From assembly GCF_009831215.1 (NCBI RefSeq), contig NZ_WUTW01000001.1, positions 744,001 through 808,000 on the forward strand: a stretch of 64,000 nt of DNA. Direction: 5' to 3'. This document shows positions 1 through 64,000 of the stretch, piece by piece. Source of the DNA: Actinomadura rayongensis. Its GTDB lineage: Bacteria > Actinomycetota > Actinomycetes > Streptosporangiales > Streptosporangiaceae. How positions within the stretch are numbered: the first letter of the stretch is position 1; each line of letters starts with the position of its first letter. The notes under the pieces are model-generated. The model did not search any database and was not told the origin of the DNA. It saw only the letters and a list, made by a program, of their open reading frames with translations. Position numbers and translations under genes: made by a program.

Positions 1-1
1 C

Positions 2-292
2 CCGCACAACAACGGCTACCTCATCGACGGCGCCCTGTACCACCCGGGTGACGCCTTCGCGCCGCCGCCCGCCCCGGCCCGCGTGCTGCTGCTGCCGACC
101 GGCGCCCCGTGGATGAAGGTCGCCGAGGGCATCGACTACCTGCGCGCCGTCGCCCCGGAGATCGCCGTCCCGATCCACCAGGGCGGGCTCGCCGAGGTCC
201 ACCGGCAGCTGCACTACCAGCTCTTTCGCAACCTCGGCCCGGACACCACGGACGTCCGCGTCCTGGACGAAGGAACCGCCACCGCGCTCTGA
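2..292 (+). CDS. MBL-fold metal-dependent hydrolase, C-terminal part
   Basis: The frame is open from the left window edge, so only the last 96 codons are present and the start lies outside. The reading begins PHNNGYLIDG and contains HPGDAF, which matches the conserved Gly-Asp region of metallo-beta-lactamase-fold hydrolases, and later PIHQGGLAEVH, which fits the final metal-ligand His strand. These enzymes bind one or two zinc or iron ions and hydrolyse varied substrates; the substrate here cannot be told. The gene converges on the LysR gene with a 5-bp gap. Family assignment is fairly secure, function is open. Confidence 0.7.
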   Translation, partial: PHNNGYLIDGALYHPGDAFAPPPAPARVLLLPTGAPWMKVAEGIDYLRAVAPEIAVPIHQGGLAEVHRQLHYQLFRNLGPDTTDVRVLDEGTATAL

Positions 293-297
293 GCGGG

Positions 298-1176
298 TCA
301 GGGGACCAGGGAGCGGACGACCTCGGCGAACGCCCGGACGAGGGGAGTGGCGGCGTCCTCGGGCCAGGCGAGCGCCACCTGCAGCGGGTCAGCGTCCACG
401 AGCGGGATCCAGGTCAGGTCCGGGCGCGTGTAGTAGTGGGCCATGCTCGCCGGGGCGAAGCAGATCGCCGCGCCGTCCGCGACCTGTTCGAGCATCTCCT
501 CGACGTTGTCGTTGGTCGGGCCCCAGCGGGGCGCGCGGCCGTCGGGACGGGGGTTGATCGCCCACCAGTCCACCCAGGCGCGCGGGGCGCGCTCGGTCCA
601 CATCAGGGGCTCGTCGCCGAGTTCGGCGACCGACACGCCCTCCCGGCCGGCGAGGCGGTGGGTCGCGGCGCAGCCGACGACGCGGGGTTCGGTGTGGACG
701 ATCTCTGCGTGCAGCCCGGTGAGGTCGGCGGGCAGCCAGACGAACGCGACGTCCACCCGGCCCTCGCGCAGCGCGTCCGCCTCGCCGGACCAGTCGAAGC
801 GCTTGGGGCGCACCCGCACGTCCGGGTGCAGCCGCGCGAACTCGGCGCGGGCGCGGGTGGTCAGCTCGCCCGCGCCGGTCGCCTCGAAGCCCAGCCGCAG
901 GACGCCCGTCCGGCCGGCGCGGTGCCGTTCGGCGGCGGCCGTGACCCGCTCGGCCTGGCGGACGGTGCGGCGCGCCTCGGCGATGACGTCGCGGCCCGCG
1001 GCGGTGGGCGTGACGCCGCCCGCGTGCCGGTCGAACAGCCGGACGCCGAGTTCGTCCTCCAGCTTCCGCAGCGCGTACGACAGCGCGGGCTGGCTGACGA
1101 ACAGGGTCGCGGCGGCGCGGCCGAGGTTGCCCTCGTCCGCGATGGCGATCAGGTAGCGAAGCGGGCGCAGCTCCAT
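298..1176 (-). CDS. LysR-family transcriptional regulator
   Basis: The protein has the standard LysR layout: an N-terminal winged helix-turn-helix (about residues 1-60, with GNLGRAAATLFVSQPALSYALR) and a periplasmic-binding-like effector domain for the rest. The start at MELRPLRYL gives 292 residues, the usual family size; an in-frame ATG four codons upstream (1188) is possible. It is divergent from an SDR dehydrogenase gene, the classic arrangement in which a LysR protein controls its neighbour and itself. The inducer is unknown. Domain call is strong, target is inference. Confidence 0.85.
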   Translation of the reverse strand: MELRPLRYLIAIADEGNLGRAAATLFVSQPALSYALRKLEDELGVRLFDRHAGGVTPTAAGRDVIAEARRTVRQAERVTAAAERHRAGRTGVLRLGFEATGAGELTTRARAEFARLHPDVRVRPKRFDWSGEADALREGRVDVAFVWLPADLTGLHAEIVHTEPRVVGCAATHRLAGREGVSVAELGDEPLMWTERAPRAWVDWWAINPRPDGRAPRWGPTNDNVEEMLEQVADGAAICFAPASMAHYYTRPDLTWIPLVDADPLQVALAWPEDAATPLVRAFAEVVRSLVP

Positions 1177-1206
1177 CCCGTGGATCATAAACGGCGTTGA
1201 TGGAAC

Positions 1207-1221
1207 GACCGGAAAACGGTC
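1207..1221. promoter_or_regulatory. Inverted repeat in the LysR/SDR divergent promoter
   Basis: GACCG and CGGTC arms flank GAAAA, a perfect 15-bp interrupted dyad between the two divergent start codons. Size and location suit a LysR operator, although it is not a T-N11-A box with T and A at its ends. Binding is inference. Confidence 0.4.
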
Positions 1222-1259
1222 TTGGACGCGGCACCGGCGGGCCTGGCATAACGGACGGC

Positions 1260-2063
1260 ATGGGAAACCGCGTATGGCTCATCACGGGGGCGTCGTCGGG
1301 GTTCGGCCGCGCGATCGCGCGCGCCGCGCAGGCGGCGGGGGACACGGTCGTCGGTGCGGTCCGGGACCCGGCGGCGCTGGACGACCTGGAGACCGTCCGG
1401 CTGGACGTCACCGATCCGGCCGCCGTCGAGGCCGCCGTCGCCGAGGTCGTGGCGCGGCACGGACGGATCGACGTGCTCGTCAACAACGCGGGCCGCAGCC
1501 AGATCGGGGCGGTCGAGGAGACCACCGACGCGGAGCTGCGCGCCCTCATGGAGCTGCACTTCTTCGGCCCGGCGGCGCTCGTGCGGGCCGTCCTGCCGCA
1601 CATGCGGGCGCGGGGGAGCGGCGCGATCGTGCAGATGAGCAGCATGGGCGGGCAGCTCTCGTTCGCCGGGTTCGGCGCGTACTCGGCGACGAAGTGCGCT
1701 CTGGAAGGCTTCTCGGAGGCACTCGCGGAAGAGGTCGCGCCGCACGGGATCAAGGTGCTGATCGTGGAGCCCGGTGCGTTCCGGACGGCGTTGTTCGGCG
1801 GACGCCTCTACCTGTCGGAGCCGATGCCGGAGTACGCGGACACGGTCGGGAAGACGCGCGAGATGGCCGCCACGTCCGACGGGACGCAGCCGGGCGACCC
1901 CGCCAAGGCCGCCGCCGCGATCCTCACCGCGCTCGACGGCGACACGCCGCTGCGCCTCCCGCTCGGCGACGACGCGGTGGACGCGCTGGTCGCCCACGCC
2001 GACGCCGTCCGCGCCGAACTGCGCGCGTGGGAGCCGGTGGCGCGGGCGACGGCGTTCGACTGA
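1260..2063 (+). CDS. SDR-family NAD(P)-dependent oxidoreductase
   Basis: A classical short-chain dehydrogenase of 267 residues. The cofactor motif TGASSGFG lies at residues 9-16, NNAG at 75-78, the catalytic Ser near 127-128 and the YSATK pair Tyr141/Lys145. The start MGNRVWLITG was chosen because it places the first Rossmann strand at the usual position; an in-frame ATG at 1197 would add an unlikely 21-residue tail. The substrate cannot be read from the sequence. The divergent LysR gene probably regulates it. It converges on purC with a 1-bp gap. Confidence 0.88.
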   Translation: MGNRVWLITGASSGFGRAIARAAQAAGDTVVGAVRDPAALDDLETVRLDVTDPAAVEAAVAEVVARHGRIDVLVNNAGRSQIGAVEETTDAELRALMELHFFGPAALVRAVLPHMRARGSGAIVQMSSMGGQLSFAGFGAYSATKCALEGFSEALAEEVAPHGIKVLIVEPGAFRTALFGGRLYLSEPMPEYADTVGKTREMAATSDGTQPGDPAKAAAAILTALDGDTPLRLPLGDDAVDALVAHADAVRAELRAWEPVARATAFD

Positions 2064-2064
2064 C

Positions 2065-2901
2065 TCAGGAGTCCCAGCGCCGTCCGGTCAGGGTCTCGAA
2101 CACCTCGACGTAGCGGGCGCGGGTGGCGGCGACGACGTCCGCGGGGATCTCCGGGCCGGGCGGCGTGCGGTCCCAGCCGGTGACGGTGGACGACCAGTCG
2201 CGGACGAACTGCTTGTCCAGCGAGTGCTGCGCGCGTCCGGGCTGCCAGGCGTCCGCCGGCCAGAACCGGGACGAGTCGGGCGTCAGCACCTCGTCGGCCA
2301 GGACGAGCGTGCCGTCGGGGGCGCGGCCGAACTCCAGCTTGGTGTCGGCGATGACGATCCCGCGCTCCGCCGCGATGGCCGCGCCGCGCCGGTAGACGTC
2401 CAACGTGACCTCGCGGAGCCGTTCGGCGGTCTCGGCGCCGATCTCCTCGACCACGTCGGCGTAGGTGATGAACTCGTCGTGCCCGACGGTCGCCTTGGTG
2501 GTCGGGGTGAAGATCGGCTCGGGCAGCCGCGACGCCTCGACCAGCCCGGACGGGAGCCGGACGCCCGACACCGTCCCGGTCTTCTCGTACTCCTGCAGCC
2601 CGAGACCGGCGAGATAGCCGCGGGCGATCCACTCGACGGGCAGCATCTCCAGCCGCCGGCAGCGGATCGCGCGCCCTTCCCACTCGTCCGGAACGTCCGT
2701 CGCGGAGATCACATGGTTGGGGATCACGTCGGCGAGCTGGTCGAACCACCACAGCGAGAGCTGCGTGAGGATCTTGCCCTTCTCGGGGATAGCAGTGGGC
2801 AGCACCACGTCGTAGACGCTCACCCGGTCGGACGCGACCAGAATCAGATCATCGCCGTCCGCGTACACGTCCCGGACCTTGCCCGAGTGGACCAGCTCCA
2901 C
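2065..2901 (-). CDS. purC: Phosphoribosylaminoimidazole-succinocarboxamide synthase
   Basis: SAICAR synthetase, the ATP-dependent step of de novo purine synthesis that joins aspartate to CAIR. The protein has 278 residues, typical of the longer type. The N-terminus SGKVRDVYADGDDLILVASDR is the diagnostic opening, followed by the VEWIARGY stretch, ADTKLEFG and the ADEVLTPDSSRFW signature. The start is GTG with AGGGGTG a few bases upstream. No other purine gene is adjacent, so it appears to be transcribed alone in this window. Confident. Confidence 0.96.
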   Translation of the reverse strand: MELVHSGKVRDVYADGDDLILVASDRVSVYDVVLPTAIPEKGKILTQLSLWWFDQLADVIPNHVISATDVPDEWEGRAIRCRRLEMLPVEWIARGYLAGLGLQEYEKTGTVSGVRLPSGLVEASRLPEPIFTPTTKATVGHDEFITYADVVEEIGAETAERLREVTLDVYRRGAAIAAERGIVIADTKLEFGRAPDGTLVLADEVLTPDSSRFWPADAWQPGRAQHSLDKQFVRDWSSTVTGWDRTPPGPEIPADVVAATRARYVEVFETLTGRRWDS

Positions 2902-3004
2902 TGTTCACCCCTGCTCGCTCGTCGCTCTGCCCCAACGCTAGCGCCCCACACCCCCGCCTCCCCCTTCCGGGGCGTGCGGAGTCTGCTGTGGGTAGGGGAC
3001 TGGA

Positions 3005-3317
3005 GTGGCGGTGATCGTCGGGACTTCGGGGTGGCAGTACGCGGACTGGCGGGGGGTTCTGTATCCCGCCGGGGTGCCGCAGCGGGTTTGGCTGGAGACC
3101 TATGCCGCGGTGTTCTCCGCGGTCGAGAACAATGGCGCGTTCTATCGGTTGCCTCGGCGGGAGACGTTCGAGACGTGGCGGGAGCGGACGCCGGGGTTGG
3201 GCCGCGCGGATCGGTGAGCACTGGGGTGACGAGCAGGACGTCTTCGTGTATTTCAACAACGACCCCGGCGGTGCGGCTGTGGAGAATGCGCTGCGGTTTC
3301 GGCATCTCACAGGGTGA
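3005..3317 (+). pseudogene. DUF72 protein with a large internal deletion
   Basis: The first frame starts like DUF72 proteins (GTSGWQYADWRGVLYPAG, NNGAFYRLP, ETFETWRERTP) for about 65 residues and then stops. A second frame, overlapping from about 3207, contains the family C-terminus (QDVFVYFNNDPGGAAVENA). DUF72 proteins usually have 240-300 residues, so about 150 central residues are missing and the two ends are joined out of frame near 3195-3215. Both ends are still well conserved, which suggests a recent deletion. The 3' end overlaps the convergent nuclease gene by 11 bp. Confidence 0.75.
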
Positions 3318-3903
3318 ACGGGCGGCCGTTCATCCAGCGGGCCAGCGCGGCGCGGTCCAGCAGGATGACGCGTCCGGCGGCCTCGTCGACGGCGGGCGCG
3401 GTGAAGCCGGCGTTCGTCACGAGGACGCCGACGCGTCCAGCGTAGGTGCCGTGGATCGCGCCGATCAGATTGCGGACGCGGTCGGAGCCGACCTTTTTCT
3501 GCTGGCGTTTGCACTGGACGGCGATGCGCCGTCCGTCCGGGGCGGTGGCGAGGACGTCCACGCCCCGGTCGCCCGCGCGGCCGACGACCTCCACGGATTT
3601 GAATCCGTCGCGGCGCAGCAGGTCGGCGGTGAGGAACTCGAAGTCGGTGCCGCTCATGACGTCCACCCGGTCCAGGTGGGCGATTTCGCGGAGCCGTTCG
3701 CGTCGCAGGCGTGCTTCCCGGCGGCGGATGAGGACGAGGGAACCGCCGCCCAGGCCGGCGATCGCCGCCGCTATGAGGATCGTGAGGAAAAGCTGCCAGT
3801 TGGTGACGGCGAGGAAGACGCCGAACGCCGTGACGAGTCCCGCGCCCGTCCAGATCGACGCGAACGCTGCGGTGGACCGGCCGGGGCGGGAGGGCGCTGA
3901 CAC
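3307..3903 (-). CDS. Membrane-anchored Mrr-type restriction endonuclease
   Basis: 198 residues. Two hydrophobic segments (about 19-34 and 37-59) form an N-terminal hairpin anchor. An Mrr-like PD-(D/E)xK nuclease domain follows: DFEFLTADLLRRDGF near 87, GDRGVDVLAT with Asp116, and QCKR at 130-133. The start is GTG, with GGAGG 8 bases upstream. Such membrane-tethered Mrr proteins are common in actinomycetes and are suspected to cut modified or incoming DNA, but their role is unproven. No methyltransferase is nearby. Its 3' end overlaps the deleted DUF72 gene. Confidence 0.82.
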   Translation of the reverse strand: MSAPSRPGRSTAAFASIWTGAGLVTAFGVFLAVTNWQLFLTILIAAAIAGLGGGSLVLIRRREARLRRERLREIAHLDRVDVMSGTDFEFLTADLLRRDGFKSVEVVGRAGDRGVDVLATAPDGRRIAVQCKRQQKKVGSDRVRNLIGAIHGTYAGRVGVLVTNAGFTAPAVDEAAGRVILLDRAALARWMNGRPFTL

Positions 3904-4000
3904 CGAGGGAACCTCCAGGGGGAAGGCGAATCCTCTCGATTTTTCAAGGTCATCCGGGGAAGGGTCGGCGGATTCGGGAAAGTGACCGTAAACGGACGAG

Positions 4001-4891
4001 TCAGTTGCTTGTTCGGGCGGTTTCCCGTCCGTCCGAAATTGCGCCGCGCGCGTCCGGGCGGCGGGACACGGCGACGACGGCGGCGAGCACGAGCGCCAAA
4101 CCGACCGGCGTGCCCCGCCCGATCGGTTCGCCCAGGAAAACCGTCCCCCAGAGCAGCCCGAAGAACGGCACGAGGAACGTGACGCTCAGCGCGCCCGTCG
4201 CGCCGATCCGCTCGACGAGCCGGAAGAACGCGACGAATCCGAGGGCCGTGCAGACGAGCCCGAGCGCGGCCACCGAGGCCGCGACGTCCGGTCCCGGCAG
4301 GTGCGAGGGCGGGAGGGCGACTGCCAGCGGGGCCAGGCAGAGTGCCGCGCCGAGCTGCTGGCCGGCCGCCGTGCTAAGCGGATCCTTGTTCCGGAACCGT
4401 GTCTGCGCGTACGCGCCGCCGAGCGCGTACGCCAGGGAAGCGAGCAGGCTCGCCGCGACGGCCAGGAGGAACCCCGCGTCCACCCGCTGCGGCCCGAGCC
4501 CGACCAGCACGGCGACGCCCGCGATCCCGAGCGCGATCCCCGCCCCCTCGCGCACGGACGGCGCCCGCCGCTCCCGCGCGGCCGTCACGAGCACCGAGAA
4601 CAGCGGCGTCGTCGCGTTGAGCAGGGCCGCGAGCGAGGCGGTGAGCCGCAGTTCGGCCGCGCCGATCAGCGTGAACGGCACGGCCGCCGTCAGCGCGCCG
4701 AGCAGCAGGAATTCCCACGAAGGACGCGGCAGCCGCCGCAGCGCCGCGCACACGAGCGCCAGCGCGAGACCCGCGAGCAGAACACGCGCCTCGATCATCC
4801 CGACCGGCCCGAGCACCGGCGCCGCCTGCCGCATGAAAAGGAACGACGCACCCCAAGCCGCCGCCACGAAAAGCATCAGAACACCGCTCAT
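4001..4891 (-). CDS. EamA/DMT-family transporter
   Basis: An integral membrane protein of about 296 residues with two EamA repeats of roughly five helices each; the first begins LMLFVAAAWGASFLFMR. Family members export amino acids and other metabolites. The start at MSGVLMLF is preferred; an ATG at 4921 would add ten residues. It is divergent from a LysR gene only about 70 bp away, as is usual for LysR-controlled exporters. Substrate unknown. The short AT-rich gap between the genes has an ATGAGGC direct repeat. Confidence 0.85.
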   Translation of the reverse strand: MSGVLMLFVAAAWGASFLFMRQAAPVLGPVGMIEARVLLAGLALALVCAALRRLPRPSWEFLLLGALTAAVPFTLIGAAELRLTASLAALLNATTPLFSVLVTAARERRAPSVREGAGIALGIAGVAVLVGLGPQRVDAGFLLAVAASLLASLAYALGGAYAQTRFRNKDPLSTAAGQQLGAALCLAPLAVALPPSHLPGPDVAASVAALGLVCTALGFVAFFRLVERIGATGALSVTFLVPFFGLLWGTVFLGEPIGRGTPVGLALVLAAVVAVSRRPDARGAISDGRETARTSN

Positions 4892-4963
4892 GCACCCGGT
4901 GATAAGGCACTCTGAAAGCATGAGGCAAACAAAAACGCTTCATTCATTCCATGAGGCCGGCTC

Positions 4964-5821
4964 ATGAACCTGGCGCAGTTGCGCGCGTTGCGCGCCGTGG
5001 ACGAGGCGGGCAGCGTCACCGGCGCCGCCGACCTGCTCGGCGTCACGCAGTCGGCGGTCAGCCACGCCCTGACCTCGCTGGAGACCGAACTCGGCATCCG
5101 CCTCGTCGTCCGCGACCGCGCCGGCTGCCGCCTGACCGACGCGGGCCGCCGCGCCCTGCCGCACGCGGCGGCGGCGTTGCGGCACGTCGCGCGGCTGGCG
5201 GAGGAGACCGCGGCGGCGTCCGGCGCGGTGCGCGGACGGCTCCGCATCGGCACCCTCCCGAGCGCCGCCCGCGTCCTGGCCCCGCTCGTCCGCGCCTTCG
5301 GCGACCTGCATCCGGACGTCGAGACCATCCTGCTGGAGGGCACCGACGACGAGGTGGGCGCCTGGCTGGCCGCCGGCGTCGTCGACCTCGGCGTCGTGAC
5401 CACGCCGGCCGGCGCGGTCGCCGTGCCGCTGGCCGAGGACGTTTTCGTCGCCGTCCTGCATTCCGCGCATCCGCTGGCGGAAGAGGCGAAAATAAGCCTG
5501 GACGACCTGGCGGACGACCCGTTCCTGATTTCCGACGGCGGATGCGAGGCGCAGATCTGCCGCCTGCACCGCGAGCGCGACGTGCCTTACCGGCCCGTCC
5601 ACCGGGTACGGGAAATGGCGACGCTGCTGGCCCTCGTCCGCGAGGACATCGGCGTTTCCCTGGTGCCTTCCCTCGCGCTCCCCGAAAGGCCGGACGGAAT
5701 AGCGAAAGTCCCGCTCGCGCCGACGGCCCCCCGCACGCTGCACCTGGCGGCGCACGACCGGCCCGGCCCCGCCGCGCGCGCGTTCCTGCGCGCGGTGCGG
5801 CGGGGCGCGGCCGGCGGTTAG
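4964..5821 (+). CDS. LysR-family transcriptional regulator
   Basis: 285 residues with an N-terminal winged helix-turn-helix (GSVTGAADLLGVTQSAVSHALT, about residues 17-38) and a LysR substrate-binding domain. An unusual central Cys pair (GGCEAQICRLH) may matter for sensing, but this is speculation. It is divergent from the EamA transporter, its probable target. The 3' end overlaps the FkbH-like gene by 4 bp in a tail-to-tail arrangement. Confidence 0.86.
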   Translation: MNLAQLRALRAVDEAGSVTGAADLLGVTQSAVSHALTSLETELGIRLVVRDRAGCRLTDAGRRALPHAAAALRHVARLAEETAAASGAVRGRLRIGTLPSAARVLAPLVRAFGDLHPDVETILLEGTDDEVGAWLAAGVVDLGVVTTPAGAVAVPLAEDVFVAVLHSAHPLAEEAKISLDDLADDPFLISDGGCEAQICRLHRERDVPYRPVHRVREMATLLALVREDIGVSLVPSLALPERPDGIAKVPLAPTAPRTLHLAAHDRPGPAARAFLRAVRRGAAGG

Positions 5822-7677
5822 CGGCCGGTCGCCGCGAGCAGGTCGTCCAGCCGCAGGTGGGACGGCGTGTCGGCGATCTCCGCGAGGTCGTGGACGAACA
5901 CCGAGGCGCCGTCCTCCTCCCCGGCGGGCGCGAACCCGTTGCGCTGGTAGAAGTCCCGCACCCGCGTGTTCTTCGGCGACGGCCGGTACGTCCCGCGCAC
6001 CCGTTCCGCCCCCGCGGCGGCGGCGTAGCGCAGCACCGCCGACAGGCACGCCTGCTCGATGCCCCGCGAGAACACCCGGCAGCTCAGCAGGAAGTTCTCG
6101 ACCGACAGCACCGGCCCGTCCCAGCGAAGGAAGATCGCTCCGACCACGCCGTTGGAGCCGAAGCGATCCTCGGACCGGACGGACAGCACGCGCGCGTCCG
6201 GGTCCTCCAGCCGGGCCCGGACGTCGGCGGGCTGCAGCCGCTCGGTGGTCAGGTTGAACTGGTTGGTGCGCAGCGTGATCTGCGAGAGGCGCGGGACGCC
6301 GGCGTCGTCGGCCGGTTCCAGCCGCACCTGGACGTCCAGTTCATCCAGATAAGCCTGAAGAGAGTCGAACGTGTCGAGGAAGTCCTTGCGGGCCAGGTCC
6401 TCCCGATAGCGGTCCGAGCGCTGCCGGTCCTCGGCCGTCAGCTCCCGCACGTCGAACCAGCCGTCGGCGAGCAGCCGTCCGAGGTGCAGCGCGGGCTCGG
6501 TGTCCAGCGCGACGACCGCGACGCCCGGCAGCGCGTGCCGGACGAGCCCGCACTCGAACGAGCTGTCGTCCACGAACACGAACGCGTCCGTGCTGAGGTT
6601 CAGATCCTTGGCCAGCTCGGCGAGATTGTCATGCTTCGGACGCCAGTTGGCCACGACGCGCACGAAATCGTCCTCGCGCAGCGCCATCTCCGGATGGTCG
6701 CGCAGCACCTCCCGGACGGTCTCCGCGTCGTTCTTGCTGACCGCCGCGAGCAGCACGCCCTGCCCGGCGATCTGCTTCACCGCGTGCTGGAACGCCTGGA
6801 ACGCCTTGCCCCGGTAGCCGCCCGCGACCTCGATGCCCTCGATGCCGTCGTCGCCGAGCACGCCGCCCCACAGCGTCCCGTCCAGGTCCACGACCAGGGC
6901 CTTCTTGGTGCGTCCGGTCAGGTTGCGGGCGAGGTGGCCGACCTCGCGGGCGTAGCGGGCGAGCAGGTCGGGCGACAGGTGCAGGCCCGTGTAGACGCCG
7001 AGCCGCGCGTCGTCGGCCGCGATCCCCTCGGCGAGCAGCGGGTCCAGGTCGATGGTGACCACGCGGTCGTGCGTCTGGGCGAGGCGCAGCAGCTCCGAGC
7101 AGGCCGTCCGCCACGCGATGCCGAGCCGGGCGCGCGACCGGTAGTCGACGAGCTGGGACGTGAACCGCGACGGCAGCGGCAGCGTGTTCAGCACGAGCGT
7201 CGCGCGCGTGGTCTCGGTGAACCGCTGCGCCAGCGACTCGATCAGGCGGACCTTGGCGCGCAGGGCGTCCTCGACGTCGGCGGCCGTCCACGGCGACGGC
7301 AGCTCGTCGAACACGACCTCGGGGTCCAGCAGGCACAGGACGACGTCCGGGTCCGCCGCGTAGATCGGGCTCTCCGGGTCGGACAGCTCAAAGACGTACC
7401 CATCGAAATCGCCCGTGGTGAACCGGCCGAGCAGCCCGTGCCGGGCCAGTTCGACGGCGACGGCCGGGACGAGCGGCCCGAGCGTCCCGTGCCCGGTGAC
7501 GGCGACCGACAGCACCGGGACGTCCGGATGCTCGGCCAGCACGGCGGCGGGGTCGAGCCGCGCCAGCACCTGTCCGGCGCGGCGCAGCGTGTCGGGGTCG
7601 GCTCCGTCAAGGAGGCCGCGGACGGCCGGGTACTCGGCGGCGAGCCGTCCCGCCCGGTGCAGTTCGGTGACGCTCAT
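5818..7677 (-). CDS. FkbH-like HAD-IIIC phosphatase with GNAT C-terminus
   Basis: 619 residues in three parts: an N-terminal region of about 255 residues resembling the SGNH-like half of FkbH proteins, a HAD-IIIC domain with the nucleophile motif DLDGTLW at 264-270, and a C-terminal acetyltransferase-like domain (LRTNQFNLTTERL then RGTYRPSPKNTRVRDFYQRNGF). FkbH proteins load a glyceryl unit from 1,3-bisphosphoglycerate onto an acyl carrier protein for polyketide extender synthesis. No carrier protein, polyketide synthase or partner dehydrogenase is within view, so its role here is open. The start at 7677 has AAAGGA upstream; an ATG at 7764 is less likely. Confidence 0.85.
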   Translation of the reverse strand: MSVTELHRAGRLAAEYPAVRGLLDGADPDTLRRAGQVLARLDPAAVLAEHPDVPVLSVAVTGHGTLGPLVPAVAVELARHGLLGRFTTGDFDGYVFELSDPESPIYAADPDVVLCLLDPEVVFDELPSPWTAADVEDALRAKVRLIESLAQRFTETTRATLVLNTLPLPSRFTSQLVDYRSRARLGIAWRTACSELLRLAQTHDRVVTIDLDPLLAEGIAADDARLGVYTGLHLSPDLLARYAREVGHLARNLTGRTKKALVVDLDGTLWGGVLGDDGIEGIEVAGGYRGKAFQAFQHAVKQIAGQGVLLAAVSKNDAETVREVLRDHPEMALREDDFVRVVANWRPKHDNLAELAKDLNLSTDAFVFVDDSSFECGLVRHALPGVAVVALDTEPALHLGRLLADGWFDVRELTAEDRQRSDRYREDLARKDFLDTFDSLQAYLDELDVQVRLEPADDAGVPRLSQITLRTNQFNLTTERLQPADVRARLEDPDARVLSVRSEDRFGSNGVVGAIFLRWDGPVLSVENFLLSCRVFSRGIEQACLSAVLRYAAAAGAERVRGTYRPSPKNTRVRDFYQRNGFAPAGEEDGASVFVHDLAEIADTPSHLRLDDLLAATGR

Positions 7678-7864
7678 ACCGGTCCTTTCGGTGTGCCGGT
7701 CCCGTTCGTCACCGATCATCGGCGGGTCCGCTAAAGCCGACCTAGAGCCCCGCGAAGGCGGCAAGCGCGGCGCTGAGCTGCGGGAACACGGCCGCGGGCA
7801 TTGCGATCAGCGGGAACGTCCTCTACCTTGCTCCATTACGGCCCGTGACACGCTCCTCTCCCGG

Positions 7865-8015
7865 GGGAGCGCGGGCCGACCGCCGAGTCCCGGCCGGGCG
7901 CCGCCCCCCACGTCCGCCGGGAGCCGGGGAACCACCTGTTCCCGGGGTGAATCCGCCGCGCGCGGTAGGGCCTGCTCCTGGTCCGAACCCGTCAGCTAAC
8001 CCGGTAGGCGGCGCC
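7865..8015 (+). ncRNA. c-di-AMP (ydaO/yuaA) riboswitch
   Basis: The leader contains the hallmark blocks of the ydaO class in order: GCCGGGGAACCACC at about 7923, CGGGGTGAATC at about 7942, GTAGGG at about 7965, and CCGAACCCGTCAGCTAACC followed by CGGTAGGCG at 7983-8010. It ends just before the ribosome site GAGGAG and the ATG of a CHAP hydrolase. In actinobacteria this class binds cyclic di-AMP and turns off cell-wall hydrolase genes. The outer boundaries are approximate. Confidence 0.9.
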
Positions 8016-8026
8016 GAGGAGAGCCG

Positions 8027-9109
8027 ATGACCGATCACATAGGCGAGAAACTGCTCAAGGTCGCCACGAAGGAACTCGGGTACCACGAGAAGTCCGGCGG
8101 CTACACCAAGTACGGAGACTGGTACGGAAGCAATGTCGGCGGTGGGGACGACTACTTCAGCACCGCGCCCTGGTGCGACATGTTCATCGCGTGGGCGGCG
8201 CACGAGGCCGGGGTCGTGGACCGGGTCGGCCAGTTCGCGTCCACGATCGAGCACGCGACCTGGTTCAAGCAGCAGGGCGCGTGGGGGACGCGGCCGGAGC
8301 CCGGCGCGATCGTGTTCTACTCCTTCAGCGGGTCCAAGAAGATCGACGGGATCAGCCATGTGGGGATCGTGGAGAGCGTGAAGGGACGCACGCTCCATAC
8401 GGTCGAGGGCAACACCGACGGCATCTACCTCAAGCGCAAGACCCGCGATTTCAGCGACGTCGTCGGGTACGGGTACCCGGCGAAGGTGAAGGACGGCGCG
8501 TACGTCGCGCGGCACTCCCGTCCGGAGCCCGCGCCCGCGCCGGTCGCGACCGTGCAGCGGACCGTTCCGAAGCACGACGAGCCGCTGATCGGCCAGGACG
8601 GCCTGCTCGGCGGGCTGCTCGCGGTCGCGGTGTGCGGGACGGTCGCGCTGGCGGCGGGCCGCGCGCTCGCGGCGCGCGTCCCGGCCGAGGCGCCGATCCG
8701 GGTGCGCCGGCGCGGCAAGCACCACCGCGTGGCGCTGCCGCTGGACGTCACCCCGGCCGACCTGGACGCCGCCGAGGCCGAGACCGCGGTCTTGGCCGCC
8801 GTGGTCGAGGAACCGTCGAAGCGGCGCAAACGGGGCAAGCACCACCGTCCGGCGCGTCCGCTGGGCCTGGTCGGACGCCGGCGCGGCCGGCACCACCGCG
8901 TGGCGCTCCCGGCCGATGTCACCCCGGCCGACCTGGACTTCGCCGAGTCCGCGACGGCGGTCATGCCCGCCGTGACGGCCGCGGTCGCCGCCGAGGCCGA
9001 GGACCGCGAGTTCTGGAACCGCGTCTCGCACCTCGCCGACGACGCCGACCTGGCGTTCTGGGACGGCGTCCACGCCGAACTCGGCTCGGCCCAGCCCGCG
9101 CGTCAGTAG
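8027..9109 (+). CDS. CHAP-domain peptidoglycan hydrolase, riboswitch controlled
   Basis: 360 residues. The N-terminal CHAP domain (about 1-155) shows the catalytic Cys50 in APWCDMF and His111 in GISHVGIVE, the pair used for amidase or endopeptidase cleavage of peptidoglycan. One hydrophobic helix lies at about 192-212. The C-terminal part is basic and repetitive: RRGKHHRVALPLDVTPADLD at 228-247 recurs almost exactly at 286-305, with a partial copy near 268. No N-terminal signal peptide is visible. The c-di-AMP riboswitch just upstream ties the gene to wall or osmotic homeostasis. It overlaps the convergent protease by 7 bp. Confidence 0.88.
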   Translation: MTDHIGEKLLKVATKELGYHEKSGGYTKYGDWYGSNVGGGDDYFSTAPWCDMFIAWAAHEAGVVDRVGQFASTIEHATWFKQQGAWGTRPEPGAIVFYSFSGSKKIDGISHVGIVESVKGRTLHTVEGNTDGIYLKRKTRDFSDVVGYGYPAKVKDGAYVARHSRPEPAPAPVATVQRTVPKHDEPLIGQDGLLGGLLAVAVCGTVALAAGRALAARVPAEAPIRVRRRGKHHRVALPLDVTPADLDAAEAETAVLAAVVEEPSKRRKRGKHHRPARPLGLVGRRRGRHHRVALPADVTPADLDFAESATAVMPAVTAAVAAEAEDREFWNRVSHLADDADLAFWDGVHAELGSAQPARQ

Positions 9110-10170
9110 GAGGAGACCGACACCACGACGACGGGCGGCTTGCGGCCGAGGCCCGTCCCGGGGAACTCGTTCGACGTCACCGTGACGGTCGACCGCTGCA
9201 CCTGGAGCGACTGGCCGACGACGGGCTGCAGCGTCCCCTCCAGGACGACCGGCCGCACCTCGCCGACGCCCGGCCCGAGCCCGCGCAGCCCGATGGAGTG
9301 GACGACGACGGCGGGCGTGACGCCCCGGTCGTCCACCGTCGGGACGCGGTACTCGATCGCCAGCTCCGGATCGGGCGGGCCGGGGACGCCGGTGCCGCTC
9401 AGCGAGATCACCGCGAGCGGACGCGCGGGCACCGGCGTCCCGATCTCGGCGACCGCGCTGGCCGCCCCGACGATCGCCTTCTCGCGGGTGGTGAACCGCG
9501 TGACCCACGGGCTCATCTCGTTCGGGAAAGAGCGGTAGAGATTCGCGGCGGAAACGCGGCGCCCGCTCTGCCAGAAGTTGCCCGGCAGCGGCGTGACGAC
9601 GCTCGAAGCCACCGGGGGAGTGGGCACCGTGAAACTCTGCGGGCCGGTGTATCCCATGACGCAGTAGTCGTCGGCATAGGGGACGGGCGCCGATCCGGAA
9701 CCGGTGCTCCAGCCGAAGGCGTGGTCGAGTCCGAGAACGTGCCCGATCTCGTGCTGGAAGAACTCCAGGTAACCGTTCTGGTCGAGCAGCGCGTTGCGTC
9801 CCCAGGCGCCCGCGTCCGACGGCGGCGGATTCACGAGCGCGATGAAACCGTCGTATCCGTCCACGTGCAGGTCCTCGCTCCTGGCCCGGGCGAGGACGGC
9901 CTCGATGGCGTCGCCGCGGTGGTGGGAGAGCCAGTTGGCGTCCAGGTCGGCGAGGCTCATCGGGAGCGCGCCGACCTCCGAGAGGTCGAATTCGGGATTC
10001 AGGATCCCGAAACTCGCGCGCCGCCAGTAATCGCCGACGCTCCAGCCGTTCGGGTCCTGGAAGACGGCTCTGATCATCTTCACGGGCCACGGCCAGCTGC
10101 CGACGGCGCCGTCCGGCGGCGGGTTCCAGCCGCCGCTCACGACCTTGATCCGGAAGGGGTTCGCGACCAC
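9103..10170 (-). CDS. Metzincin-type zinc metalloprotease
   Basis: 355 residues. The zinc site HEIGHVLGLDH lies at residues 140-150 (His140, Glu141, His144, His150) and a Met-turn candidate DDYCVMGY has Met172. This matches the matrixin/metzincin pattern. The remaining C-terminal half is not recognised. The GTG start at 10170 has AAAGGA six bases upstream, better than the ATG at 10269. There is no obvious signal peptide or propeptide, so export is uncertain. Substrate unknown. It converges on the CHAP gene. Confidence 0.78.
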   Translation of the reverse strand: MVANPFRIKVVSGGWNPPPDGAVGSWPWPVKMIRAVFQDPNGWSVGDYWRRASFGILNPEFDLSEVGALPMSLADLDANWLSHHRGDAIEAVLARARSEDLHVDGYDGFIALVNPPPSDAGAWGRNALLDQNGYLEFFQHEIGHVLGLDHAFGWSTGSGSAPVPYADDYCVMGYTGPQSFTVPTPPVASSVVTPLPGNFWQSGRRVSAANLYRSFPNEMSPWVTRFTTREKAIVGAASAVAEIGTPVPARPLAVISLSGTGVPGPPDPELAIEYRVPTVDDRGVTPAVVVHSIGLRGLGPGVGEVRPVVLEGTLQPVVGQSLQVQRSTVTVTSNEFPGTGLGRKPPVVVVSVSSY

Positions 10171-10299
10171 GAGCCGTCCTTTCGCCGAACCGTGGAAACG
10201 TCCGGCGCGCGGGCGCGGTGCGGACGTCGGGCTCACGGTAGACCGGAAGCGGCGCGCATCCGGCACCATGACCGGACGCGGCCATTCCGTGAAAGGCGT

Positions 10300-11568
10300 T
10301 CAGCGGTCGTAGCGGGCGGGCTGGTTGATGGCCGCGTAGAAATCGCGGCTTCCCCGGGTGGGATGGCGGAGACGGCGGAGCAGCGCGGACGGATATTCGA
10401 TGAGCCAGTAACTGAGCGTCGCGGCGGGCAGCACGGCGGCGAGCATGACGACGAACGCCAGCGGGAACGCGGACTGGCTCGTCGGGATCAGCCCGGCCCG
10501 GTCCAGCGTGATCATGATCGGCTCGTGCCACATGTACACGCTGTAGCTGACGAGCCCGATCGCGGTGAGGACGCGCGAGCGCAGCAGCCGGTGCCACGCG
10601 TTGTCGCCCGACGCGTGGACGGTCGCGTAGATCAGCGCCGTCCACAGCACCGCGCAGATCGGGTGGTAGAAGATCGCGAACGGGCCTTCCGGCGTGTCGG
10701 CCAGGAACGTCAGCAGCACCAGCGCGACCGGGACGGCCAGCCGCACCAGCCGCGCGGCGGCCGGTTCGAGCCGTCCCCGGTCGCCGAGCCCGACCATCAC
10801 GACGGCCAGGAGCATCCCCGCGCCGAACGCGTGGAAGCGCGCCTGCGGACCGAAGTACGCGGGCCATTCGGTGACGGGAATGTGCAGGCCGTACCGCGCG
10901 ACGGCGAGCCAGAGCACGGGCACGACGTACAGCGCCAGGCAGCCGGCGGCGCAGATCAGGATCCGCCGCGAGCGGTCCTCGACCCGCGCGCACGCCCGCG
11001 CGGCCAGCGGGCCGAGCAGGACGAGCGCGCCATAGAACATGATCTCCAGCGACATCGACCAGGACGGGCCGATCGTGTAGAAGATCCGCTTCTGGTCGAA
11101 GACCTGGGTGAACGTCAGGTGTTCCAGCAGGTCGCGCCAGTCGCCGGGCAGGCGCGGGTTCCGCGTCGCCCAGACGAACAGGATCGCGCACCAGTACAGC
11201 GGCAGGATCCGGACGGCCCGCCGGAACAGGAACGACTTCGCGGGCTGGGCGTTCGTCCGGTCGATCGCGGCGCGGGCGTACGACAGCGTCAGCAGGAACG
11301 CCGACAGGACGAAGAAGAGATCGACCACCTCGAACGACAGCATCGCGGCCAGCAGGCGGTTCTCCACGGGCGGACGGGCGCCGTCCGGCCCGTACCGGGT
11401 GTAGTGCTGCCAGACGTGGAACAGGATCGTGCTGATCGCGGCCAGCCCCCGGTAGCCCTCCAGCTCCCGGACCCGTCCGCCGCGCGGCGCGCCCTCCGGC
11501 GGGTGCTTGGGCAGTTCGGGCACGCGCGCCGAGGGCACCGGACGCGCGACGCCGTTCAACGCCGCCAT
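10300..11568 (-). CDS. Acyltransferase family 3 (OafA/YrhL-like)
   Basis: 422 residues with about ten transmembrane helices. It opens with the family signature RELEGYRGLAAISTILFHVWQH, where the His is catalytic, followed by FFVLSAFLL and RRAVRILPLYW. Such proteins acylate exported or surface polysaccharides. The start codon shares one base with the stop of the upstream glycosyltransferase (TGATG), so the two are translationally coupled and probably build and modify one polymer. Confidence 0.9.
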   Translation of the reverse strand: MAALNGVARPVPSARVPELPKHPPEGAPRGGRVRELEGYRGLAAISTILFHVWQHYTRYGPDGARPPVENRLLAAMLSFEVVDLFFVLSAFLLTLSYARAAIDRTNAQPAKSFLFRRAVRILPLYWCAILFVWATRNPRLPGDWRDLLEHLTFTQVFDQKRIFYTIGPSWSMSLEIMFYGALVLLGPLAARACARVEDRSRRILICAAGCLALYVVPVLWLAVARYGLHIPVTEWPAYFGPQARFHAFGAGMLLAVVMVGLGDRGRLEPAAARLVRLAVPVALVLLTFLADTPEGPFAIFYHPICAVLWTALIYATVHASGDNAWHRLLRSRVLTAIGLVSYSVYMWHEPIMITLDRAGLIPTSQSAFPLAFVVMLAAVLPAATLSYWLIEYPSALLRRLRHPTRGSRDFYAAINQPARYDR

Positions 11569-14051
11569 CAGCCGTCGCCCCGCGCGGTCCGCGGCGTCAC
11601 CCGCCACTGCCGGACGCCCAGCAGTTCCTTCAGATGGGCGTTGCGCGCGACCTGGTTCTTGAAGTGGCCGTAGAACAGCGCCGACATGACCAGGTACAGG
11701 AAGAACCAGGACTTTCGCTTCTTCACGACGGGCGCGGCGAGGCGGTACGCGAACGCCGCCTGGATCGGTCCGGTCGCGACGGTGAACAGCGTGGCCAGCA
11801 GGAACAGCGGCACGGCCCAGTTGAGACGGTCGACGCCGCCGACCCGCCACACCGAGTAGATCAGGATCGGCAGCATCTGGAGCGTCAGCCACGGCTGCAC
11901 CTCGCGCCAGCCGAGCAGCATGAAGAACCCGAACCGCTGGCGCGAGGTGAACGAGCGGGAGAACAGCAGCGAGCGCAGGTATTTGCGGGATACCTGCGAC
12001 CACCCCTGCGCCCACCGCGACCGCTGGTGCCACAGCGCGCGCAGCGTCGTCGGAGCGAGTTCGCGGGAGACCAGCTCGCGGTCCGAGGCGATCTTGGCGC
12101 CGCCCTGCAGCGCCCGCATCGTGGAGTCGATGTCCTCGGTGAGCATCGCGCCGTGCATGCGGGTGGACGCGAGCAGCTCCGTCCGCCAGAAGCCGTTCGA
12201 GCCGCCGAACAGCCCGAACTGGAACATCCGCGCGCGGCCCGGGTGGCTCACCGCGTAGATCGCCTCGAACTCGACGGCGACCATCCGCGCCACCCACGAG
12301 CTGGCGCCGTTGCGCGGCGCGCAGTGCCCCTGGACGATGTCGTAGCCGTTGGACAGCCAGTTCCACGCCAGCCGGAACGCGGCCGGGTGCGGGTGGTGGT
12401 CGGCGTCGAAGATCCCGACGAACTCGCCCCGCACCTGCGTGATCGCGGCGTTGAGGTTCTGCGCCTTGGACGTGCTGCCCTGCACCGGCAGCAGCACGAG
12501 CCGGGGGTCGCGGCGGGCGATCTCGCGCAGCGCGTCCTCGACGGGCAGTGGACGCGGCGTGTTGTAGGCGAGCACGATGTCCAGCTGGCCCGGATAGTCC
12601 ACCCGCAGGAACGACTCGACCGTGTCCACGATCGTCGCGGCCTCGTTCGGCAGGTACGCGCAGATGATCGCGCTCGCCGGCGGGTACGGCGCGGCGGGCG
12701 CGGCCGGACGCGGCACCGAGTCCAGCGCGTACAGGCACTCCAGCACGACGAGGCCCGCCGAGAGGACGAGCGCGCCGGACACGACCCAGTACATGAGCGG
12801 CCCGGCGTCCCATCCGATCTGCTCCAGCAGGACGTAGCCCGCGAGCGGCACGCCGACGCCGAGCAGCAGCATCAGCACCGGCGACAGCACGGGCATCAGC
12901 GCCCGCGCGAGCGCCTGGAGCGGTCTTCGCCGCTCCTGGTCGCCGCGCATCCACGGCTCGTACCGGACGGGCTGCAGGTCGCGGTGGCGCGCCGCCTCCG
13001 TCGCGGCGTTCGCCGCCCGCTCCAAGATGGTGGCGTGGTCGCCGTTCCCGGCCAGCGGGACCCAGCCGATCAGCGGCGTGAGCAGGACGTTCTCGTTCGC
13101 GACGACGAACCGCGTCCCGGCGACCGCGTCGGCGAACTCGCGCAGGTCGTGCTCGGCGGTGTGCGCGTCGACGCCGGGCAGCAGCATGAGCAGCTGCCCG
13201 CCCTCGTGCCAGCCGAACCGGTCGCTGGCGCGGCCGAGCCGTTCGGCGACGCCCGCCATCCGCTCGGCGACCTCGCGGCGCGCCCGCGACCCGAGCCGCG
13301 CCTCCAGCGCCTCCATCTCGGCGACCCGGACGACCGCGACGACGCCGCCGCGCGGCCCCGGTTCCGGCCGCTGCAGCTCGCGGTCGACCTCGTCCAGGAA
13401 GTGCTGGCGGGAGTACAGGCCGGTGCCGAGGTCCATCGGCAGGTGCTCGACCGGGACCGGCACCCGGCGCAGCTTGGCCTCGACGCGGGCGAGCAGTTCG
13501 TCCGGGTCGGACGTGTCGTGGACGCAGTCGTCGGCGCCGCTGCGCAGCTCGGCGACGACGCCCTCGGGGCCGGGCACCGGCGTGACGACGACGAGCGGCG
13601 CGGCGCGCCCGGCCGGGACCCGGCGGACCTCCCGGACGAGTTCGTCGCCGCCCTCGTCGCCCGCGAGCGCCACGACGGCGTCCGGCGCGGCCATCTGGAC
13701 CTGGCGGCGGACGTCGCCGGGCACGGCGTGCTGGACGTGGTGGCCGCCTTCGAGCAGCGCCTCGCACACCCGGTCCAGCCGGGGCCCCGGCGGGCCGACG
13801 GCGAGGACCTGGGCGCTGGTGTGGGGGGCCGTCCGGATCCGCGAGCGGGGGGACGGCGGCGGATCCGGAACGGCCCTGATCTTCGGTGCCGCGACGGGTT
13901 GGACCGGTTCAACGGGCGGGGCGACGGGAGCGGGCAGGAACGGCGAATCGGGCTGGGCGGGGGGCACGGTGAAACTCCTTCGCTGCTGGGAGAGGGCGGC
14001 GAATCGTCCGCCATCGTCCCCGACCCGTCCCGAGAAGGCATCATGCTTCAT
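11568..14051 (-). CDS. Glycosyltransferase 2 with degenerate receiver and GGDEF domains
   Basis: 827 residues. A Pro-rich N-terminus (1-75) leads to a receiver-like domain (about 80-195), then a GGDEF-like domain (about 205-365) whose signature reads WHEGGQ at 281-286 instead of GGDEF, so it is probably not a cyclase. Two helices (about 385-445) precede a cellulose-synthase-like GT2 domain with FDAD at 548-551, TED at 638-640 and QRSRW at 676-680, followed by further helices. It is a processive membrane polysaccharide synthase by family. The fusion suggests control by a nucleotide or by phosphorylation-like signals. It is coupled to the acyltransferase gene. Confidence 0.85.
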   Translation of the reverse strand: MKHDAFSGRVGDDGGRFAALSQQRRSFTVPPAQPDSPFLPAPVAPPVEPVQPVAAPKIRAVPDPPPSPRSRIRTAPHTSAQVLAVGPPGPRLDRVCEALLEGGHHVQHAVPGDVRRQVQMAAPDAVVALAGDEGGDELVREVRRVPAGRAAPLVVVTPVPGPEGVVAELRSGADDCVHDTSDPDELLARVEAKLRRVPVPVEHLPMDLGTGLYSRQHFLDEVDRELQRPEPGPRGGVVAVVRVAEMEALEARLGSRARREVAERMAGVAERLGRASDRFGWHEGGQLLMLLPGVDAHTAEHDLREFADAVAGTRFVVANENVLLTPLIGWVPLAGNGDHATILERAANAATEAARHRDLQPVRYEPWMRGDQERRRPLQALARALMPVLSPVLMLLLGVGVPLAGYVLLEQIGWDAGPLMYWVVSGALVLSAGLVVLECLYALDSVPRPAAPAAPYPPASAIICAYLPNEAATIVDTVESFLRVDYPGQLDIVLAYNTPRPLPVEDALREIARRDPRLVLLPVQGSTSKAQNLNAAITQVRGEFVGIFDADHHPHPAAFRLAWNWLSNGYDIVQGHCAPRNGASSWVARMVAVEFEAIYAVSHPGRARMFQFGLFGGSNGFWRTELLASTRMHGAMLTEDIDSTMRALQGGAKIASDRELVSRELAPTTLRALWHQRSRWAQGWSQVSRKYLRSLLFSRSFTSRQRFGFFMLLGWREVQPWLTLQMLPILIYSVWRVGGVDRLNWAVPLFLLATLFTVATGPIQAAFAYRLAAPVVKKRKSWFFLYLVMSALFYGHFKNQVARNAHLKELLGVRQWRVTPRTARGDG

Positions 14052-14146
14052 TGAGTCATTTGCCCAGCCGCTTCACCTGGCGGTAACAATCCCGCACGTT
14101 CCGTCACGGAAATGGCGGGCCGTGCGCCGCTTTTCCGCCCGGCCGG

Positions 14147-14952
14147 TCACCCACCGTGATCTTCGCGCAGATCGCGCAGGTCGCGTTGCATGCGGGCGAC
14201 GTCCGCGCCGCCCGCCATCTGCCGGACGAGTTCGTCCAGCGTGATCCGCCCGGCGTCGGCGTCCACGGCGACCTCGCCGCGTTTCAGGACGACGAACCGG
14301 TCGCCGACGGCCCACGCGTGCTGCGCGTTGTGCGTGATGAGCACGACGCCGACGCCCTGCTTCTTGGCGCGCACCGCATAACGCAGGACCGTTTCGGCCT
14401 GGCGGACGCCGAGCGCGGACGTCGGCTCGTCCAGCAGCAGGACCCGCGCGCCGAAGTACACGGCCCGCGCGACCGCCACGGACTGCCGCTCACCGCCGGA
14501 GAGCGTCGAGATGGGACGCTCGGGATCGGCCAGCCGGATGCCGATCGACTCCAGCTGCTCGCGGGTCACGCTCCGTGCCGTCCGCTTGTCGAACCGGGCG
14601 AACGGACCCCGGCCGCGCACCGTTCGCGGCCCATGAAGAAATTCCGGTAGACGGGCAGCACGGGCACCATCGCGAGGTCCTGGAAAACGGTCGCGATGCC
14701 TTTCGCGAGGGCGTCCTTCGGGCTGGAGAAGGCGACCGGGACGCCGTCCACGGCGAGCGTCCCGGTGTCGGGCGGCGTGACGCCCGACAGCAGTTTGATG
14801 AGCGAGGACTTTCCCGCGCCGTTGTCGCCGAGCAAGCACGTGACCTGGCCGGGACAAACGCGGAGGCTCACGCCGTCCAGCGCCCGGACCGTCCCGTAGG
14901 ACTTGCTCACGTCCCGCGCCTCGAAGACGGGACCGCCGTTCTCACCGGTCAT
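14147..14952 (-). pseudogene. Sugar ABC transporter ATPase, frameshifted
   Basis: The N-terminal frame starts MTGENGGPVFEARDVSKSYG, has Walker A GDNGAGKSS and the Q-loop VFQDLA, and runs well to NFFMGRE at about 14630. Homology then continues only in another frame (GRGPFARFDK, signature LSGGERQ, Walker B VLLLDEPTSAL, His-loop LITHNAQHA). One missing base near 14620-14627 explains the break; restoring it would give about 268 residues, the normal size of FrcA-type ATPases. Either the gene is inactivated or the sequence has an error there. It overlaps the permease gene by 11 bp. Confidence 0.85.
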
Positions 14953-15988
14953 CGCGCAACCGCCGCATCGTGAACTCCCGGGCCGTGTTGTTGGCCAGGA
15001 CGGCGACCAGCAGCAGCGCGCCGAGCAGGGCCTGGAACCAGTTGGTGTCGATGTTCGTGAAATAGAAGCCCTGATAGACGAGCCCGAAGAACAGGGCGCC
15101 GAAGACCGTCCCGACCGGCGTGCCGAGCCCGCCGAACAGGAACGTTCCACCGATGACGGCCGCGACGATCACCTCGAACTGGAGGTTGCTCCCGTCCGCC
15201 GCGTTGGCGGTGTTGGAGCCGAGCGCGGCGAGGACGCCCGCCAGCGCCGCGCCGAGCGCGGTGAGGACGAACATCAGCACCTTCACCCGCGCGATCGGGA
15301 TCCCGGCGCGCTGGGCGGACTCGCGGGCGCCGCCCGTCACCGAGATCCAGTTGCCGAAGCGGGTGCCGATCAGCAGCCACGCGGCGAGGACGCTCAGCGC
15401 GATCCACCACACGGCCGAGACGGGGATCCACGCGCCGAGGTCGCCGGAGAACAGCCGCAGCAGCGGGTCCCCGGACAGCGCCTCGTTGACGCCCGCGACG
15501 GTCGTCCCGCCGAGGCCGCCGTTCGCGATCGCGGCGGCGCCGCCGGCGACGATGAACATGGTCGCGAGGGTGACCAGGAAGGACGGGATGGGTGTCCGGA
15601 CGGACAGAATCCCATTGACCAGCCCGATCAGCCCGCATCCGCCGAGCGCCAGCAGCAGCGCTGCCCACAGCGGCCAGCCGTGGACGACCGGGTACCCGAA
15701 CATGATCTCGGCCGCGCCGACCATCGACCCGACCGACAGGTCGAACTCGCCGGCCACCATCAGCAGCGTCATCGGGGCCGCGACGATCCCGATCGTCGCC
15801 GAGACCTGCAGCACGTTGCGGATGCCGAGCGAGGACAGGAACCCCTCGTCGCCGCCCGCCAGCGCGAAGATCGCGAAGACGACGACCGTGCTGGCGACGG
15901 CGGTCAGCTCGGGGCGCAGGAACGCGCGCTGGACGCGGTTGCGGTCGGGTGCGCGCCGATGGTCGGCGGTCAGGTGCCGGACGGCCAT
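14942..15988 (-). CDS. Sugar ABC transporter permease
   Basis: 348 residues with eight to ten membrane helices and the BPD_transp_2 pattern of ribose/fructose-type importers (LMVAGEFDLSVGSMVG, GGTFLFGGLGTPVGTVFGA). It follows the binding-protein gene after 2 bp and overlaps the ATPase gene by 11 bp, so the three form one operon. It would be the channel for a monosaccharide, but depends on the frameshifted ATPase or a replacement from elsewhere. Exact sugar unknown. Confidence 0.92.
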   Translation of the reverse strand: MAVRHLTADHRRAPDRNRVQRAFLRPELTAVASTVVVFAIFALAGGDEGFLSSLGIRNVLQVSATIGIVAAPMTLLMVAGEFDLSVGSMVGAAEIMFGYPVVHGWPLWAALLLALGGCGLIGLVNGILSVRTPIPSFLVTLATMFIVAGGAAAIANGGLGGTTVAGVNEALSGDPLLRLFSGDLGAWIPVSAVWWIALSVLAAWLLIGTRFGNWISVTGGARESAQRAGIPIARVKVLMFVLTALGAALAGVLAALGSNTANAADGSNLQFEVIVAAVIGGTFLFGGLGTPVGTVFGALFFGLVYQGFYFTNIDTNWFQALLGALLLVAVLANNTAREFTMRRLRDDR

Positions 15989-15990
15989 GG

Positions 15991-17019
15991 CTAGTGGATC
16001 CCTTCCGCGGCGGCCTTGAGGTAGTCCGCGAGGTTCGTCCGGGTCACGACGATCGGTCCCGTGGCCATCACCGGGTCGACCGGCCGCAGCCCGTACCGGA
16101 CGTACTGGTCGCAGACGAGCGCGGCCCAGTAGCCCTGGAGGTACTGCTGCTGGTCGAGCGCGAACGCCAGCTCGCCGTCCTTCACCGCGCCGAGGATCTG
16201 CGCGTTGGTGTCGATGGTCGCCCAGGTCGTCTTCGCCGCGCGGGCTCCGGTGGCCGTGCGGGCGGCGAGCTGCGCGGGGGTGAAGACGACGCCGGTGGTG
16301 AAGACGGCGTCGATGGACGGGTCGCGCGCCAGTTTCGCCTCGATGGACCCGGCGATGGACGCGGCCGTCCCCGCCGCCTCCTTGAGCGACATGTACAGCC
16401 ACGTTGTGTTGCCGGTGTAGCCGGACTTGAATCCGGCGTTGCGCTGGTCGGTGAGCGGTAGCGAACCGGGCGTCAACGTAACGACCAGCGGGTGTTTGAT
16501 GCCGCGCTTGGCGAGTTCCTGGCCGCCCATTTTGCCCTGCAGCGTCTCGTCCGAGCCGATGTAGGTCAGCGCGCCGTACTTCTCGGCCTGCTGGTAGCCG
16601 GCGTTGGCGAACACGACCGGGATGCCCGCCTTCTGGGCCTTCTGCACCTCGGGGCCCTGCGCAGACGGGGTGTCGAACGTGACGATCAGGCAGTCGGGCT
16701 TCTCCGCGACCGCGTTCTGGAGCATCCGCTTCTCCTGGGCGGGGTCGCTCGCCTTGGTGTTGGCCGGGGCGCCCTGGAAGATCGCGTTGTCGCCGAGCCG
16801 CTTGCCCGCGTCCTTGTAGCCCTTGACGATCGGCGCGTCGAACGGGGTCGGCTGGGGGACGTCCCGCACGTAGATGATCTTGAGGCTGCGGCCGGTCGCG
16901 CCCTTCGCGGCGCCGTCGGACGCGCCGCAGCCGGCCGCGCAGGCCGCCAGCGCCGCCGCGGCGGCCACGCCGGCCGTCCAGCGGGCGCGGAGCCGCCGGG
17001 TGGTGAGGGATTGCTGCAC
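15991..17019 (-). CDS. Sugar ABC transporter substrate-binding lipoprotein
   Basis: 342 residues. The N-terminal signal with the lipobox-like LAACAAGC implies a membrane-anchored lipoprotein. The mature part matches periplasmic-binding-protein type I (sugar-binding family 4): VKGYKDAGKRLGDN, VAEKPDCLIVTF, PVVFANAGYQ and ALDQQQYLQGYW. It captures a monosaccharide for the permease downstream. It is the first gene of the operon and has a good promoter about 75-105 bp upstream. Confidence 0.92.
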   Translation of the reverse strand: MQQSLTTRRLRARWTAGVAAAAALAACAAGCGASDGAAKGATGRSLKIIYVRDVPQPTPFDAPIVKGYKDAGKRLGDNAIFQGAPANTKASDPAQEKRMLQNAVAEKPDCLIVTFDTPSAQGPEVQKAQKAGIPVVFANAGYQQAEKYGALTYIGSDETLQGKMGGQELAKRGIKHPLVVTLTPGSLPLTDQRNAGFKSGYTGNTTWLYMSLKEAAGTAASIAGSIEAKLARDPSIDAVFTTGVVFTPAQLAARTATGARAAKTTWATIDTNAQILGAVKDGELAFALDQQQYLQGYWAALVCDQYVRYGLRPVDPVMATGPIVVTRTNLADYLKAAAEGIH

Positions 17020-17095
17020 TGTGGTTCCCCTTCTCCGGGTGGGTCACCCCGGGCTCGGCGGCGTGTGACGCAGCTCACGAGGGGGGTGGTGTCCG

Positions 17096-17125
17096 ACTAT
17101 CTGCCCAGGCAGGGGGCTGTGTCAA
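17096..17125 (-). promoter_or_regulatory. Promoter of the sugar ABC operon
   Basis: On the minus strand TTGACA (17125-17120) is followed after 18 bases by GATAGT (17101-17096), a good vegetative-type promoter pointing at the binding-protein gene. The shared 20-bp element lies immediately upstream of the -35 box, suited to regulator contact. Confidence 0.6.
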
Positions 17126-17132
17126 TAGATTC

Positions 17133-17154
17133 TTGTCAGCCTTGAAAAATTTTT
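17133..17154 (+). promoter_or_regulatory. Shared operator-like element, copy 1
   Basis: TTGTCAGCCTTGAAAA followed by an A and a T-run lies between the sugar ABC operon and the serine hydrolase gene. Almost the same bases recur upstream of the beta-glucosidase gene (19597-19617, opposite strand). The AT-rich core stands out in a GC-rich background. It probably binds a common regulator; the TetR protein at 19703 or an off-window LacI protein are candidates. Confidence 0.6.
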
Positions 17155-17226
17155 CGGGCCATGCGATCGTGCCGGTATGCGAGAGATTTCGGGCCGGCGC
17201 GCGCCCGGCCGTCCGGGCGCGGCGGC

Positions 17227-18354
17227 GTGAGCGCCGGGGTGCGCGGGCACGTCGCGTCCGGCTACGCGACGGTGCGGGACGCGTTCGCGGTCCTGGCCGA
17301 CGCGGACCCGACCTACTGCGCCCAGTTCACCGCCTACCGAAACAATGTTCCGGTTGTCGATCTGACGTGCGGGCCGTGGGCCGAGGACGCGCTGCTGCCC
17401 GTCTTCTCCTGCGGCAAGGGGGCCATCGGCGTCACGGTGGCTCACCTCGTCGAGCAGGGGAAACTCGATCTGGACGCGCGTGTCGCCGACTACTGGCCCG
17501 TCTTCGCCGCCGCGGGCAAGGAGGCCGTCACCGTCCGGCAACTGCTCTCGCACCAGGCCGGGCTGCCGACCGTGGACGGCGGGTACACCACGGCCGAACT
17601 GCTCGACCACGACGCGCTGGCGGAACGCCTCGCCGCGCAGCGGCCGTTCTGGCGGCCCGGCGCCGCGTTCGCCTACCACGGCGTGACGGTCGGGGTGCTC
17701 GCGGACGAGCTGGTCCGCCGCACGACGGGACGCACGCTCGCCGAGGTCTTCCGCGACGACATCGCCGCCCCGCGCGGCATCGACGTGCATCTCGGCGTCC
17801 CGGAGTCCCTCGACGCGCGCGTCGTGCCGGTCGACCTGCCCACCGACGCGGAGCTGACGGCGGGCCTGGCGTCCGTCCCGATGAGCGCGCCGGACTCGCT
17901 CGACGCCCTGGTCGCGCCGTCGGACGCCGGGCCGGTGTGGACGTGGGTCAACGGCGTCGCGGCACGTCGCGCGGGCCCGGCCGCGCTCGCCGGCCTCGCG
18001 ACGGCGCGCGGCCTCGCCCGGATGTACGCGGCGCTCGGTCACGCGCTGGACGGCCCGGCGCTCGCGTCGCCCGACGTCGTCGCGCAGGTGTCCCAGCTCC
18101 AGGTGGCGGGCGACGACCTTTTGTCCGGCCTGCCGTTCCGCTACGGGATCGTCTTCCAGCGCCCGGTGGAACCCCGGCTCGCCTACGGCAGCTTCCAGGC
18201 GTTCGGCCACGACGGTCTCGGCGGCTGCGTGGGCGTCCGCGACCCGTACTACGACCTGTCGTTCGGTTACACGGTGAAACGCATCGTGCTCCCGCCGCGC
18301 TGCGATGCCCGCGCGCTGCACCTCATGCGGGCCGTCCGGGCGGCGCTCGCCTAG
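17227..18354 (+). CDS. Serine hydrolase, beta-lactamase/esterase family
   Basis: About 375 residues from the GTG at 17227 (an ATG at 17161 is in frame but adds an unlikely Arg-rich tail). The catalytic SxxK motif is SCGK in PVFSCGKGAIG, followed by a Tyr motif in FAYHGVTVG and a C-terminal HDGLGG. This fits family VIII esterases and penicillin-binding-protein-like hydrolases (EstB type). No signal peptide is seen, so a cytoplasmic esterase is likely. It is divergent from the sugar transporter and shares its control region. A strong hairpin overlaps its stop codon. Confidence 0.85.
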   Translation: MSAGVRGHVASGYATVRDAFAVLADADPTYCAQFTAYRNNVPVVDLTCGPWAEDALLPVFSCGKGAIGVTVAHLVEQGKLDLDARVADYWPVFAAAGKEAVTVRQLLSHQAGLPTVDGGYTTAELLDHDALAERLAAQRPFWRPGAAFAYHGVTVGVLADELVRRTTGRTLAEVFRDDIAAPRGIDVHLGVPESLDARVVPVDLPTDAELTAGLASVPMSAPDSLDALVAPSDAGPVWTWVNGVAARRAGPAALAGLATARGLARMYAALGHALDGPALASPDVVAQVSQLQVAGDDLLSGLPFRYGIVFQRPVEPRLAYGSFQAFGHDGLGGCVGVRDPYYDLSFGYTVKRIVLPPRCDARALHLMRAVRAALA

Positions 18355-18377
18355 TACGCGAGGCGAGCGCCGCCCGG
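18336..18377. terminator. Bidirectional hairpin between serine hydrolase and beta-glucosidase
   Basis: Two perfect 17-base arms (18336-18352 and 18361-18377) with an 8-base loop. The left arm encodes the last residues of the serine hydrolase up to the first bases of its stop codon. It serves both converging genes. Confidence 0.8.
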
Positions 18378-18379
18378 CG

Positions 18380-19573
18380 TCAGCCGAGGGCTTCCTTCTT
18401 GAGGACGTGGGCGCTGGGGCGAATCACGCGGTCCCGGCCGATGATGCCGAAGGACACGTCGTAGCCGCGCAGCCATTCGTAGTTGTCGACGCCCGTCCAG
18501 TGGAAGAAGCCCCGGACGTCCACGCCGTTCACGATGGCCTCGTTGACGAGGGCGAGGCCGTCGCGGAGGTAGTGCGCGCGCAGATCGTCATCGTCGGTGC
18601 CGACGCCGTATTCGGCGACCAGCAGGGGAGTGCCGTTCAGCTCGGCGTGCAGTTTCTCCAGGACGAGACGGAGGCCGTCGGCGGAGACCGCGTAGCCCAT
18701 GTCCGACAGCGGCGCCTCGGGCGGGTACGGGACGGACTCTCCGTCGCGGATTCCCGTGATCCGGTAGTACGAGAAACCGATCAGGTCGAAGACGCCCGCC
18801 AGATGCGGCGCGTCGATCGGGGGACGGTCGCGGACGCGCAGGACGCCGTCCCGGACGAGCCCGATCCACGCGTCCCAGTGGTCGGCGAGATGGTTCTTCA
18901 CGCGCTCGGCCGTCTTCTGCGAATCGTCGAGCGCGACGGGGACGGAAAGGCCGTAGATCGAGGCCACGGGCTTTCCGGTGCCGCGCAGGATCCGGGCGGC
19001 CTCGGCGGTGGCGAGGTGGATTCCCTCGGACGCGCGTCCGAACAGTTCGGCGTCCGGACGGGCCGGAGGAAAGGGACCGCCGCCGTAGGTGATCCACGGG
19101 TAGTAGTTGGGCTCGTTGACGGGCTGCCATCCCGCGACGAGGTCGCCGAACGTTTCGGCGACGAATTCGACGTGCCGCGGCCAGTGCTCGCGCCAATGGT
19201 CGTCGCGGGTGAATCCGCCGGGCTCGGCGAACCATCGGGGGAGCGTGAAATGGTGCAGGCAGAGCCACGGGGTGAGGCCCGCGTCGGCGGCGGCGCCGAG
19301 GATGTCGCGGTAGCGCGCGACGGCGGAGCGGTCGTGCCGCCCCGGCTCGGGTTCGAGCCGCGCCCAGTCGACGGACATCCGGTGGTGGCGGAGTCCGAGC
19401 CCGGCATAGCGGGCGAAATCGTCGGCGTACGCGGTCGCGAAGCCGTTGCCGTCGCCGGAGCGGGGGGCGCGTCCCTGCCGCTCCCAGTCCCACCAGTCCG
19501 AGGCGGGCGCGGCGCCCTCCGCCTGGGTCGCCGAAGCCGCCGTTCCCCACATGAAGTTCTCAGGCCAACGCAT
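18380..19573 (-). CDS. Glycoside hydrolase family 1 beta-glucosidase
   Basis: 397 residues, near the short end for GH1. It begins MRWPENFMWGTAASATQAEG, the classic N-terminus. The acid/base Glu lies in QPVNEPN, and the nucleophile Glu in VAEYGVG, replacing the usual TENG. Later FHWTGVDNYEW matches the WSLxDNFEW region. No signal peptide, so it probably cleaves imported beta-glycosides in the cytosol, consistent with the nearby sugar transporter. The start is 24 bp from the shared operator. It converges on the serine hydrolase. Confidence 0.92.
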   Translation of the reverse strand: MRWPENFMWGTAASATQAEGAAPASDWWDWERQGRAPRSGDGNGFATAYADDFARYAGLGLRHHRMSVDWARLEPEPGRHDRSAVARYRDILGAAADAGLTPWLCLHHFTLPRWFAEPGGFTRDDHWREHWPRHVEFVAETFGDLVAGWQPVNEPNYYPWITYGGGPFPPARPDAELFGRASEGIHLATAEAARILRGTGKPVASIYGLSVPVALDDSQKTAERVKNHLADHWDAWIGLVRDGVLRVRDRPPIDAPHLAGVFDLIGFSYYRITGIRDGESVPYPPEAPLSDMGYAVSADGLRLVLEKLHAELNGTPLLVAEYGVGTDDDDLRAHYLRDGLALVNEAIVNGVDVRGFFHWTGVDNYEWLRGYDVSFGIIGRDRVIRPSAHVLKKEALG

Positions 19574-19596
19574 GCTGGCACCCTGGCACGCGCCCC

Positions 19597-19617
19597 AAAA
19601 ATTTTCAAGGCTGTCAA
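19597..19617 (-). promoter_or_regulatory. Shared operator-like element, copy 2
   Basis: Read on the minus strand it is TTGACAGCCTTGAAAA then a T-run, differing from copy 1 by one base plus one A in the run. It forms a partial dyad centred on GC (TTTT at one side, AAAA at the other) and contains TTGACA. It is 24 bp from the beta-glucosidase start and about 85 bp upstream of the TetR gene on the other strand. Confidence 0.6.
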
Positions 19618-19702
19618 AAACGGCCGCTGCCTGGCACGATGACTCCCGGGTCCCGACGGCCCTGTACGGTTCCGTCAAGAAATCGCGGCGAGAGGAGGAC
19701 CG

Positions 19703-20350
19703 GTGGCCGACGGTGCGACCGAGCGGACGGTTCCGGCCGCGCAGCGCAAGACCGCCCCGGCGGACGGCGCGAAACGCCAGCCGCGCGGCGAGGCCCGCCG
19801 GCAGGAGATCCTCGACGCCGCCATCGAGGCGCTCGCCCGCAAGGGCCAGCGCGGGCTGCGGCTCACCGAGCTGGCGGACGGCCTCGGCCTCAAGCACTCC
19901 AACCTGATCTACTACTTCGGCAGCAAGGACCGCCTGCTCGGCGAGGCGGTGGAGGAACGGGAAAGGCGCGAAAGCTGGTTCTACGAGGCGCACGCGATGG
20001 TCAGCCTCGCCGAACTCCCCGAAGCCGCCGAACTCATCATGCAGAACGCGCTGTTCACGCGGCTGTACGTCGTGCTCGCCGCCGAGAGCCTCGACCCGGA
20101 CGACAGCCTGCACAATTTCTTCGTGCGCCGGTACGAACGGGCGCGGCAGCGGATCGTGACGGCCGTCGAGACGGACAAGCAGGTGGGGAAGATCCGGGAC
20201 GACGTCGACGCCCGGCAGGTCGCCCACGAAGTGATCTCCATGATGATGGGCCTGGAGATCCAGTGGCTGATGGACCCGGAGAACGTCGACTACCTCGGCG
20301 TCATGCGCGCCTACACCGACGGCCTTTTCGAGCGCTTCGGCACGGCATAG
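19703..20350 (+). CDS. TetR/AcrR-family transcriptional regulator
   Basis: 215 residues. The TetR helix-turn-helix lies at about 30-75 (RRQEILDAAIEALARKGQRG, LTELADGLGLKHSNLIYYFGSK). The C-terminal ligand domain resembles TetR_C_6 types. The start is GTG with AGAGGAGG five bases upstream. It is divergent from the beta-glucosidase gene with the shared operator between them, so it is the best local candidate for the regulator of the sugar/glucosidase set. Ligand unknown. Confidence 0.88.
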   Translation: MADGATERTVPAAQRKTAPADGAKRQPRGEARRQEILDAAIEALARKGQRGLRLTELADGLGLKHSNLIYYFGSKDRLLGEAVEERERRESWFYEAHAMVSLAELPEAAELIMQNALFTRLYVVLAAESLDPDDSLHNFFVRRYERARQRIVTAVETDKQVGKIRDDVDARQVAHEVISMMMGLEIQWLMDPENVDYLGVMRAYTDGLFERFGTA

Positions 20351-20546
20351 GCGCTCTTGCCCGCGTTGCGCGGCGCGTTTTGTGGAACATTCTCGTCCGG
20401 CCAGCTCAGCGGCGGTGACCGGCCGTCCTTAATACCTGTCGTTACGGGTTTATTAATGCGTCCGGCGCTGATCTGGGCGGGCCGGTCATGTGATAGTTGG
20501 GCCGATCAATGGCTGTCCGCGCGTCCCCCCTTGCGGAGGTACAGAA

Positions 20547-21383
20547 ATGCGACGAGTCATCCGGGCCTTCGCCGTCCTCGCGGCCGGAGTCCTGGCGTCC
20601 GCCGGCCTCGCGGCCCCGGCGGTCGCGGCACCCGACTTCCAGGTCCCGTTCGCCTGCGGAACGGTCGTCACGGCGGCGACGTTCTCCGGCCACAACCCGC
20701 CCTATTCCGTCGACTTCCAGAAGGACGGCATCACGGGAATGCCGGTGCTGGCCTCGGCCGGCGGCACCGTGACCCGCGTCGCCGACGAGGGCTCTACCAG
20801 CTACGGCAAGTGGATCGAACTCGACCACGGCGGCGGCTACCGGACCCGGTACGCGCACCTGTCCGCGCAGCAGGTGTCGGTGGGGCAACAGGTGTCCCTC
20901 GGGCAGCAGATCGGCAAGGCGGGCGCGACCGGCAACGTGACCGGCCCGCACCTGCACTACGAGCAGCGGCTCAACGGGACGACGCAGAAGGCCGTCCTGG
21001 ACGGCGTGGCCGTCCCCTACTACGGCCACACCGACTTCACCAGCCACAACAAGTGCGGCGGCAACCCGTACACCGCCGCCGAAGTGTGCGGCTCCGGCTA
21101 CGCGGTCATCGACTCCTACGGCCTGACCGGCGGACGGGTCTACCTGCTGTACGCGTCGTCCACGGCACGGAACTGCGTGGTGACGCTCAAGTCGACCAAC
21201 GTCGGCACCCCGTCCGCGGTGTCGGCGCACCTCCAGGTGGAGGGCGGAACGACGGTCACCGATTCGGGCAACTTCGCCTACTACGCAGGCCCGGTGTCAC
21301 GTGCGGCCGGAGGCCTGTGCGTGAAGTGGGGCGGATCGGTCGGCTCGTCGTCGTACACCAGCCCGTTCGAGCACTGCGGCTGA
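20547..21383 (+). CDS. Secreted M23-family metallopeptidase
   Basis: 278 residues with a Sec signal peptide (RRVIRAFAVLAAGVLASAG, cut near AVAAP). The M23 (LytM) domain is short: a first His/Asp pair in GHNPPYSVDF, GGGYRTRYAHL, and the zinc HxH in GPHLHYEQ. The C-terminal 110 residues form an unrecognised beta-rich extension with paired Cys. It probably cuts peptide cross-links in cell walls. GGAGG at 20536-20540 supports the ATG at 20547. It is followed after 10 bp by another secreted wall enzyme, a likely operon. Confidence 0.9.
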   Translation: MRRVIRAFAVLAAGVLASAGLAAPAVAAPDFQVPFACGTVVTAATFSGHNPPYSVDFQKDGITGMPVLASAGGTVTRVADEGSTSYGKWIELDHGGGYRTRYAHLSAQQVSVGQQVSLGQQIGKAGATGNVTGPHLHYEQRLNGTTQKAVLDGVAVPYYGHTDFTSHNKCGGNPYTAAEVCGSGYAVIDSYGLTGGRVYLLYASSTARNCVVTLKSTNVGTPSAVSAHLQVEGGTTVTDSGNFAYYAGPVSRAAGGLCVKWGGSVGSSSYTSPFEHCG

Positions 21384-21393
21384 GAAGGACGCC

Positions 21394-22209
21394 ATGCTGA
21401 AACGTCTGGCAGGCGTCGTACTGACCATCTTCCTAGGGCTGGCCGCAGCGTCCCCCGCATCAGCGGCCCTGCCGTCGGTGGACATGGAGGCGGTCGTCAA
21501 AGCGGCCCAAATCGACCCCCGCCGCGCCGACAACACCCTGACACCCGGCGCGAAGGCCAGCGTGCTGCTGGTCGAACAGGCCCTGGACGCCCGGAACTTC
21601 CTGGACCCGGCCTACGTGGACGGCTACTTCGGCACGAAGACCATCGACGCCTACGCCGCCTACCAGCGCTCCCTCGGCTACACGGGCCTGGACGCGTCTG
21701 GCCTGCCGGGCCGCACATCGCTGCGGACGCTGGGCGAGGGCCGGTTCACGGTCGTCCGCGAACTGACCCCGGGCTCCAGGACCACGTACCGCGGAGCCAC
21801 AGTCAACACCCGCACGAAGTCGATGCTGGCCGAAGCCGAACGCCTCCTGAACCGCGAGTTCGTCATCACCCAGGGCTCCTACAACCCGGGCGGCGACCCG
21901 TCCTCGGCCGGCACGCACGACGGCGGCGGCGTCGTGGACCTCTCCGTCTCCGGCATGACCACGGCAACACGCACCACAGTGGTGCGGACGCTGCGCGAGG
22001 TCGGCTTCGCAGCCTGGCTCCGCACCCCGTCCCAGGGCGACTGGGGCTACCACATCCACGCGGTGGCGATCTCCGACACCGACCAGTCCCCCCAGGCCCA
22101 GCACCAGGCGGGCGACTACTACCTGGGCCTGAACGGCCTCGCCGACCGAGCCCCCGACGACGGCCCGTCCGTCCAAAAACTGACCTGGGAGGAATACCAG
22201 CGCTCCTGA
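21394..22209 (+). CDS. Secreted peptidoglycan-binding, M15-like peptidase
   Basis: 271 residues with a signal peptide ending near SPASAA. A peptidoglycan-binding-like domain (DGYFGTKTIDAYAAYQRSLG, about 75-105) is followed by a domain with SSAGTHDGGGVVDLSV and WGYHIHAV. His-x6-Asp plus a later HIH is the zinc pattern of M15 DD- or LD-carboxypeptidases, so this is probably a wall-trimming enzyme. It lies 10 bp after the M23 gene and a hairpin terminator follows. The catalytic assignment is inference from motifs. Confidence 0.75.
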   Translation: MLKRLAGVVLTIFLGLAAASPASAALPSVDMEAVVKAAQIDPRRADNTLTPGAKASVLLVEQALDARNFLDPAYVDGYFGTKTIDAYAAYQRSLGYTGLDASGLPGRTSLRTLGEGRFTVVRELTPGSRTTYRGATVNTRTKSMLAEAERLLNREFVITQGSYNPGGDPSSAGTHDGGGVVDLSVSGMTTATRTTVVRTLREVGFAAWLRTPSQGDWGYHIHAVAISDTDQSPQAQHQAGDYYLGLNGLADRAPDDGPSVQKLTWEEYQRS

Positions 22210-22213
22210 CAGC

Positions 22214-22246
22214 CGGACGGCCGGGCTCCAACAGCCTGGCCGTCCG
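22214..22246 (+). terminator. Hairpin after the secreted peptidase pair
   Basis: CGGACGGCC (22214-22222) pairs with GGCCGTCCG (22238-22246), five bases after the stop codon. No long T tail, as is common in actinomycetes. Confidence 0.65.
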
Positions 22247-22345
22247 CGCCCAGGGGGACGGAACCGGCCCGTCGGCAAGGGCGTCCGACTACCGAATCGC
22301 GGACCTCCACGGCGGTGGAGCCTTTCCTCCCGGCAGGGGAACACC

Positions 22346-22900
22346 ATGAGATTCCGGCTGTTCGGATCCCGCTCATCTCATAGCGACGCACGCCGCCTCC
22401 AGGCCTTTCTGGACGAGCGGATCGGCCACGTGCCCGATGACATGTTCGAGGCCTTCGAACGCCTCTACCAGTCGTGCAAACTCAGCGCGGACGAGCAACT
22501 GCGGTCGAGCAAACGCTGGCAGCGCATGTACTACTCACTAGGCGTCCCATCCGCGGTCCTGGCAGCAGCATCCGGCGTAACGGGACTGGCCTTGACAACG
22601 GGCCGAGTTCCCGCGGGATTCATCGCGCTCGTGGCCGCGGGCCTGACCGGCGCGGCCACCTCCCTGTCACCCGTCGACCGCCAGCAGAAGAGCGACATCC
22701 TCCACGCCTCCTGGGAACGCCTGGCCGGCCAGACGAGCACCCACCTCATCCACATGAAGGACCGAAGGCGCTGGGAGGAACCGGACGCCCCGGTCAGCGC
22801 CGAAGACCTGAACCGATACCTGCACCTGATCGACCTGCGCTCCCGCCTGCTCCGCGGCGACACCAGCGCGTTCCTCAACCAGGAGGGCCCACCGGCCTGA
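22346..22900 (+). CDS. Two-helix membrane protein, SLATT-like
   Basis: 184 residues. A soluble N-terminus of about 65 residues leads to two hydrophobic helices (about 68-88 and 91-108), then a helical C-terminus (SDILHASWERLAGQT, LNRYLHLIDLRSRLL). Length, spacing and the preceding KRWQRMYYSLG stretch resemble SLATT-family 2TM proteins, proposed pore-forming effectors linked to nucleotide signalling. No sensor or cyclase gene is adjacent, so a housekeeping role is equally possible. Family call is moderate. Confidence 0.55.
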   Translation: MRFRLFGSRSSHSDARRLQAFLDERIGHVPDDMFEAFERLYQSCKLSADEQLRSSKRWQRMYYSLGVPSAVLAAASGVTGLALTTGRVPAGFIALVAAGLTGAATSLSPVDRQQKSDILHASWERLAGQTSTHLIHMKDRRRWEEPDAPVSAEDLNRYLHLIDLRSRLLRGDTSAFLNQEGPPA

Positions 22901-22935
22901 CACCGCCGAACCGGTTTCGCTCGACGCGCCTGCGG

Positions 22936-22967
22936 GGCGGACGGCCGGTCGTTCGCGGCCGTCCGCC
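22936..22967. terminator. Bidirectional hairpin
   Basis: Perfect 11-base arms (22936-22946 and 22957-22967) with a 10-base loop, between the converging SLATT-like and fasciclin genes. Confidence 0.75.
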
Positions 22968-22975
22968 GAACCGGG

Positions 22976-23584
22976 CTACTTGGGCGGCATGAGGACGGAA
23001 TCGATGATGTAGACGGTGGCGTTGGCGGTCTGGACGTCGCCGCAGACCACGTTGGCGTCGCCGCCGACCTCGTACGAGCCGCCCGAGCCGCTGGTGGTGA
23101 GCGGCTTGCCCTGGAGCGTCGTGAAGTCCCCGGACGCCAGGCCGCCGGGGGCGATCCGCCGGCCGACGACGTGGTAGGTCAGGATGCTCGTGAGGGTCTT
23201 CTTGTCGGCCAGGACCTTGTCCAGCGTGGCCTTGGGGATCTTCCCGAAGGCGTCGTTGGTCGGCGCGAACACGGTGATGTTCTCGGCCGAGTTGAGGGTG
23301 TCCACCAGCCCGGCCTTCTTGACGGCCGCGACCAGCGTGGACAGCGCCGGGTTGTTGGACGCGGCGGTGGCGACCGGATCGGCCGACATCCCCGCGAAGC
23401 TCCCCTTCCCGGACGCCGGGACGGCCGAGCAGCCCGGCCCGAACGGCTTGCCGGACACCGGCGCCGCCGTGCTCGGCGCGGGCGTGCCGGAGGCGTCGTC
23501 CTTCTCGTCCCCGGAACAGGCGGCGGCCCCGAGGACCAGGGCCGAGAGGGCGAGGACGCCGGCGGTGACGCGGATGCGGTTCAT
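22976..23584 (-). CDS. Fasciclin-domain lipoprotein (MPT83/MPT70-like)
   Basis: 202 residues. A signal peptide with lipobox LGAAAC (Cys23) implies a lipoprotein. After a low-complexity linker, one fasciclin domain shows NPALSTLVAAVKKAGLVDTL, ITVFAPTNDAF, ILTYHVV and the terminal VYIIDSVLMPP. In Mycobacterium the homologues MPT70 and MPT83 belong to the SigK regulon, and here a SigK-like locus lies just upstream. The gene follows the molybdoenzyme gene after 47 bp and no separate promoter is visible, so it is probably co-transcribed. Confidence 0.92.
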   Translation of the reverse strand: MNRIRVTAGVLALSALVLGAAACSGDEKDDASGTPAPSTAAPVSGKPFGPGCSAVPASGKGSFAGMSADPVATAASNNPALSTLVAAVKKAGLVDTLNSAENITVFAPTNDAFGKIPKATLDKVLADKKTLTSILTYHVVGRRIAPGGLASGDFTTLQGKPLTTSGSGGSYEVGGDANVVCGDVQTANATVYIIDSVLMPPK

Positions 23585-23631
23585 GGAAGTTCTCCTTGGT
23601 CGAAGGGTGAGACGGGCGAGGAAGGGCGGGA

Positions 23632-25167
23632 TCAGACCACGGTGACCACCACCGAATGCCGGCCGGTGGCGCCGTCGGGGAACGGCGGCGCGCGGTGCGC
23701 GGGCTGCGTGCGCCCGGTGCCGTCGGCGGCCCGGACGCGCAGCGTGTGCGAGCCGGGCGCGGCGTCCCATTCGGCGGCCCACTGCCGCCAGGTGTCCGGA
23801 CCCGGGACCGGAGCGAGCTGGGCCGCGCGCCAGGGACCGTCGTCCACCTGCCACTCCACGGCGACGACGCCGCGATGCTGCGCCCACGCCGTCCCGGCGA
23901 CGACGACCCGGCCGGCGCGCACCCGGGCGAACGGCCGGGGGACGTCGATCCGGGAGAAGGTCTTGACGGGCGCCCGCTCGGCGTAGCCGCGCCGCGTCCA
24001 GTAGGCGCGGTCCGTCGCGAACCGGGTGACCTTGAGGTCGACCACCCACTTGGTCGCCGACACGTACCCGTACAGGCCCGGCACCACCAGCCGGGCGGGG
24101 AACCCGTGCGCGACGGGCAGCGGTTCGCCGTTCATCCCGACGGCCACCAGGGCGTCCCGGCCGTCCAGCACCGCCGCGAGCGGGGTGGACAGCGTCATGC
24201 CGTCGGCGCCGCGCGACAGGATCTGGTCGGCGCCGGCGCGCACGCCCGCGCGGCGCAGCAGCCCGGCCAGCGGGGCGCCGAGCCACCGGGCGTTCCCCGC
24301 CAGGTCGCCGCCGACCTGGTTGGACACGCACGCCAGCGTGATGTCGCGCTCGACCAGCGGGAGGCCGAGCAGGTCGGCGAAGGACAGTTCGACCGGGCGC
24401 GCGACCAGGCCGTGGATCCGCAGCGTCCAGTCGCGCGGGTCGACCTGCGGGAGGGTGAGCGCGGTGTCCACCCGGTAGAAGTCCGCGTTGGACGTGGTGA
24501 ACGACGGCATCCCGGGCGCTCGCACCTGCGCCCCGTCCGGGACCGGACGGGCGGAGCCGCGCGGCGGGGGCAGGCGGAGTCCCGCGCGGACGCCGGCCAC
24601 GTCGCCGCGGCGTGCCAGCAGCCGTCCCGCCGCGCCCGCGGCGACCGCCGCGACCGTGAGGCCCGCGCCGGTCAGCAGCACCCGACGGCGTGCGGCGGCG
24701 TCCGGACCGGTCGCCGGGTTCGCCGTCCGCGTCAGCAGGACCAGCGCGGCCATGCCGGCGGCGGTCCCGACGACGGACGGCAGCGCGTCCCAAGGTTCGG
24801 CGGTGGGACGGGTCAGCGCGGCGAGGACGCCGACCGCTCCGAGAACGGCGAGCCCGGCCAGTCCCCGGCGTGCGCGGAACCGGCTGAGCGATCCGATCGC
24901 CGCCGCGATGACCGCGATCCCCGCGGCGAGGCCGAGCAGCAGCACCGTCTTGTCGTCGCTGCCGAACCGGCGGATCGCGACGTCCTTGAGCCACACCGGA
25001 GTCAGGTCGACGAAGCCCGCGCCGACCGCGAGGACCGGCGCGGAGCCCGGACGTCCGAGCGCCCCGGCCGCGAGTTCGGCGGCGCCCATGCCGACTGCGG
25101 CGGCCGTCAGCCCCCGCGCCGCCGCGCCCGCCCACCCCGGGCGCCGGATCTTTCGGATGTCCTTCAC
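23632..25167 (-). CDS. Membrane sulfite-oxidase-like molybdopterin oxidoreductase
   Basis: 511 residues. The N-terminal 190 residues hold about five membrane helices. The rest is a sulfite-oxidase-type molybdopterin domain with the molybdenum ligand Cys in TLACVSNQVGGDL, then PARLVVPGLYGY and KWVVDL, and a C-terminal Ig-like dimerisation domain. Physiological substrate unknown. The GTG start at 25167 was chosen because it sits 8 bases from the -10 box of a SigK-like promoter, giving a nearly leaderless mRNA. The fasciclin gene follows. Confidence 0.88.
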   Translation of the reverse strand: MKDIRKIRRPGWAGAAARGLTAAAVGMGAAELAAGALGRPGSAPVLAVGAGFVDLTPVWLKDVAIRRFGSDDKTVLLLGLAAGIAVIAAAIGSLSRFRARRGLAGLAVLGAVGVLAALTRPTAEPWDALPSVVGTAAGMAALVLLTRTANPATGPDAAARRRVLLTGAGLTVAAVAAGAAGRLLARRGDVAGVRAGLRLPPPRGSARPVPDGAQVRAPGMPSFTTSNADFYRVDTALTLPQVDPRDWTLRIHGLVARPVELSFADLLGLPLVERDITLACVSNQVGGDLAGNARWLGAPLAGLLRRAGVRAGADQILSRGADGMTLSTPLAAVLDGRDALVAVGMNGEPLPVAHGFPARLVVPGLYGYVSATKWVVDLKVTRFATDRAYWTRRGYAERAPVKTFSRIDVPRPFARVRAGRVVVAGTAWAQHRGVVAVEWQVDDGPWRAAQLAPVPGPDTWRQWAAEWDAAPGSHTLRVRAADGTGRTQPAHRAPPFPDGATGRHSVVVTVV

Positions 25168-25174
25168 ACCCGGT

Positions 25175-25201
25175 GTTCGGGACCCGCCGCCGAGGGGATG
25201 G
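25175..25201 (-). promoter_or_regulatory. SigK-type ECF promoter of the molybdoenzyme gene
   Basis: On the minus strand CCATCC (25201-25196), 15 bases, CCGAAC (25180-25175). This closely matches the mycobacterial SigK consensus (CCATCC and CCGAAT). The GTG start is only 8 bases past the -10 box. Confidence 0.75.
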
Positions 25202-25227
25202 GCGCCGATTTCGCTCGGGGACGCGAC

Positions 25228-25254
25228 CCATCCGCGCGCCCCGTCGCATCGAAC
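25228..25254 (+). promoter_or_regulatory. SigK-type ECF promoter of the sigma gene (autoregulation)
   Basis: CCATCC (25228-25233), 15 bases, TCGAAC (25249-25254), with the GTG start of the sigma gene 8 bases further. Same spacing as the divergent promoter, so the two form a mirror pair. Confidence 0.75.
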
Positions 25255-25261
25255 CAGGGGC

Positions 25262-25861
25262 GTGGACAGCACCGATTCCGAATCCCGCGCGGCCCGCGCC
25301 CGGCCCGCGCCGCACGACGACCGGGCGGACCTCGCCGCCCTGCTCGCCCAGGTCGCCCGCGGTGACCGGGACGCGTTCGAGCAGGTCTACCGGCGCCTCG
25401 CCGCGCCGGTCTACGGAGTGGCGCTGCGCGTCGTCCGCGATCCGGCGCAGGCCGAGGAGATCGCCCAGGAGGTCCTGGTCGAGGTGTGGCGGAAGGCGTC
25501 GCACTACCGCCCGGACCGGGGCAGCGCCACCGCGTGGGCGCTGACCGTCGCGCACCGTCGCGCCGTGGACCGGGTCCGCTCGGCCCAGGCGACCCGCGTG
25601 CGCGACCAGCGCGCCGCCGTGCCCGACCGGGACTACGACCAGGTCACCGAGACGGTCCACACGCACCTGGACCACCAGCAGGTCCGGCGCTGCCTGCGGG
25701 GGCTCACCGAGACCCAGCGCGAGTCGATCACGCTGGCGTACTACGGCGGCTACACCTACCGCGAGGTGGCCGAACTCCTGAACGTCGGCCTGGCCGCCGT
25801 CAAGACCCGGATGCGCGACGGGCTCATCCGGCTGCGCGACTGCCTCGGAGTGCAAGCATGA
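25262..25861 (+). CDS. sigK: ECF RNA polymerase sigma factor, SigK-like
   Basis: 199 residues with region 2 (DRDAFEQVYRRLAAPVYGVALRVV, AEEIAQEVLVEVWR) and region 4 (LTETQRESITLAYYGGYTYREVAELL, VKTRMRDGLIRLRDCL). It directs polymerase to CCATCC/CCGAAC-type promoters, two of which lie just upstream. The stop overlaps the anti-sigma start by four bases. The context (anti-sigma RskA type, fasciclin lipoprotein, membrane oxidoreductase) matches mycobacterial sigK loci, the reason for the symbol. Confidence 0.9.
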   Translation: MDSTDSESRAARARPAPHDDRADLAALLAQVARGDRDAFEQVYRRLAAPVYGVALRVVRDPAQAEEIAQEVLVEVWRKASHYRPDRGSATAWALTVAHRRAVDRVRSAQATRVRDQRAAVPDRDYDQVTETVHTHLDHQQVRRCLRGLTETQRESITLAYYGGYTYREVAELLNVGLAAVKTRMRDGLIRLRDCLGVQA

Positions 25862-26580
25862 GCCACGACGCGCACACCCTCGCCGGGCCGTACGCCCTGG
25901 ACGCCCTCGGCGCCGGGGAACGCCACCGCTTCGAACGCCATCTGCCGGGCTGCGCGACCTGCGCCGAGCAGGTCGCCGGTCTCCGCGAGACCGCCGCCCG
26001 CCTGGCCCTGGCCGCCGCCGTTCCGCCACCGGACACCCTGCACGAACGTGTCATGACACAGATCGACGGCATCCGCCAGGCGCCGCCGCCGCTGCGCTCG
26101 CCCCGGCGGTCGCTCGGCCGCGTCCGCCGTGTTCCCGGGCGGCTCGCCGCCGCCGCATGCGTCATGCTCACCCTGGTAAGCGCCGGCGCGGCGGCGCACT
26201 GGCGCGGGGACGCTCGCGACGCGCAGGAGCTCAACCGCCGCATCACCGCCGTCCTGGCCGCGCCCGACGCGCGCGTCGCCACCGTCCGGGCCGCCGCGGA
26301 CGCCGGCGGCGGCACGCTCACGCTCGTGGCGTCCCGCTCCGGCGACACCGTCCTCGTCACCGCCTCGGGCCTACGGCCGCTGCCCGCCGCGCGGACCTAC
26401 CAGCTCTGGTTCCTCGGCTCCGCCCGGCCGCGCCCCGCCGGGTTCCTGCCCGCCGCCGGTCGCGGACCCGTCCTCGCGGCCGGTCTGCGGGACGCCCGGC
26501 GACTCGGCGTCACCGTCGAGCCCGCGCGCGGATCGTCCCAGCCGACCGGAGCGCCCGTCGTCACCGTCCCGCTCGACTGA
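25858..26580 (+). CDS. rskA: Zinc-finger-type anti-sigma factor, RskA-like
   Basis: 240 residues. The N-terminal anti-sigma domain opens HTLAGPYALDALG and has a zinc motif His28-x3-Cys32-x2-Cys35. One membrane helix follows (about 93-112), then an extracytoplasmic RskA domain (ARTYQLWFLGSARPRPAGF). It holds the sigma factor until regulated proteolysis releases it, by analogy with RskA of Mycobacterium. Translationally coupled to the sigma gene (ATGA). Confidence 0.9.
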   Translation: MSHDAHTLAGPYALDALGAGERHRFERHLPGCATCAEQVAGLRETAARLALAAAVPPPDTLHERVMTQIDGIRQAPPPLRSPRRSLGRVRRVPGRLAAAACVMLTLVSAGAAAHWRGDARDAQELNRRITAVLAAPDARVATVRAAADAGGGTLTLVASRSGDTVLVTASGLRPLPAARTYQLWFLGSARPRPAGFLPAAGRGPVLAAGLRDARRLGVTVEPARGSSQPTGAPVVTVPLD

Positions 26581-26603
26581 GCGGACCCGCCGAGAACGCG
26601 CAC

Positions 26604-26627
26604 AGGCCCCACCGGCGGGTGGGGCCT
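26604..26627. terminator. Terminator after the sigma/anti-sigma operon
   Basis: AGGCCCCACC (26604-26613), GGCG loop, GGTGGGGCCT (26618-26627), a perfect 10-bp stem 24 bp after the stop codon. Confidence 0.85.
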
Positions 26628-26657
26628 GAAGGCTTCGCACATGAGTTTTCGCAAGGG

Positions 26658-26703
26658 GCGGTGCGCCGTCAGGGACTTGAACCCCGAACCCGCGGATTAA
26701 GAG
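26658..26703. repeat. Left attachment site (displaced tRNA-Lys 3' end)
   Basis: A 46-bp perfect copy of 42154-42199, covering the tRNA from its anticodon loop to just past the 3' end. The 5' half of a tRNA is absent, so it is a scar of integration, not a gene. Confidence 0.92.
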
Positions 26704-27131
26704 ACGCCTCCACCCGCCCCGAACGGTCCCGCACTGTGCCGAAACAGACCGTTCCGTCCATGTCGATACCATTCCGCGTGCCAAACGATGTTGACCCGTC
26801 CCGGTACGGGTCGGGGGCGCCGAGCGAACAACGAGCGAACCCGGCCGCCGCCAATCCCGGCACCATGCCACATAGGTTCACGTCAATAGGACGACCGCAA
26901 CCTATCGCATATGCCCGCAAGCATCCCTGATGGGCGATCCGTGCCGCCTGGCGGTGGGTAGGGACGACAGCACCGCCACACCGCGGGTGTAGTCGCGTCG
27001 GAGGGGTGTCAAGCCAGCCGACGCGTCAAACCTTCATCAGGGGATGCCCGATCCATGCCGCATGGTGTGGCTCCAGCGGTGTAGCGTCTGACCTAAAACT
27101 GGGAGAACGGCACCGAACGGGTGGATATCCT
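26704..27131. other. Left end of the element, non-coding
   Basis: No convincing gene. It holds the paired GAGCGAAC repeats (26822-26840) and presumably the promoter of the first cargo gene. Confidence 0.6.
26822..26840 (+). repeat. Paired GAGCGAAC repeats, left arm
   Basis: GAGCGAAC occurs twice, 11 bp apart (26822-26829 and 26833-26840), 118 bp inside the left attachment site. The same pair with the same spacing lies near the right end (42066-42084). These are candidate integrase or excisionase arm-binding sites. Confidence 0.6.
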
Positions 27132-28625
27132 ATGGGGCATGAGGATCGCAGCCAAGCGAATTTTCCGGGAGAGTCAACTTCTCGGAACGAACTCTCGGGA
27201 CTGGTCGCAGGGTCGGTGTTTCAAGTAGGAGTAATTCACGGAAACGTGAACATCCCTGGAATAGTCAGCTCCCCGGAGACGGATCCCAACCCGCAGGCGC
27301 TATCCGAAGACATGCGACGGTCGGCCCATGCCTGGCGGGTGAGGTTGGCTAACGTCGACTTGGTCAACTTTCCTCGGGCTGCGATGCTCGCCGGAACCCC
27401 GTTGATGCAGCTGGCGAAAAGAGCAGGGATCGATACAGCGAAGCCGTTCCACGGGCAAGGACTGGCACCTGGCTACTTTGTGGAAATGGCCAGACCTCTA
27501 TTCGAGACCTGGGACCAAGAGGCGGTAGTGATCGACGACCGCACCATAGGCCGGGTGAGCCGCGGTACGTTGGTGTCATTTGAAGCCTCCATGCAATGCG
27601 TCAACCCTCCGAAGGTACCTGCGGAGCCCCCCTCAGGTGACTTCGCCGACGGCCCCCACCTCGTCTGCCAGGTCGGCGACCATGGGCTGGTGGTCAGCTT
27701 CGACCCGCAGTGGCTCACCACGACGACTGCAGTAACGACGCTCCATGATGCCGCCCAGGACCCACAGGTCTTCGCTGGACTGGGGTACGTGGCCGCCGTG
27801 TGGGACGGCCGGATTCGAGTCTCGGCCCTTGTCTTCGGACAGCCGCAATCCGATGTTCAGGCTATGTTCGAATACGCGACGTCTGCGACGCTTCCGGTAC
27901 CGCACGAACTCAAGGTCGCTGACTTTCGTAACGAACTGTCCTCGGAAGGACAGATGCCGCTGTGCGTCGACGTTTCACAGAGGAAGGAAACTATGGAACG
28001 CCTGGGTGTTGTACTGTTCTTCGCCGAGGACCAGGTCATGCCTGGCGACATTGACTGGGAGGTGTTGCGTCAGGTAGTGCGGGTGGTTCCTGAGTATCGG
28101 CGCGATCTGGGCGTGGCTGTGGCGAGCTTCTACCCTCCGAGCGGCGTCGGAGCCCGTGACGTTGCCGCGCATCTTCTCGCACGAGAGCCTGCTCTATGGA
28201 AAACCTTTACGATACCTGGACTAGCAACGCTGATCGGTTCGCGTAACCTCGCCGTCGCTGTTGTCGCCGGTGTCACCCGAGATCAAGCCGCGGATATCGA
28301 CGAAGCGATGCGGAAAGAAGCAGCCGCTTACCTCGGATCAGTGGAACTCGACCGGACCATGCCTATGCAATGTCTCTTCCCCACAAAGGATCGCTACCAC
28401 CTGGTCGATGGTGAACTGCGCCTGCGCTACAGCGTCAGTGAAATGGTTGACGCAGAAGCCAATAGTGAGGATTTGGATGAACGTCTGGAGGAGTGGCGTG
28501 AGAGAGAATTGTTCCGCACTGTCGTCTGGGAAGAGAACGCGGAACAGTCTGCGGTTGACGAACACGAAGCGGCGATGATTATCGGGGCGTGGCTGCAAGA
28601 ACCGGGAGGTAGCGCTGCTACCTAG
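27132..28625 (+). CDS. Cargo protein with an N-terminal RHIM-like motif
   Basis: 497 residues from the ATG at 27132. Residues 19-41 read NELSGLVAGSVFQVG then VIHGNVNI: the core FQVG flanked by Gly/Val/Asn steps resembles bacterial amyloid signalling motifs of RHIM type, which in actinomycetes are found at the tips of NLR-like sensors and their effectors. The remaining 450 residues are not recognised and show no membrane helix or catalytic motif I can name. The gene is less GC-rich than the chromosome and lies just inside the left att site. An immunity or toxin role is inference. Confidence 0.6.
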   Translation: MGHEDRSQANFPGESTSRNELSGLVAGSVFQVGVIHGNVNIPGIVSSPETDPNPQALSEDMRRSAHAWRVRLANVDLVNFPRAAMLAGTPLMQLAKRAGIDTAKPFHGQGLAPGYFVEMARPLFETWDQEAVVIDDRTIGRVSRGTLVSFEASMQCVNPPKVPAEPPSGDFADGPHLVCQVGDHGLVVSFDPQWLTTTTAVTTLHDAAQDPQVFAGLGYVAAVWDGRIRVSALVFGQPQSDVQAMFEYATSATLPVPHELKVADFRNELSSEGQMPLCVDVSQRKETMERLGVVLFFAEDQVMPGDIDWEVLRQVVRVVPEYRRDLGVAVASFYPPSGVGARDVAAHLLAREPALWKTFTIPGLATLIGSRNLAVAVVAGVTRDQAADIDEAMRKEAAAYLGSVELDRTMPMQCLFPTKDRYHLVDGELRLRYSVSEMVDAEANSEDLDERLEEWRERELFRTVVWEENAEQSAVDEHEAAMIIGAWLQEPGGSAAT

Positions 28626-28930
28626 CGAGCGCATCCCGCCCGCCGGTGCTCCGATTGGTGGCCTTCGGATGGAGTTAAGGTCCGAAAACCTCGTCGCGTG
28701 TAGGCACTATCGATGAGGTCGACCGGTGTGCTGCTGCGCTCCCGCTTCGCACGTTTGGAGGATTGGTTCTGATTGCGTCCAATGGGAATTTATGACGGGA
28801 TGGCCAGCGCGGGGACGCGCGACAGCGGCACCAGGTAATCACCGACCAGGTCGGCGCCGGCTGCGCATCACCTTCGGCCCTATCGACCTGCGCGCCAGGA
28901 CCCGCATCCCGCTTGAAACTGTGCCGCTCT
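28626..28930. other. Degraded stretch without a recognised gene
   Basis: No start, ribosome site or domain supports a gene here. An open plus-strand frame continues to about 29139 with fair codon bias but no recognisable product. It may be debris joined to the truncated radical SAM gene. Confidence 0.5.
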
Positions 28931-29299
28931 TCATCGACCCCGGTGTTCACGGCCCTCTGACGGTGTACTGGCCAGCGGCGGGGCTCGACGCGCACGGCGC
29001 AACCACCGGCTCCGTTGAACTGGCCGTCGTCCCTCCAGCCTGGATTTCGGCGAATGGTTCGCTGGCCCTGGCGCCGACCCGAGCTGATCCCACAACGTCT
29101 TGCTGCAAAAGCTGCACTCGAAGTCGCAGCACTTGGTGACCTGAATGATCACCGACAGTGGAGCCGTCGTCTCGGCGGCGAGTTGACGGGGGTCCAGGTC
29201 CGCGCCCAGGGCGAAATGGTGACCGCGCATGAAGCGAATCGGGCCGGTCGGTTCGGGCGTCGGACGGTCGGGGATGGCGGGCATTCCGAGCATCGTCAT
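28931..29299 (-). pseudogene. Truncated radical SAM protein
   Basis: The start at 29299 overlaps the stop of the primase-polymerase-domain gene (ATGA). About 75 residues look genuine and include the iron-sulfur motif Cys58-x3-Cys62-x2-Cys65 (KCCDFECSFCSK). After about 29080 the reading becomes Arg/Pro-rich shadow sequence to a stop at 28931. Radical SAM enzymes need 250 or more residues, so the barrel is lost and the gene is dead. It is the second gene of an operon with the primase-like gene. Confidence 0.7.
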
Positions 29300-29964
29300 G
29301 GCAGTTCCTCTGACTGGTTGGAGCGGGATGGGTGGTCGGCGTGCTGCAGGCCCGGACGTGGAGACGATCGAGGCAGCGACCGTAGGACCGGTGCCAACTC
29401 GGCGAACTGGGGCAAGCGGAGAACGTTGGCGTCGGTCGGAGGTATCACCCATCTGGCCTGGCCGTCGAACGGAGTTCCGCCCGACGGAAGCGTGATCAGG
29501 TGGCCCGGACCGAGATAAGTGAGCCCGTCCGTTCGTGCCAGCTCGGTCCACGGGCTGCCCTGACGCGGGCGGACCAGCAAGCTGAGGGCGTCGCCGTCCG
29601 ACATCACCGGTGCGAGCCACGCTCCGCGGTCGGCGAGCACGTCCAGGACGGCGCGGCCGATCGGGGACGGCATGCTGATCACGTCGAACATGGCGCCGGT
29701 CGGGACGACGATGTTCGCGTCCGGCCGCGAACCCCACCACCGATGGACGCGGTCAGGGTCGACGGTCGGAGTCACCACCTCGTCGATCCCGGAAGATCCG
29801 CCGTCGCCAAGCGTCGCGGCGGTCCCCGCCATGACCGGCCAGTTCCACCGCGCGTACATGAGGGCGGCCTTCAACGGAGTGATGGTCGGTTCAGGGGTGG
29901 AGTCACGGTGGACGGATCGGTCGGCGTGGTGGGGAGGACACCGCCCGGGCAGCGAGGTCGTCAT
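29296..29964 (-). CDS. Bifunctional primase/polymerase (prim-pol) domain protein
   Basis: 222 residues. The pattern LKAALMYARWNWPVMAG, HRWWGSRPDANIVVPTG, FDVISMP and the closing ITLPSGGTPFDGQARWVIPP matches the N-terminal prim-pol domain family of actinomycete elements and phages. Only this single domain is present, with no helicase. The FDVISMP segment lacks a clear acidic pair, so catalysis is doubtful, and small paralogues often act next to XRE regulators. ATG at 29964 chosen over TTG at 29976. Divergent from the XRE gene. Confidence 0.75.
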   Translation of the reverse strand: MTTSLPGRCPPHHADRSVHRDSTPEPTITPLKAALMYARWNWPVMAGTAATLGDGGSSGIDEVVTPTVDPDRVHRWWGSRPDANIVVPTGAMFDVISMPSPIGRAVLDVLADRGAWLAPVMSDGDALSLLVRPRQGSPWTELARTDGLTYLGPGHLITLPSGGTPFDGQARWVIPPTDANVLRLPQFAELAPVLRSLPRSSPRPGLQHADHPSRSNQSEELP

Positions 29965-30002
29965 ATCCCATAGCAAAACCGCCAGCCGCTACGGCGGGCA
30001 GT

Positions 30003-30049
30003 GTGCAGAAGGGGTGCACTCCCTGACGGGTGGGTGCAGAAGGGGAGCA
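30003..30049 (+). repeat. Direct repeats in the prim-pol/XRE divergent promoter
   Basis: GTGCAGAAGGGGTGCA (30003-30018) and GTGCAGAAGGGGAGCA (30034-30049) differ by one base and are 31 bp apart, three helical turns. They are likely operator sites of the adjacent XRE-type regulator. Confidence 0.65.
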
Positions 30050-30151
30050 TTTTTCCGCTGTCAGGTCGCCGTACACCCTTCGTTCTATGTGGCCGACTGG
30101 TTACGCTCGGCACCACAGTCGAGGTGTGCCGGTGATGGGAACCGAACCGCG

Positions 30152-31531
30152 ATGACGATGAACCCGAATCACGACTTGGTCGCTGTGATCGAAGAGGCCG
30201 GGATATCGAACAAGGCGTTGGCCAAGGCGGTGCGTGACCTTGGCCGACTGCGCGGCCAGGACATCCGCTGCACCCATGTGGACGTCAACCGTTGGCGGAA
30301 CGGGATGATCCCGAGAGGTGCGAAGCCCGAATTGATCGCCCTGGCGCTCGGTCGTTGTCTGGGTCGTTCGCTCACGCTCGCAGATATCGGGATGGCCTCG
30401 CCGGGCGGTCCGCCGTTGACCTTGGGCCTTGATTTCGCCGCCGAAGCTCCGACCGTCCTGCGAACGACTCGTCGTCTGTGGAGTGAAGATCTGAATCGAG
30501 CGGAGTTCCTGAGACACGGCACAGTTACCGCAGCAATGCTCACGACGCCGATGGCGCGTTGGCTGATCGCTCCGCCGGCTGATCCACCGCATCGAACCGG
30601 CCGCACGATCACGGTGGGCCGCGGCGATGTCGAGGCGGTGCGGACCACTGTGCATATGTTCGAGAACCTCGACCACCAGTTCGGCGGCGGCCATGCCCGC
30701 ACTGCGGCGGCGCAATACCTGCACAGCCAAGTGACGCCGCTGCTTCACGGTAACTACACCGAGGCAGTCGGCCGGGACCTGTTCCGCGTCGCCGCTCAGT
30801 TCACCTACAAGACCGGCGCGATGGCCTACGACACCGGCAATCATGGGCTGGCCCGGCGGTACTTCGTCCAGGCGCTGAACCTCGCGCACACATCAGGGGA
30901 CCGGGCGCTGGGCGGCAAGGTCCTCGCGTTGATGAGTCATCAGGCGAACTTCCTGGGCGAGTTCACCGAGGCCGTGGACCTTGCCCGGGCGGCGAAGCTC
31001 GGCGGGGCCGGGCACGCTACGCCGACCGTCCAGGCCATGTACTGCGCGATGGAGGCCCGAGCGCTCGCCAGCCTCGGTGATGCCCGCGGCTGCCTGCGTG
31101 CTCTGAGCGAAGCCGAGGCCGCATTCGCGAAGCGATACCCCGGTGATGAACCCGACTGGATCGGCTATTTCGATGCGGCCGAGTTCCATGATGAATTCGG
31201 GCATTGCTTCCAAGCACTCGGCCACACCTCGCAAGCCGTCCGGCACGCGACTCTTTCACTCGCCGCGTCGGGTGACTCCTACCCTCGCAGCCGGACGTTC
31301 TGCCGCTTCACCCTCGCGACGTCCCACGTGAGCGCCTCACGCTCCCGAGACCGTGATGTGGATCAGGCGGTCGCCGTCGCAACCGAGGCACTCCCGTTGG
31401 TGGACCAACTCAAGTCGGTGCGGGTCCGCAGCTATATCCGAACGTTCAATCGGCATCTGGACACCTACGCTGACACCGCTGCGGTGTCCGCCTTCCGGGA
31501 ACGGCTCGCGGAGGTCCTGGTCGCGTCCTGA
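30152..31531 (+). CDS. XRE-type regulator with TPR-like C-terminus
   Basis: 459 residues. The N-terminal helix-turn-helix (about 5-70) reads LVAVIEEAGISNKALAKAVRDL and HVDVNRWRNGMIP. The long C-terminus has TPR-like helical repeats (GNHGLARRYFVQALNLAHTSGD, EARALASLGDARGCLRALSEAE). This architecture is common in Streptomyces-type regulators linked to differentiation and mobile elements. Its divergent partner is the prim-pol gene, and paired repeats lie between them. Probably the control switch of the element. Confidence 0.82.
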   Translation: MTMNPNHDLVAVIEEAGISNKALAKAVRDLGRLRGQDIRCTHVDVNRWRNGMIPRGAKPELIALALGRCLGRSLTLADIGMASPGGPPLTLGLDFAAEAPTVLRTTRRLWSEDLNRAEFLRHGTVTAAMLTTPMARWLIAPPADPPHRTGRTITVGRGDVEAVRTTVHMFENLDHQFGGGHARTAAAQYLHSQVTPLLHGNYTEAVGRDLFRVAAQFTYKTGAMAYDTGNHGLARRYFVQALNLAHTSGDRALGGKVLALMSHQANFLGEFTEAVDLARAAKLGGAGHATPTVQAMYCAMEARALASLGDARGCLRALSEAEAAFAKRYPGDEPDWIGYFDAAEFHDEFGHCFQALGHTSQAVRHATLSLAASGDSYPRSRTFCRFTLATSHVSASRSRDRDVDQAVAVATEALPLVDQLKSVRVRSYIRTFNRHLDTYADTAAVSAFRERLAEVLVAS

Positions 31532-31553
31532 ACGGGTCGTGTCAACGCGCGGC

Positions 31554-32465
31554 TCAGGTGCCGGGCGTCCAGTGCCGCGGAGCGGACGTGTCGCGCAAGG
31601 AGGCGATGCGCCGTCGTGCCTCACCGATCAGCCGGGGCTCCCGCCCGGTCCGAGCGGCCAGCCACGTCGTCATGCGCAGCTCCCGGATCGCGGCCAGCGT
31701 TGCGAATCCGTCCCAGGCCGTTACGTCGAATCCATAGGCACTGGAGAACGCCGTGTACGTGGCGTCGTCGTACCAGCCGACTCGTAGATAGACCGCCGGG
31801 ACCGTCAAATCCCACTCGCGCGGCCCAAGGCTGAACCTTTCCAGATCCAACAAGATAGGGCGGTCTTTATCGTCGACAAGAATATTCTTGCGATGCGGGT
31901 CGCCGTGAATCACGCCTGCTGGAAGTGTGAACTTCACTTCGTCGTAGGCTTCTTTCAGTTGAGTCAGCAAGCTCATCAGAAAGTCTCGATCATCGGCGTC
32001 GATCCCCGTGGCTTCTGCTATATGGGCGCGTTGCCGGACGAAAGGCTCCATAGGGCCGACCAGCCCGGAGGGTGGATCGGGCAGAGCGTGAAGCCGACGC
32101 AGCAGCGTTCCCATTTCTGCTGTCGATGCCTGGCGCGGGTTCTGAATCTCCTCCCAGAAGGTGACCAGCCGGTTCTGTTCGGCTACTGGCTGAGTCACAG
32201 CATCCACCGGACGGACAGCCGGGAAGTCCTGCTCTGCTAGCCACCGGGCCACGGCCAGCTCTCGCGCGACCCTAGGCATGGCGCGCATGGAGGAGGCGAC
32301 CCGTACAACGATCCGCTCCGCCGGAATCCGGAAGACGGCGTTGTCGGCAACCGGTCCCATCAACGTCGCCCCGGCTGGATCCATCCCGGCCGCGCGGCAC
32401 ACGGCGACCGCCACCGCCTGCGCCGACTCGGCCGTGAACGGCGCCGGCGAGTTCTCCAGCGTCAC
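31554..32465 (-). CDS. Aminoglycoside phosphotransferase-like kinase
   Basis: About 303 residues from the GTG at 32465 (another GTG at 32480). It has the APH/choline-kinase fold markers: catalytic loop VIHGDPHRKNILVDD and the metal motif LLDLERFSLGPREWDL. Family members phosphorylate antibiotics, sugars or alcohols; nothing here fixes the substrate, so resistance should not be assumed. It converges on the XRE gene 22 bp away. Cargo of the element. Confidence 0.82.
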   Translation of the reverse strand: MTLENSPAPFTAESAQAVAVAVCRAAGMDPAGATLMGPVADNAVFRIPAERIVVRVASSMRAMPRVARELAVARWLAEQDFPAVRPVDAVTQPVAEQNRLVTFWEEIQNPRQASTAEMGTLLRRLHALPDPPSGLVGPMEPFVRQRAHIAEATGIDADDRDFLMSLLTQLKEAYDEVKFTLPAGVIHGDPHRKNILVDDKDRPILLDLERFSLGPREWDLTVPAVYLRVGWYDDATYTAFSSAYGFDVTAWDGFATLAAIRELRMTTWLAARTGREPRLIGEARRRIASLRDTSAPRHWTPGT

Positions 32466-32861
32466 GAACCAACCCCCCACCTGACGAACCCGCCAACTTC
32501 CCTCGGAGACCTGTTGTCTCCCCGAACACCAGTGTTCCAGTCGCTGCGCTCCGTTGTCGGCCCTTGCGGTTGGCTGCTCGACTTCTGGCGGCGATTCACA
32601 GCTCAGTTGCCTCAACACGCGCTCTCTTCGGACCCGCCTAACGGCCAATGCACCCGTTGTGAACACTGCCGCAATCGCCGGGCGGCGGCTTGGCTAGGGG
32701 CACGGCGACCTTCCGTCCGCCCCCGTACGGTTCGCGAACTTTGAACCAGTTCGGCGATCTGGCAGGGCTGGAGAGGGCGGGCAGCCGGGCGGGTGCTCCT
32801 CGGTACGGAGCGTTCGGCGCAGATTTTCAACGCAAGCGTTTTCCTGGAGGTCGAGTGTCAA
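32466..32861. other. Intergenic region without a recognised gene
   Basis: About 400 bp between divergent genes. Frames here lack supporting starts or domains. The ribosome site of the next gene (GGAGG at 32846-32850) is at its right end. Confidence 0.5.
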
Positions 32862-33170
32862 ATGATGGCACCTCTCGTCGAGCCCGGCGCGTCCGAAATT
32901 GATGGTTTGAATGCTTTGCGGTCGGTGATCGTGGAGCGGTACCGCAGCTTGAGATGTCGTCTGGTCGAGCCGGGTGGATCTCCCGGGGCGTTCCTGCGGG
33001 TGGTGAATCCGGTGTGCGGCCAGTTGGCGGAGGACGTGCGGTGCCGTCCGGCCGAGCCCGGTGACACGAAGCTCGTCTTCGTGTGGTCGTGGGGCGATGT
33101 GATCAGCCCGGCTGACGATCCGGTCGAGGCGGCGTCCGCAGTGGCACGCGTCCTGTCCCCGGAGGTGTGA
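32862..33170 (+). CDS. Small hypothetical protein
   Basis: 102 residues from the ATG at 32862, with GGAGG 11 bases upstream; a GTG at 32793 would be longer. No motif recognised. The reading (LRSVIVERYRSLRCRLVEPG, TKLVFVWSWGDVI) looks like a soluble alpha/beta protein. The next gene starts 4 bp after its stop, so they are probably co-transcribed. Confidence 0.55.
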   Translation: MMAPLVEPGASEIDGLNALRSVIVERYRSLRCRLVEPGGSPGAFLRVVNPVCGQLAEDVRCRPAEPGDTKLVFVWSWGDVISPADDPVEAASAVARVLSPEV

Positions 33171-33174
33171 TCCG

Positions 33175-33795
33175 ATGTCGGGTCCCGAAGACGTGGCGCG
33201 ATGGGCAGAGGCGAATGCTCCCGGCTGGGTGGTGCTGTGGAGCCCGTACCACCGGACGTTCACCGCATGGGCGGCGCATCTGTCTGACGCGGTTTGGGTC
33301 GAGGCGCCGACCGTTGAAGAACTGACGGTCGAGATCCGGCAGGCCGAACGGCGGAACGAGGCGATGGCCGGCCCCTTCGTCCGTCCGCAGTTCTCGCGGG
33401 ACGCGTCCAGGAGTCGGGACGGAACTTGGGATGCGAAACCGCCGCCTCCTGAACGCACTGGCCTAGGGGGTGCGGCTAGCACTCGGCTCGGGCGCGGCCC
33501 CGAAGCGACCGTGTCGGCTGGTTGCTCCACGATCGAGCTGATTCCGGTGGTGGATTCGCCGCAGGCGGCGGACCTGGACAGGGCGTTCTGGGCCGCCTTG
33601 TACTTGGCCGGAGCCGATGGCGAGCGCGGGTTTAGGCCCGATCGCCGACCCGTCCGGGGCGCACGCACCTGCCCGAGTGATCTCGGGCGTTTCCCGGGGC
33701 GGGAGTTCGCACGCGGCGACCAACGGCTCGCCGGACGACGCTCACAAGCTCACATATACGGGCGGCTTGGCCAGCCACCCGATCGCGGCGGCTGA
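33175..33795 (+). CDS. Hypothetical protein, C-terminus doubtful
   Basis: Starts with ATG and GGAGG nine bases upstream. The first 70 residues (DVARWAEANAPGWVVLWSPY, VEELTVEIRQAERR) look like real protein, resembling short hypothetical proteins of actinomycetes. The following 135 residues are Arg/Pro/Gly-rich and may be read-through of a damaged 3' end, since such proteins are often about 70-80 residues long. Function unknown. Confidence 0.45.
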   Translation: MSGPEDVARWAEANAPGWVVLWSPYHRTFTAWAAHLSDAVWVEAPTVEELTVEIRQAERRNEAMAGPFVRPQFSRDASRSRDGTWDAKPPPPERTGLGGAASTRLGRGPEATVSAGCSTIELIPVVDSPQAADLDRAFWAALYLAGADGERGFRPDRRPVRGARTCPSDLGRFPGREFARGDQRLAGRRSQAHIYGRLGQPPDRGG

Positions 33796-33896
33796 ACCAA
33801 CTCGTTCAGTAGCTGGTCCGTCCTCCTTCGCGCCGCCCCGCGATCGGCCCGGAGGCCCGTCCCATCAATCCACACCGAGAAACCGGAACGACGACC

Positions 33897-34226
33897 ATGA
33901 CCAAGAAGCAGCCCGAAGAGCCGCAGCAGCCGACCCTGTACACGCCGGCGGAAGTCGCGATGTTCTTTCGCGTCGATCCCAAGACCGTCACCCGCTGGGC
34001 CAGGACCGGGACGCTGCACCCGATCACGCTGCCGTCCGGGCACCGCCGGTACCACGCCGAGGAGATCCACAAGCTCCTCCAGGCCGGCGACGCCCACGCC
34101 GACGTGCCCGACCCGGAGCCCGAGCCGAGCCCGCGCGCCCGCGCCGTCCTGCACAGCGTCGTCCGGACTTACTTCAACGGCGATGCCATCGCCGCCATCA
34201 AGACCCTCCGCACCGACCTCAAGTAA
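33897..34226 (+). CDS. BldC-like MerR-type DNA-binding protein
   Basis: 109 residues with one winged helix-turn-helix (about 14-62): LYTPAEVAMFFRVDPKTVTR, then GHRRYHAEEIHKLL. This is the BldC class of MerR-related proteins, which bind repeated sites as head-to-tail oligomers and control development in Streptomyces. The C-terminal extension is acidic then helical. In mobile elements such proteins often control excision or transfer; here the role is inference. A strong terminator follows. Confidence 0.8.
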   Translation: MTKKQPEEPQQPTLYTPAEVAMFFRVDPKTVTRWARTGTLHPITLPSGHRRYHAEEIHKLLQAGDAHADVPDPEPEPSPRARAVLHSVVRTYFNGDAIAAIKTLRTDLK

Positions 34227-34284
34227 CCGCCCCGGCGATCAGCCGGACGGACGGGTGTGAGGACTTTCCCTGATACGCCAAGGC

Positions 34285-34316
34285 GGGGACGCGCGCCTTG
34301 CGGCGCGCGTCCCCGT
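34285..34316 (+). terminator. Hairpin after the BldC-like gene
   Basis: Perfect 14-base arms (34285-34298 and 34303-34316) with a 4-base loop, 58 bp after the stop. Confidence 0.8.
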
Positions 34317-34812
34317 TCGCCGTTTCCCAGCCGGGCCACCCTGTCGAGTCCATCCGGGAACGGATCGGCCCCGGACATGCGAAACGGCGGCACGGAACCG
34401 GCACCAGCCGTCACGGCGAATCCGCCGCCCGGCACGCCGATCCCTGCCGCCGTCCGCGGAGTACTGGGCCACGATCTCAAGACGCCGGTCTCATCATTCG
34501 AGCCGATGCCGAGAACGGCCCGTGAGCCCGCCTGTTTTCGGTCGAAGCCCCGCACTGGGCGGTGCTGGAGCGCATATGCCGGTTCTTCATAACGACATCA
34601 AGTCGAGTTTTGTATTCAATCATGCAGGCGATCACCATTCTACGGGGCGGCTGCCTGTGATCCTGTGGCGAGCGTCGGTGGCATGGCGAATTCCCGCTGT
34701 GGCTTGACATTGCATTTCGAGTTGTTCATAGATGGGTCCAGGTCCGCCCGTACCCATTAACCCCGCGTTATGCGGGGTGGCGGGCTGGTGCCTGGAAAGG
34801 GACGACGCAACG
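34317..34812. other. Non-coding region before the ATPase gene
   Basis: About 500 bp with no supported gene. An AT-richer patch (about 34595-34640) and a small hairpin CCCCGC-GTTAT-GCGGGG (about 34763-34779) precede the ATPase gene, perhaps as promoter and leader structure. Confidence 0.45.
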
Positions 34813-35274
34813 ATGTGGGGATGTAGTTTTCTGTCGCCGTTCGCGGTGGCTGACGGCGCAACGGGTGGGGCGTTGGCGTGGAGCCGGACGTTCCCAGGCC
34901 GGTTGGATCAGGCGAAGGCGGCGCGCAGGTTCGCGGCCGTGCTGTTCGCGGATTCGCCGGTGGTGGACGAGGTCGAGCTGGTGGCCGGGGAACTGGCGGC
35001 CAACGCAATCCGTCACTCGACCTCGGGTGAGGAAGGAGGTGTTTTCACGCTGCATCTGATGGTGCGCGACGGTCTGGCCCTGGTCGGGGTTCGGGACTTG
35101 GGCGGCCGGGGTATTCCGGCGGTGCGCAACGACCCGCTCAACACCCGGCTCAGCCGTGGTCGTGGCCTGCTGGCGGTGTCTCGCCTCGCCGGCACCCTTG
35201 GGGTTTACGGCAACCCGTTGGTCGGTCATCTAGTGTGGGCGGAGCTGGACGGCGCTCCGCCGATGATCCCGTGA
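34813..35274 (+). CDS. RsbW-like ATP-binding (HATPase) protein
   Basis: 153 residues from the ATG at 34813, with GGAAAGGG upstream. The GHKL ATPase fold shows the N-box VELVAGELAANAIRHS, then VGVRDLGGRGIP and the LSRGRGLLAVSRLAG lid. Such proteins act as anti-sigma or regulatory kinases in actinomycetes. No partner sigma factor or anti-anti-sigma is in the element. Two strong hairpins follow. Confidence 0.8.
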   Translation: MWGCSFLSPFAVADGATGGALAWSRTFPGRLDQAKAARRFAAVLFADSPVVDEVELVAGELAANAIRHSTSGEEGGVFTLHLMVRDGLALVGVRDLGGRGIPAVRNDPLNTRLSRGRGLLAVSRLAGTLGVYGNPLVGHLVWAELDGAPPMIP

Positions 35275-35307
35275 CCGGTCTCTCCATCGATGAGGGCGGT
35301 GTGAGGC

Positions 35308-35340
35308 GGGGACCAGCCCGACCATAACGGGCTGGTCCCC
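35308..35340 (+). terminator. Hairpin after the ATPase gene
   Basis: Perfect 13-base arms (35308-35320 and 35328-35340) around a 7-base loop, 34 bp after the stop codon. Confidence 0.8.
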
Positions 35341-35367
35341 GAGGGCCACGATACGGGCACCCGAGCG

Positions 35368-35403
35368 GCCTCGCCCGCGCCTTCTCCAAGGCGCGGGCGA
35401 GGC
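35368..35403 (+). terminator. Second strong hairpin with T-rich tail
   Basis: Perfect 16-base arms (35368-35383 and 35388-35403), 4-base loop CTCC, then TTCTTG. A backup terminator or the edge of the structured region. Confidence 0.8.
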
Positions 35404-35422
35404 TTCTTGCTGCGCGCCAACC

Positions 35423-35466
35423 GGGGTTCCTGCCGGGGGTCCCATCGGGGTTCCAATCGGGGCTCC
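35423..35466 (+). repeat. Four 12-bp iterons
   Basis: GGGGTTCC, GGGGGTCC, GGGGTTCC and GGGGCTCC begin at 35423, 35435, 35447 and 35459, a strict 12-bp period with 4-base spacers. Candidate binding array for an initiator or regulator; the phase close to one helical turn favours protein binding on one face. Confidence 0.6.
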
Positions 35467-35543
35467 GTCTATGAGTGGTCCCCCTGCGTGGATGTCTTCG
35501 CACATGTGGGACGGGGTGTGAGGGGTTCCGGTGGTACGCCCGG

Positions 35544-35564
35544 ATACCCCAGTAAAAGGGGTAT
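35544..35564. repeat. Inverted repeat ATACCCC / GGGGTAT
   Basis: 7-base arms around a 7-base AT-rich centre AGTAAAA, 80 bp after the iterons. Operator or small hairpin. Confidence 0.5.
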
Positions 35565-35921
35565 GCAGGAGGGGGCGGCGGTGGAGGCCCGGAGGTTTGG
35601 ACTGTTGGCATGGCCAGTTACGCAGTCCCTCCATCCTTGTTCCGACGTTCTCAAAGCATGGGCTGCGAGGAGGCTGTGTCCGAAGACGCGGCGGCTCGTC
35701 TTCGGCGATGCGCCGGGACCAGGCGGCGACACGGCCGCTTGCGCCTTGCCGAGATGGGCGCGGGCGGGTCGCGTGCCTGTCGGTGCGGCGAAGCCGGAAC
35801 CGCGCCCGACGGTGAGCGCGGGTTGCGGCGCGGCCTGCGATCACGACACGGTCGACTGCGGTTCTTGGCGTTGGGTGATCGCGGGAGGTTCAGGGGTGCG
35901 TTGAGGGAGCTTTTCAGAGAT

Positions 35922-35935
35922 GCGTTTATAAACGC
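35922..35935. repeat. Perfect palindrome GCGTTTATAAACGC
   Basis: A 14-bp perfect palindrome with an AT-only centre in otherwise GC-rich DNA. Could be an operator, a nick site or an unwinding element. Confidence 0.55.
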
Positions 35936-35970
35936 CCCCTGCGCGCGGGTCTTCGGTGCAGGTGGGGCGA

Positions 35971-36004
35971 GGGCATCCGGGGGTGGTGCCGCCCCCGGAT
36001 GCCC
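35971..36004. terminator. GC-rich hairpin
   Basis: Perfect 13-base arms GGGCATCCGGGGG and CCCCCGGATGCCC with an 8-base loop. No gene ends next to it, so it may not be a normal terminator. Confidence 0.5.
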
Positions 36005-36395
36005 CTGATATGGGGCATGGACACGGGTGGGTCCGGGCGGACGGCATGTCACGGTGGGCCGTGAGCCTTGGTTTCTCTCTCGGTGTGGTTGGTCTGCGGT
36101 CGGATGAACGCGTGTGCTGCTCGCTCTTTGAAGGCCGCGGTGAGGGCCGCGCGCGCTTCGTTCGTCGGTGTGTTCCCCGCTTCTCATTTTCCCGCCGATG
36201 ATGCGGTGGGCGTCGCACCGCACGGCTGTTGGTGGATTCGGTTTTAGTGAGGTAAGCCTCTCCATTCGTTTCCGTCAGTGAATTCGTCGGCGCTCCGTGT
36301 TGTGTCGGGTCGCGGATCGAGAAATGGTCGTCATGGCGGATGGCGCCGAGCGGGAAAGTCCCGCACCGGTCCGCCCTTTTGGAAGGACGAGAACA

Positions 36396-37439
36396 ATGGC
36401 GGACATCATCACGGCGAACACGGTCACCGATGCGGCTGATGTGGACGCGGCGGCGACCGCCCAGGCGGGTGAGGGTGCGCGTCCGGCAGGGGCGGCGGGT
36501 GCGGTGTGGGATGCGCTGAAGGCCGCGCCGGGCGGTGCGACGGTGACCGGGCTGGCGTCGGTGGCGGGGGTGAGTCGCGCGTCGGTGTCCAAGGCGCTGA
36601 ACGGGTTCGCCGACGCCGGGCGCGCGGTCCGGACCCCCGGCACCGGGACCGCCCCGGCCCTGTGGGCACCGGCTGCACCGACCATCGACGACCCGACTGA
36701 CGACCCGACTGACGACCCGACCGACGAGGCGGCGGGGACGGCCGGTGACGCTGGCAGCGCCGTCATCGACGGCTTTGACGGCACGGTGGGCAACGGCGCG
36801 GCGGGTGGGGTGTCGTCGGAGGCGTTGGCGGCGGCGGTGCGGTTGCTGTCGGATGAGGGGGGTCGGCGGGCGGCGGCGGCCGAGGCGCTGGCGCGCGCGC
36901 AGGCTGAGGAGGTTGCGCGGCGGGCGCGGGTGGACGCTGAGCTGGATAGGGCGCGGCGGCGGGAGGCGGCGCGGGCGATGCTGGCCGATCTCCTGGTTGT
37001 GGTGACGACCACGCTGTCGGCGGTCGCCGCCGACGACCAGGACGCGATGAGCGGCGGGTTGGAGAAGATCGCCGAGTATGCGGGGGTGGTGCGGCGCGCG
37101 TCCCGCACGGCCTCGACCGGCACCGCCCGCATCGGCCCGGCGGCTGGTGGGATGGATGCGGGTGATCGGGCCGCGCCGTCGCCGTTGAGGCCGTTGGTGG
37201 AGGCGCACCTGCGCGCCTATGCGGGCAAGGACTTCACCCCGGGTGAGGTCGCGCGGGTGTTGGGGCGTTCGCCGGGCGCGGTCGCCAATGCCCTGGACAC
37301 CCTGACCGGTCACGGCGTCACCATCCTGACGTGCGACAAGCCCCGCCGCTACCGCGCCGCCAACCCCACCCCCGACATCAACGCCACCGACATGGCGGAC
37401 GTCGCCACGACAACGACCGGCGTCACCGGCACCGCCTGA
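36396..37439 (+). CDS. Protein with two putative winged-helix domains and a coiled-coil centre
   Basis: 347 residues from the ATG at 36396 with GGAAGGA upstream. An N-terminal winged-helix-like segment (VWDALKAAPGGATVTGLASV, then SRASVSKALNGFADAGRAVR) and a C-terminal one (FTPGEVARVLGRSPGAVANA, LTGHGVTILTC) flank an Ala/Arg-rich region predicted to be a long helix (about 165-240). Between them DDPT is repeated three times, encoded by a 12-bp DNA repeat. It may bind the structured DNA just upstream as an initiator or partition-like protein; this is inference. Confidence 0.6.
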   Translation: MADIITANTVTDAADVDAAATAQAGEGARPAGAAGAVWDALKAAPGGATVTGLASVAGVSRASVSKALNGFADAGRAVRTPGTGTAPALWAPAAPTIDDPTDDPTDDPTDEAAGTAGDAGSAVIDGFDGTVGNGAAGGVSSEALAAAVRLLSDEGGRRAAAAEALARAQAEEVARRARVDAELDRARRREAARAMLADLLVVVTTTLSAVAADDQDAMSGGLEKIAEYAGVVRRASRTASTGTARIGPAAGGMDAGDRAAPSPLRPLVEAHLRAYAGKDFTPGEVARVLGRSPGAVANALDTLTGHGVTILTCDKPRRYRAANPTPDINATDMADVATTTTGVTGTA

Positions 37440-38050
37440 CAGCGCGGCGGGGCGGACCCGCAGCAGGCCCAACCACCAGCACCACCATTACGCGGCCCCG
37501 GGTCGGCGGAAGCGCCATCCGGGGCCGTCCCGTGTCCGTGGGGCTGTGCAGGCGGGTGTCCAGGAATTTGGGGTGTCGGTCTCTTACTGAATGAGGGCCT
37601 CTGAGCCGGGACCGCCGTTTGGAAGGTGGGATTCGTGGCGCGCGGTGTCCCATGCGGCGGGTGAGGTCGTCGGTTCAGGGACGAACAGGTTCTGCGGTGT
37701 CGTGCCGAGTGGAAGGGAGGAGCGTCCGTGATCTGGGCGATGGCCTGGTCGAGGTCGGTGCATGTCCTGTCGGACTCGCCGCGCCCGGCGCCCGGCCTGC
37801 TTGAGGCTGGTGCCGGAGGCGCGGGTCGATATGGCGGCCCCGCCCCGGGCGGCCCGGTAACGGGCCGTGCGGGGGTGCGGGGCATCATCCAACCGCCGAT
37901 CGGACCCCATGCCACCCAGTACCCGCACAGTCCCTGTCGGGCCGCTGAACGGCCCTGCGGCCGTCATCCGCACCGCATCGTCAATCGCCGCCCGGACCGC
38001 TGTCCGGGGTGCGGGTTGGCGGGCGCTGTGGTGCGTGCCGGGGGTGGTGT
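37440..38050. other. Non-coding region before xis/int
   Basis: About 600 bp without a supported gene. A short hairpin CGGCCCG-GTAA-CGGGCCG lies at 37850-37867. It probably holds the promoter for the excisionase/integrase genes. Confidence 0.5.
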
Positions 38051-38320
38051 GTGGCTCGGGGTTTGACGTTGGCGGAGGTTCGTTCGCTGCCTGTGTGCGT
38101 CGATCTGGTGACGGCGGGGCGGGTGCTGGGTGTCGGCCGGACCACGGCGTACCAGCTGGCTCGCACCGGACGGTTTCCGTGCCAGGTGCTACGGGTCGGG
38201 GGCGGGTACCGGGTCGCGACCGCCGACCTGCTCACGCTCCTCGGCCTCGCCCCTGTCGGGACGGAACCCTGCCAGCCGACACCACACGGGCAGCCCTCAC
38301 CTTCGCGGGGGGACACCTGA
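38051..38320 (+). CDS. Excisionase-like helix-turn-helix protein
   Basis: 89 residues from the GTG at 38051 with GGGGGTGG upstream. A MerR-type winged helix fills most of it: DLVTAGRVLGVGRTTAYQLA, then TGRFPCQVLRVGGGYRVATA. Small proteins of this kind directly before an integrase gene act as Xis in actinomycete integrative elements. The integrase ATG follows its stop by 1 base. Confidence 0.78.
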   Translation: MARGLTLAEVRSLPVCVDLVTAGRVLGVGRTTAYQLARTGRFPCQVLRVGGGYRVATADLLTLLGLAPVGTEPCQPTPHGQPSPSRGDT

Positions 38321-38321
38321 C

Positions 38322-39893
38322 ATGACCGCTACGGGAAGCACGTTCAAAGCGTGCGGATGCCGCGATGAGGACGGGAAGCTGCTGCGCAAACGGTGTCCGA
38401 AGTTGCGGCGCCGCGACGGCCGCTGGAGCCACACCCACGGGACCTGGAATTACCAGCTCGAACTCCCGCCCCACGCCGACCGGACGCGCAGGGGGCCGCT
38501 GCGGCGCGGCGGGTTCGGAAGCCAGGACGCGGCCGAGTCGGAGATGAACGACGTCAAAGAACTCCTGGCCATCGCCGACGACGACGCGGCCAGGGTCGAG
38601 ATCGCCGACCTGATCGTCGCCACCGTCCGCGCCACCAAGAAACCTCCGGTGCCCGAAGAGGTGCGGCGCAAGGTCCGCACCGGCCAAGATCTGTCCCAGG
38701 CGCTGACCATCGGGGGGTACCTGGAGCAGTGGCTTGCCGGACGCAAGAACCTGCGGGCGGCCACCGTGCGCAGCTACGCTGGCCACATCCGCCTCTACCT
38801 CACCCCGAACCTCGGATCGATTCCGCTGGACCGGCTGCGAGTGACCGATGTCGACCGGGTGTTCGAGGAGATCGACGACCTCAACGACATCATCCGTGAA
38901 GCCCGCGCCTCCGCCGATCCCGCGCTCCGGGCGCTGGTGAAGGGCCGCCGGGTCGTCGGCCCGGCCACCAAGCAGCGGATCCGCGCGACCTTGCGGGCGG
39001 CGTTGAACAAGGCGATCAAGGAACGGCGGATCGATCTCAACGTCGCCGCCCTGGTCGAGTTGCCGTCGGGAAAGGCACCCAAAGCGCTGGTGTGGACCGA
39101 CGAGCGCATCACCCAATGGCACACCGACCACGCCGACCACGTCCACAACGCCGACCAGGCCCGCAAGCGCCTGGCCGAACTCGACCCCACCGGGAAACAC
39201 GGGCGCCTGACCAGGCTGGACGCCTACATTGGAACGCCGCGCCCGTCGAAGGTAATGGTGTGGACACCCGCACTGACCCGACGGTTCCTCGACCGGGCAC
39301 GCGGCCACCGCCTCTACGCCCTGTACCACCTCATCGCCTTCCGCGGGCTTCGGCGCGGAGAAGCGTGCGGCCTGCGGTGGAGCGACTTGGACCTGGAGAA
39401 CCAGACGGTGACGATCCGGTGGCAGATCACCCAGCTCGGCTCCGCCACCCAGGAGGGCAAACCCAAGTCCGACGCCGGCGAAGCCACCATCAGCCTCGAC
39501 ACCGCCACCGTCGCTGAACTGCGGGCACACCGGCGACGGCAGAACACCGAACGCCTGGCCGCTGGAACCGCCTGGACCGGCACCGGACACGTCTTCACCA
39601 CCAGCATCGGGCAGCCAGTCCACCCAGCCCAGGTCACCGAACAATTCGAGCTGCTGTCCATGGAAGCCGGACTCCCGCCCGTCCGCCTGCACGACCTACG
39701 TCACGGCGCGGCCAGCTTCCTCCTCGCCGCCGGATACGACATGAAAGTCGTCCAAGAGACCCTGCGGCTGTCCTCGATCACCATCGCCGCCGACACCTAC
39801 ACCAGCCTCCTACCCCAACTCGCCCGCCAATCCGCCGAAGACGCCGCCAACGTCATCCTCAACGCACCATCCACATCCGATTGCCGCGCCTAG
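38322..39893 (+). CDS. int: Tyrosine recombinase / integrase
   Basis: 523 residues, long for the family. An N-terminal AP2-like arm-binding region (FKACGCRDEDGKLLRKRCPK), a SAM-like core-binding domain (about 125-240, SQALTIGGYLEQWLAGRKNL) and a catalytic domain with Arg344 (RGLRRGEACGLRW), His457-x2-Arg460 (LHDLRHGAASFLL) and Tyr493 (AADTYTSLLP). The usual second His before the Tyr is replaced (LRLSSITIA), a variation seen in this group. It would integrate the element into tRNA-Lys. Confidence 0.93.
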   Translation: MTATGSTFKACGCRDEDGKLLRKRCPKLRRRDGRWSHTHGTWNYQLELPPHADRTRRGPLRRGGFGSQDAAESEMNDVKELLAIADDDAARVEIADLIVATVRATKKPPVPEEVRRKVRTGQDLSQALTIGGYLEQWLAGRKNLRAATVRSYAGHIRLYLTPNLGSIPLDRLRVTDVDRVFEEIDDLNDIIREARASADPALRALVKGRRVVGPATKQRIRATLRAALNKAIKERRIDLNVAALVELPSGKAPKALVWTDERITQWHTDHADHVHNADQARKRLAELDPTGKHGRLTRLDAYIGTPRPSKVMVWTPALTRRFLDRARGHRLYALYHLIAFRGLRRGEACGLRWSDLDLENQTVTIRWQITQLGSATQEGKPKSDAGEATISLDTATVAELRAHRRRQNTERLAAGTAWTGTGHVFTTSIGQPVHPAQVTEQFELLSMEAGLPPVRLHDLRHGAASFLLAAGYDMKVVQETLRLSSITIAADTYTSLLPQLARQSAEDAANVILNAPSTSDCRA

Positions 39894-39900
39894 GGGATAT

Positions 39901-40884
39901 TTAAGCAGGGTGCTGGGTGGTCCAACGTTTCTCGACGGTTTCGTTAGGTGGCAGAGTGTTGTATTCGATGGCGTATTCAGGGCTGGGGTGATGCTCGCCC
40001 TCCCATGGGGCTGGCAAACGGGGACCGGTAGGTTTCCAATGACGCCATGGATCGTGCAGCGGGTGATGTGCGATCAAAGCGTCGGCTGCATCGTAGACGA
40101 TCTGGACCAGCGCCAACCCCATTGCACCCTGAAAGACCATGCGATGATCAATGCGTTTGTTGGGATCTTCCATTTGCAAATAGCTGCCGGGTAGCAAAAG
40201 TAGCCGGTGAGGGTCTAGGGATAGGGCTATGTCGCAGTAAGAAGCTGCCGCGAGCTGGTTGTCGGCGTCGTGGTCGTTGAAGAGAACAACTGGGACGTCG
40301 CTGGTCAGCAGGCACGCAGCACTGAAAGCCAAGCCCCACGGTCGTGTGTAGAGGATGGAAGCTAGACCAATCAAGTTTTCGATGATGAAGTCTAGGTGGG
40401 GGTTATTTGCCGCGAGCGCGGCGACGCCAACAGGTACTTCTACGGCGTTGGCAGCCTGCCCCAGGCGGGCGAGTCGCTTCCGCTGGCGGGTGGTACGCAG
40501 AATCTGTGCCGCCATCCACCATGCCAAAGCCTTCCGGTGGGCGGGATCGAGAGGCCAGGACACGGGGAATGCGTAGTCTGGATCATCCAGAATGGCTTGG
40601 AAAGCGGTGGCCGCGTCTCCTTCGATCTGGGAAAAGAGGTCTTCGACCGAATGGTGCGGCACGTTCTCCAAGGTTGTCCCCCAGTAGAACCCGCATTCGA
40701 CGAAGACCTTGTTTGGTCGGGTGGGGATGACTTTGTCGATATTGCTAATTCGACGTACTTGAAGTCCGTATTTGTTAGGGTCTGTATTTTCGGCGAAGCG
40801 GCGGAGATACATTTGAGGTACTGTGTGGTCGCGGGTCTTACCCGGCTTATCTCCGTCCGGCTCTCTCGGCGCTGTCCTGCTCAA
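39901..40884 (-). CDS. DUF4238-domain protein
   Basis: 327 residues, TTG start with GAGGTGG upstream. The N-terminus RDHTVPQMYLRRFAENTD is the DUF4238 hallmark (His-x-Val-Pro-x2-Tyr-Leu). The rest is alpha-helical with SDVPVVLFNDHDADN near the C-terminal third, also typical. Biochemical function is unknown; members are frequent in defence-rich accessory regions. It sits tail-to-tail with the integrase gene (7-bp gap), is less GC-rich than the chromosome, and is cargo at the right end. Confidence 0.85.
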   Translation of the reverse strand: MSRTAPREPDGDKPGKTRDHTVPQMYLRRFAENTDPNKYGLQVRRISNIDKVIPTRPNKVFVECGFYWGTTLENVPHHSVEDLFSQIEGDAATAFQAILDDPDYAFPVSWPLDPAHRKALAWWMAAQILRTTRQRKRLARLGQAANAVEVPVGVAALAANNPHLDFIIENLIGLASILYTRPWGLAFSAACLLTSDVPVVLFNDHDADNQLAAASYCDIALSLDPHRLLLLPGSYLQMEDPNKRIDHRMVFQGAMGLALVQIVYDAADALIAHHPLHDPWRHWKPTGPRLPAPWEGEHHPSPEYAIEYNTLPPNETVEKRWTTQHPA

Positions 40885-41115
40885 TGACCACCTCTTTCGT
40901 TCGCCACGTCACCTTGCCCTTATCCGGATCAAAAATTTTTATAGCTGGCACACTGATTAGTTTGGTTGGCTGACTGCTTCTGGATCGTAGCGTTCTGTGT
41001 CCACAAGCTTGCGGGAGTCCGGGGCCAGGCGAGCTGCCGATGATGCGATCGTCAGCCACAGGAAGCGATGATAGATCAGTCGGCGAACTTGGGCCACGGG
41101 TCCTAGGCTGTTGGT

Positions 41116-41886
41116 GTGGATATCCGCAGTGAGGCACTGAATCTGTTGGGCACGCCGGGCGTGGACCCCCGCTTCGCAGACCCATACTTGCCGTCAACCA
41201 TCCGTACCAGGACCGGGTGTAGGCCGCATCAGGTATGGGAGGCTCTGTGGGGCTTGGTGGCGGAAGGGTTGGCCTATCTCGATCCGTCCCAGCAGCCCAG
41301 TACCGACAACTGGCGATGGAAGCTCACCGAAGCCGGGATGCAAGCCATTGAGGGCGGGTCGTGGGAACCGCGCGACACCGAAGGGTACCTGCGGCGTTTG
41401 AAGCACCGCATCCCAGATCTGGACCCGGCGGCGGTGCGTTATGTAAAGGAGGCATTGAGGGCGTTCAATGCGCGCTGTTACCTGGCTAGCTCGGTCATGC
41501 TGGGGGTTGCCTCCGAGCGCGTGTTCACTGGCTTGGCCAACAGTGTGGTAGCTGCCCTGGGCTCGTCGGCTGACAAGCTCAAGACCGCGCTGGACAATCC
41601 CAAGCACTCTCAGCACACCCGGTTCCTGGAGTTGCGCAAGCGCCTGGAACCGATGCGCGCCCAACTCCCCGACGACCTCGGCGACAGCCTCACTTTGGAC
41701 GCGGTGGGCGACCTGTTGCGCGTGACCCGCAACGATGCTGGTCACCCGACTGGCCGCGAAGTGGACGAAGACACCGCTTACACCCACCTACAGATGGCTG
41801 CTCGCTACTTGGAAAAGATGACCGCGCTCCAGCATTACTTCGACGGCATCGCCGCCGCAGCACAGGTGCCCCCGCGCTCGAACTGA
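41116..41886 (+). CDS. HEPN-like cargo protein with RX4H motif
   Basis: 256 residues, GTG start. The N-terminal 85 residues resemble a winged helix (CRPHQVWEALWGLVAEGLAY, WRWKLTEAGMQAIEG). The C-terminal part is helical with ALRAFNARCYLASSVMLGVA and VTRNDAGHPTG, where Arg205-x4-His210 fits the catalytic motif of HEPN ribonucleases, then TAYTHLQMAARYLEKM. HEPN proteins are common in toxin-antitoxin and abortive infection systems. No clear antitoxin is next to it. Cargo beside the right att site. Confidence 0.65.
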   Translation: MDIRSEALNLLGTPGVDPRFADPYLPSTIRTRTGCRPHQVWEALWGLVAEGLAYLDPSQQPSTDNWRWKLTEAGMQAIEGGSWEPRDTEGYLRRLKHRIPDLDPAAVRYVKEALRAFNARCYLASSVMLGVASERVFTGLANSVVAALGSSADKLKTALDNPKHSQHTRFLELRKRLEPMRAQLPDDLGDSLTLDAVGDLLRVTRNDAGHPTGREVDEDTAYTHLQMAARYLEKMTALQHYFDGIAAAAQVPPRSN

Positions 41887-42065
41887 CCACATAGTGCTCA
41901 GGCTGGTAGCAGCGGATACGCAACATGGCTGTGAGCCTTAGGGCGTGCGAGGCCCCATGACGAACGGTGCCAGAACGGGGCGGACAACACGCGCGGGTGG
42001 GTCGGATGCGGGTGGGTTGGATAAGGACACATGCAAGACATGGCCCTACCCGGCCAGGGGGCGGC

Positions 42066-42084
42066 GAGCGAACATGGAGCGAAC
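42066..42084 (+). repeat. Paired GAGCGAAC repeats, right arm
   Basis: GAGCGAAC at 42066-42073 and 42077-42084, 11 bp apart, same strand and spacing as the left pair, 69 bp inside the right att site. Confidence 0.6.
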
Positions 42085-42153
42085 GTGGGGGGCAAACCGG
42101 TGCAGATGCGACGACGGGCAAGCGCGGCTATGCTGCGTTTGCCCAGGTCAGAT

Positions 42154-42199
42154 GCGGTGCGCCGTCAGGGACTTGAACCCCGAACCCGCGGATTAAGAG
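42154..42199. repeat. Right attachment site
   Basis: The 46-bp repeat identical to 26658-26703. It covers the tRNA-Lys 3' half from the first base of the anticodon loop to 4 bases beyond the discriminator. Confidence 0.92.
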
Positions 42200-42230
42200 T
42201 CCGCTGCTCTGCCAATTGAGCTAACGGCGC
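42158..42230 (-). tRNA. tRNA-Lys (anticodon CTT)
   Basis: 73 nt on the minus strand. Acceptor stem GCGCCGT pairs with ACGGCGC, discriminator A. The D arm (TAGCTCAATTGGCAGAGCA), anticodon stem GCGGA/TCCGC with loop CTCTTAA, and TPsiC arm GGGGTTCAAGTCCC are regular. CCA is not encoded. The element enters at its 3' half and restores it. Confidence 0.97.
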
Positions 42231-42693
42231 ATGCCGAGGGGGTCTGTGACCGGCCTGTCGGCTGTTCCAGGGTACCAGGCGGGTCGGGGTGCTTGTGGGG
42301 GTCGGGGGGCTCGTGGGGGGTGGGGGCGGGGGTTCGGGGTCGTGGGCGGGGGTTCTGGGGGTTTGGGGTGATGGGTTTTGTTGGGGGTGTGTTATCGGTC
42401 GGGCTGGAGGTGGGTTTTTCGTTCGTGTCCCTTTTTCGGTGGTTGTTTTTGGCTCTTTACAGTTTCGTGGGGCGGGCTTAGCGTGGGCGGACGTCCGGCG
42501 CGGGGAATGGGCGCGGCGGGTGGGGATGTCCGGCGGTGTGCTGGAAGGGGAGGTTGGTCATGGGGGCGGCCGTCGTCCGCGGTGCGGGTCGGTTCGGCGG
42601 GTCGGCGGGTGGGGTCGTCCGGCCCTGCCGAGGTGAGGGGACAGGCCGCTGACCTCGGACGTTCCGGATCTCCCGGCCTCGCTGCGGCACATC
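42231..42693. other. G/T-rich non-coding tract
   Basis: The plus strand from about 42280 to 42460 is nearly free of A and C, with many runs of 4-6 G. It can form G-quadruplexes. No gene is supported; the tRNA promoter lies near its left end on the minus strand. Confidence 0.5.
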
Positions 42694-43587
42694 GTGGACG
42701 AGCGCGGACGCGACACGGGCTTCGCCTTCGTCCGGGAGCCCGTGCGCGCTGAGCACCGCACCGTGTACCGGGCGCTCGCCGCTCGGCATCGTATGATCGG
42801 GCTCTGTAGTTGTGGTCCCTTTCCGCTTTATCATGAGGGGTTTCGGGATATCTGGGGCGGCGCGCGCAGTGCTCCGGAGGACGGGTGGCGCAGCGATTTC
42901 GTCGCGGTCTGCGCGGCGTGGTGTCACTGTTTCCGGGAGCCCGGGCGGTTTCTTCCGCCGGATCGTCCGCGATTGCTGTTCAGCAATTCCGACTTCACCG
43001 ATGTCGACCGCGTCCGCGCGGCGGGGCTGCCGGACGGGCCGCCGGGCAAGCGCTGGGACGTCCTCTACGTCTGCCGGCCCGGCCGCCGCGCCGCCCTCGC
43101 CAAGGACTGGGACCTGGCCAGGGCGTGCCTGCGCAGGCTGTGCGCCGAGCTGGGGCTGCGCGTCCTCGTCGTGGGGCGTTTCGACGCGCCCGACCTGCCG
43201 GGACTCGAGGTGAAGGACGCGGTCGCGTGGGCGGACTACCTCGGGCTGGTCGCGCGGTCGCGGATGGTGCTGATCCCGCACCGGCTCGACGCGTCGCCGC
43301 GCGCGCTGCCGGAGGCGCTGGCGCTGGACGTTCCCGTCCTCGTCCGGGACGACCTGCTCGGCGGCTGGAAGTACGTCGCCCCGGCCACCGGCGCGTTCTT
43401 CACCGACGACGGCGACGTCGGTGACACGGCGGCGCGGCTGCTCGGGCAGGACGTCGCCCCGGCGGCCTGGCTCGCCGCGCACTACGGGCGCGAGCGCGCC
43501 GAGCGGCGGCTGGCGGACTTCCTGCGCACGCTCGACGCGGACCTGCCCCACGAGCGCGTAAGCATCGCGGGACGGATCAGCCCATGA
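42694..43587 (+). CDS. Glycosyltransferase-like protein
   Basis: 297 residues from the GTG at 42694; the true start may be slightly upstream. The C-terminal half (WDVLYVCRPGRRAALAKDWD, LGLRVLVVGRFDAPDLPGLE, SRMVLIPHRLDASPRALPEAL) resembles the nucleotide-binding half of GT-B glycosyltransferases, with PRALPEALALDVPVLV as the donor-binding loop. Acceptor unknown. First gene of a three-gene operon with ATGA/GTGA overlaps. Confidence 0.72.
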   Translation: MDERGRDTGFAFVREPVRAEHRTVYRALAARHRMIGLCSCGPFPLYHEGFRDIWGGARSAPEDGWRSDFVAVCAAWCHCFREPGRFLPPDRPRLLFSNSDFTDVDRVRAAGLPDGPPGKRWDVLYVCRPGRRAALAKDWDLARACLRRLCAELGLRVLVVGRFDAPDLPGLEVKDAVAWADYLGLVARSRMVLIPHRLDASPRALPEALALDVPVLVRDDLLGGWKYVAPATGAFFTDDGDVGDTAARLLGQDVAPAAWLAAHYGRERAERRLADFLRTLDADLPHERVSIAGRISP

Positions 43588-44714
43588 CCACCGATCTCGG
43601 GCTCCTGCTCGCCAACCCCGCCTGCCCGGCCGGGCTGCTCGCCAAGGCCGCGCACGGCGGGCCGCGGTCGCGGACGGCCGCGGCGGCGCATCCCCGGGCC
43701 GTCCCATGGCTGCGCGGCCTCGCCCTCGATCCCGATCCCGGTGTCCGGGCGGCCGTCGCGGGCAACCGCGCCTGCGACCACGCCACGCTCCGCGCGCTCG
43801 CCGCGGACACCGATCCGCAGGTCCGCGCCGCCGTCGCGCGGCGGATCCCGCCGGGGCACGCGCGCCTCGCCGAGGATCCCGTGGCGGCGGTCCGCGCGGC
43901 GGCGGCCGTCAACCCCGTGCTCTGCCTCGACCTGCTGGACGATCACGACCGCGCCGTCCGCGACGCCGCGTTGCAGCACCCCGACTGCCCGCCCGGACGG
44001 CTCACCGCAAGTCCGGACGACGACCTGTGGACAAGGGTCGCTGTCGCGGCCCATCCGGCGACGCCGTCCCTGGTCCGCGCCGCGCTGGCCGACGACCCCG
44101 CCGCCGAGGTCCGCACGGCCGTCGCCCGCAACCCCGCGACCGCCGGGCCCGTCCTCGCGCTGCTCGCCGGGGACCCCGAGGCCGCCGCGACGGCGCTGCG
44201 CAACCCGGCCTTCCCGGCGGCGCGGCGCGCGCGGTTCGCGGCGGGCGCCGACCGCGACCGGCGCGTCGCCATCGCCCGCAACCCGGCCTGCCAGCCGCGG
44301 CTGCTCGCGCTGTTCGCCGTGGACGCCGACGCGTCCGTCCGCACCGCCGCCGCGGGCCATCCCCGCACGCCCGCGCCCGCGCTGACGGCCCTCGCCGACG
44401 ATCCGGACGAAGCGGTCGTCGCGGCGGCGGCCCGCAACCCCGGCGCGCCCGCCGGCCTGCTGCGCGCCCTCGCCCGGCGCGGCCGGCGCCGGGCCGTCGC
44501 GTGGAACCCGGCCTGCCCCGCCGCGCTGCTCGCCGACCTCGCCGAGAACGACGACGACCGCGTCCGCGAGGCCGTCGCCCGGCATCCGCGCACGCCCGCC
44601 GCGACGCGCCGGACGCTGGCCGGCGACCCGTCCCGCGCCGTCCGCGACGCCCTGGCCCTGGCCTGCCCGGACCCGGCCGTCCTCGGCCGGCTCGCGCGGG
44701 GGGCGGTCTGGTGA
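43584..44714 (+). CDS. Leucine-rich-repeat-variant / HEAT-like repeat protein
   Basis: 376 residues made almost wholly of about 13-15 repeats of roughly 24 residues of the type VRxAVARNPATPxxLLxxLADDP. This is the LRV/HEAT pattern, forming an alpha solenoid for protein binding. No signal or membrane segment. It is coupled at both ends by 4-bp overlaps to glycosyltransferase-type genes, so it may scaffold or regulate them. Confidence 0.82.
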   Translation: MTTDLGLLLANPACPAGLLAKAAHGGPRSRTAAAAHPRAVPWLRGLALDPDPGVRAAVAGNRACDHATLRALAADTDPQVRAAVARRIPPGHARLAEDPVAAVRAAAAVNPVLCLDLLDDHDRAVRDAALQHPDCPPGRLTASPDDDLWTRVAVAAHPATPSLVRAALADDPAAEVRTAVARNPATAGPVLALLAGDPEAAATALRNPAFPAARRARFAAGADRDRRVAIARNPACQPRLLALFAVDADASVRTAAAGHPRTPAPALTALADDPDEAVVAAAARNPGAPAGLLRALARRGRRRAVAWNPACPAALLADLAENDDDRVREAVARHPRTPAATRRTLAGDPSRAVRDALALACPDPAVLGRLARGAVW

Positions 44715-45460
44715 TCGAGCACTCCCGCCGGACGTGGCGGATCCCGCGCCCGCGCGGCGAGTCGGCGGCCCGCGCCGAGCGCGCCGGGCGGCGCCGTCCG
44801 TCCCGGCTGCGCGGCGACGCGGCGGGCCTGCTGATCCTCGCCAAGAGCCCGCAGCCCGGACGCGTCAAGACCCTGCTCTGCCCGCCCTGCACCCCGGCCG
44901 AGGCGTCCGCGCTCGCCGAGGCGATGCTGGTCGACACGCTGCGCGCGGCGCGGGCGGCAAGGCCCGCGTGGGCGTGCCTGGTGCTGGACGGTCCGCCCGG
45001 CCCGTGGCTGCCCGCCGGGATGGACGTCGTCCCGCAGCGCGGCGGCGGGCTCGGCGAGCGGCTGGAGGGCGCGTTCGCCGACGCCGGGACGCCCGCGCTG
45101 CTCATCGTCTGCGACACGCCGCAGGTCACCCCGGCGCTGCTCGGCGCGTCCCTCGCCGCGCTCGCGACGGCCGACGCGGTGCTCGGCCCGGCCGACGACG
45201 GCGGCTACTGGGCGATCGGGCTGCGGCGGCACGTCCCCGGCGTGTGCGCGGGCGTGCCGATGAGCCGCGCGTCCACGCTCCTGTCGCAGCGCCGCCGCCT
45301 CACCGCGCTCGGCCTGACGGTCGCGGACCTGCCCGCGCTGCGCGATGTGGACCGCATGGACGACGCCCGCGCCGTCGCCCGCACCGCCCCCGCCACCCGG
45401 TTCGCGACCGCGCTCGGCGAGGTGGAGCAGGCCATCGAGTCCCGCCGGACGGGCCGCTGA
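44711..45460 (+). CDS. DUF2064 / TIGR04282-type glycosyltransferase
   Basis: 249 residues, GTG start overlapping the previous stop. AGLLILAKSPQPGRVKTLL is the nucleotide-binding N-terminus; GLGERLEGAFADAG, IVCDTPQVTPALL and LGPADDGGYWAIGL follow the family closely. Relatives act in arsenosugar synthesis or unknown glycosylations; no arsenic gene is visible here, so the product is open. Its first 38 residues are an Arg-rich extension. Confidence 0.85.
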   Translation: MIEHSRRTWRIPRPRGESAARAERAGRRRPSRLRGDAAGLLILAKSPQPGRVKTLLCPPCTPAEASALAEAMLVDTLRAARAARPAWACLVLDGPPGPWLPAGMDVVPQRGGGLGERLEGAFADAGTPALLIVCDTPQVTPALLGASLAALATADAVLGPADDGGYWAIGLRRHVPGVCAGVPMSRASTLLSQRRRLTALGLTVADLPALRDVDRMDDARAVARTAPATRFATALGEVEQAIESRRTGR

Positions 45461-45464
45461 TCGG

Positions 45465-46673
45465 TCAGAGCGGGATCGGTTCGCGCAGCTCCTCGACGGG
45501 GTGCGGTCCTTCGGTCAGGTCGCGGTACTCGCCGCCGAACTCCTCGCGGTGCTCGTCGATGACGCGTTCGCTCGGCGGCTTGCGTCCGCCCATGACGGCG
45601 TCCTGCATCCGCTCGAACCGTTCGTGCGCCTCCTGGACGTAGCCCGCACCGATCGTGGTGAGGTCGACCTGCGTGGCGAGCAGGTGCCGGAGGTAGTCCT
45701 TGTTCGGCTCGAACGTCACCGGCTTCGGCATCTCCAGGGCGACGACGCTTTCGGGGTCGCGTCCGTCGTACTGCCGCATGAGGTCGCACGCGATGTGCAG
45801 GTGCGCCAGTTCCATGTCGAGGTGCAGTTCCCAGAGCGCCTTCACCCGGGGATCGGTCTCGGTCTCCATGAACGAGTGGTACAGGTAGCACTCGTTGTAC
45901 TCGTGGTTGACGAGCCGTTCCCACCACGTCTCGCCGGGGTCGATGAGCGAGCCGTAATGCGTGACGTGCTCCTCCTCGATCATCGCGATCTCCTGGTAGA
46001 GCTGCCGCGCGATCGGCTCCATGTAGAGGGGGCCGGTGTTCATGTAGAAGTTCATCGTCTGCTGTTCGGACGCGACCAGCGTCAGCGCGTGCAGTTTCGA
46101 CACGAACTCGGCGGTGTTCCGGTCGTACGGGTCGCGGACGTTGTCGGCGGGGTGCCGGTGCTCGACCAGCGCGGGACGTCCGGGCATGACCTCGGTGAGC
46201 CCGCCGAGAATCTTCTCCGCCCGCCGGTGCTCGATCATTTCGTACAGGTTGGAGTACCGGTACAGGTGGTCGAAGTCCTCCAGCACGCCGAATTCGTACG
46301 CCTGCCTGAGATAGGGGTCGGGCTCCATCCGCGCGATCCAGGCGGTGAGGTCCACCGCGACCTGCTCATAGGAGATCGTCGTCTCCAGCACCGACGCCTG
46401 GCCCGGCAGCAGCCAGTTGACCGCCTTCTGCTGCTGTTGCTCGACGTACCGCACTTCGGCGAGCTTCCGCTTGACGTCCATGTCCGGGCAGAACCGGGAG
46501 AGCTGGTGGCTGAACAGGACGGCCTCGACCTCGATCCCGTTCATCGTGATGATCCGGCACTTGGTGTACGGATCGGTCGTGTCGGGGTCGACGGGCCGGA
46601 CGTCCAGCTCCGACCAGTTCCGCACCTGGCGGTCGAGCGGGATGCCGCGGTGTTCGAGCGGATTGAAGCTCAT
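45465..46673 (-). CDS. Ferritin-like di-iron protein
   Basis: 402 residues from the ATG at 46673, with AAAGGA upstream. The helical core carries Glu/His pairs typical of di-iron four-helix bundles: YMEPIARQLYQEIAMIEEEHVTH and LWELHLDMELAHLHIACDLM. The C-terminus is extended and acidic. Not a classic ferritin or ribonucleotide reductase; perhaps an oxidase or iron-storage protein. Divergent from a hemerythrin gene, which also binds two irons. Confidence 0.65.
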   Translation of the reverse strand: MSFNPLEHRGIPLDRQVRNWSELDVRPVDPDTTDPYTKCRIITMNGIEVEAVLFSHQLSRFCPDMDVKRKLAEVRYVEQQQQKAVNWLLPGQASVLETTISYEQVAVDLTAWIARMEPDPYLRQAYEFGVLEDFDHLYRYSNLYEMIEHRRAEKILGGLTEVMPGRPALVEHRHPADNVRDPYDRNTAEFVSKLHALTLVASEQQTMNFYMNTGPLYMEPIARQLYQEIAMIEEEHVTHYGSLIDPGETWWERLVNHEYNECYLYHSFMETETDPRVKALWELHLDMELAHLHIACDLMRQYDGRDPESVVALEMPKPVTFEPNKDYLRHLLATQVDLTTIGAGYVQEAHERFERMQDAVMGGRKPPSERVIDEHREEFGGEYRDLTEGPHPVEELREPIPL

Positions 46674-46750
46674 GGTCGTCCTTTCGGTCGCGTCGGCCGC
46701 GCCTACCCGGGCGCCCGAATGCGAACCTTCGTGCGGGGTAGGCGGCGGGC

Positions 46751-47320
46751 ATGAAATCCACCGCAACGGAAGCGCCGGAGACCGGCGACGTCATCGACCT
46801 GCTGAAGCAGCAGCACGGGCAGATCCGGGACCTTTTCACGCAGGTGGCGGAGCGGGAGGGGGACGAGCGCAAAGCCGCGTTCGAGCGGCTGGTCCGGCTG
46901 CTCGCCGTCCATGAGACGGCCGAGGAGGAGATCGTCCATCCGCTGGCCCGGCGGTCGCTGCGCGGCGGCGACGGCATCGTGGACGACCGGCTGGCCGAGG
47001 AGCGCGCGGCCAAGGAAATGCTCGCCGACCTGGACGGCATGGACGTCGGCGACCCGTCCTTCCTCCCGAAACTGGACGAGCTGCGGATCGCCGTCCTGAC
47101 CCACGCCCGCGCCGAGGAGCGTTACGAGTTCGACCGGCTGGGCGCCGAATTCACCCCCGAGCAGCGCCGCTCGCTGGCGTCGGCGGTCGCGATGGCCGAG
47201 GCGACCGCGCCGACGCACCCGCACCCCGGGGTCGAGAGCGCCAAGAAGAACCTGCTCCTGGGTCCGCCGACGGCGATGATCGACCGCATTCGGGACATCA
47301 TCCAGGGGCGCGCCAAATAA
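46751..47320 (+). CDS. Hemerythrin-domain protein
   Basis: 189 residues. The hemerythrin/HHE pattern is clear: DVIDLLKQQHGQIRDLF, LLAVHETAEEEIVHPLA and LTHARAEERYEFDRL give the His/Glu ligands for a di-iron site. Such proteins sense or bind oxygen or NO, or handle iron stress. A C-terminal tail of 60 residues is not recognised. Divergent from the ferritin-like gene; a bidirectional terminator follows. Confidence 0.9.
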   Translation: MKSTATEAPETGDVIDLLKQQHGQIRDLFTQVAEREGDERKAAFERLVRLLAVHETAEEEIVHPLARRSLRGGDGIVDDRLAEERAAKEMLADLDGMDVGDPSFLPKLDELRIAVLTHARAEERYEFDRLGAEFTPEQRRSLASAVAMAEATAPTHPHPGVESAKKNLLLGPPTAMIDRIRDIIQGRAK

Positions 47321-47327
47321 CAAGGCG

Positions 47328-47358
47328 ACGGCCCGGTGCGAAGAACGCACCGGGCCGT
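47328..47358. terminator. Bidirectional terminator
   Basis: ACGGCCCGGTGCG (47328-47340), AAGAA loop, CGCACCGGGCCGT (47346-47358); perfect 13-bp stem between two converging genes. Confidence 0.88.
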
Positions 47359-47366
47359 TCCGCGGA

Positions 47367-47795
47367 TCACTTCGAGCGGGCCTTGGCGGTCTGCCGCCGG
47401 TTGGCCTTCTCGATCGCCCTGACCAGTTCCTGCTTGCTCATGGACGACCGTCCGGGCACGTCCAGCTTCTTCGCGATGTCGTACAGGTGCTCCTTGGAGG
47501 CGTTCATGTCGACGCCCTGCGCGTCATCGCGCCGCGTCGTCCGGCCGCCCGCCGACTGGGGATCGGACGGGCCCTTCGCGCCCCCGGCCTTCGGCTGCCA
47601 ATGGTCGCCGACCTTCTCGTGCGTGTGCTTCAACGCCCCGTACGCGACACGGTTGGCGCGCTGGCCCTCGCCGTACTCGGAAACGGCCGAGTCGTGCGCC
47701 TTGGCGAACGTCCGCTGCGCCTTGTCGTCGGACCGCTGGATGGTCGAGGGCAGCTCGCTCTTCTTGACCTTGCCGTCGCGCGTCGTCATGGGCAT
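47367..47795 (-). CDS. ChaB-like protein with Rho-N/SAP-like C-terminus
   Basis: 142 residues from the ATG at 47795, with AAAGGAG eight bases upstream. The N-terminal ChaB domain reads SELPSTIQRSDDKAQRTFAK and YGEGQRANRVAYGALK. The C-terminus (KEHLYDIAKKLDVPGRSSMS, KQELVRAIEKAN) resembles the Rho N-terminal/SAP helix pair that binds nucleic acid. Common in actinomycetes, usually tied to stress; exact role unknown. Confidence 0.8.
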   Translation of the reverse strand: MPMTTRDGKVKKSELPSTIQRSDDKAQRTFAKAHDSAVSEYGEGQRANRVAYGALKHTHEKVGDHWQPKAGGAKGPSDPQSAGGRTTRRDDAQGVDMNASKEHLYDIAKKLDVPGRSSMSKQELVRAIEKANRRQTAKARSK

Positions 47796-47808
47796 CGGTG
47801 CGCTCCTT

Positions 47809-48840
47809 TCAGTCGCCTTCTTCGCCACTACCCGGCGCACGGCGGGAAAACATCCGCTCCCGCTGCGGGACGACCGTGTACTTCGGGTCGTCCGCCGACG
47901 CCAGGCCCGCGTAGAACACGCCGAACCGGGTGCAGGCGGACGCGGCGAGCAGGGCGGCGCCGCTGGCGACGGCCGCGGTCCGGCTCCGTCCGCCGAGCGC
48001 CGCGCCGCCGACGGCTCCGGCGACCGACAACACCTTCGCGGCCCGCAGGAGACGGCCCGCCCGGCCCTTCTTGTACGGCTCGGCGACCATGCCGAGACGG
48101 CGTTCCATCAGCGTCATCGCGGCCGTCTCGACCGCCGTGCCGAGCAGCGCGGCCGTCCGGACCGGCGCGGTCTCGGCGGGCGGCGCGGCGGCGAGCGCGA
48201 GCCCGGACGCGGCCACCAGCGCCGATCCGGCGAACACGAACGGCATCTCGCGGTACCCGTCGTGCCAGGCCGGGACGGCGGTGTTGGCAGCGAGGACGGC
48301 CGTGTACGTCGCGAGGGCCGGGCCGAGCAGCGCCGCCCCGACGGTCGCGGACCGGCCGAGGCGCGGGAACAGGCCGGTGACGTCCAGGACGGCCGCCGCG
48401 CCCGCCGCAGGCCCGTACGCACCGAGCAGCCAGGAACCGACGCTCATCGGTGAGGTCGGGCGCAGGACGCGGAGCATGTTGTAGAAGCGTTCCGGACGGC
48501 CGAGGTCGTGGATCAGCGCGGCGGCCGATCCGGCGACGGCGACGGTCGAGGAGATCTTCAGCGCGCGGGCGGCGGCGGGCCGTCCGGTGAAATGCGCTCC
48601 GGCGGCGAGCACGGACCCGGCGCCGGCGAGGCCGCCGAGGAAGAAGTAGCCCGCGATGTCCCGGGCCTCCCAGGTGGGACGGTTGATGATCGGTTTGCCG
48701 TAGTACGAGGTGAACTCGGCGTCCGGGACCATCGGCCGCTCGCCCCGGCGCTTGCGGCGTCGCAGGCCCGCGCCAACCCGCGCGTCCCGGCCCGGACGTT
48801 CGCCCCGGATGCCCTGCTTGGTGACGTCGGACGTGCTCAC
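47809..48840 (-). CDS. nrfD: NrfD/PsrC-type membrane anchor subunit
   Basis: 343 residues, GTG start overlapping the previous stop (GTGA). About eight membrane helices; DIAGYFFLGGLAGAGSVLAA and HDLGRPERFYNMLRVLRPTSPMSVGSW are the NrfD signature. It is the quinone-reactive or structural membrane subunit for the iron-sulfur and formate dehydrogenase subunits encoded just upstream, in place of the cytochrome b gamma subunit of enteric FDH-N. Confidence 0.9.
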   Translation of the reverse strand: MSTSDVTKQGIRGERPGRDARVGAGLRRRKRRGERPMVPDAEFTSYYGKPIINRPTWEARDIAGYFFLGGLAGAGSVLAAGAHFTGRPAAARALKISSTVAVAGSAAALIHDLGRPERFYNMLRVLRPTSPMSVGSWLLGAYGPAAGAAAVLDVTGLFPRLGRSATVGAALLGPALATYTAVLAANTAVPAWHDGYREMPFVFAGSALVAASGLALAAAPPAETAPVRTAALLGTAVETAAMTLMERRLGMVAEPYKKGRAGRLLRAAKVLSVAGAVGGAALGGRSRTAAVASGAALLAASACTRFGVFYAGLASADDPKYTVVPQRERMFSRRAPGSGEEGD

Positions 48841-49715
48841 CGGCGGCCTCCCGTCCGGCCGTGCGCGGCGAAGACGGCCGCGAGCCCGCCGAGCAGCGCG
48901 GCGGCGGCGACCCCGGCGTGCCGCCACATCGCGGGCAGGTCGCGGGTCGTGACGACGGGGTCCGGTGGCAGGCCGTAGACCTCGGGCTCGTCCAGGAGCA
49001 AGAAGAACGCGCCGTCGCCGCCGACGCCGTCGTCCGGATCGTCCCCGTACAGGCGCGCGTCGTCCACGCCGATCTCGTGCAGCGTCTCGACGCGGGCGGC
49101 GGCGCGCTCGCGCAGTTCGTCCAGCGGGCCGTACTGGATGGAGTCGGTGGGGCATGCCTTCGCGCACGCCGGTTCCTGGCCCGCACCGATCCGGTCGTAA
49201 CAGAGCGTGCACTTCCAGACGCGCCCGTCCTCCTTGCGCTGGTCGATGACGCCGTACGGGCAGGCGGGGACGCAATATCCGCAGCCGTTGCACACGTCCT
49301 CCTGCACGACCACCGTGCCGAACTCGGTGCGGAACAGCGCGCCGGTCGGGCAGACGTCCAGGCACGCGGCGTGCGTGCAGTGCTTGCACACGTCCGACGC
49401 CATCAGCCAGCGCAGGTCGCCGCGCTCGCCCGCCTCGGCGTTCCCGACGGGCTTGCGCTGCTCGATGAACGCGACGTGCCGCCAGGTGTCCGCGCTGAGG
49501 CCCTGCGTGTTGTCGTAGGACATGCCGGTGAGTTCGAGGCCGTCCTCCGGAACGGCGTTCCACTCCTTGCAGGCCACCTCGCACGCCTTGCAGCCGATGC
49601 ACACCGACGTGTCGGTGAAGAAGCCCATCCGGGGCGGGTGGTCGCGGTGGCCCGCGTCCCCGGCCGGGTCGGGCTCGGCGCCGGCGAGCAGGTTGCGTCC
49701 GATCAGCGAGGTCAT
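48837..49715 (-). CDS. fdhB: Formate dehydrogenase iron-sulfur (beta) subunit
   Basis: 292 residues. Four 4Fe-4S motifs: CIGCKACEVACKEWN, CKHCTHAACLDVCPTG, CNGCGYCVPACPYG and CTLCYDR-to-CAKACPTD. A C-terminal hydrophobic helix (AGVAAAALLGGLAAVFAA) would anchor it. It carries electrons from the molybdenum subunit to the membrane. It overlaps its neighbours by 4 bp on both sides, so the subunits are made together. Confidence 0.93.
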   Translation of the reverse strand: MTSLIGRNLLAGAEPDPAGDAGHRDHPPRMGFFTDTSVCIGCKACEVACKEWNAVPEDGLELTGMSYDNTQGLSADTWRHVAFIEQRKPVGNAEAGERGDLRWLMASDVCKHCTHAACLDVCPTGALFRTEFGTVVVQEDVCNGCGYCVPACPYGVIDQRKEDGRVWKCTLCYDRIGAGQEPACAKACPTDSIQYGPLDELRERAAARVETLHEIGVDDARLYGDDPDDGVGGDGAFFLLLDEPEVYGLPPDPVVTTRDLPAMWRHAGVAAAALLGGLAAVFAAHGRTGGRR

Positions 49716-52700
49716 CCGCGTACCTCCATGCCCGTTTCGTCGGTGATGCCCGCGCGCTCGCGGTAGTCGGCGAGGAAGCGCGGGACGGCCGGGCCGCGCG
49801 GGCGGCGTCCCGGACGGATGTCGGCGCTCAATGCCTTCACCTCTTGGATGTGAACGTTGGGATCCAGCGCGATGGATGACAGGTCGTTGGCCGAGTCGCC
49901 CGTCGTATAACCGTTCGGACCCCAGTGATACGGGACGCCGATCTGGTGCACGACCTTGTCCCCGATCCGCAGCGGCGTCATCCGTTCGGTGACGAGCACC
50001 TTGGCCTCCACGACGCCGCGCGCCGTGACCAGGTGCGCCCATCCGTTGTGGGCGAGGCCGCGTTCTTCGGCCAGCTCGGGGGAGACCTCGCAGAAGAACG
50101 CGGGCTGGAGTTCGGCCAGATACGGGGACCAGCGCGACATCCCGCCCGCCGTGAAGTGCTCGGTGAGGCGGTAGGTCGTCATGACGTACGGGAACACGTC
50201 CGCGCCCGGCTCGTCGCCGCTCGGGTGGTAGCGGTTGTCCGGCCGGGAGAACACCTGCCGGACCGGGCTGCGCTGCTGGTTCGGGTACAGCGGGTTGGGG
50301 ATCGGCGAGTCCTGCGGTTCGTAGTGCGTCGGCATCGGGCCGTCCACCAGGCCCGCGGGGACGTAGAGCCAGCCCTTCCCGTCGGCCTGCATGATGAACG
50401 GGTCGACCCCGGAGATCGCGTCGACGCCCTGCGCGTCCTTCGGCGGACGGTAGGACGGGTCCCGGTCGGGGACGAAGTCGGGAACGTCGTGGCCCGTCCA
50501 TTTCTTCTTCCCGGCGTCCCACCAGATCAGGGCCTTGCGGTCGCTCCACGGCTCGCCGTCCGGCGCGGCGGACGCGCGGTTGTACAGGATGCGGCGGTTC
50601 AGCGGCCACGCCCACGCCCACTCGTGCGCCGTCCAGTCCTGCTCGGTGTGCGGCGTGCGGCGCGCGGCCTGGTTGACGCCGTCGGCGTAGACGCCGCTGT
50701 AGATCCAGCAGCCGCAGGCGGTCGAGCCGTCGTCCTTCAGCTCCAGGTAGCCCGACAGCGGACGGCCGCCCACGTGCCTGCCGCTGATCTCGGCGAGGAC
50801 GGCCTCGGCGTTCGGTTCCGCGATCGTCCCTTCGGTCGGGTAGTCCCAGGTGAGGTCCTGGAGCGGCCTGTCCCGCCGGTCGGTGGACGTCGCGACGCGC
50901 TCGCGCAGCCTTTTCCCGAGGTGGTACATGAACCACAGGTCGCTGCGCGCGTCGCCCTTCGGCTCGACGGCCTGGAAATGCCACTGGAGCCAGCGGTTGG
51001 TGTTGGTGAACGAGCCCGCCTTCTCGGTGTGGGCGGCGGCGGGGAAGAAGAACACCTCGGTCGCGATGTCCTCGGTGCGCAGTTCCCCGGTCTCGATCTC
51101 GGGGCCGTCCTTCCACCACGTCGCGGACTCGATGAGCGAGAAGTCCCGCACGACGAGCCAGTCGAGGTTCGCCATCGCGAGGCGCTGCATCCGCCCGTTC
51201 GCCGACCCGACCGCCGGGTTCTCGCCGAGCAGGAAATAGCCCTTGCAGACGCCGTCCAGCTGCGCCATGACGGTCTCGTACGTGCTGTGCGAGCCGGTCA
51301 GGCGCGGGATGTGGCCGAAGAGGTAGTCGTTCTCCTCGGTGGCGTTCTCCCCGAAATACGCCTTGAGCAGGCTCACCACGTAGGCGCGCATGTTCGACCA
51401 GTAGCCGTGCTCGGTCTTGGTGGCCTGGACGAAATCGTCCAGCGTCTCGTGGGAATGGGCGTGCGGCATCGGGATGTAGCCGGGCAGCAGGTTGAACAGC
51501 GTCGGGATGTCGCTGGACCCCTGGATCGAGGCGTGCCCCCGCAGCGCCTGGATCCCGCCGCCCGGACGGCCGATGTTGCCGAGCAGGAGCTGCAGCACGG
51601 ACGCCGCCCGGATGAACTGCGCGCCGGTGCTGTGCTGCGTCCAGCCGACGGCGTAGACGAACGCGCTCGTCCGGTCGCGTCCGGAGTTCTCGACCAGCGC
51701 CCGGCACACTTCCAGGAACGTGTCGCGCGGGATTCCGCAGGTCTTCTCCACCATCTCCGGCGTGTACCGGGCGTAATGGCGCTTGAGGACCTGGAAGACG
51801 CAGCGCGGGTGCTCCAGCGTCGGGTCGCGGCGCGGTTCCCCGGTGATCGCCGCGCCGCCCGAGCCGTGCGATTCCGCGCTGCCCGCCGGGGCGGCGGGGC
51901 CGCCGCGTTTGACGCGTTCCCGGTACAGCTCGTCGCGCTCCCCGGACGCGGCCTGCACCTGGCCGCCCTCGTACTGCCAGGTCGTCACGTCGTAATGGCG
52001 TTTCTCCTCGTCCAGGCCGGAGAAGACGCCGTCGAGATCCTCGGTGTCGCGGAAGTCCTCGCCGACGATCGTGCTGGCGTTGGTGTACTCCAGGACGTAG
52101 TCGCGGAAGTCCGCGCCGTTCTGGAGGACGTGGTTGATGAGGCCGCCGAGGAACGCGATGTCGGTGCCCGCGCGCAGGGGAACGTGCAGGTCGGCGAGGG
52201 CGCTCGTCCGCGTGAACCGGGGGTCGACGTGGATGACCTCCGCCCCGCGCGCCTTGGCCTCCATGACCCACTGGAAGCCGACCGGATGGCACTCGGCGAA
52301 ATTCGATCCCTCGATGACGATGCAGTCGGAGTTCTGGAGATCCTGCATGAACGTCGTCGCGCCGCCGCGCCCGAAGGACGTGCCGAGCCCCGCGACCGTC
52401 GAGCTGTGGCACACCCGCGCCTGGTTCTCGATCTGGACGATCCCGAGCGCGGTGAACAGCTTCTTGATGAGGTAGTTCTCTTCGTTGTCCAGCGTCGCGC
52501 CGCCGAGGCTGGCGATGCCGAGCGTGCGGTTCACGGCCGTGCCGTCGACCTCGTCCTGCCATCCTTCGCGGCGCGTTTTCAGGACGCGGTCCACGACCAT
52601 GTCCAGCGCCGTGTCCAGGTCCAGCCGCTCCCATTCCGTGCCGTGCGGACGGCGGTAGAGGACCTCGTGGCGGCGGGCGTCGCCGGTCGTCAACTGCAGC

Positions 52701-52975
52701 GACGCCGAGCCTTTCGGGCACAGCCGGCCCCGGCTCACCGGGGAGTCGGGATCGCCCTCGATCTGAACGACGCGGTCGTCCTTCACATAGACGTTCTGCG
52801 CGCAGCCGACCGCGCAATAGGGGCAGACGGACTTCACGACCTTGTCGGCCGTGTCGGTCCGCGGTTTCAGGTTCTTCGTGGTCGGGGACATCGCGGCGGC
52901 GCCCCGGCCGAGCGGGTCGTCACCGGTGATCTGCCGGTAGACCGGCCAGTCCCGGATCCATGTGCGCACACCCAT
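49712..52975 (-). CDS. fdhA: Formate dehydrogenase molybdopterin (alpha) subunit, Cys type
   Basis: 1087 residues, FDH-N/FDH-O class. The N-terminal 4Fe-4S ligands are Cys51, 54, 58 and 86. The active site is Cys189-His190 in NQARVCHSSTVAGL where E. coli FdnG has selenocysteine, and no in-frame TGA is used. Later GSNFAECHPVGFQW and HVDPRFTRTSA match the family. No twin-arginine signal, so the active site probably faces the cytoplasm. The ATG immediately follows the stop of the oxidase gene. Confidence 0.94.
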   Translation of the reverse strand: MGVRTWIRDWPVYRQITGDDPLGRGAAAMSPTTKNLKPRTDTADKVVKSVCPYCAVGCAQNVYVKDDRVVQIEGDPDSPVSRGRLCPKGSASLQLTTGDARRHEVLYRRPHGTEWERLDLDTALDMVVDRVLKTRREGWQDEVDGTAVNRTLGIASLGGATLDNEENYLIKKLFTALGIVQIENQARVCHSSTVAGLGTSFGRGGATTFMQDLQNSDCIVIEGSNFAECHPVGFQWVMEAKARGAEVIHVDPRFTRTSALADLHVPLRAGTDIAFLGGLINHVLQNGADFRDYVLEYTNASTIVGEDFRDTEDLDGVFSGLDEEKRHYDVTTWQYEGGQVQAASGERDELYRERVKRGGPAAPAGSAESHGSGGAAITGEPRRDPTLEHPRCVFQVLKRHYARYTPEMVEKTCGIPRDTFLEVCRALVENSGRDRTSAFVYAVGWTQHSTGAQFIRAASVLQLLLGNIGRPGGGIQALRGHASIQGSSDIPTLFNLLPGYIPMPHAHSHETLDDFVQATKTEHGYWSNMRAYVVSLLKAYFGENATEENDYLFGHIPRLTGSHSTYETVMAQLDGVCKGYFLLGENPAVGSANGRMQRLAMANLDWLVVRDFSLIESATWWKDGPEIETGELRTEDIATEVFFFPAAAHTEKAGSFTNTNRWLQWHFQAVEPKGDARSDLWFMYHLGKRLRERVATSTDRRDRPLQDLTWDYPTEGTIAEPNAEAVLAEISGRHVGGRPLSGYLELKDDGSTACGCWIYSGVYADGVNQAARRTPHTEQDWTAHEWAWAWPLNRRILYNRASAAPDGEPWSDRKALIWWDAGKKKWTGHDVPDFVPDRDPSYRPPKDAQGVDAISGVDPFIMQADGKGWLYVPAGLVDGPMPTHYEPQDSPIPNPLYPNQQRSPVRQVFSRPDNRYHPSGDEPGADVFPYVMTTYRLTEHFTAGGMSRWSPYLAELQPAFFCEVSPELAEERGLAHNGWAHLVTARGVVEAKVLVTERMTPLRIGDKVVHQIGVPYHWGPNGYTTGDSANDLSSIALDPNVHIQEVKALSADIRPGRRPRGPAVPRFLADYRERAGITDETGMEVRG

Positions 52976-54637
52976 TCAGTGACCTTTCTCGTCCGGCGCG
53001 TACTGGGGCCAGTGGAGGTCGAACGCCGGACGGACCGAGCGGATCCGCGGCAGTTCGGTGAAGTTGTGCCGGGGCGGCGGGCACGTCGTCGCCCATTCCA
53101 GGGAGCCCCCGGTGCCCCACGGGTCGTCCACGGCGACCTTTCCGGCCCGGCGGTGGGTGCTGAGGACGTTCCACAGGAACGCGAACGTGGAGGCGCCGAG
53201 CACGAACGACCCGACGGACGAGATGAAGTTCAGCGTCGTGAACTGGTCGGCGTAGTCCGCGTACCGGCGCGGCATCCCCTCGGCGCCCAGCCAGTGCTGG
53301 ACGAGGAACGTCGTGTGGAAGCCCGCGAACAGCGTCCAGAAGTGGATGCGTCCCCAGGTGTTGTTCAGCTTCTTCCCGGTCATCTTCGGCCACCAGAAGT
53401 AGAAGCCGCCGAACATCGCGAACACGACCGTCCCGAACAGGACGTAGTGGAAGTGCGCGACGACGAAGTAGGAGTCGGTGACCTGGAAGTCCAGCGGGGG
53501 AGAGGCGAGGATCACGCCGGTCAGCCCGCCGAACAGGAACGTCACGAGGAACCCGACGGCGAACAGCATCGGCGGCTCGAACGTGAGCTGGCCCCGCCAC
53601 ATCGTCCCGACCCAGTTGAAGAACTTGATGCCGGTCGGGATCGCGATGAGGAACGACATGAACGAGAAGAACGGCAGCACGACGCGTCCGGTGGCGAACA
53701 TGTGGTGCGCCCAGACCGTCATCGACAGCCCGGTGATGGAGATCGTCGCCATCACCATCCCGATATAGCCGAACAGCGGTTTCCTGGAGAACACCGGGAT
53801 GATCTCGGTGACGATCCCGAAGAACGGCAGCGCGACGATGTAGACCTCGGGATGGCCGAAGAACCAGAACAGGTGCTGCCACATCAGCGCCCCGCCGTGG
53901 CTCGCGTCGTAGACGTGCATCCCGAGCCGCCGGTCGCCCTCCAGCGCGAGCAGCGCGGCCGTCAGCACCGGGAACGCGATCATCGCCATCAGGCTGGTGA
54001 GCAGCGCGTTCCAGGTGAAGATCGGCATCCGGAACATCGTCATGCCGGGGGCGCGCATCACGGCGATCGTGGTCGTGAGGTTGACGGCCGTGAGCGTCGT
54101 GCTGAGGCCCGAGAGCACCAGTCCCATCGCCCACAGGTCGCCGCCGTGGCCGGGCGAATACGTCACGTCCGAAAGGGGCGTGTAGGCGAACCAGCCGAAC
54201 GCGGCCGGGCCGTCCGGGGTGAAGAAGCCGCCGAGCACCATCAGCGCGCCGAACAGGTACAGGTAATAGCTGACGGCGTTGAGACGCGGGAACGCCACGT
54301 CCGGCGCGCCGATCTGGAGCGGGACGATGACGTTCGCGAAACCGGAGAACAGCGGCGTCGCGAACAGCAGCAGCATGATCGTGCCGTGCATCGTGAAAAG
54401 CTGGTTGTACTCCTGGTTCGAGACGATTTGCAGCCCGGGCTTCAGCAGTTCCGCGCGCATGAACATCGCCATCACGCCGGCGATGAGGAACATGGTGAAC
54501 GACGTCGTCAGGTACAGGTAGCCGACGACCTTGTGGTCGGTCGTGGCGAGAATGTCGCCGATCCGCGTGCCCATGCGGTGGCGGGCGAGGGCGTCCTCGG
54601 CGGTGGTGTCGGGCCTCGGGTCGTCGATCGCGGTCAT
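52976..54637 (-). CDS. ctaD: Cytochrome c oxidase subunit I
   Basis: 553 residues with 12 helices. Heme-copper signatures: [34 protein letters not shown] (copper ligand His and cross-linked Tyr), HHMFATGR (copper His pair) and HFHYVLFG (heme ligands). Subunits II-IV are not encoded here, so it must borrow them from the housekeeping oxidase or work in another complex. Overlaps the cytochrome b gene by 4 bp; formate dehydrogenase follows directly. Confidence 0.95.
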
Positions 54638-56229
54638 GAGCCGTCCGTCCGCCCGTCGTGGTCGCCCTGGCCGCCGCCGGCGACCTCGCTGTTGTAGTCC
54701 AGGTAGAAGCGGTTCGCGCGGGTGCGGAGCTGCGCCTTGATCCGTCCGGGCGTCGGCAGCGGGACGAGGTGGTGCGGGCGCTCGGCGACCAGCTCGCGCG
54801 GCTGCCGGACGCCCGTCAGTGCCCGCTCATCGGGCGACGCCGGTTCATGTTCCTCGTGGTAGCCGCCGCGCGGGCTGACCCAGACGCGTCCGCTCTCGAC
54901 GCCCGACCGCGCGATCTCGGCGTCCCGGCGCTGGAGGCTCAGGCAGATCCGCCGCGTGACGACGAACGCGAGCGCGGGGAACACGAAGAAGCCGCAGCGG
55001 AAGAACCACGTCGTGTCCTCCAGCGGGATCCCGAACGTGTACGCGAGGACGTCGTTGCCGCCCGCCGCCCACAGGTTGCCGTACCAGGCGATGACGGCCG
55101 CGCCGATGGCCGTCCGGGTCGCGGCGTTGCGCGGACGGTCCAGCAGGTGGTGGTAGCGGGCGTCGCCGGTGGCCCAGCGCTCGAAGAACGGGTAGAGCGC
55201 GATGAGCGTCAGGAACACGCCGGGCAGCACGACGGCCGGGACGAAAATGTTCCACGAGATCGTGTGACCCCACAGCGTCGTGCTGAGGCGCGGGGTGATG
55301 CGCAGCGCGCCCTCCAGGAACCCGACGTACCAGTCGGGCTGCGCGGCGGTGGAGTCCTGGCTCGGGTCGTACGGCCCGTACAGCCACACCGGGTTGATCT
55401 GGAACAGCGTCGCGAGCAGCGCGAGGACGCCGAACGTGAACAGGAAGTAGGCGGCGCTCTGCGCGGCGAAGTGCGGGAACGTCGGCTCGCCGTCCACCTT
55501 GCCCTCGACGCGGCCCTTGCCCGGCCACTGCGTGTGGGTCTGGTGCCACAGGATCATCAGGTGCGCGGTGACCAGCGCGAGGATCAGGCCGGGGACGAGC
55601 TGGATGTGCAGCGCGAACAGACGCGGGATGATGTCCTCGCCGGGGAACTGGCCGCCGAAGACGAAGAACGCCAGGTACGTCCCGACGACCGGGATGGACA
55701 GGACGATGCCGTCCATCGTCCGCAGGCCCGTCCCCGACAGCAGGTCGTCGGGCAGCGAGTAGCCCGCGAAGCCCTCCGCGAGCGCCAGCGTGAACAGCGT
55801 GACGCCGATCAGCCAGTTGATCTCGCGCGGCTTGCGGAACGCGCCGGTGAAGAAGATCCGCAGCAGGTGCGCGCAGATCGCCGCGACGAACACCACCGCC
55901 GCCCAGTGGTGGATCTGGCGCATCAGCAGGCCGCCGCGCACGTCGAACGAGACGTGCAGCGTGGACGCGTACGCCTCGCTCATCGTGATGCCGCGCAGCG
56001 CCGTGTACGAGCCGTCGTAGACGACCTCGGCGTTCGTCGGCCGGAAGAAGAAGGTGAGGAACGTCCCGGTCAGCAGCAGGACCACGAACGCGTACAGGGC
56101 GATCTCGCCGAGCAGGAACGACCAGTGCTTGGGGAAGACCTTGCGGAGGTTGGTCGCGGCGAAGCGGGCCGCGCCGAGGCGGTCGTCCAGCGCCCGCGCC
56201 GTGCCGGCCGCCAGCCATCCGCCGCTCAC
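54634..56229 (-). CDS. qcrB: Cytochrome bc complex cytochrome b subunit
   Basis: 531 residues with the actinobacterial extended C-terminus. Heme ligands lie in [20 protein letters not shown] and [19 protein letters not shown]; the quinol loop PEWY is PDWY, as usual in actinomycetes. qcrA (Rieske) and qcrC are absent, so this is a second, partial bc gene. First gene of the five-gene formate/oxidase operon. Divergent from a Cys-rich metal-binding protein. Confidence 0.94.
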
Positions 56230-56489
56230 CGCCGCGCCACCGCGCGGGGAACGCCTGCGGGCATTCCGGTCTCCCTCCCTGGCCCCGGGGACGTCTCACC
56301 CGCTGCTGTGCACCGAAACGCGCCGACTGGCCGATGCGGGCCGTTCGAGGGGTGAATGCCCAGCTCAGAGGCCGTCAACCGAATGCCGGTTCAAAGATCG
56401 TCCAGGGTCGGGACGGGTCGCCGTTAGTCCGCGCGCGGCCGGGTAGGGGCCGCGCGATCCTGTCCGGCACGGACCTTGAGGAGGAGACC

Positions 56490-56891
56490 ATGCCGGTTCG
56501 CGAGATGATCGACGACTACCCGGCCGCCGTCCACATCGACCGCGCGGCGCTCGCCGCGACGGTGGAACTGCTGGGCGAGTGCGCCCAGGCGTGCACGGCG
56601 TGCGCGGACGCCTGCCTGGCCGAGGACAGCGTCCTGGACCTGACGGTGTGCATCCGCTCCAACCTGGACTGCGCGGACATCTGCGAGGTCACCGCGCGCA
56701 TCCTGTCGCGGAACACCGGCTACGACTCCAACGTCACGCGCGTGCAGCTCATGGCATGCGTCCAGGCGTGCATCGCGGCCCGCGACGAGTGCGACCAGCA
56801 CGCCGCGATGCACGAGCACTGCCGCGTCTGCGCCGACGTCTGCCGCAAGTGCGTGACGGCGTGCCAGTCCCTCATCGACAAGGTCGACTGA
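56490..56891 (+). CDS. Four-helix-bundle Cys-rich (DUF326) copper-binding protein
   Basis: 133 residues with 15 Cys arranged as CxxxCxxCxxxC and similar pairs facing into a helical bundle (ECAQACTACADAC, CRVCADVCRKCVTAC). The DUF326/Csp family stores or detoxifies copper in bacteria. Start ATG with GAGGAGGAG upstream. Divergent from the cytochrome operon, whose oxidase needs copper, which suggests a link. Confidence 0.85.
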   Translation: MPVREMIDDYPAAVHIDRAALAATVELLGECAQACTACADACLAEDSVLDLTVCIRSNLDCADICEVTARILSRNTGYDSNVTRVQLMACVQACIAARDECDQHAAMHEHCRVCADVCRKCVTACQSLIDKVD

Positions 56892-56894
56892 CCG

Positions 56895-57248
56895 TCAGGC
56901 GTCCAGCCGGGCGGAGAGGCGCTTGGGGGCCACCAGGCGGTAGCTGTCCTCGATGAGTTCGGCCAGTTCGTCCCAGTCCTGCGGGACGTCCAGGGCGACG
57001 CCGATCCAGCCCTTCGGGCCGACGTAGGGCGGGACGTGGAAGCGGGTCGGGTCCTCGTTCACCAGGGCCTGCTGGACGCCGGGGCCCGCCTTCAGGGTGA
57101 GGCGGGTGCCGTCCTCGCTGGTCATCGCGAAGAGTTTGTCGCGCACGCGGAAGGACGGCGCGGTGTGGCCGCCGAAGGGCTTCTCCTCCGCCTCGGGCAG
57201 GGCCAGGCAGATGTCGCGGAGGGTCGCGAAGACGTCGCTCTCGTCCAT
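56895..57248 (-). CDS. MmcQ/YjbR family protein
   Basis: 117 residues. The pattern SDVFATLRDICLALPEAEEK, SFRVRDKLFAM and YVGPKGWIGVALD fits the MmcQ/YjbR DNA-binding-like fold. A single-domain cytosolic protein found widely; function unknown. Ends 4 bp from the DUF326 gene, tail-to-tail. Confidence 0.88.
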   Translation of the reverse strand: MDESDVFATLRDICLALPEAEEKPFGGHTAPSFRVRDKLFAMTSEDGTRLTLKAGPGVQQALVNEDPTRFHVPPYVGPKGWIGVALDVPQDWDELAELIEDSYRLVAPKRLSARLDA

Positions 57249-57416
57249 GTCCCGCACTCTACGAGGCGCCGGTGACAGAACCGGGCCGATGGGGCCGGTT
57301 ACGGGTTGCGAGCCTGTCAGATACATGGGGTTACCCAGAGCAATCTGTGGTCGTGTGATTACAGTGCGTCTCAGGCGGTCGTGATCACGACCGTCGGACG
57401 AACGGGGAGGCACAGC

Positions 57417-57863
57417 ATGCGACACATGATCACCAAGCTCGGGGCCCTCGGGGCGCTGGCCGCGCTCGCCGTGACGGGGGCGCCCGCCGCGCAGGCCGCG
57501 CAGCACCGCGCGGAGGGCGTCGCGTACTTCGAGTTCACCGACCACACGCGGGAGACGGGAGTCGTCGAGCTGACCGACCCCGGACAGATCGCCCACGCCC
57601 GCGCCCTGCTGGCGGGGGAGACGACCGACCAGCCGCACCTCATGGGACGGATCGTCAAGCGGTCCACGCCGTACAACCCGCGCTGGAGCTTCCACTACGA
57701 CCCGGCGACGGTCCGGTTCTTCAACGTGGCGATCGAGGTCTGCGACGCCCCGATGCCCTACGTCGAGGACCACCTGGACGAGGCGGGCGGCGCGTTCCTG
57801 CCCGGCGCCTTCTGGTGCCCGTGGACATCGCGGCTCGTCAAGGAGGTGACACCCCGGGCGTGA
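57417..57863 (+). CDS. Secreted BP74-like protein
   Basis: 148 residues with a signal peptide (TKLGALGALAALAVTGAPAA, cut near AQAA). The mature part, with VAYFEFTD, VELTDPGQIAHARALL, GRIVKRSTPYNPRWSFHYDP, FFNVAIEVCDA and FWCPWTSRLV, matches the BP74 N-terminal domain known from Dictyostelium and present in many actinomycetes. Function unknown; two Cys may form a disulfide. GGGGAGG six bases upstream fixes the start. Confidence 0.78.
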   Translation: MRHMITKLGALGALAALAVTGAPAAQAAQHRAEGVAYFEFTDHTRETGVVELTDPGQIAHARALLAGETTDQPHLMGRIVKRSTPYNPRWSFHYDPATVRFFNVAIEVCDAPMPYVEDHLDEAGGAFLPGAFWCPWTSRLVKEVTPRA

Positions 57864-57868
57864 CGGCG

Positions 57869-57908
57869 CGCGAGCCCCTCGTCCGGTCTCCGGTACGGGG
57901 GGCTCGCG
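57869..57908 (+). terminator. Hairpin after the BP74-like gene
   Basis: CGCGAGCCCC and GGGGCTCGCG arms (57869-57878, 57899-57908) with a 20-base loop, just before the histidine kinase gene. Confidence 0.6.
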
Positions 57909-57922
57909 GGTACCTTTCCAGT

Positions 57923-59119
57923 ATGTCCGTGCCTGGGGTGGTGGAGCCGTCCGGGCTGCTCCGGCTGAAGGCGGCGCTGCGGGCGCGTCCGCTGGCGGCC
58001 GACGCGCTGCTCGCCGGGGCGGTCCTCGCGCTGACGCTCGTCCGGCCCCTCGTCATGCCCGAGGCGGGCAGGCTGACCGTGCACGGCGTGCTGCTCGGCA
58101 CGGTGATCTGCGCGGCGCTGGTCGTGCGGCGCGTGTGGCCGGTGCTGACGCTCGCCGTCACGACGTCCGGCATGGCCTGCTACCTGGCCAACGGCGGCCT
58201 CAAGAGCCCGCTCATGGTCACGACGATGATCGCGCTCTACACGATCGCGCTCTACCGGGGACGGCGGGCCGGGTGCATCGCGGCGGCGGCCGTGTCCGCC
58301 GTGCTCGCCGGGACGAGCGCGATCTTCGGCAACCCGTGGTGGCTCGGCCCGGAGATCCTCGCGCTGCTCGCCCAGAGCGCGCTGGCCGCCGCGATCGGCG
58401 ACGCCGTCCGGCACGGCCGCGCGTACGTCGGCGCGATCAAGGAGCGGGCGCGGCGCGCGGAGGAGACGCGCGAGGAGGAGGCGCGGCGGCGGGTCATCGA
58501 CGAGCGGCTGCGCATCGCCCGCGAGCTGCACGACGTCCTCGCCCACCACGTGTCGCTGATCAACGTGCAGGCCGGGGTCGCCGCGCACGTCCTGGAGAGC
58601 GACCCGGCGCAGGCCCGCGAGTCGCTGGCGCACATCCGGCGGGCCGCGCGCGCGTCGCTGGACGAGGTCCGCGCCACGATCGGCCTGCTCCGCCAGCCCG
58701 ACACCGCCGAGGCCCCGGACGCGCCCGAGGAGCCGTCGCCCGGCCTCGCGCGGCTGCCCGACCTCGTCGCGAGCTTCACCGCCGCCGGGATGGTCGTGGA
58801 CCAGAGCGTCACCGGCGTGCCCGCCGACCTGCCGTCGGCGGTGGACCTGACGGCGTTCCGGATCGTCCAGGAGGCGCTGACGAACGTGGGCAAGCACGCC
58901 GCCCGGCCGTACGCGGACCTGCGGCTCGACTACCGGACGGACGAACTCCGCCTCACCGTCACCAGCCCGTCCGAGCCGGGAGAACCGGGCGAGCCGGGCC
59001 ACGGCATGGTCGGGATGCGCGAGCGCGCCCACGCCCTCGGCGGGACGTTCTCCGCCGGGCGCGCGGCGGGCCGGTTCCGGGTCGCCGCGACGCTGCCGCA
59101 CCCCGGGAGCGGCCGGTGA
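57923..59119 (+). CDS. NarL-type sensor histidine kinase
   Basis: 398 residues. Four to five N-terminal membrane helices (about 27-160) without a large sensor loop, then a HisKA_3 dimerisation domain with His203 in RELHDVLAHHVSL and a HATPase domain (FRIVQEALTNVGKHA, GMVGMRERAHALGG). It phosphorylates the response regulator encoded next (GTGA overlap). Signal unknown, perhaps membrane or envelope stress given the transporter downstream. Confidence 0.92.
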   Translation: MSVPGVVEPSGLLRLKAALRARPLAADALLAGAVLALTLVRPLVMPEAGRLTVHGVLLGTVICAALVVRRVWPVLTLAVTTSGMACYLANGGLKSPLMVTTMIALYTIALYRGRRAGCIAAAAVSAVLAGTSAIFGNPWWLGPEILALLAQSALAAAIGDAVRHGRAYVGAIKERARRAEETREEEARRRVIDERLRIARELHDVLAHHVSLINVQAGVAAHVLESDPAQARESLAHIRRAARASLDEVRATIGLLRQPDTAEAPDAPEEPSPGLARLPDLVASFTAAGMVVDQSVTGVPADLPSAVDLTAFRIVQEALTNVGKHAARPYADLRLDYRTDELRLTVTSPSEPGEPGEPGHGMVGMRERAHALGGTFSAGRAAGRFRVAATLPHPGSGR

Positions 59120-59784
59120 CCGTCCGCGTCCTGCTGGCCGACGACCAGGCGCTCGTCCGGGCGGGCTTCCGCGTCCTCGTGGACTCCGCGCCGGACCTGG
59201 AGGTCGTCGGGGAGGCGGCGGACGGGCTGGCGGCCGTCGACCTCGCCCGGGACGCCGACGTCGTGCTGATGGACGTCCGCATGCCCGGCGCCGACGGCAT
59301 CACCGCGACCCGCCGCATCACGACCGCGTTCCCCCGCGTCCGCGTCCTGGTCCTCACGACCTTCGAGATCGACGAGTACGTGTTCGCCGCGCTGCGCTCG
59401 GGCGCCAGCGGGTTCCTCGGCAAGGGCGTCGAGCCCGTCGAGCTCCAGCAGGCGATCCGGCTGGTGGCGCGCGGCGACTCGCTGCTGTCCCCGGCCGCGA
59501 CCCGCGCGCTGATCGGCCGGTTCCTGCGCGGCCCGGCCGAGGACGGCGCGGCGGCCGGAAAGCGGCTCGGCGCGCTCACCGACCGGGAGCGGGAGATCCT
59601 CGTGCTCGTCGCGGCGGGCCTGTCCAACGACGACATCGCCGGACGGCTCGGGATCAGCCCGGCCACCGCCAAGACCCACGTCAACCGGACGCAGACCAAG
59701 CTCGGCGCGCACGACCGGGCGCAGCTCGTGATGATCGCCTACGAGACGGGGCTCGTCCGGCCCGGTTCCGTCCCTCCGGCGTAG
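59116..59784 (+). CDS. NarL/LuxR-type response regulator
   Basis: 222 residues. Receiver domain with the acidic pair Asp9-Asp10, phospho-acceptor Asp53 (VLMDVRMPGADG) and Lys in GFLGKGV; LuxR-type helix-turn-helix at the C-terminus (LTDREREILVLVAAGLSNDD, SPATAKTHVNRTQTKLG). GTG start. Pairs with the kinase upstream and probably controls the MMPL gene 116 bp downstream. Confidence 0.93.
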   Translation: MTVRVLLADDQALVRAGFRVLVDSAPDLEVVGEAADGLAAVDLARDADVVLMDVRMPGADGITATRRITTAFPRVRVLVLTTFEIDEYVFAALRSGASGFLGKGVEPVELQQAIRLVARGDSLLSPAATRALIGRFLRGPAEDGAAAGKRLGALTDREREILVLVAAGLSNDDIAGRLGISPATAKTHVNRTQTKLGAHDRAQLVMIAYETGLVRPGSVPPA

Positions 59785-59900
59785 GCGGCTACCGCGCTCG
59801 CGGTAGTGCGAAGACCGTGCGTCAGGTGGACCGTTCGCCCCTGTACGTCCCCCGAAGCTGGAAGGGAACTCCCGCATGTCCTGACAAAGGAGACGCCTTC

Positions 59901-62069
59901 GTGTCCGCCCTCGCCCGCTGGTGCCTCCGGCACCGGGTCCTCGTGGTGCTGCTGTGGGTCGCGGCGCTCGTGGGCCTCGGCACCGCCTCCCAACTGGCCG
60001 GTACCAAGACCAACGACAGCTTCTCGCTCCCCGGCACCGAGTCCACCAAGGCCATGAACCTGCTGCTGCGGTCGATGCCCGCGCAGTCGGGCGCGTCGGC
60101 CTCCGTCGTGTGGCAGGCGGACGGCGACGTCCGCGCGCCCGCCGTCGCGAACCACATGAAGACCGCGCTCGCCGGCCTCGCCCGGATGGACGGCGTCGCG
60201 ACCATGACCAGCCCCTACACCCGGCAGGGCGCCCGCCAGATCAGCGCGGACGGGCACGTCGCCTACGCGTCCTTCACGTTCACGCGGCAGGAGCAAAACC
60301 TCGACAAGGAGGCCGTCCAGAAGTTCGTGGACGCCGCGCGGGCCGCGCGCGCCGACGGCCTGCGCGTCGAGGCGGGCGGCAACGCCGTCAGCGCGGTCGA
60401 GCGCGGCTCGCCGGGCAGCAGCGAGATCGTCGGCATCGTCGCCGCCGCCGTCGTGCTGTTCATCGCGTTCGGGTCGCTGATGGCGATGCTGCTGCCGATC
60501 GGGATCGCGATCGCGGGCGTCGGCACCGGGCTGATGACCGTCACGCTGCTCACGCACGTGCTGGACATCGGCGAGATCGGGCCGATCCTCGGCGCGCTCA
60601 TCGGGCTCGGCGTCGGCATCGACTACGCGCTGTTCATCGTCACGCGGCACCGCGCGAACCTCAAGGCGGGCATGGACGTGCGGGCGTCCGTCGTCAACGC
60701 CGTCGAGACGTCAGGACGGGCCGTGCTGTTCGCGGGCGGCACCGTCGTGATCGCGCTGCTCGGGCTGTTCGTGCTCGGGATGAGCTTCCTCAACGGCATG
60801 GCGGTGGCGTCGGCGACGACGGTCGTGTGCACGGTCCTCGCGTCGGTGACGCTGCTGCCCGCGCTGCTCGGCCTGCTCGGACGGCGGGTGCTGAGCCGCC
60901 GCGAGCGGCGCCGTCCGGCCGGGCACGCGACCGGACGCGGTGTGTGGGCGCGCTGGGCCGGGGTCGTGGAGCGGCGGCCGGTCGTGCTGTCGGTCCTCGC
61001 GGTCGCGCTCATCGCCGTGCTGTCGTTGCCGGTGCTGTCGCTGCGGCTGGGTTCGTCGGACGCGGGCAACGACCCGGCGTCGTCCACCACCCGCAAGGCG
61101 TACGACATGCTCGCCGACGGGTTCGGCCCCGGCTTCAACGGACCGCTCCAGCTCGTCGCGGAGACCCCGGCGCCGTCCGACCGGACCGCGCTGGAGGGCC
61201 TCGCGGCCAAGCTGGAGGGGAACGCGCACGTCGCGGCGGTGAACGTGCTGCCCGCCCGGCCGGGCGCGGCGCTCGGGATCGTCCAGGTGGTGCCGAAGAC
61301 GTCGCCGCAGTCCAAGGAGACCGCCGACCTCATCGGCCATCTGCGCGACCACGAGATCCCCGCCGCCGAGCGCGGGACGACGCTCCAGGTCTACGTCGGC
61401 GGCCCGACCGCGATCTTCGACGACTTCGCCGAGGTGATCACCGGCAAGCTGCCGCTGTTCCTCGGCGTGATCGTCGCGCTCGGGTTCGTGCTGCTGCTCG
61501 TCGCGTTCCGCAGCGTGCTCGTGCCGCTCACGGCCGCCGTCATGAACGTCATCGCGGCGGCGGCGTCGTTCGGGGTGGTCGTCGCGTTCTTCCAGTACGG
61601 CTGGGGATCGGACCCGCTCGGGCTCGGCGCGGCCGGGCCGGTCGAGGCGTTCCTGCCGGTGATCATGCTGTCGATCCTGTTCGGCCTGTCGATGGACTAC
61701 CAGGTGTTCCTCGTCAGCCGGATGCACGAGGAATGGGTCCACACGCGCGACAACCGGCGGGCCATCGCGGTCGGCCAGGCCGAGACCGGACGCGTCATCA
61801 CCGCCGCCGCCACGATCATGATCGCGGTGTTCACCGCGTTCGCGTTCGGCGGGCAGCGCGTCATCGGCGAGTTCGGGATCGGGCTCGCGGCGGCCGTCGC
61901 GCTGGACGCGTTCATCCTACGGACGGTGCTCGTCCCGGCCGTGATGCACCTGTTCGGCCGCGCGAACTGGTGGCTGCCGGGCTGGCTGGACCGGATCCTG
62001 CCGCGCGTCTCGGTGGAGGGGCCGTCCGGCGCGGACGAGCCGGAACGCCTCCAGCCCATCGGGGCCTGA
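59901..62069 (+). CDS. MMPL-family RND transporter
   Basis: 722 residues with two repeats, each a helix, a large outer loop and five helices (GLGVGIDYALFIVTRHR in the first, LFGLSMDYQVFLVSRMHEEW in the second, the conserved Asp-Tyr motifs). It uses proton flow to export lipids or hydrophobic drugs. GTG start with AAAGGAG eight bases upstream. Probably under the two-component system before it. Substrate unknown. Confidence 0.92.
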   Translation: MSALARWCLRHRVLVVLLWVAALVGLGTASQLAGTKTNDSFSLPGTESTKAMNLLLRSMPAQSGASASVVWQADGDVRAPAVANHMKTALAGLARMDGVATMTSPYTRQGARQISADGHVAYASFTFTRQEQNLDKEAVQKFVDAARAARADGLRVEAGGNAVSAVERGSPGSSEIVGIVAAAVVLFIAFGSLMAMLLPIGIAIAGVGTGLMTVTLLTHVLDIGEIGPILGALIGLGVGIDYALFIVTRHRANLKAGMDVRASVVNAVETSGRAVLFAGGTVVIALLGLFVLGMSFLNGMAVASATTVVCTVLASVTLLPALLGLLGRRVLSRRERRRPAGHATGRGVWARWAGVVERRPVVLSVLAVALIAVLSLPVLSLRLGSSDAGNDPASSTTRKAYDMLADGFGPGFNGPLQLVAETPAPSDRTALEGLAAKLEGNAHVAAVNVLPARPGAALGIVQVVPKTSPQSKETADLIGHLRDHEIPAAERGTTLQVYVGGPTAIFDDFAEVITGKLPLFLGVIVALGFVLLLVAFRSVLVPLTAAVMNVIAAAASFGVVVAFFQYGWGSDPLGLGAAGPVEAFLPVIMLSILFGLSMDYQVFLVSRMHEEWVHTRDNRRAIAVGQAETGRVITAAATIMIAVFTAFAFGGQRVIGEFGIGLAAAVALDAFILRTVLVPAVMHLFGRANWWLPGWLDRILPRVSVEGPSGADEPERLQPIGA

Positions 62070-62075
62070 ACGACG

Positions 62076-62110
62076 CGGTGGGCCGGGAGCCGCCCGCTCC
62101 CGGCCCGCCG
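62076..62110. terminator. Bidirectional terminator between MMPL and MFS genes
   Basis: 15-base arms (62076-62090 and 62096-62110) with one G-T pair and a 5-base loop. Confidence 0.8.
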
Positions 62111-62115
62111 CCGCG

Positions 62116-63786
62116 TCAGGCGTCCTTGTCCTTGGCGAACGCCGCGCCGGTGGTGCGCAGCGGCGTCTCCTTGACGAGGACCGACAGGACGAGCGCCAGC
62201 ACCAGCACGATCGCGCCGACGAGGAACGCCACGGTCAGCGCGCCGGTGAACCCGACCCGGAACGGGTGGGCGAGCGCGGGGTCCAGGCGGCCGAGGAACG
62301 ACATGTCGTTGAAGACGCCGGAGTTCCCGGACGTGGCGGCCTTCAGCGTCGCCGCCTGGTCCGGGTGGGCGCGGGCGGCGGCCTGGAACGCGGCCGTGCC
62401 CCGCGCGTCGGCGAACGCCGTCGAGATGCGGTCGGCGACCGTCGAGTAGACGATCGACAGGAACACCGCGACGCCGAGCGTGCCGCCCATCTGCCGGAAG
62501 AACGTCGTGGACGACGTCGCCACCCCGATGTCGCGCGGCGCGACGGAGTTCTGCATCGCGAGGACGATCGTCTGCATGTTCAGCCCGAGGCCCGCGCCGA
62601 CGACGAACATCCCGACGTTCACGTACGCCATGCCGGTGTCGGCCTCCAGCCGCGACAGCAGCAGCATCCCGACGACGAACAGCGCCGACCCGATGACCGG
62701 GAAGATCTTGTACCGGCCCGTCCGCGCGGTGATCTGGCCCGCCGTCATCGACAGGACGATGATCCCGAGCATCAGCGGCAGCGTGAGCAGCCCCGCCTTG
62801 GTGGGGGAGTAGCCCTTGACGAGCTGGAGGTAGAGCGGGATCAGCGTGATGCCGCCGAACATCCCGATGCCGAGGATCGCCGACTGCGTGACGCCGAGCG
62901 CGAACGTCCGGTTCCGGAACAGCCGGAACGGGAGCAGCGCGTCGTCGCCCGCGCGGTGCTCGGCGAGCAGGAACGCGACGATCCCGGCGACGCCGAGGCC
63001 GTAGCAGACGAGCGAGCCGGTGGCCGCCCAGCCCCACTCCCGGCCGCGCTCGGCGACCAGCAGCAGCGGGACCAGCGCGACGATCAGCGACGCCGCGCCC
63101 GCGTAGTCGATCCGGTGCGCCCGCGCCGCGTGCTCCAGGTGCAGGACCTTGGCGACGACGATGAGCGCGGCGATCCCGACCGGGACGTTCAGCAGGAAGA
63201 TCCAGCGCCAGCCCGCGACGCCGAGCAGCTGGTCCTGGCCGGCGAGCGCGCCGCCGACGACGGGGCCGAGCACGCTGGACGTGCCGAACACCGCCATGAA
63301 GTAGCCCTGGTACTTGGCGCGCTGGCGCGGCGGGATGATGTCGCCGGTGATCGCCAGGGCGAGCGACATCAGGCCGCCCGCGCCGATGCCCTGGAACGCG
63401 CGGAACGCCGCGAGCATGTACATCGAGGTCGAGAGCGTGCAGAGCGCCGACCCGAGGATGAACACCGAGATCGCGAAGAGGAAGAACGGCTTGCGTCCGT
63501 ACTGGTCGGACAGCTTGCCGTAGAGCGGCGTCGCGATCGTGGACGTGATGAGGAACGCCGTCGTCACCCACGCCTGCGCGGTGAGGCCGTCCAGGCTCTC
63601 GCCGATGCGGTAGATCGCCGTGGACACGACGGTCTGGTCCAGGGCGGCGAGGAACATGCCGAGCAGCAGCCCGGACAGGATCACGAGGATCTGGCGGTGG
63701 GAGTACCCGGTGCGCTCGGGCGCGGTCGGCGCCGCGCCGATGCCGGGTTGGACGGGTTCCGCCGGCGGGGCGGTGTCGGTCGTCAT
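62116..63786 (-). CDS. MFS drug exporter, DHA2 (EmrB/QacA) family
   Basis: 556 residues, 14 membrane helices. Motif D-like LAALDQTVVSTAIYRIG, motif A GKLSDQYGRKP and the GWRWIFLLNVPVG segment are diagnostic of 14-helix DHA2 drug/proton antiporters. The C-terminus has the usual outer loop before the last helix. A TetR- or MarR-like operator lies 150 bp upstream, but the regulator is outside the window. Confidence 0.93.
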   Translation of the reverse strand: MTTDTAPPAEPVQPGIGAAPTAPERTGYSHRQILVILSGLLLGMFLAALDQTVVSTAIYRIGESLDGLTAQAWVTTAFLITSTIATPLYGKLSDQYGRKPFFLFAISVFILGSALCTLSTSMYMLAAFRAFQGIGAGGLMSLALAITGDIIPPRQRAKYQGYFMAVFGTSSVLGPVVGGALAGQDQLLGVAGWRWIFLLNVPVGIAALIVVAKVLHLEHAARAHRIDYAGAASLIVALVPLLLVAERGREWGWAATGSLVCYGLGVAGIVAFLLAEHRAGDDALLPFRLFRNRTFALGVTQSAILGIGMFGGITLIPLYLQLVKGYSPTKAGLLTLPLMLGIIVLSMTAGQITARTGRYKIFPVIGSALFVVGMLLLSRLEADTGMAYVNVGMFVVGAGLGLNMQTIVLAMQNSVAPRDIGVATSSTTFFRQMGGTLGVAVFLSIVYSTVADRISTAFADARGTAAFQAAARAHPDQAATLKAATSGNSGVFNDMSFLGRLDPALAHPFRVGFTGALTVAFLVGAIVLVLALVLSVLVKETPLRTTGAAFAKDKDA

Positions 63787-63940
63787 GGTCGGGTCCTCTC
63801 GATGCGCCGCCGGGACCGGCGGGCAGGGCGGATGGGTCGAGCGGGGAGGGAGCCGCGCACGGCGGCCCGGACGGCCGGACGGTCAGGGGGTCCGGGGCCG
63901 GTCGGGGGCGTGCGGCGAGACGGCCTTTTCTAGCATAAAC

Positions 63941-63951
63941 GTGTATGACAC
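63941..63951. promoter_or_regulatory. Operator-like palindrome upstream of the MFS exporter
   Basis: GTGT-ATG-ACAC within an AT-rich patch (about 63930-63965) that differs sharply from its GC-rich surroundings. It likely holds the exporter promoter and a repressor site. Confidence 0.5.
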
Positions 63952-64000
63952 AGACAACTAATTAACCAGGGGCGGCCCGCCCGGTCCAGGAGTACTTCGG

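Follow-up and report, generated by a model that had tools for sequence, protein, structure and literature searches.

Does the DNA adjoining the tRNA-Lys(CTT) gene of Actinomadura rayongensis belong to an integrated element, and what kind of mobile DNA would it be? We analyzed a 64,000-nucleotide stretch of this genome (the window, whose coordinates are used throughout), in which an initial annotation had proposed a 15.5-kb element with exact ends. In our reading, a 15.5-kb element, likely brought in as a circle by its own integrase, sits in the 3′ half of the tRNA gene; it is likely a relative of T4SS ICEs found in this genus, from which the genes for transfer have been lost. We put the probability of this reading at roughly 0.7.

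Ends of the element and the target tRNA

Two identical 46-bp direct repeats lie at 26658-26703 and 42154-42199. They are maximal, with no extension possible on either side, and the window holds no third copy at up to 14 mismatches. ARAGORN places a tRNA-Lys(CTT), the sole tRNA found in the window, at 42156-42230 on the minus strand. The right repeat, which we take as the right attachment core, covers the 3′ half of this gene and two bases more. Its first base is that of the anticodon loop, which reads CTCTTAA on the tRNA strand. The left repeat is accordingly the left attachment core, a copy of the tRNA-Lys 3′ half, so that the 3′ part of the target gene is present at both ends. Searching the host genome (6.87 Mb, 15 contigs) with the left end as the query, we found the repeat at three places, namely the two element ends and one site on another contig, C8, where it belongs to a second complete tRNA-Lys(CTT). 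The G+C content is 0.659 in the interior versus 0.723 and 0.718 in the flanks.

Between the repeats lie a predicted excisionase gene (xis; 38009..38320, plus strand; PF12728, 4.5e-7) and an open frame for a 523-aa tyrosine integrase (int; 38322..39893, plus strand; PF00589, 1.7e-16). The Xis protein scores below the cut-off of the TIGR01764 'excise' model (18.6 versus 28.8 bits), and a homologue stands directly before int in the relatives. The integrase has the catalytic R, HxxR, and Y boxes common to 22 aligned family members. The position before the catalytic tyrosine is usually H or W in tyrosine integrases; it is L in all 22 rows, which marks it as a family trait and not as decay.

To compare the site across the genus, we turned to related genomes (G-numbers). 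Of 59 relatives, G011 matches the tRNA region best. Its alignment with the window (93.9% identity, 14,780 columns) starts at 56914 and runs down to 42156, the 3′ end of the tRNA, where the match stops. Past the tRNA, G011 carries about 2.2 kb that contain the C-terminal part of an integrase and a second, eroded tRNA half; about 840 bp peculiar to G011 follow, and the match resumes at 22207. G011 thus lacks the window element and hosted another one earlier. The initial annotation had called for an empty site joining 26657 to 42200. G011 does lack the interior, and similarity does end at the tRNA; however, the exact junction was not found, and in this nearest relative searched the different 2.2-kb remnant occupies the site. 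The stretch 22208-26657 is also missing at the corresponding place in G011, so the history of the site is not simple. This stretch encodes fasciclin and RskA proteins (Pfam) with a sigma-factor-like gene between them, and for parts of it, copies at roughly 70-73% identity occur at other places in G011 as well as in the host genome.

We also searched the interior against six genomes (G003, G011, G018, G020, G065, and G081). G020 and G081 gave zero matches. All 13 matches in G011 and the single match in G065 fall at the BldC-like gene described below; G003 gave three short matches, one of them BldC-like, and G018 a 71% stretch across xis and the start of int. The interior is thus not conserved core genome in these six, and in the host genome the repeat occurs outside the element only within the second complete tRNA-Lys gene. 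These were the two observations that the annotation had named as contrary to an integrated element, and its proposal stands in its repeats, its tRNA half beginning at the anticodon loop, and its integrase and Xis-like genes.

Attachment design across an integrase family

A strict paired motif, GAGCGAAC-N3-GAGCGAAC, occurs in the window only at 26822..26840 and 42066..42084, once per end and in the same (plus) orientation. In 300 simulated first-order Markov sequences of the interior, the strict pair never appeared, whereas the single 8-mer is not rare (simulated mean 0.8, up to 5, versus 5 observed). The pairs, which reduce to GAGC-N7-GAGC, are probably integrase arm sites.

The integrase family itself is widespread in the genus: matches at E ≤ 1e-40 occur in 35 of 60 Actinomadura genomes, the host included, and a scan of named Actinomadura records gave 13 integrase loci at 68-86% identity. 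Surveying the right ends of 28 loci (L-numbers; some share a genome), 27 of which have an integrase match, we found, in 16 of the 27, a tRNA or half tRNA right of int with GAGC-N7-GAGC at 95-114 bp ahead of its T-loop; L104 was added by eye. Of the remaining ten, L108 has no core other than one of the left type, and the available sequence of the other nine has no core. At 18 right ends, the window included, the targets are tRNA-Lys(TTT) (11), tRNA-Arg(TCT) (5), and tRNA-Lys(CTT) (2). On the left side, the motif follows the T-loop at 147-159 bp in L058, L108, and L111, and left arms are also present in G026 (two), G029, and G034. Inspecting a separate set of 19 tRNA 3′ regions by eye, we saw the strict motif in seven (the window, three picked as integrase relatives, G018, G015, and G029) and a version with one mismatch in G010; the other 11, including G011 and the second tRNA-Lys of the host, have none.

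The three targets have a common anticodon arm (GACTCTTAATC, GACTTTTAATC, and GACTTCTAATC). An integrase tree of 22 rows, 17 of them with a known target, requires three target changes, where the minimum possible is two. The mechanism of integration is likely λ-like. The integrase would bind the core at the anticodon stem and the arms at the GAGC pairs, and would insert the circular element by recombination at the anticodon-loop region, with crossover in the 7-nt loop that separates the two stem halves. The tRNA-Lys would stay functional through the 3′ half that the element supplies, and Xis would reverse the integration, releasing a circle of about 15,496 bp. Such an attP design (a core and two paired arm sites), together with three natural targets having a common anticodon arm, can be tested.

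In G026, one contig has tRNA-Lys(CTT) cores at 5609587, 5619139, 5666764, 5687379, and 5709570, which form a tandem array spanning about 100 kb. Two of these cores are without the GAGC pair and represent other kinds of element. Tandem accretion of this sort is already described (PMC9513070).

Gene order and the missing secretion block

The left part of the element begins with a 497-aa protein of unknown function (27132..28625, plus strand; an open frame with an uncertain start), which has no PADLOC and no NCBIfam match. It is followed by a Prim-Pol domain protein (226-aa frame; 29296..29976, minus; PF09250, 4.6e-11), an NsdA-family TPR regulator (30152..31531, plus; NF053720, 1.7e-134), an APH-type phosphotransferase family protein (31554..32666, minus; PF01636, 4.6e-23, under all NCBIfam cut-offs), and the BldC-like DNA-binding protein (33897..34226, plus; NF033787, 2e-20, 72.3 bits versus a cut-off of 77). 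A HATPase_c_2 protein (34732..35274, plus; PF13581, 1.4e-10) and a MarR-type DNA-binding protein (36297..37439, plus; PF12802, 1.6e-8) precede xis and int. In relatives, the proteins that match the NsdA-, APH-, and HATPase-like genes do so weakly (25-49%) and belong to large families; the HATPase_c_2 homologues upstream of MarR in relatives reach 45-49%. PADLOC on this left side (partial, run on the window alone) gave HTH-type mad1 matches, the best at 1.2e-8, and a weak PDC-M05A match.

Comparing the backbone with assembled contig stretches of eight relatives, we found MarR, a T4SS block, xis, and int in that order in five (G006, G015, G009, G010, and G018). The block comprises coupling-protein-like, VirB4/TraG, and PrgI genes, a gene for a 490-aa protein, a pilin gene, and two methyltransferase-like genes, with PF19044, PF12666, PF18895, and TrwB-like domains. 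MarR is preceded by a HATPase gene, at a distance of about 2 kb in four of these five and 14 kb in G018. Among the other three, G034 is like the window in that both cores, HATPase, MarR, xis, and int are present and the secretion block is absent; the G026 stretch holds decayed pieces and that of G029 too little sequence. The order common to the window and the larger elements is HATPase, MarR, xis, int, a cargo pocket, the motif, and the core. The window element thus has the integrase clade, the paired arm motif, and the HATPase-MarR-xis-int order of the Actinomadura T4SS ICE family. The window has no match to the T4SS block proteins of locus L055, and the host genome has no VirB4-type match.

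For 13 family integrases, a MarR homologue lies upstream in the same orientation. Compared by eye, the distances form two groups, of 2.5-5.2 kb in six cases and 18-22 kb in the other seven; in the window the distance is 0.9 kb. The nearest MarR homologues (53-59%) include those of four genomes, G028, G066, G070, and G077, that have no family integrase at 1e-40, and the integrase-linked copies show 40-46% identity or are shorter, so MarR does not mark the integrase family exclusively.

The common integrase family, the DNA end motifs, and the shared part of the gene order suggest that the element is a cut-down cousin of the larger ICEs, and the lack of a T4SS block makes it likely a non-conjugative derivative and not an AICE. 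Secretion state, set for 15 of the 22 tree rows, needs at least three changes; loss of the block is the likely event, though the tree gives no direction. Having no transfer genes, the element would depend on a helper for its spread. The same data may be read as an IME in its own right that was never an ICE, having its integrase module in common with ICEs and riding on them via an unrecognized oriT. Secretion-less members do recur: in G034 both ends are visible, and MarR lies a short distance from int in G033, G017 (two), G009 (contig C39), and G006. However, the window ORFs scanned with Pfam contain no relaxase or coupling-protein family, and the VirB4-type match is absent from the host genome as well; we consider this origin unlikely.

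A defective AICE that lost its TraB and Rep genes would share the tRNA 3′-end target, Int with Xis, and the Prim-Pol domain protein, and Prim-Pol is the replication gene in some AICEs. Among the window ORFs scanned with Pfam, however, we found no FtsK_SpoIIIE match, hence no TraB/FtsK-type translocase, and zero Rep family matches; one lone Prim-Pol domain was found, in a protein that has this N-terminal domain alone. The integrase relatives, moreover, carry T4SS genes in five of eight stretches and not a TraB-type set. We therefore do not file the element as an AICE, an assignment that we regard as very improbable. Less probable still, to the point of being negligible, is a prophage remnant: Int, Xis, and the tRNA site would fit one too, but Pfam scans of the window ORFs gave no phage structural family, and the gene order is common with T4SS elements. 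We keep to the cousin of T4SS ICEs, an element of an ordinary kind within an informative family.

The int-att pocket and known systems

Between int and the right attachment site, the window element carries a DUF4238 protein (39901..40884, minus strand; PF14022, 1.9e-24), of a type found in one of the 60 Actinomadura genomes, and a winged-helix and HEPN-like protein with an RNxxGH motif (41116..41886, plus strand). The cargo of this pocket differs between family elements. Scanning nine occupied pockets with PADLOC, we found known defence systems in four, namely Argonaute, ShosTA, Lamassu, and type I restriction, so that different known defence systems occupy one fixed place in sister elements. 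In G034, ABC-3C-type genes lie left of int. The DUF4238/HEPN-like pair is a predicted defence payload against phages.

A more ambitious picture, which we hold tentatively and consider rather doubtful, would make the pocket of these family elements a dedicated cassette port, in which each copy swaps in a different anti-phage system next to an unchanging arm motif and core. In this picture the element studied here would be an ICE satellite that lost its secretion block, its shared attachment design serving for being moved by conjugative siblings or joining them in tandem, and DUF4238 with the winged-helix/HEPN RNase would form a new two-gene defence module. If the pocket is a real defence port, it offers a simple place to look for new actinomycete defence systems, with the DUF4238/HEPN-like pair as a starting point. 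What the analysis adds is the family picture, with a common attP design, three tRNA targets, a secretion block present or absent, and a variable int-att pocket with recurring defence genes; one element has been delimited exactly and tied to a genus-wide integrase family.

We compared these features with known systems. Actinobacterial T4SS ICEs include a tRNA-Thr ICE in Streptomyces (PMC9513070), which the window element resembles in its tyrosine-type integration into a tRNA gene and its direct repeats; the relatives of the window element also have the VirB4/TraG, PrgI, and pilin genes of T4SS ICEs. It differs in having no secretion block and in belonging to another genus and another tRNA. AICEs likewise use the tRNA 3′ end with Int and Xis, their related integrases have different tRNA targets, and tandem elements in tRNA-Lys have been reported for them (PMC3218068); all of these traits recur here, but the window ORFs scanned have no TraB/FtsK or Rep.

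At attB-4, in tRNA-Lys(TTT), mycobacteriophages use a core that occupies the 3′ half of the tRNA and has the anticodon loop as its border, and paired putative arm sites lie beside the attP core (PMC10865867). The core placement and the paired predicted arm sites of the window element are alike, although those are phages whose 43-bp core has five differences, in contrast to the identical 46-bp repeat here. Finally, the P2/P4 hotspots hold different cassettes with many defence systems beside the integrase, and one DUF4238 protein of the P2 hotspot was enough to confer strong T7 resistance (PMC9122126). Variable cassettes adjoin the integrase in both cases, and a predicted DUF4238 protein is among those of the window; unlike those hotspots, the present pocket belongs to conjugative-type elements, with int on one side of it and the attachment site on the other.

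Flank left of the element

The segment 22208-26657, to the left of the 15.5-kb element, carries fasciclin, RskA, and one sigma-factor-like gene, and is missing at the corresponding place in the nearest relative searched (G011). Partial copies of this segment, at roughly 70-73%, lie elsewhere in G011 and in the A. rayongensis genome itself (G000:C1:824962-827583). Perhaps 22208-26657 itself inserted at this site earlier than the element did.

tRNA-Lys loci and the tRNA 3′ end

Among other Actinomadura genomes, G026 has five tRNA-Lys(CTT) cores (copies of the tRNA 3′ half) that follow one another in tandem over about 100 kb, at G026:C1:5609587-5709613 (loci L104, L126-L130). Contigs G022:C16, G023:C50, and G033:C1 (L044, L045, L050, L053) each exhibited two complete tRNA-Lys(CTT) genes, 13-21 kb apart; these pairs perhaps represent elements that carry or duplicate the whole tRNA. 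In G003:C18 (L036), the tRNA-Lys and its upstream flank are reversed relative to the conserved right flank, and this orientation is a local inversion.

At the right end of the element, a hairpin (42105-42155; -20.6 kcal/mol) lies directly 3′ of tRNA-Lys. The second complete tRNA-Lys(CTT) of the same genome, on contig C8, has a similar hairpin (-22.7 kcal/mol). The right end of the element may supply a replacement tRNA terminator.

Genes inside the element

The BldC-like gene (33897-34226) gave 13 matches in G011 at 74-85% DNA identity, and it is a member of a many-copy family in these chromosomes. The minus-strand open frame at 28931-29740, for which no Pfam match was found, is perhaps a broken gene. 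It contains a CCDFECSFC stretch, which we take to resemble a radical SAM N-terminus.
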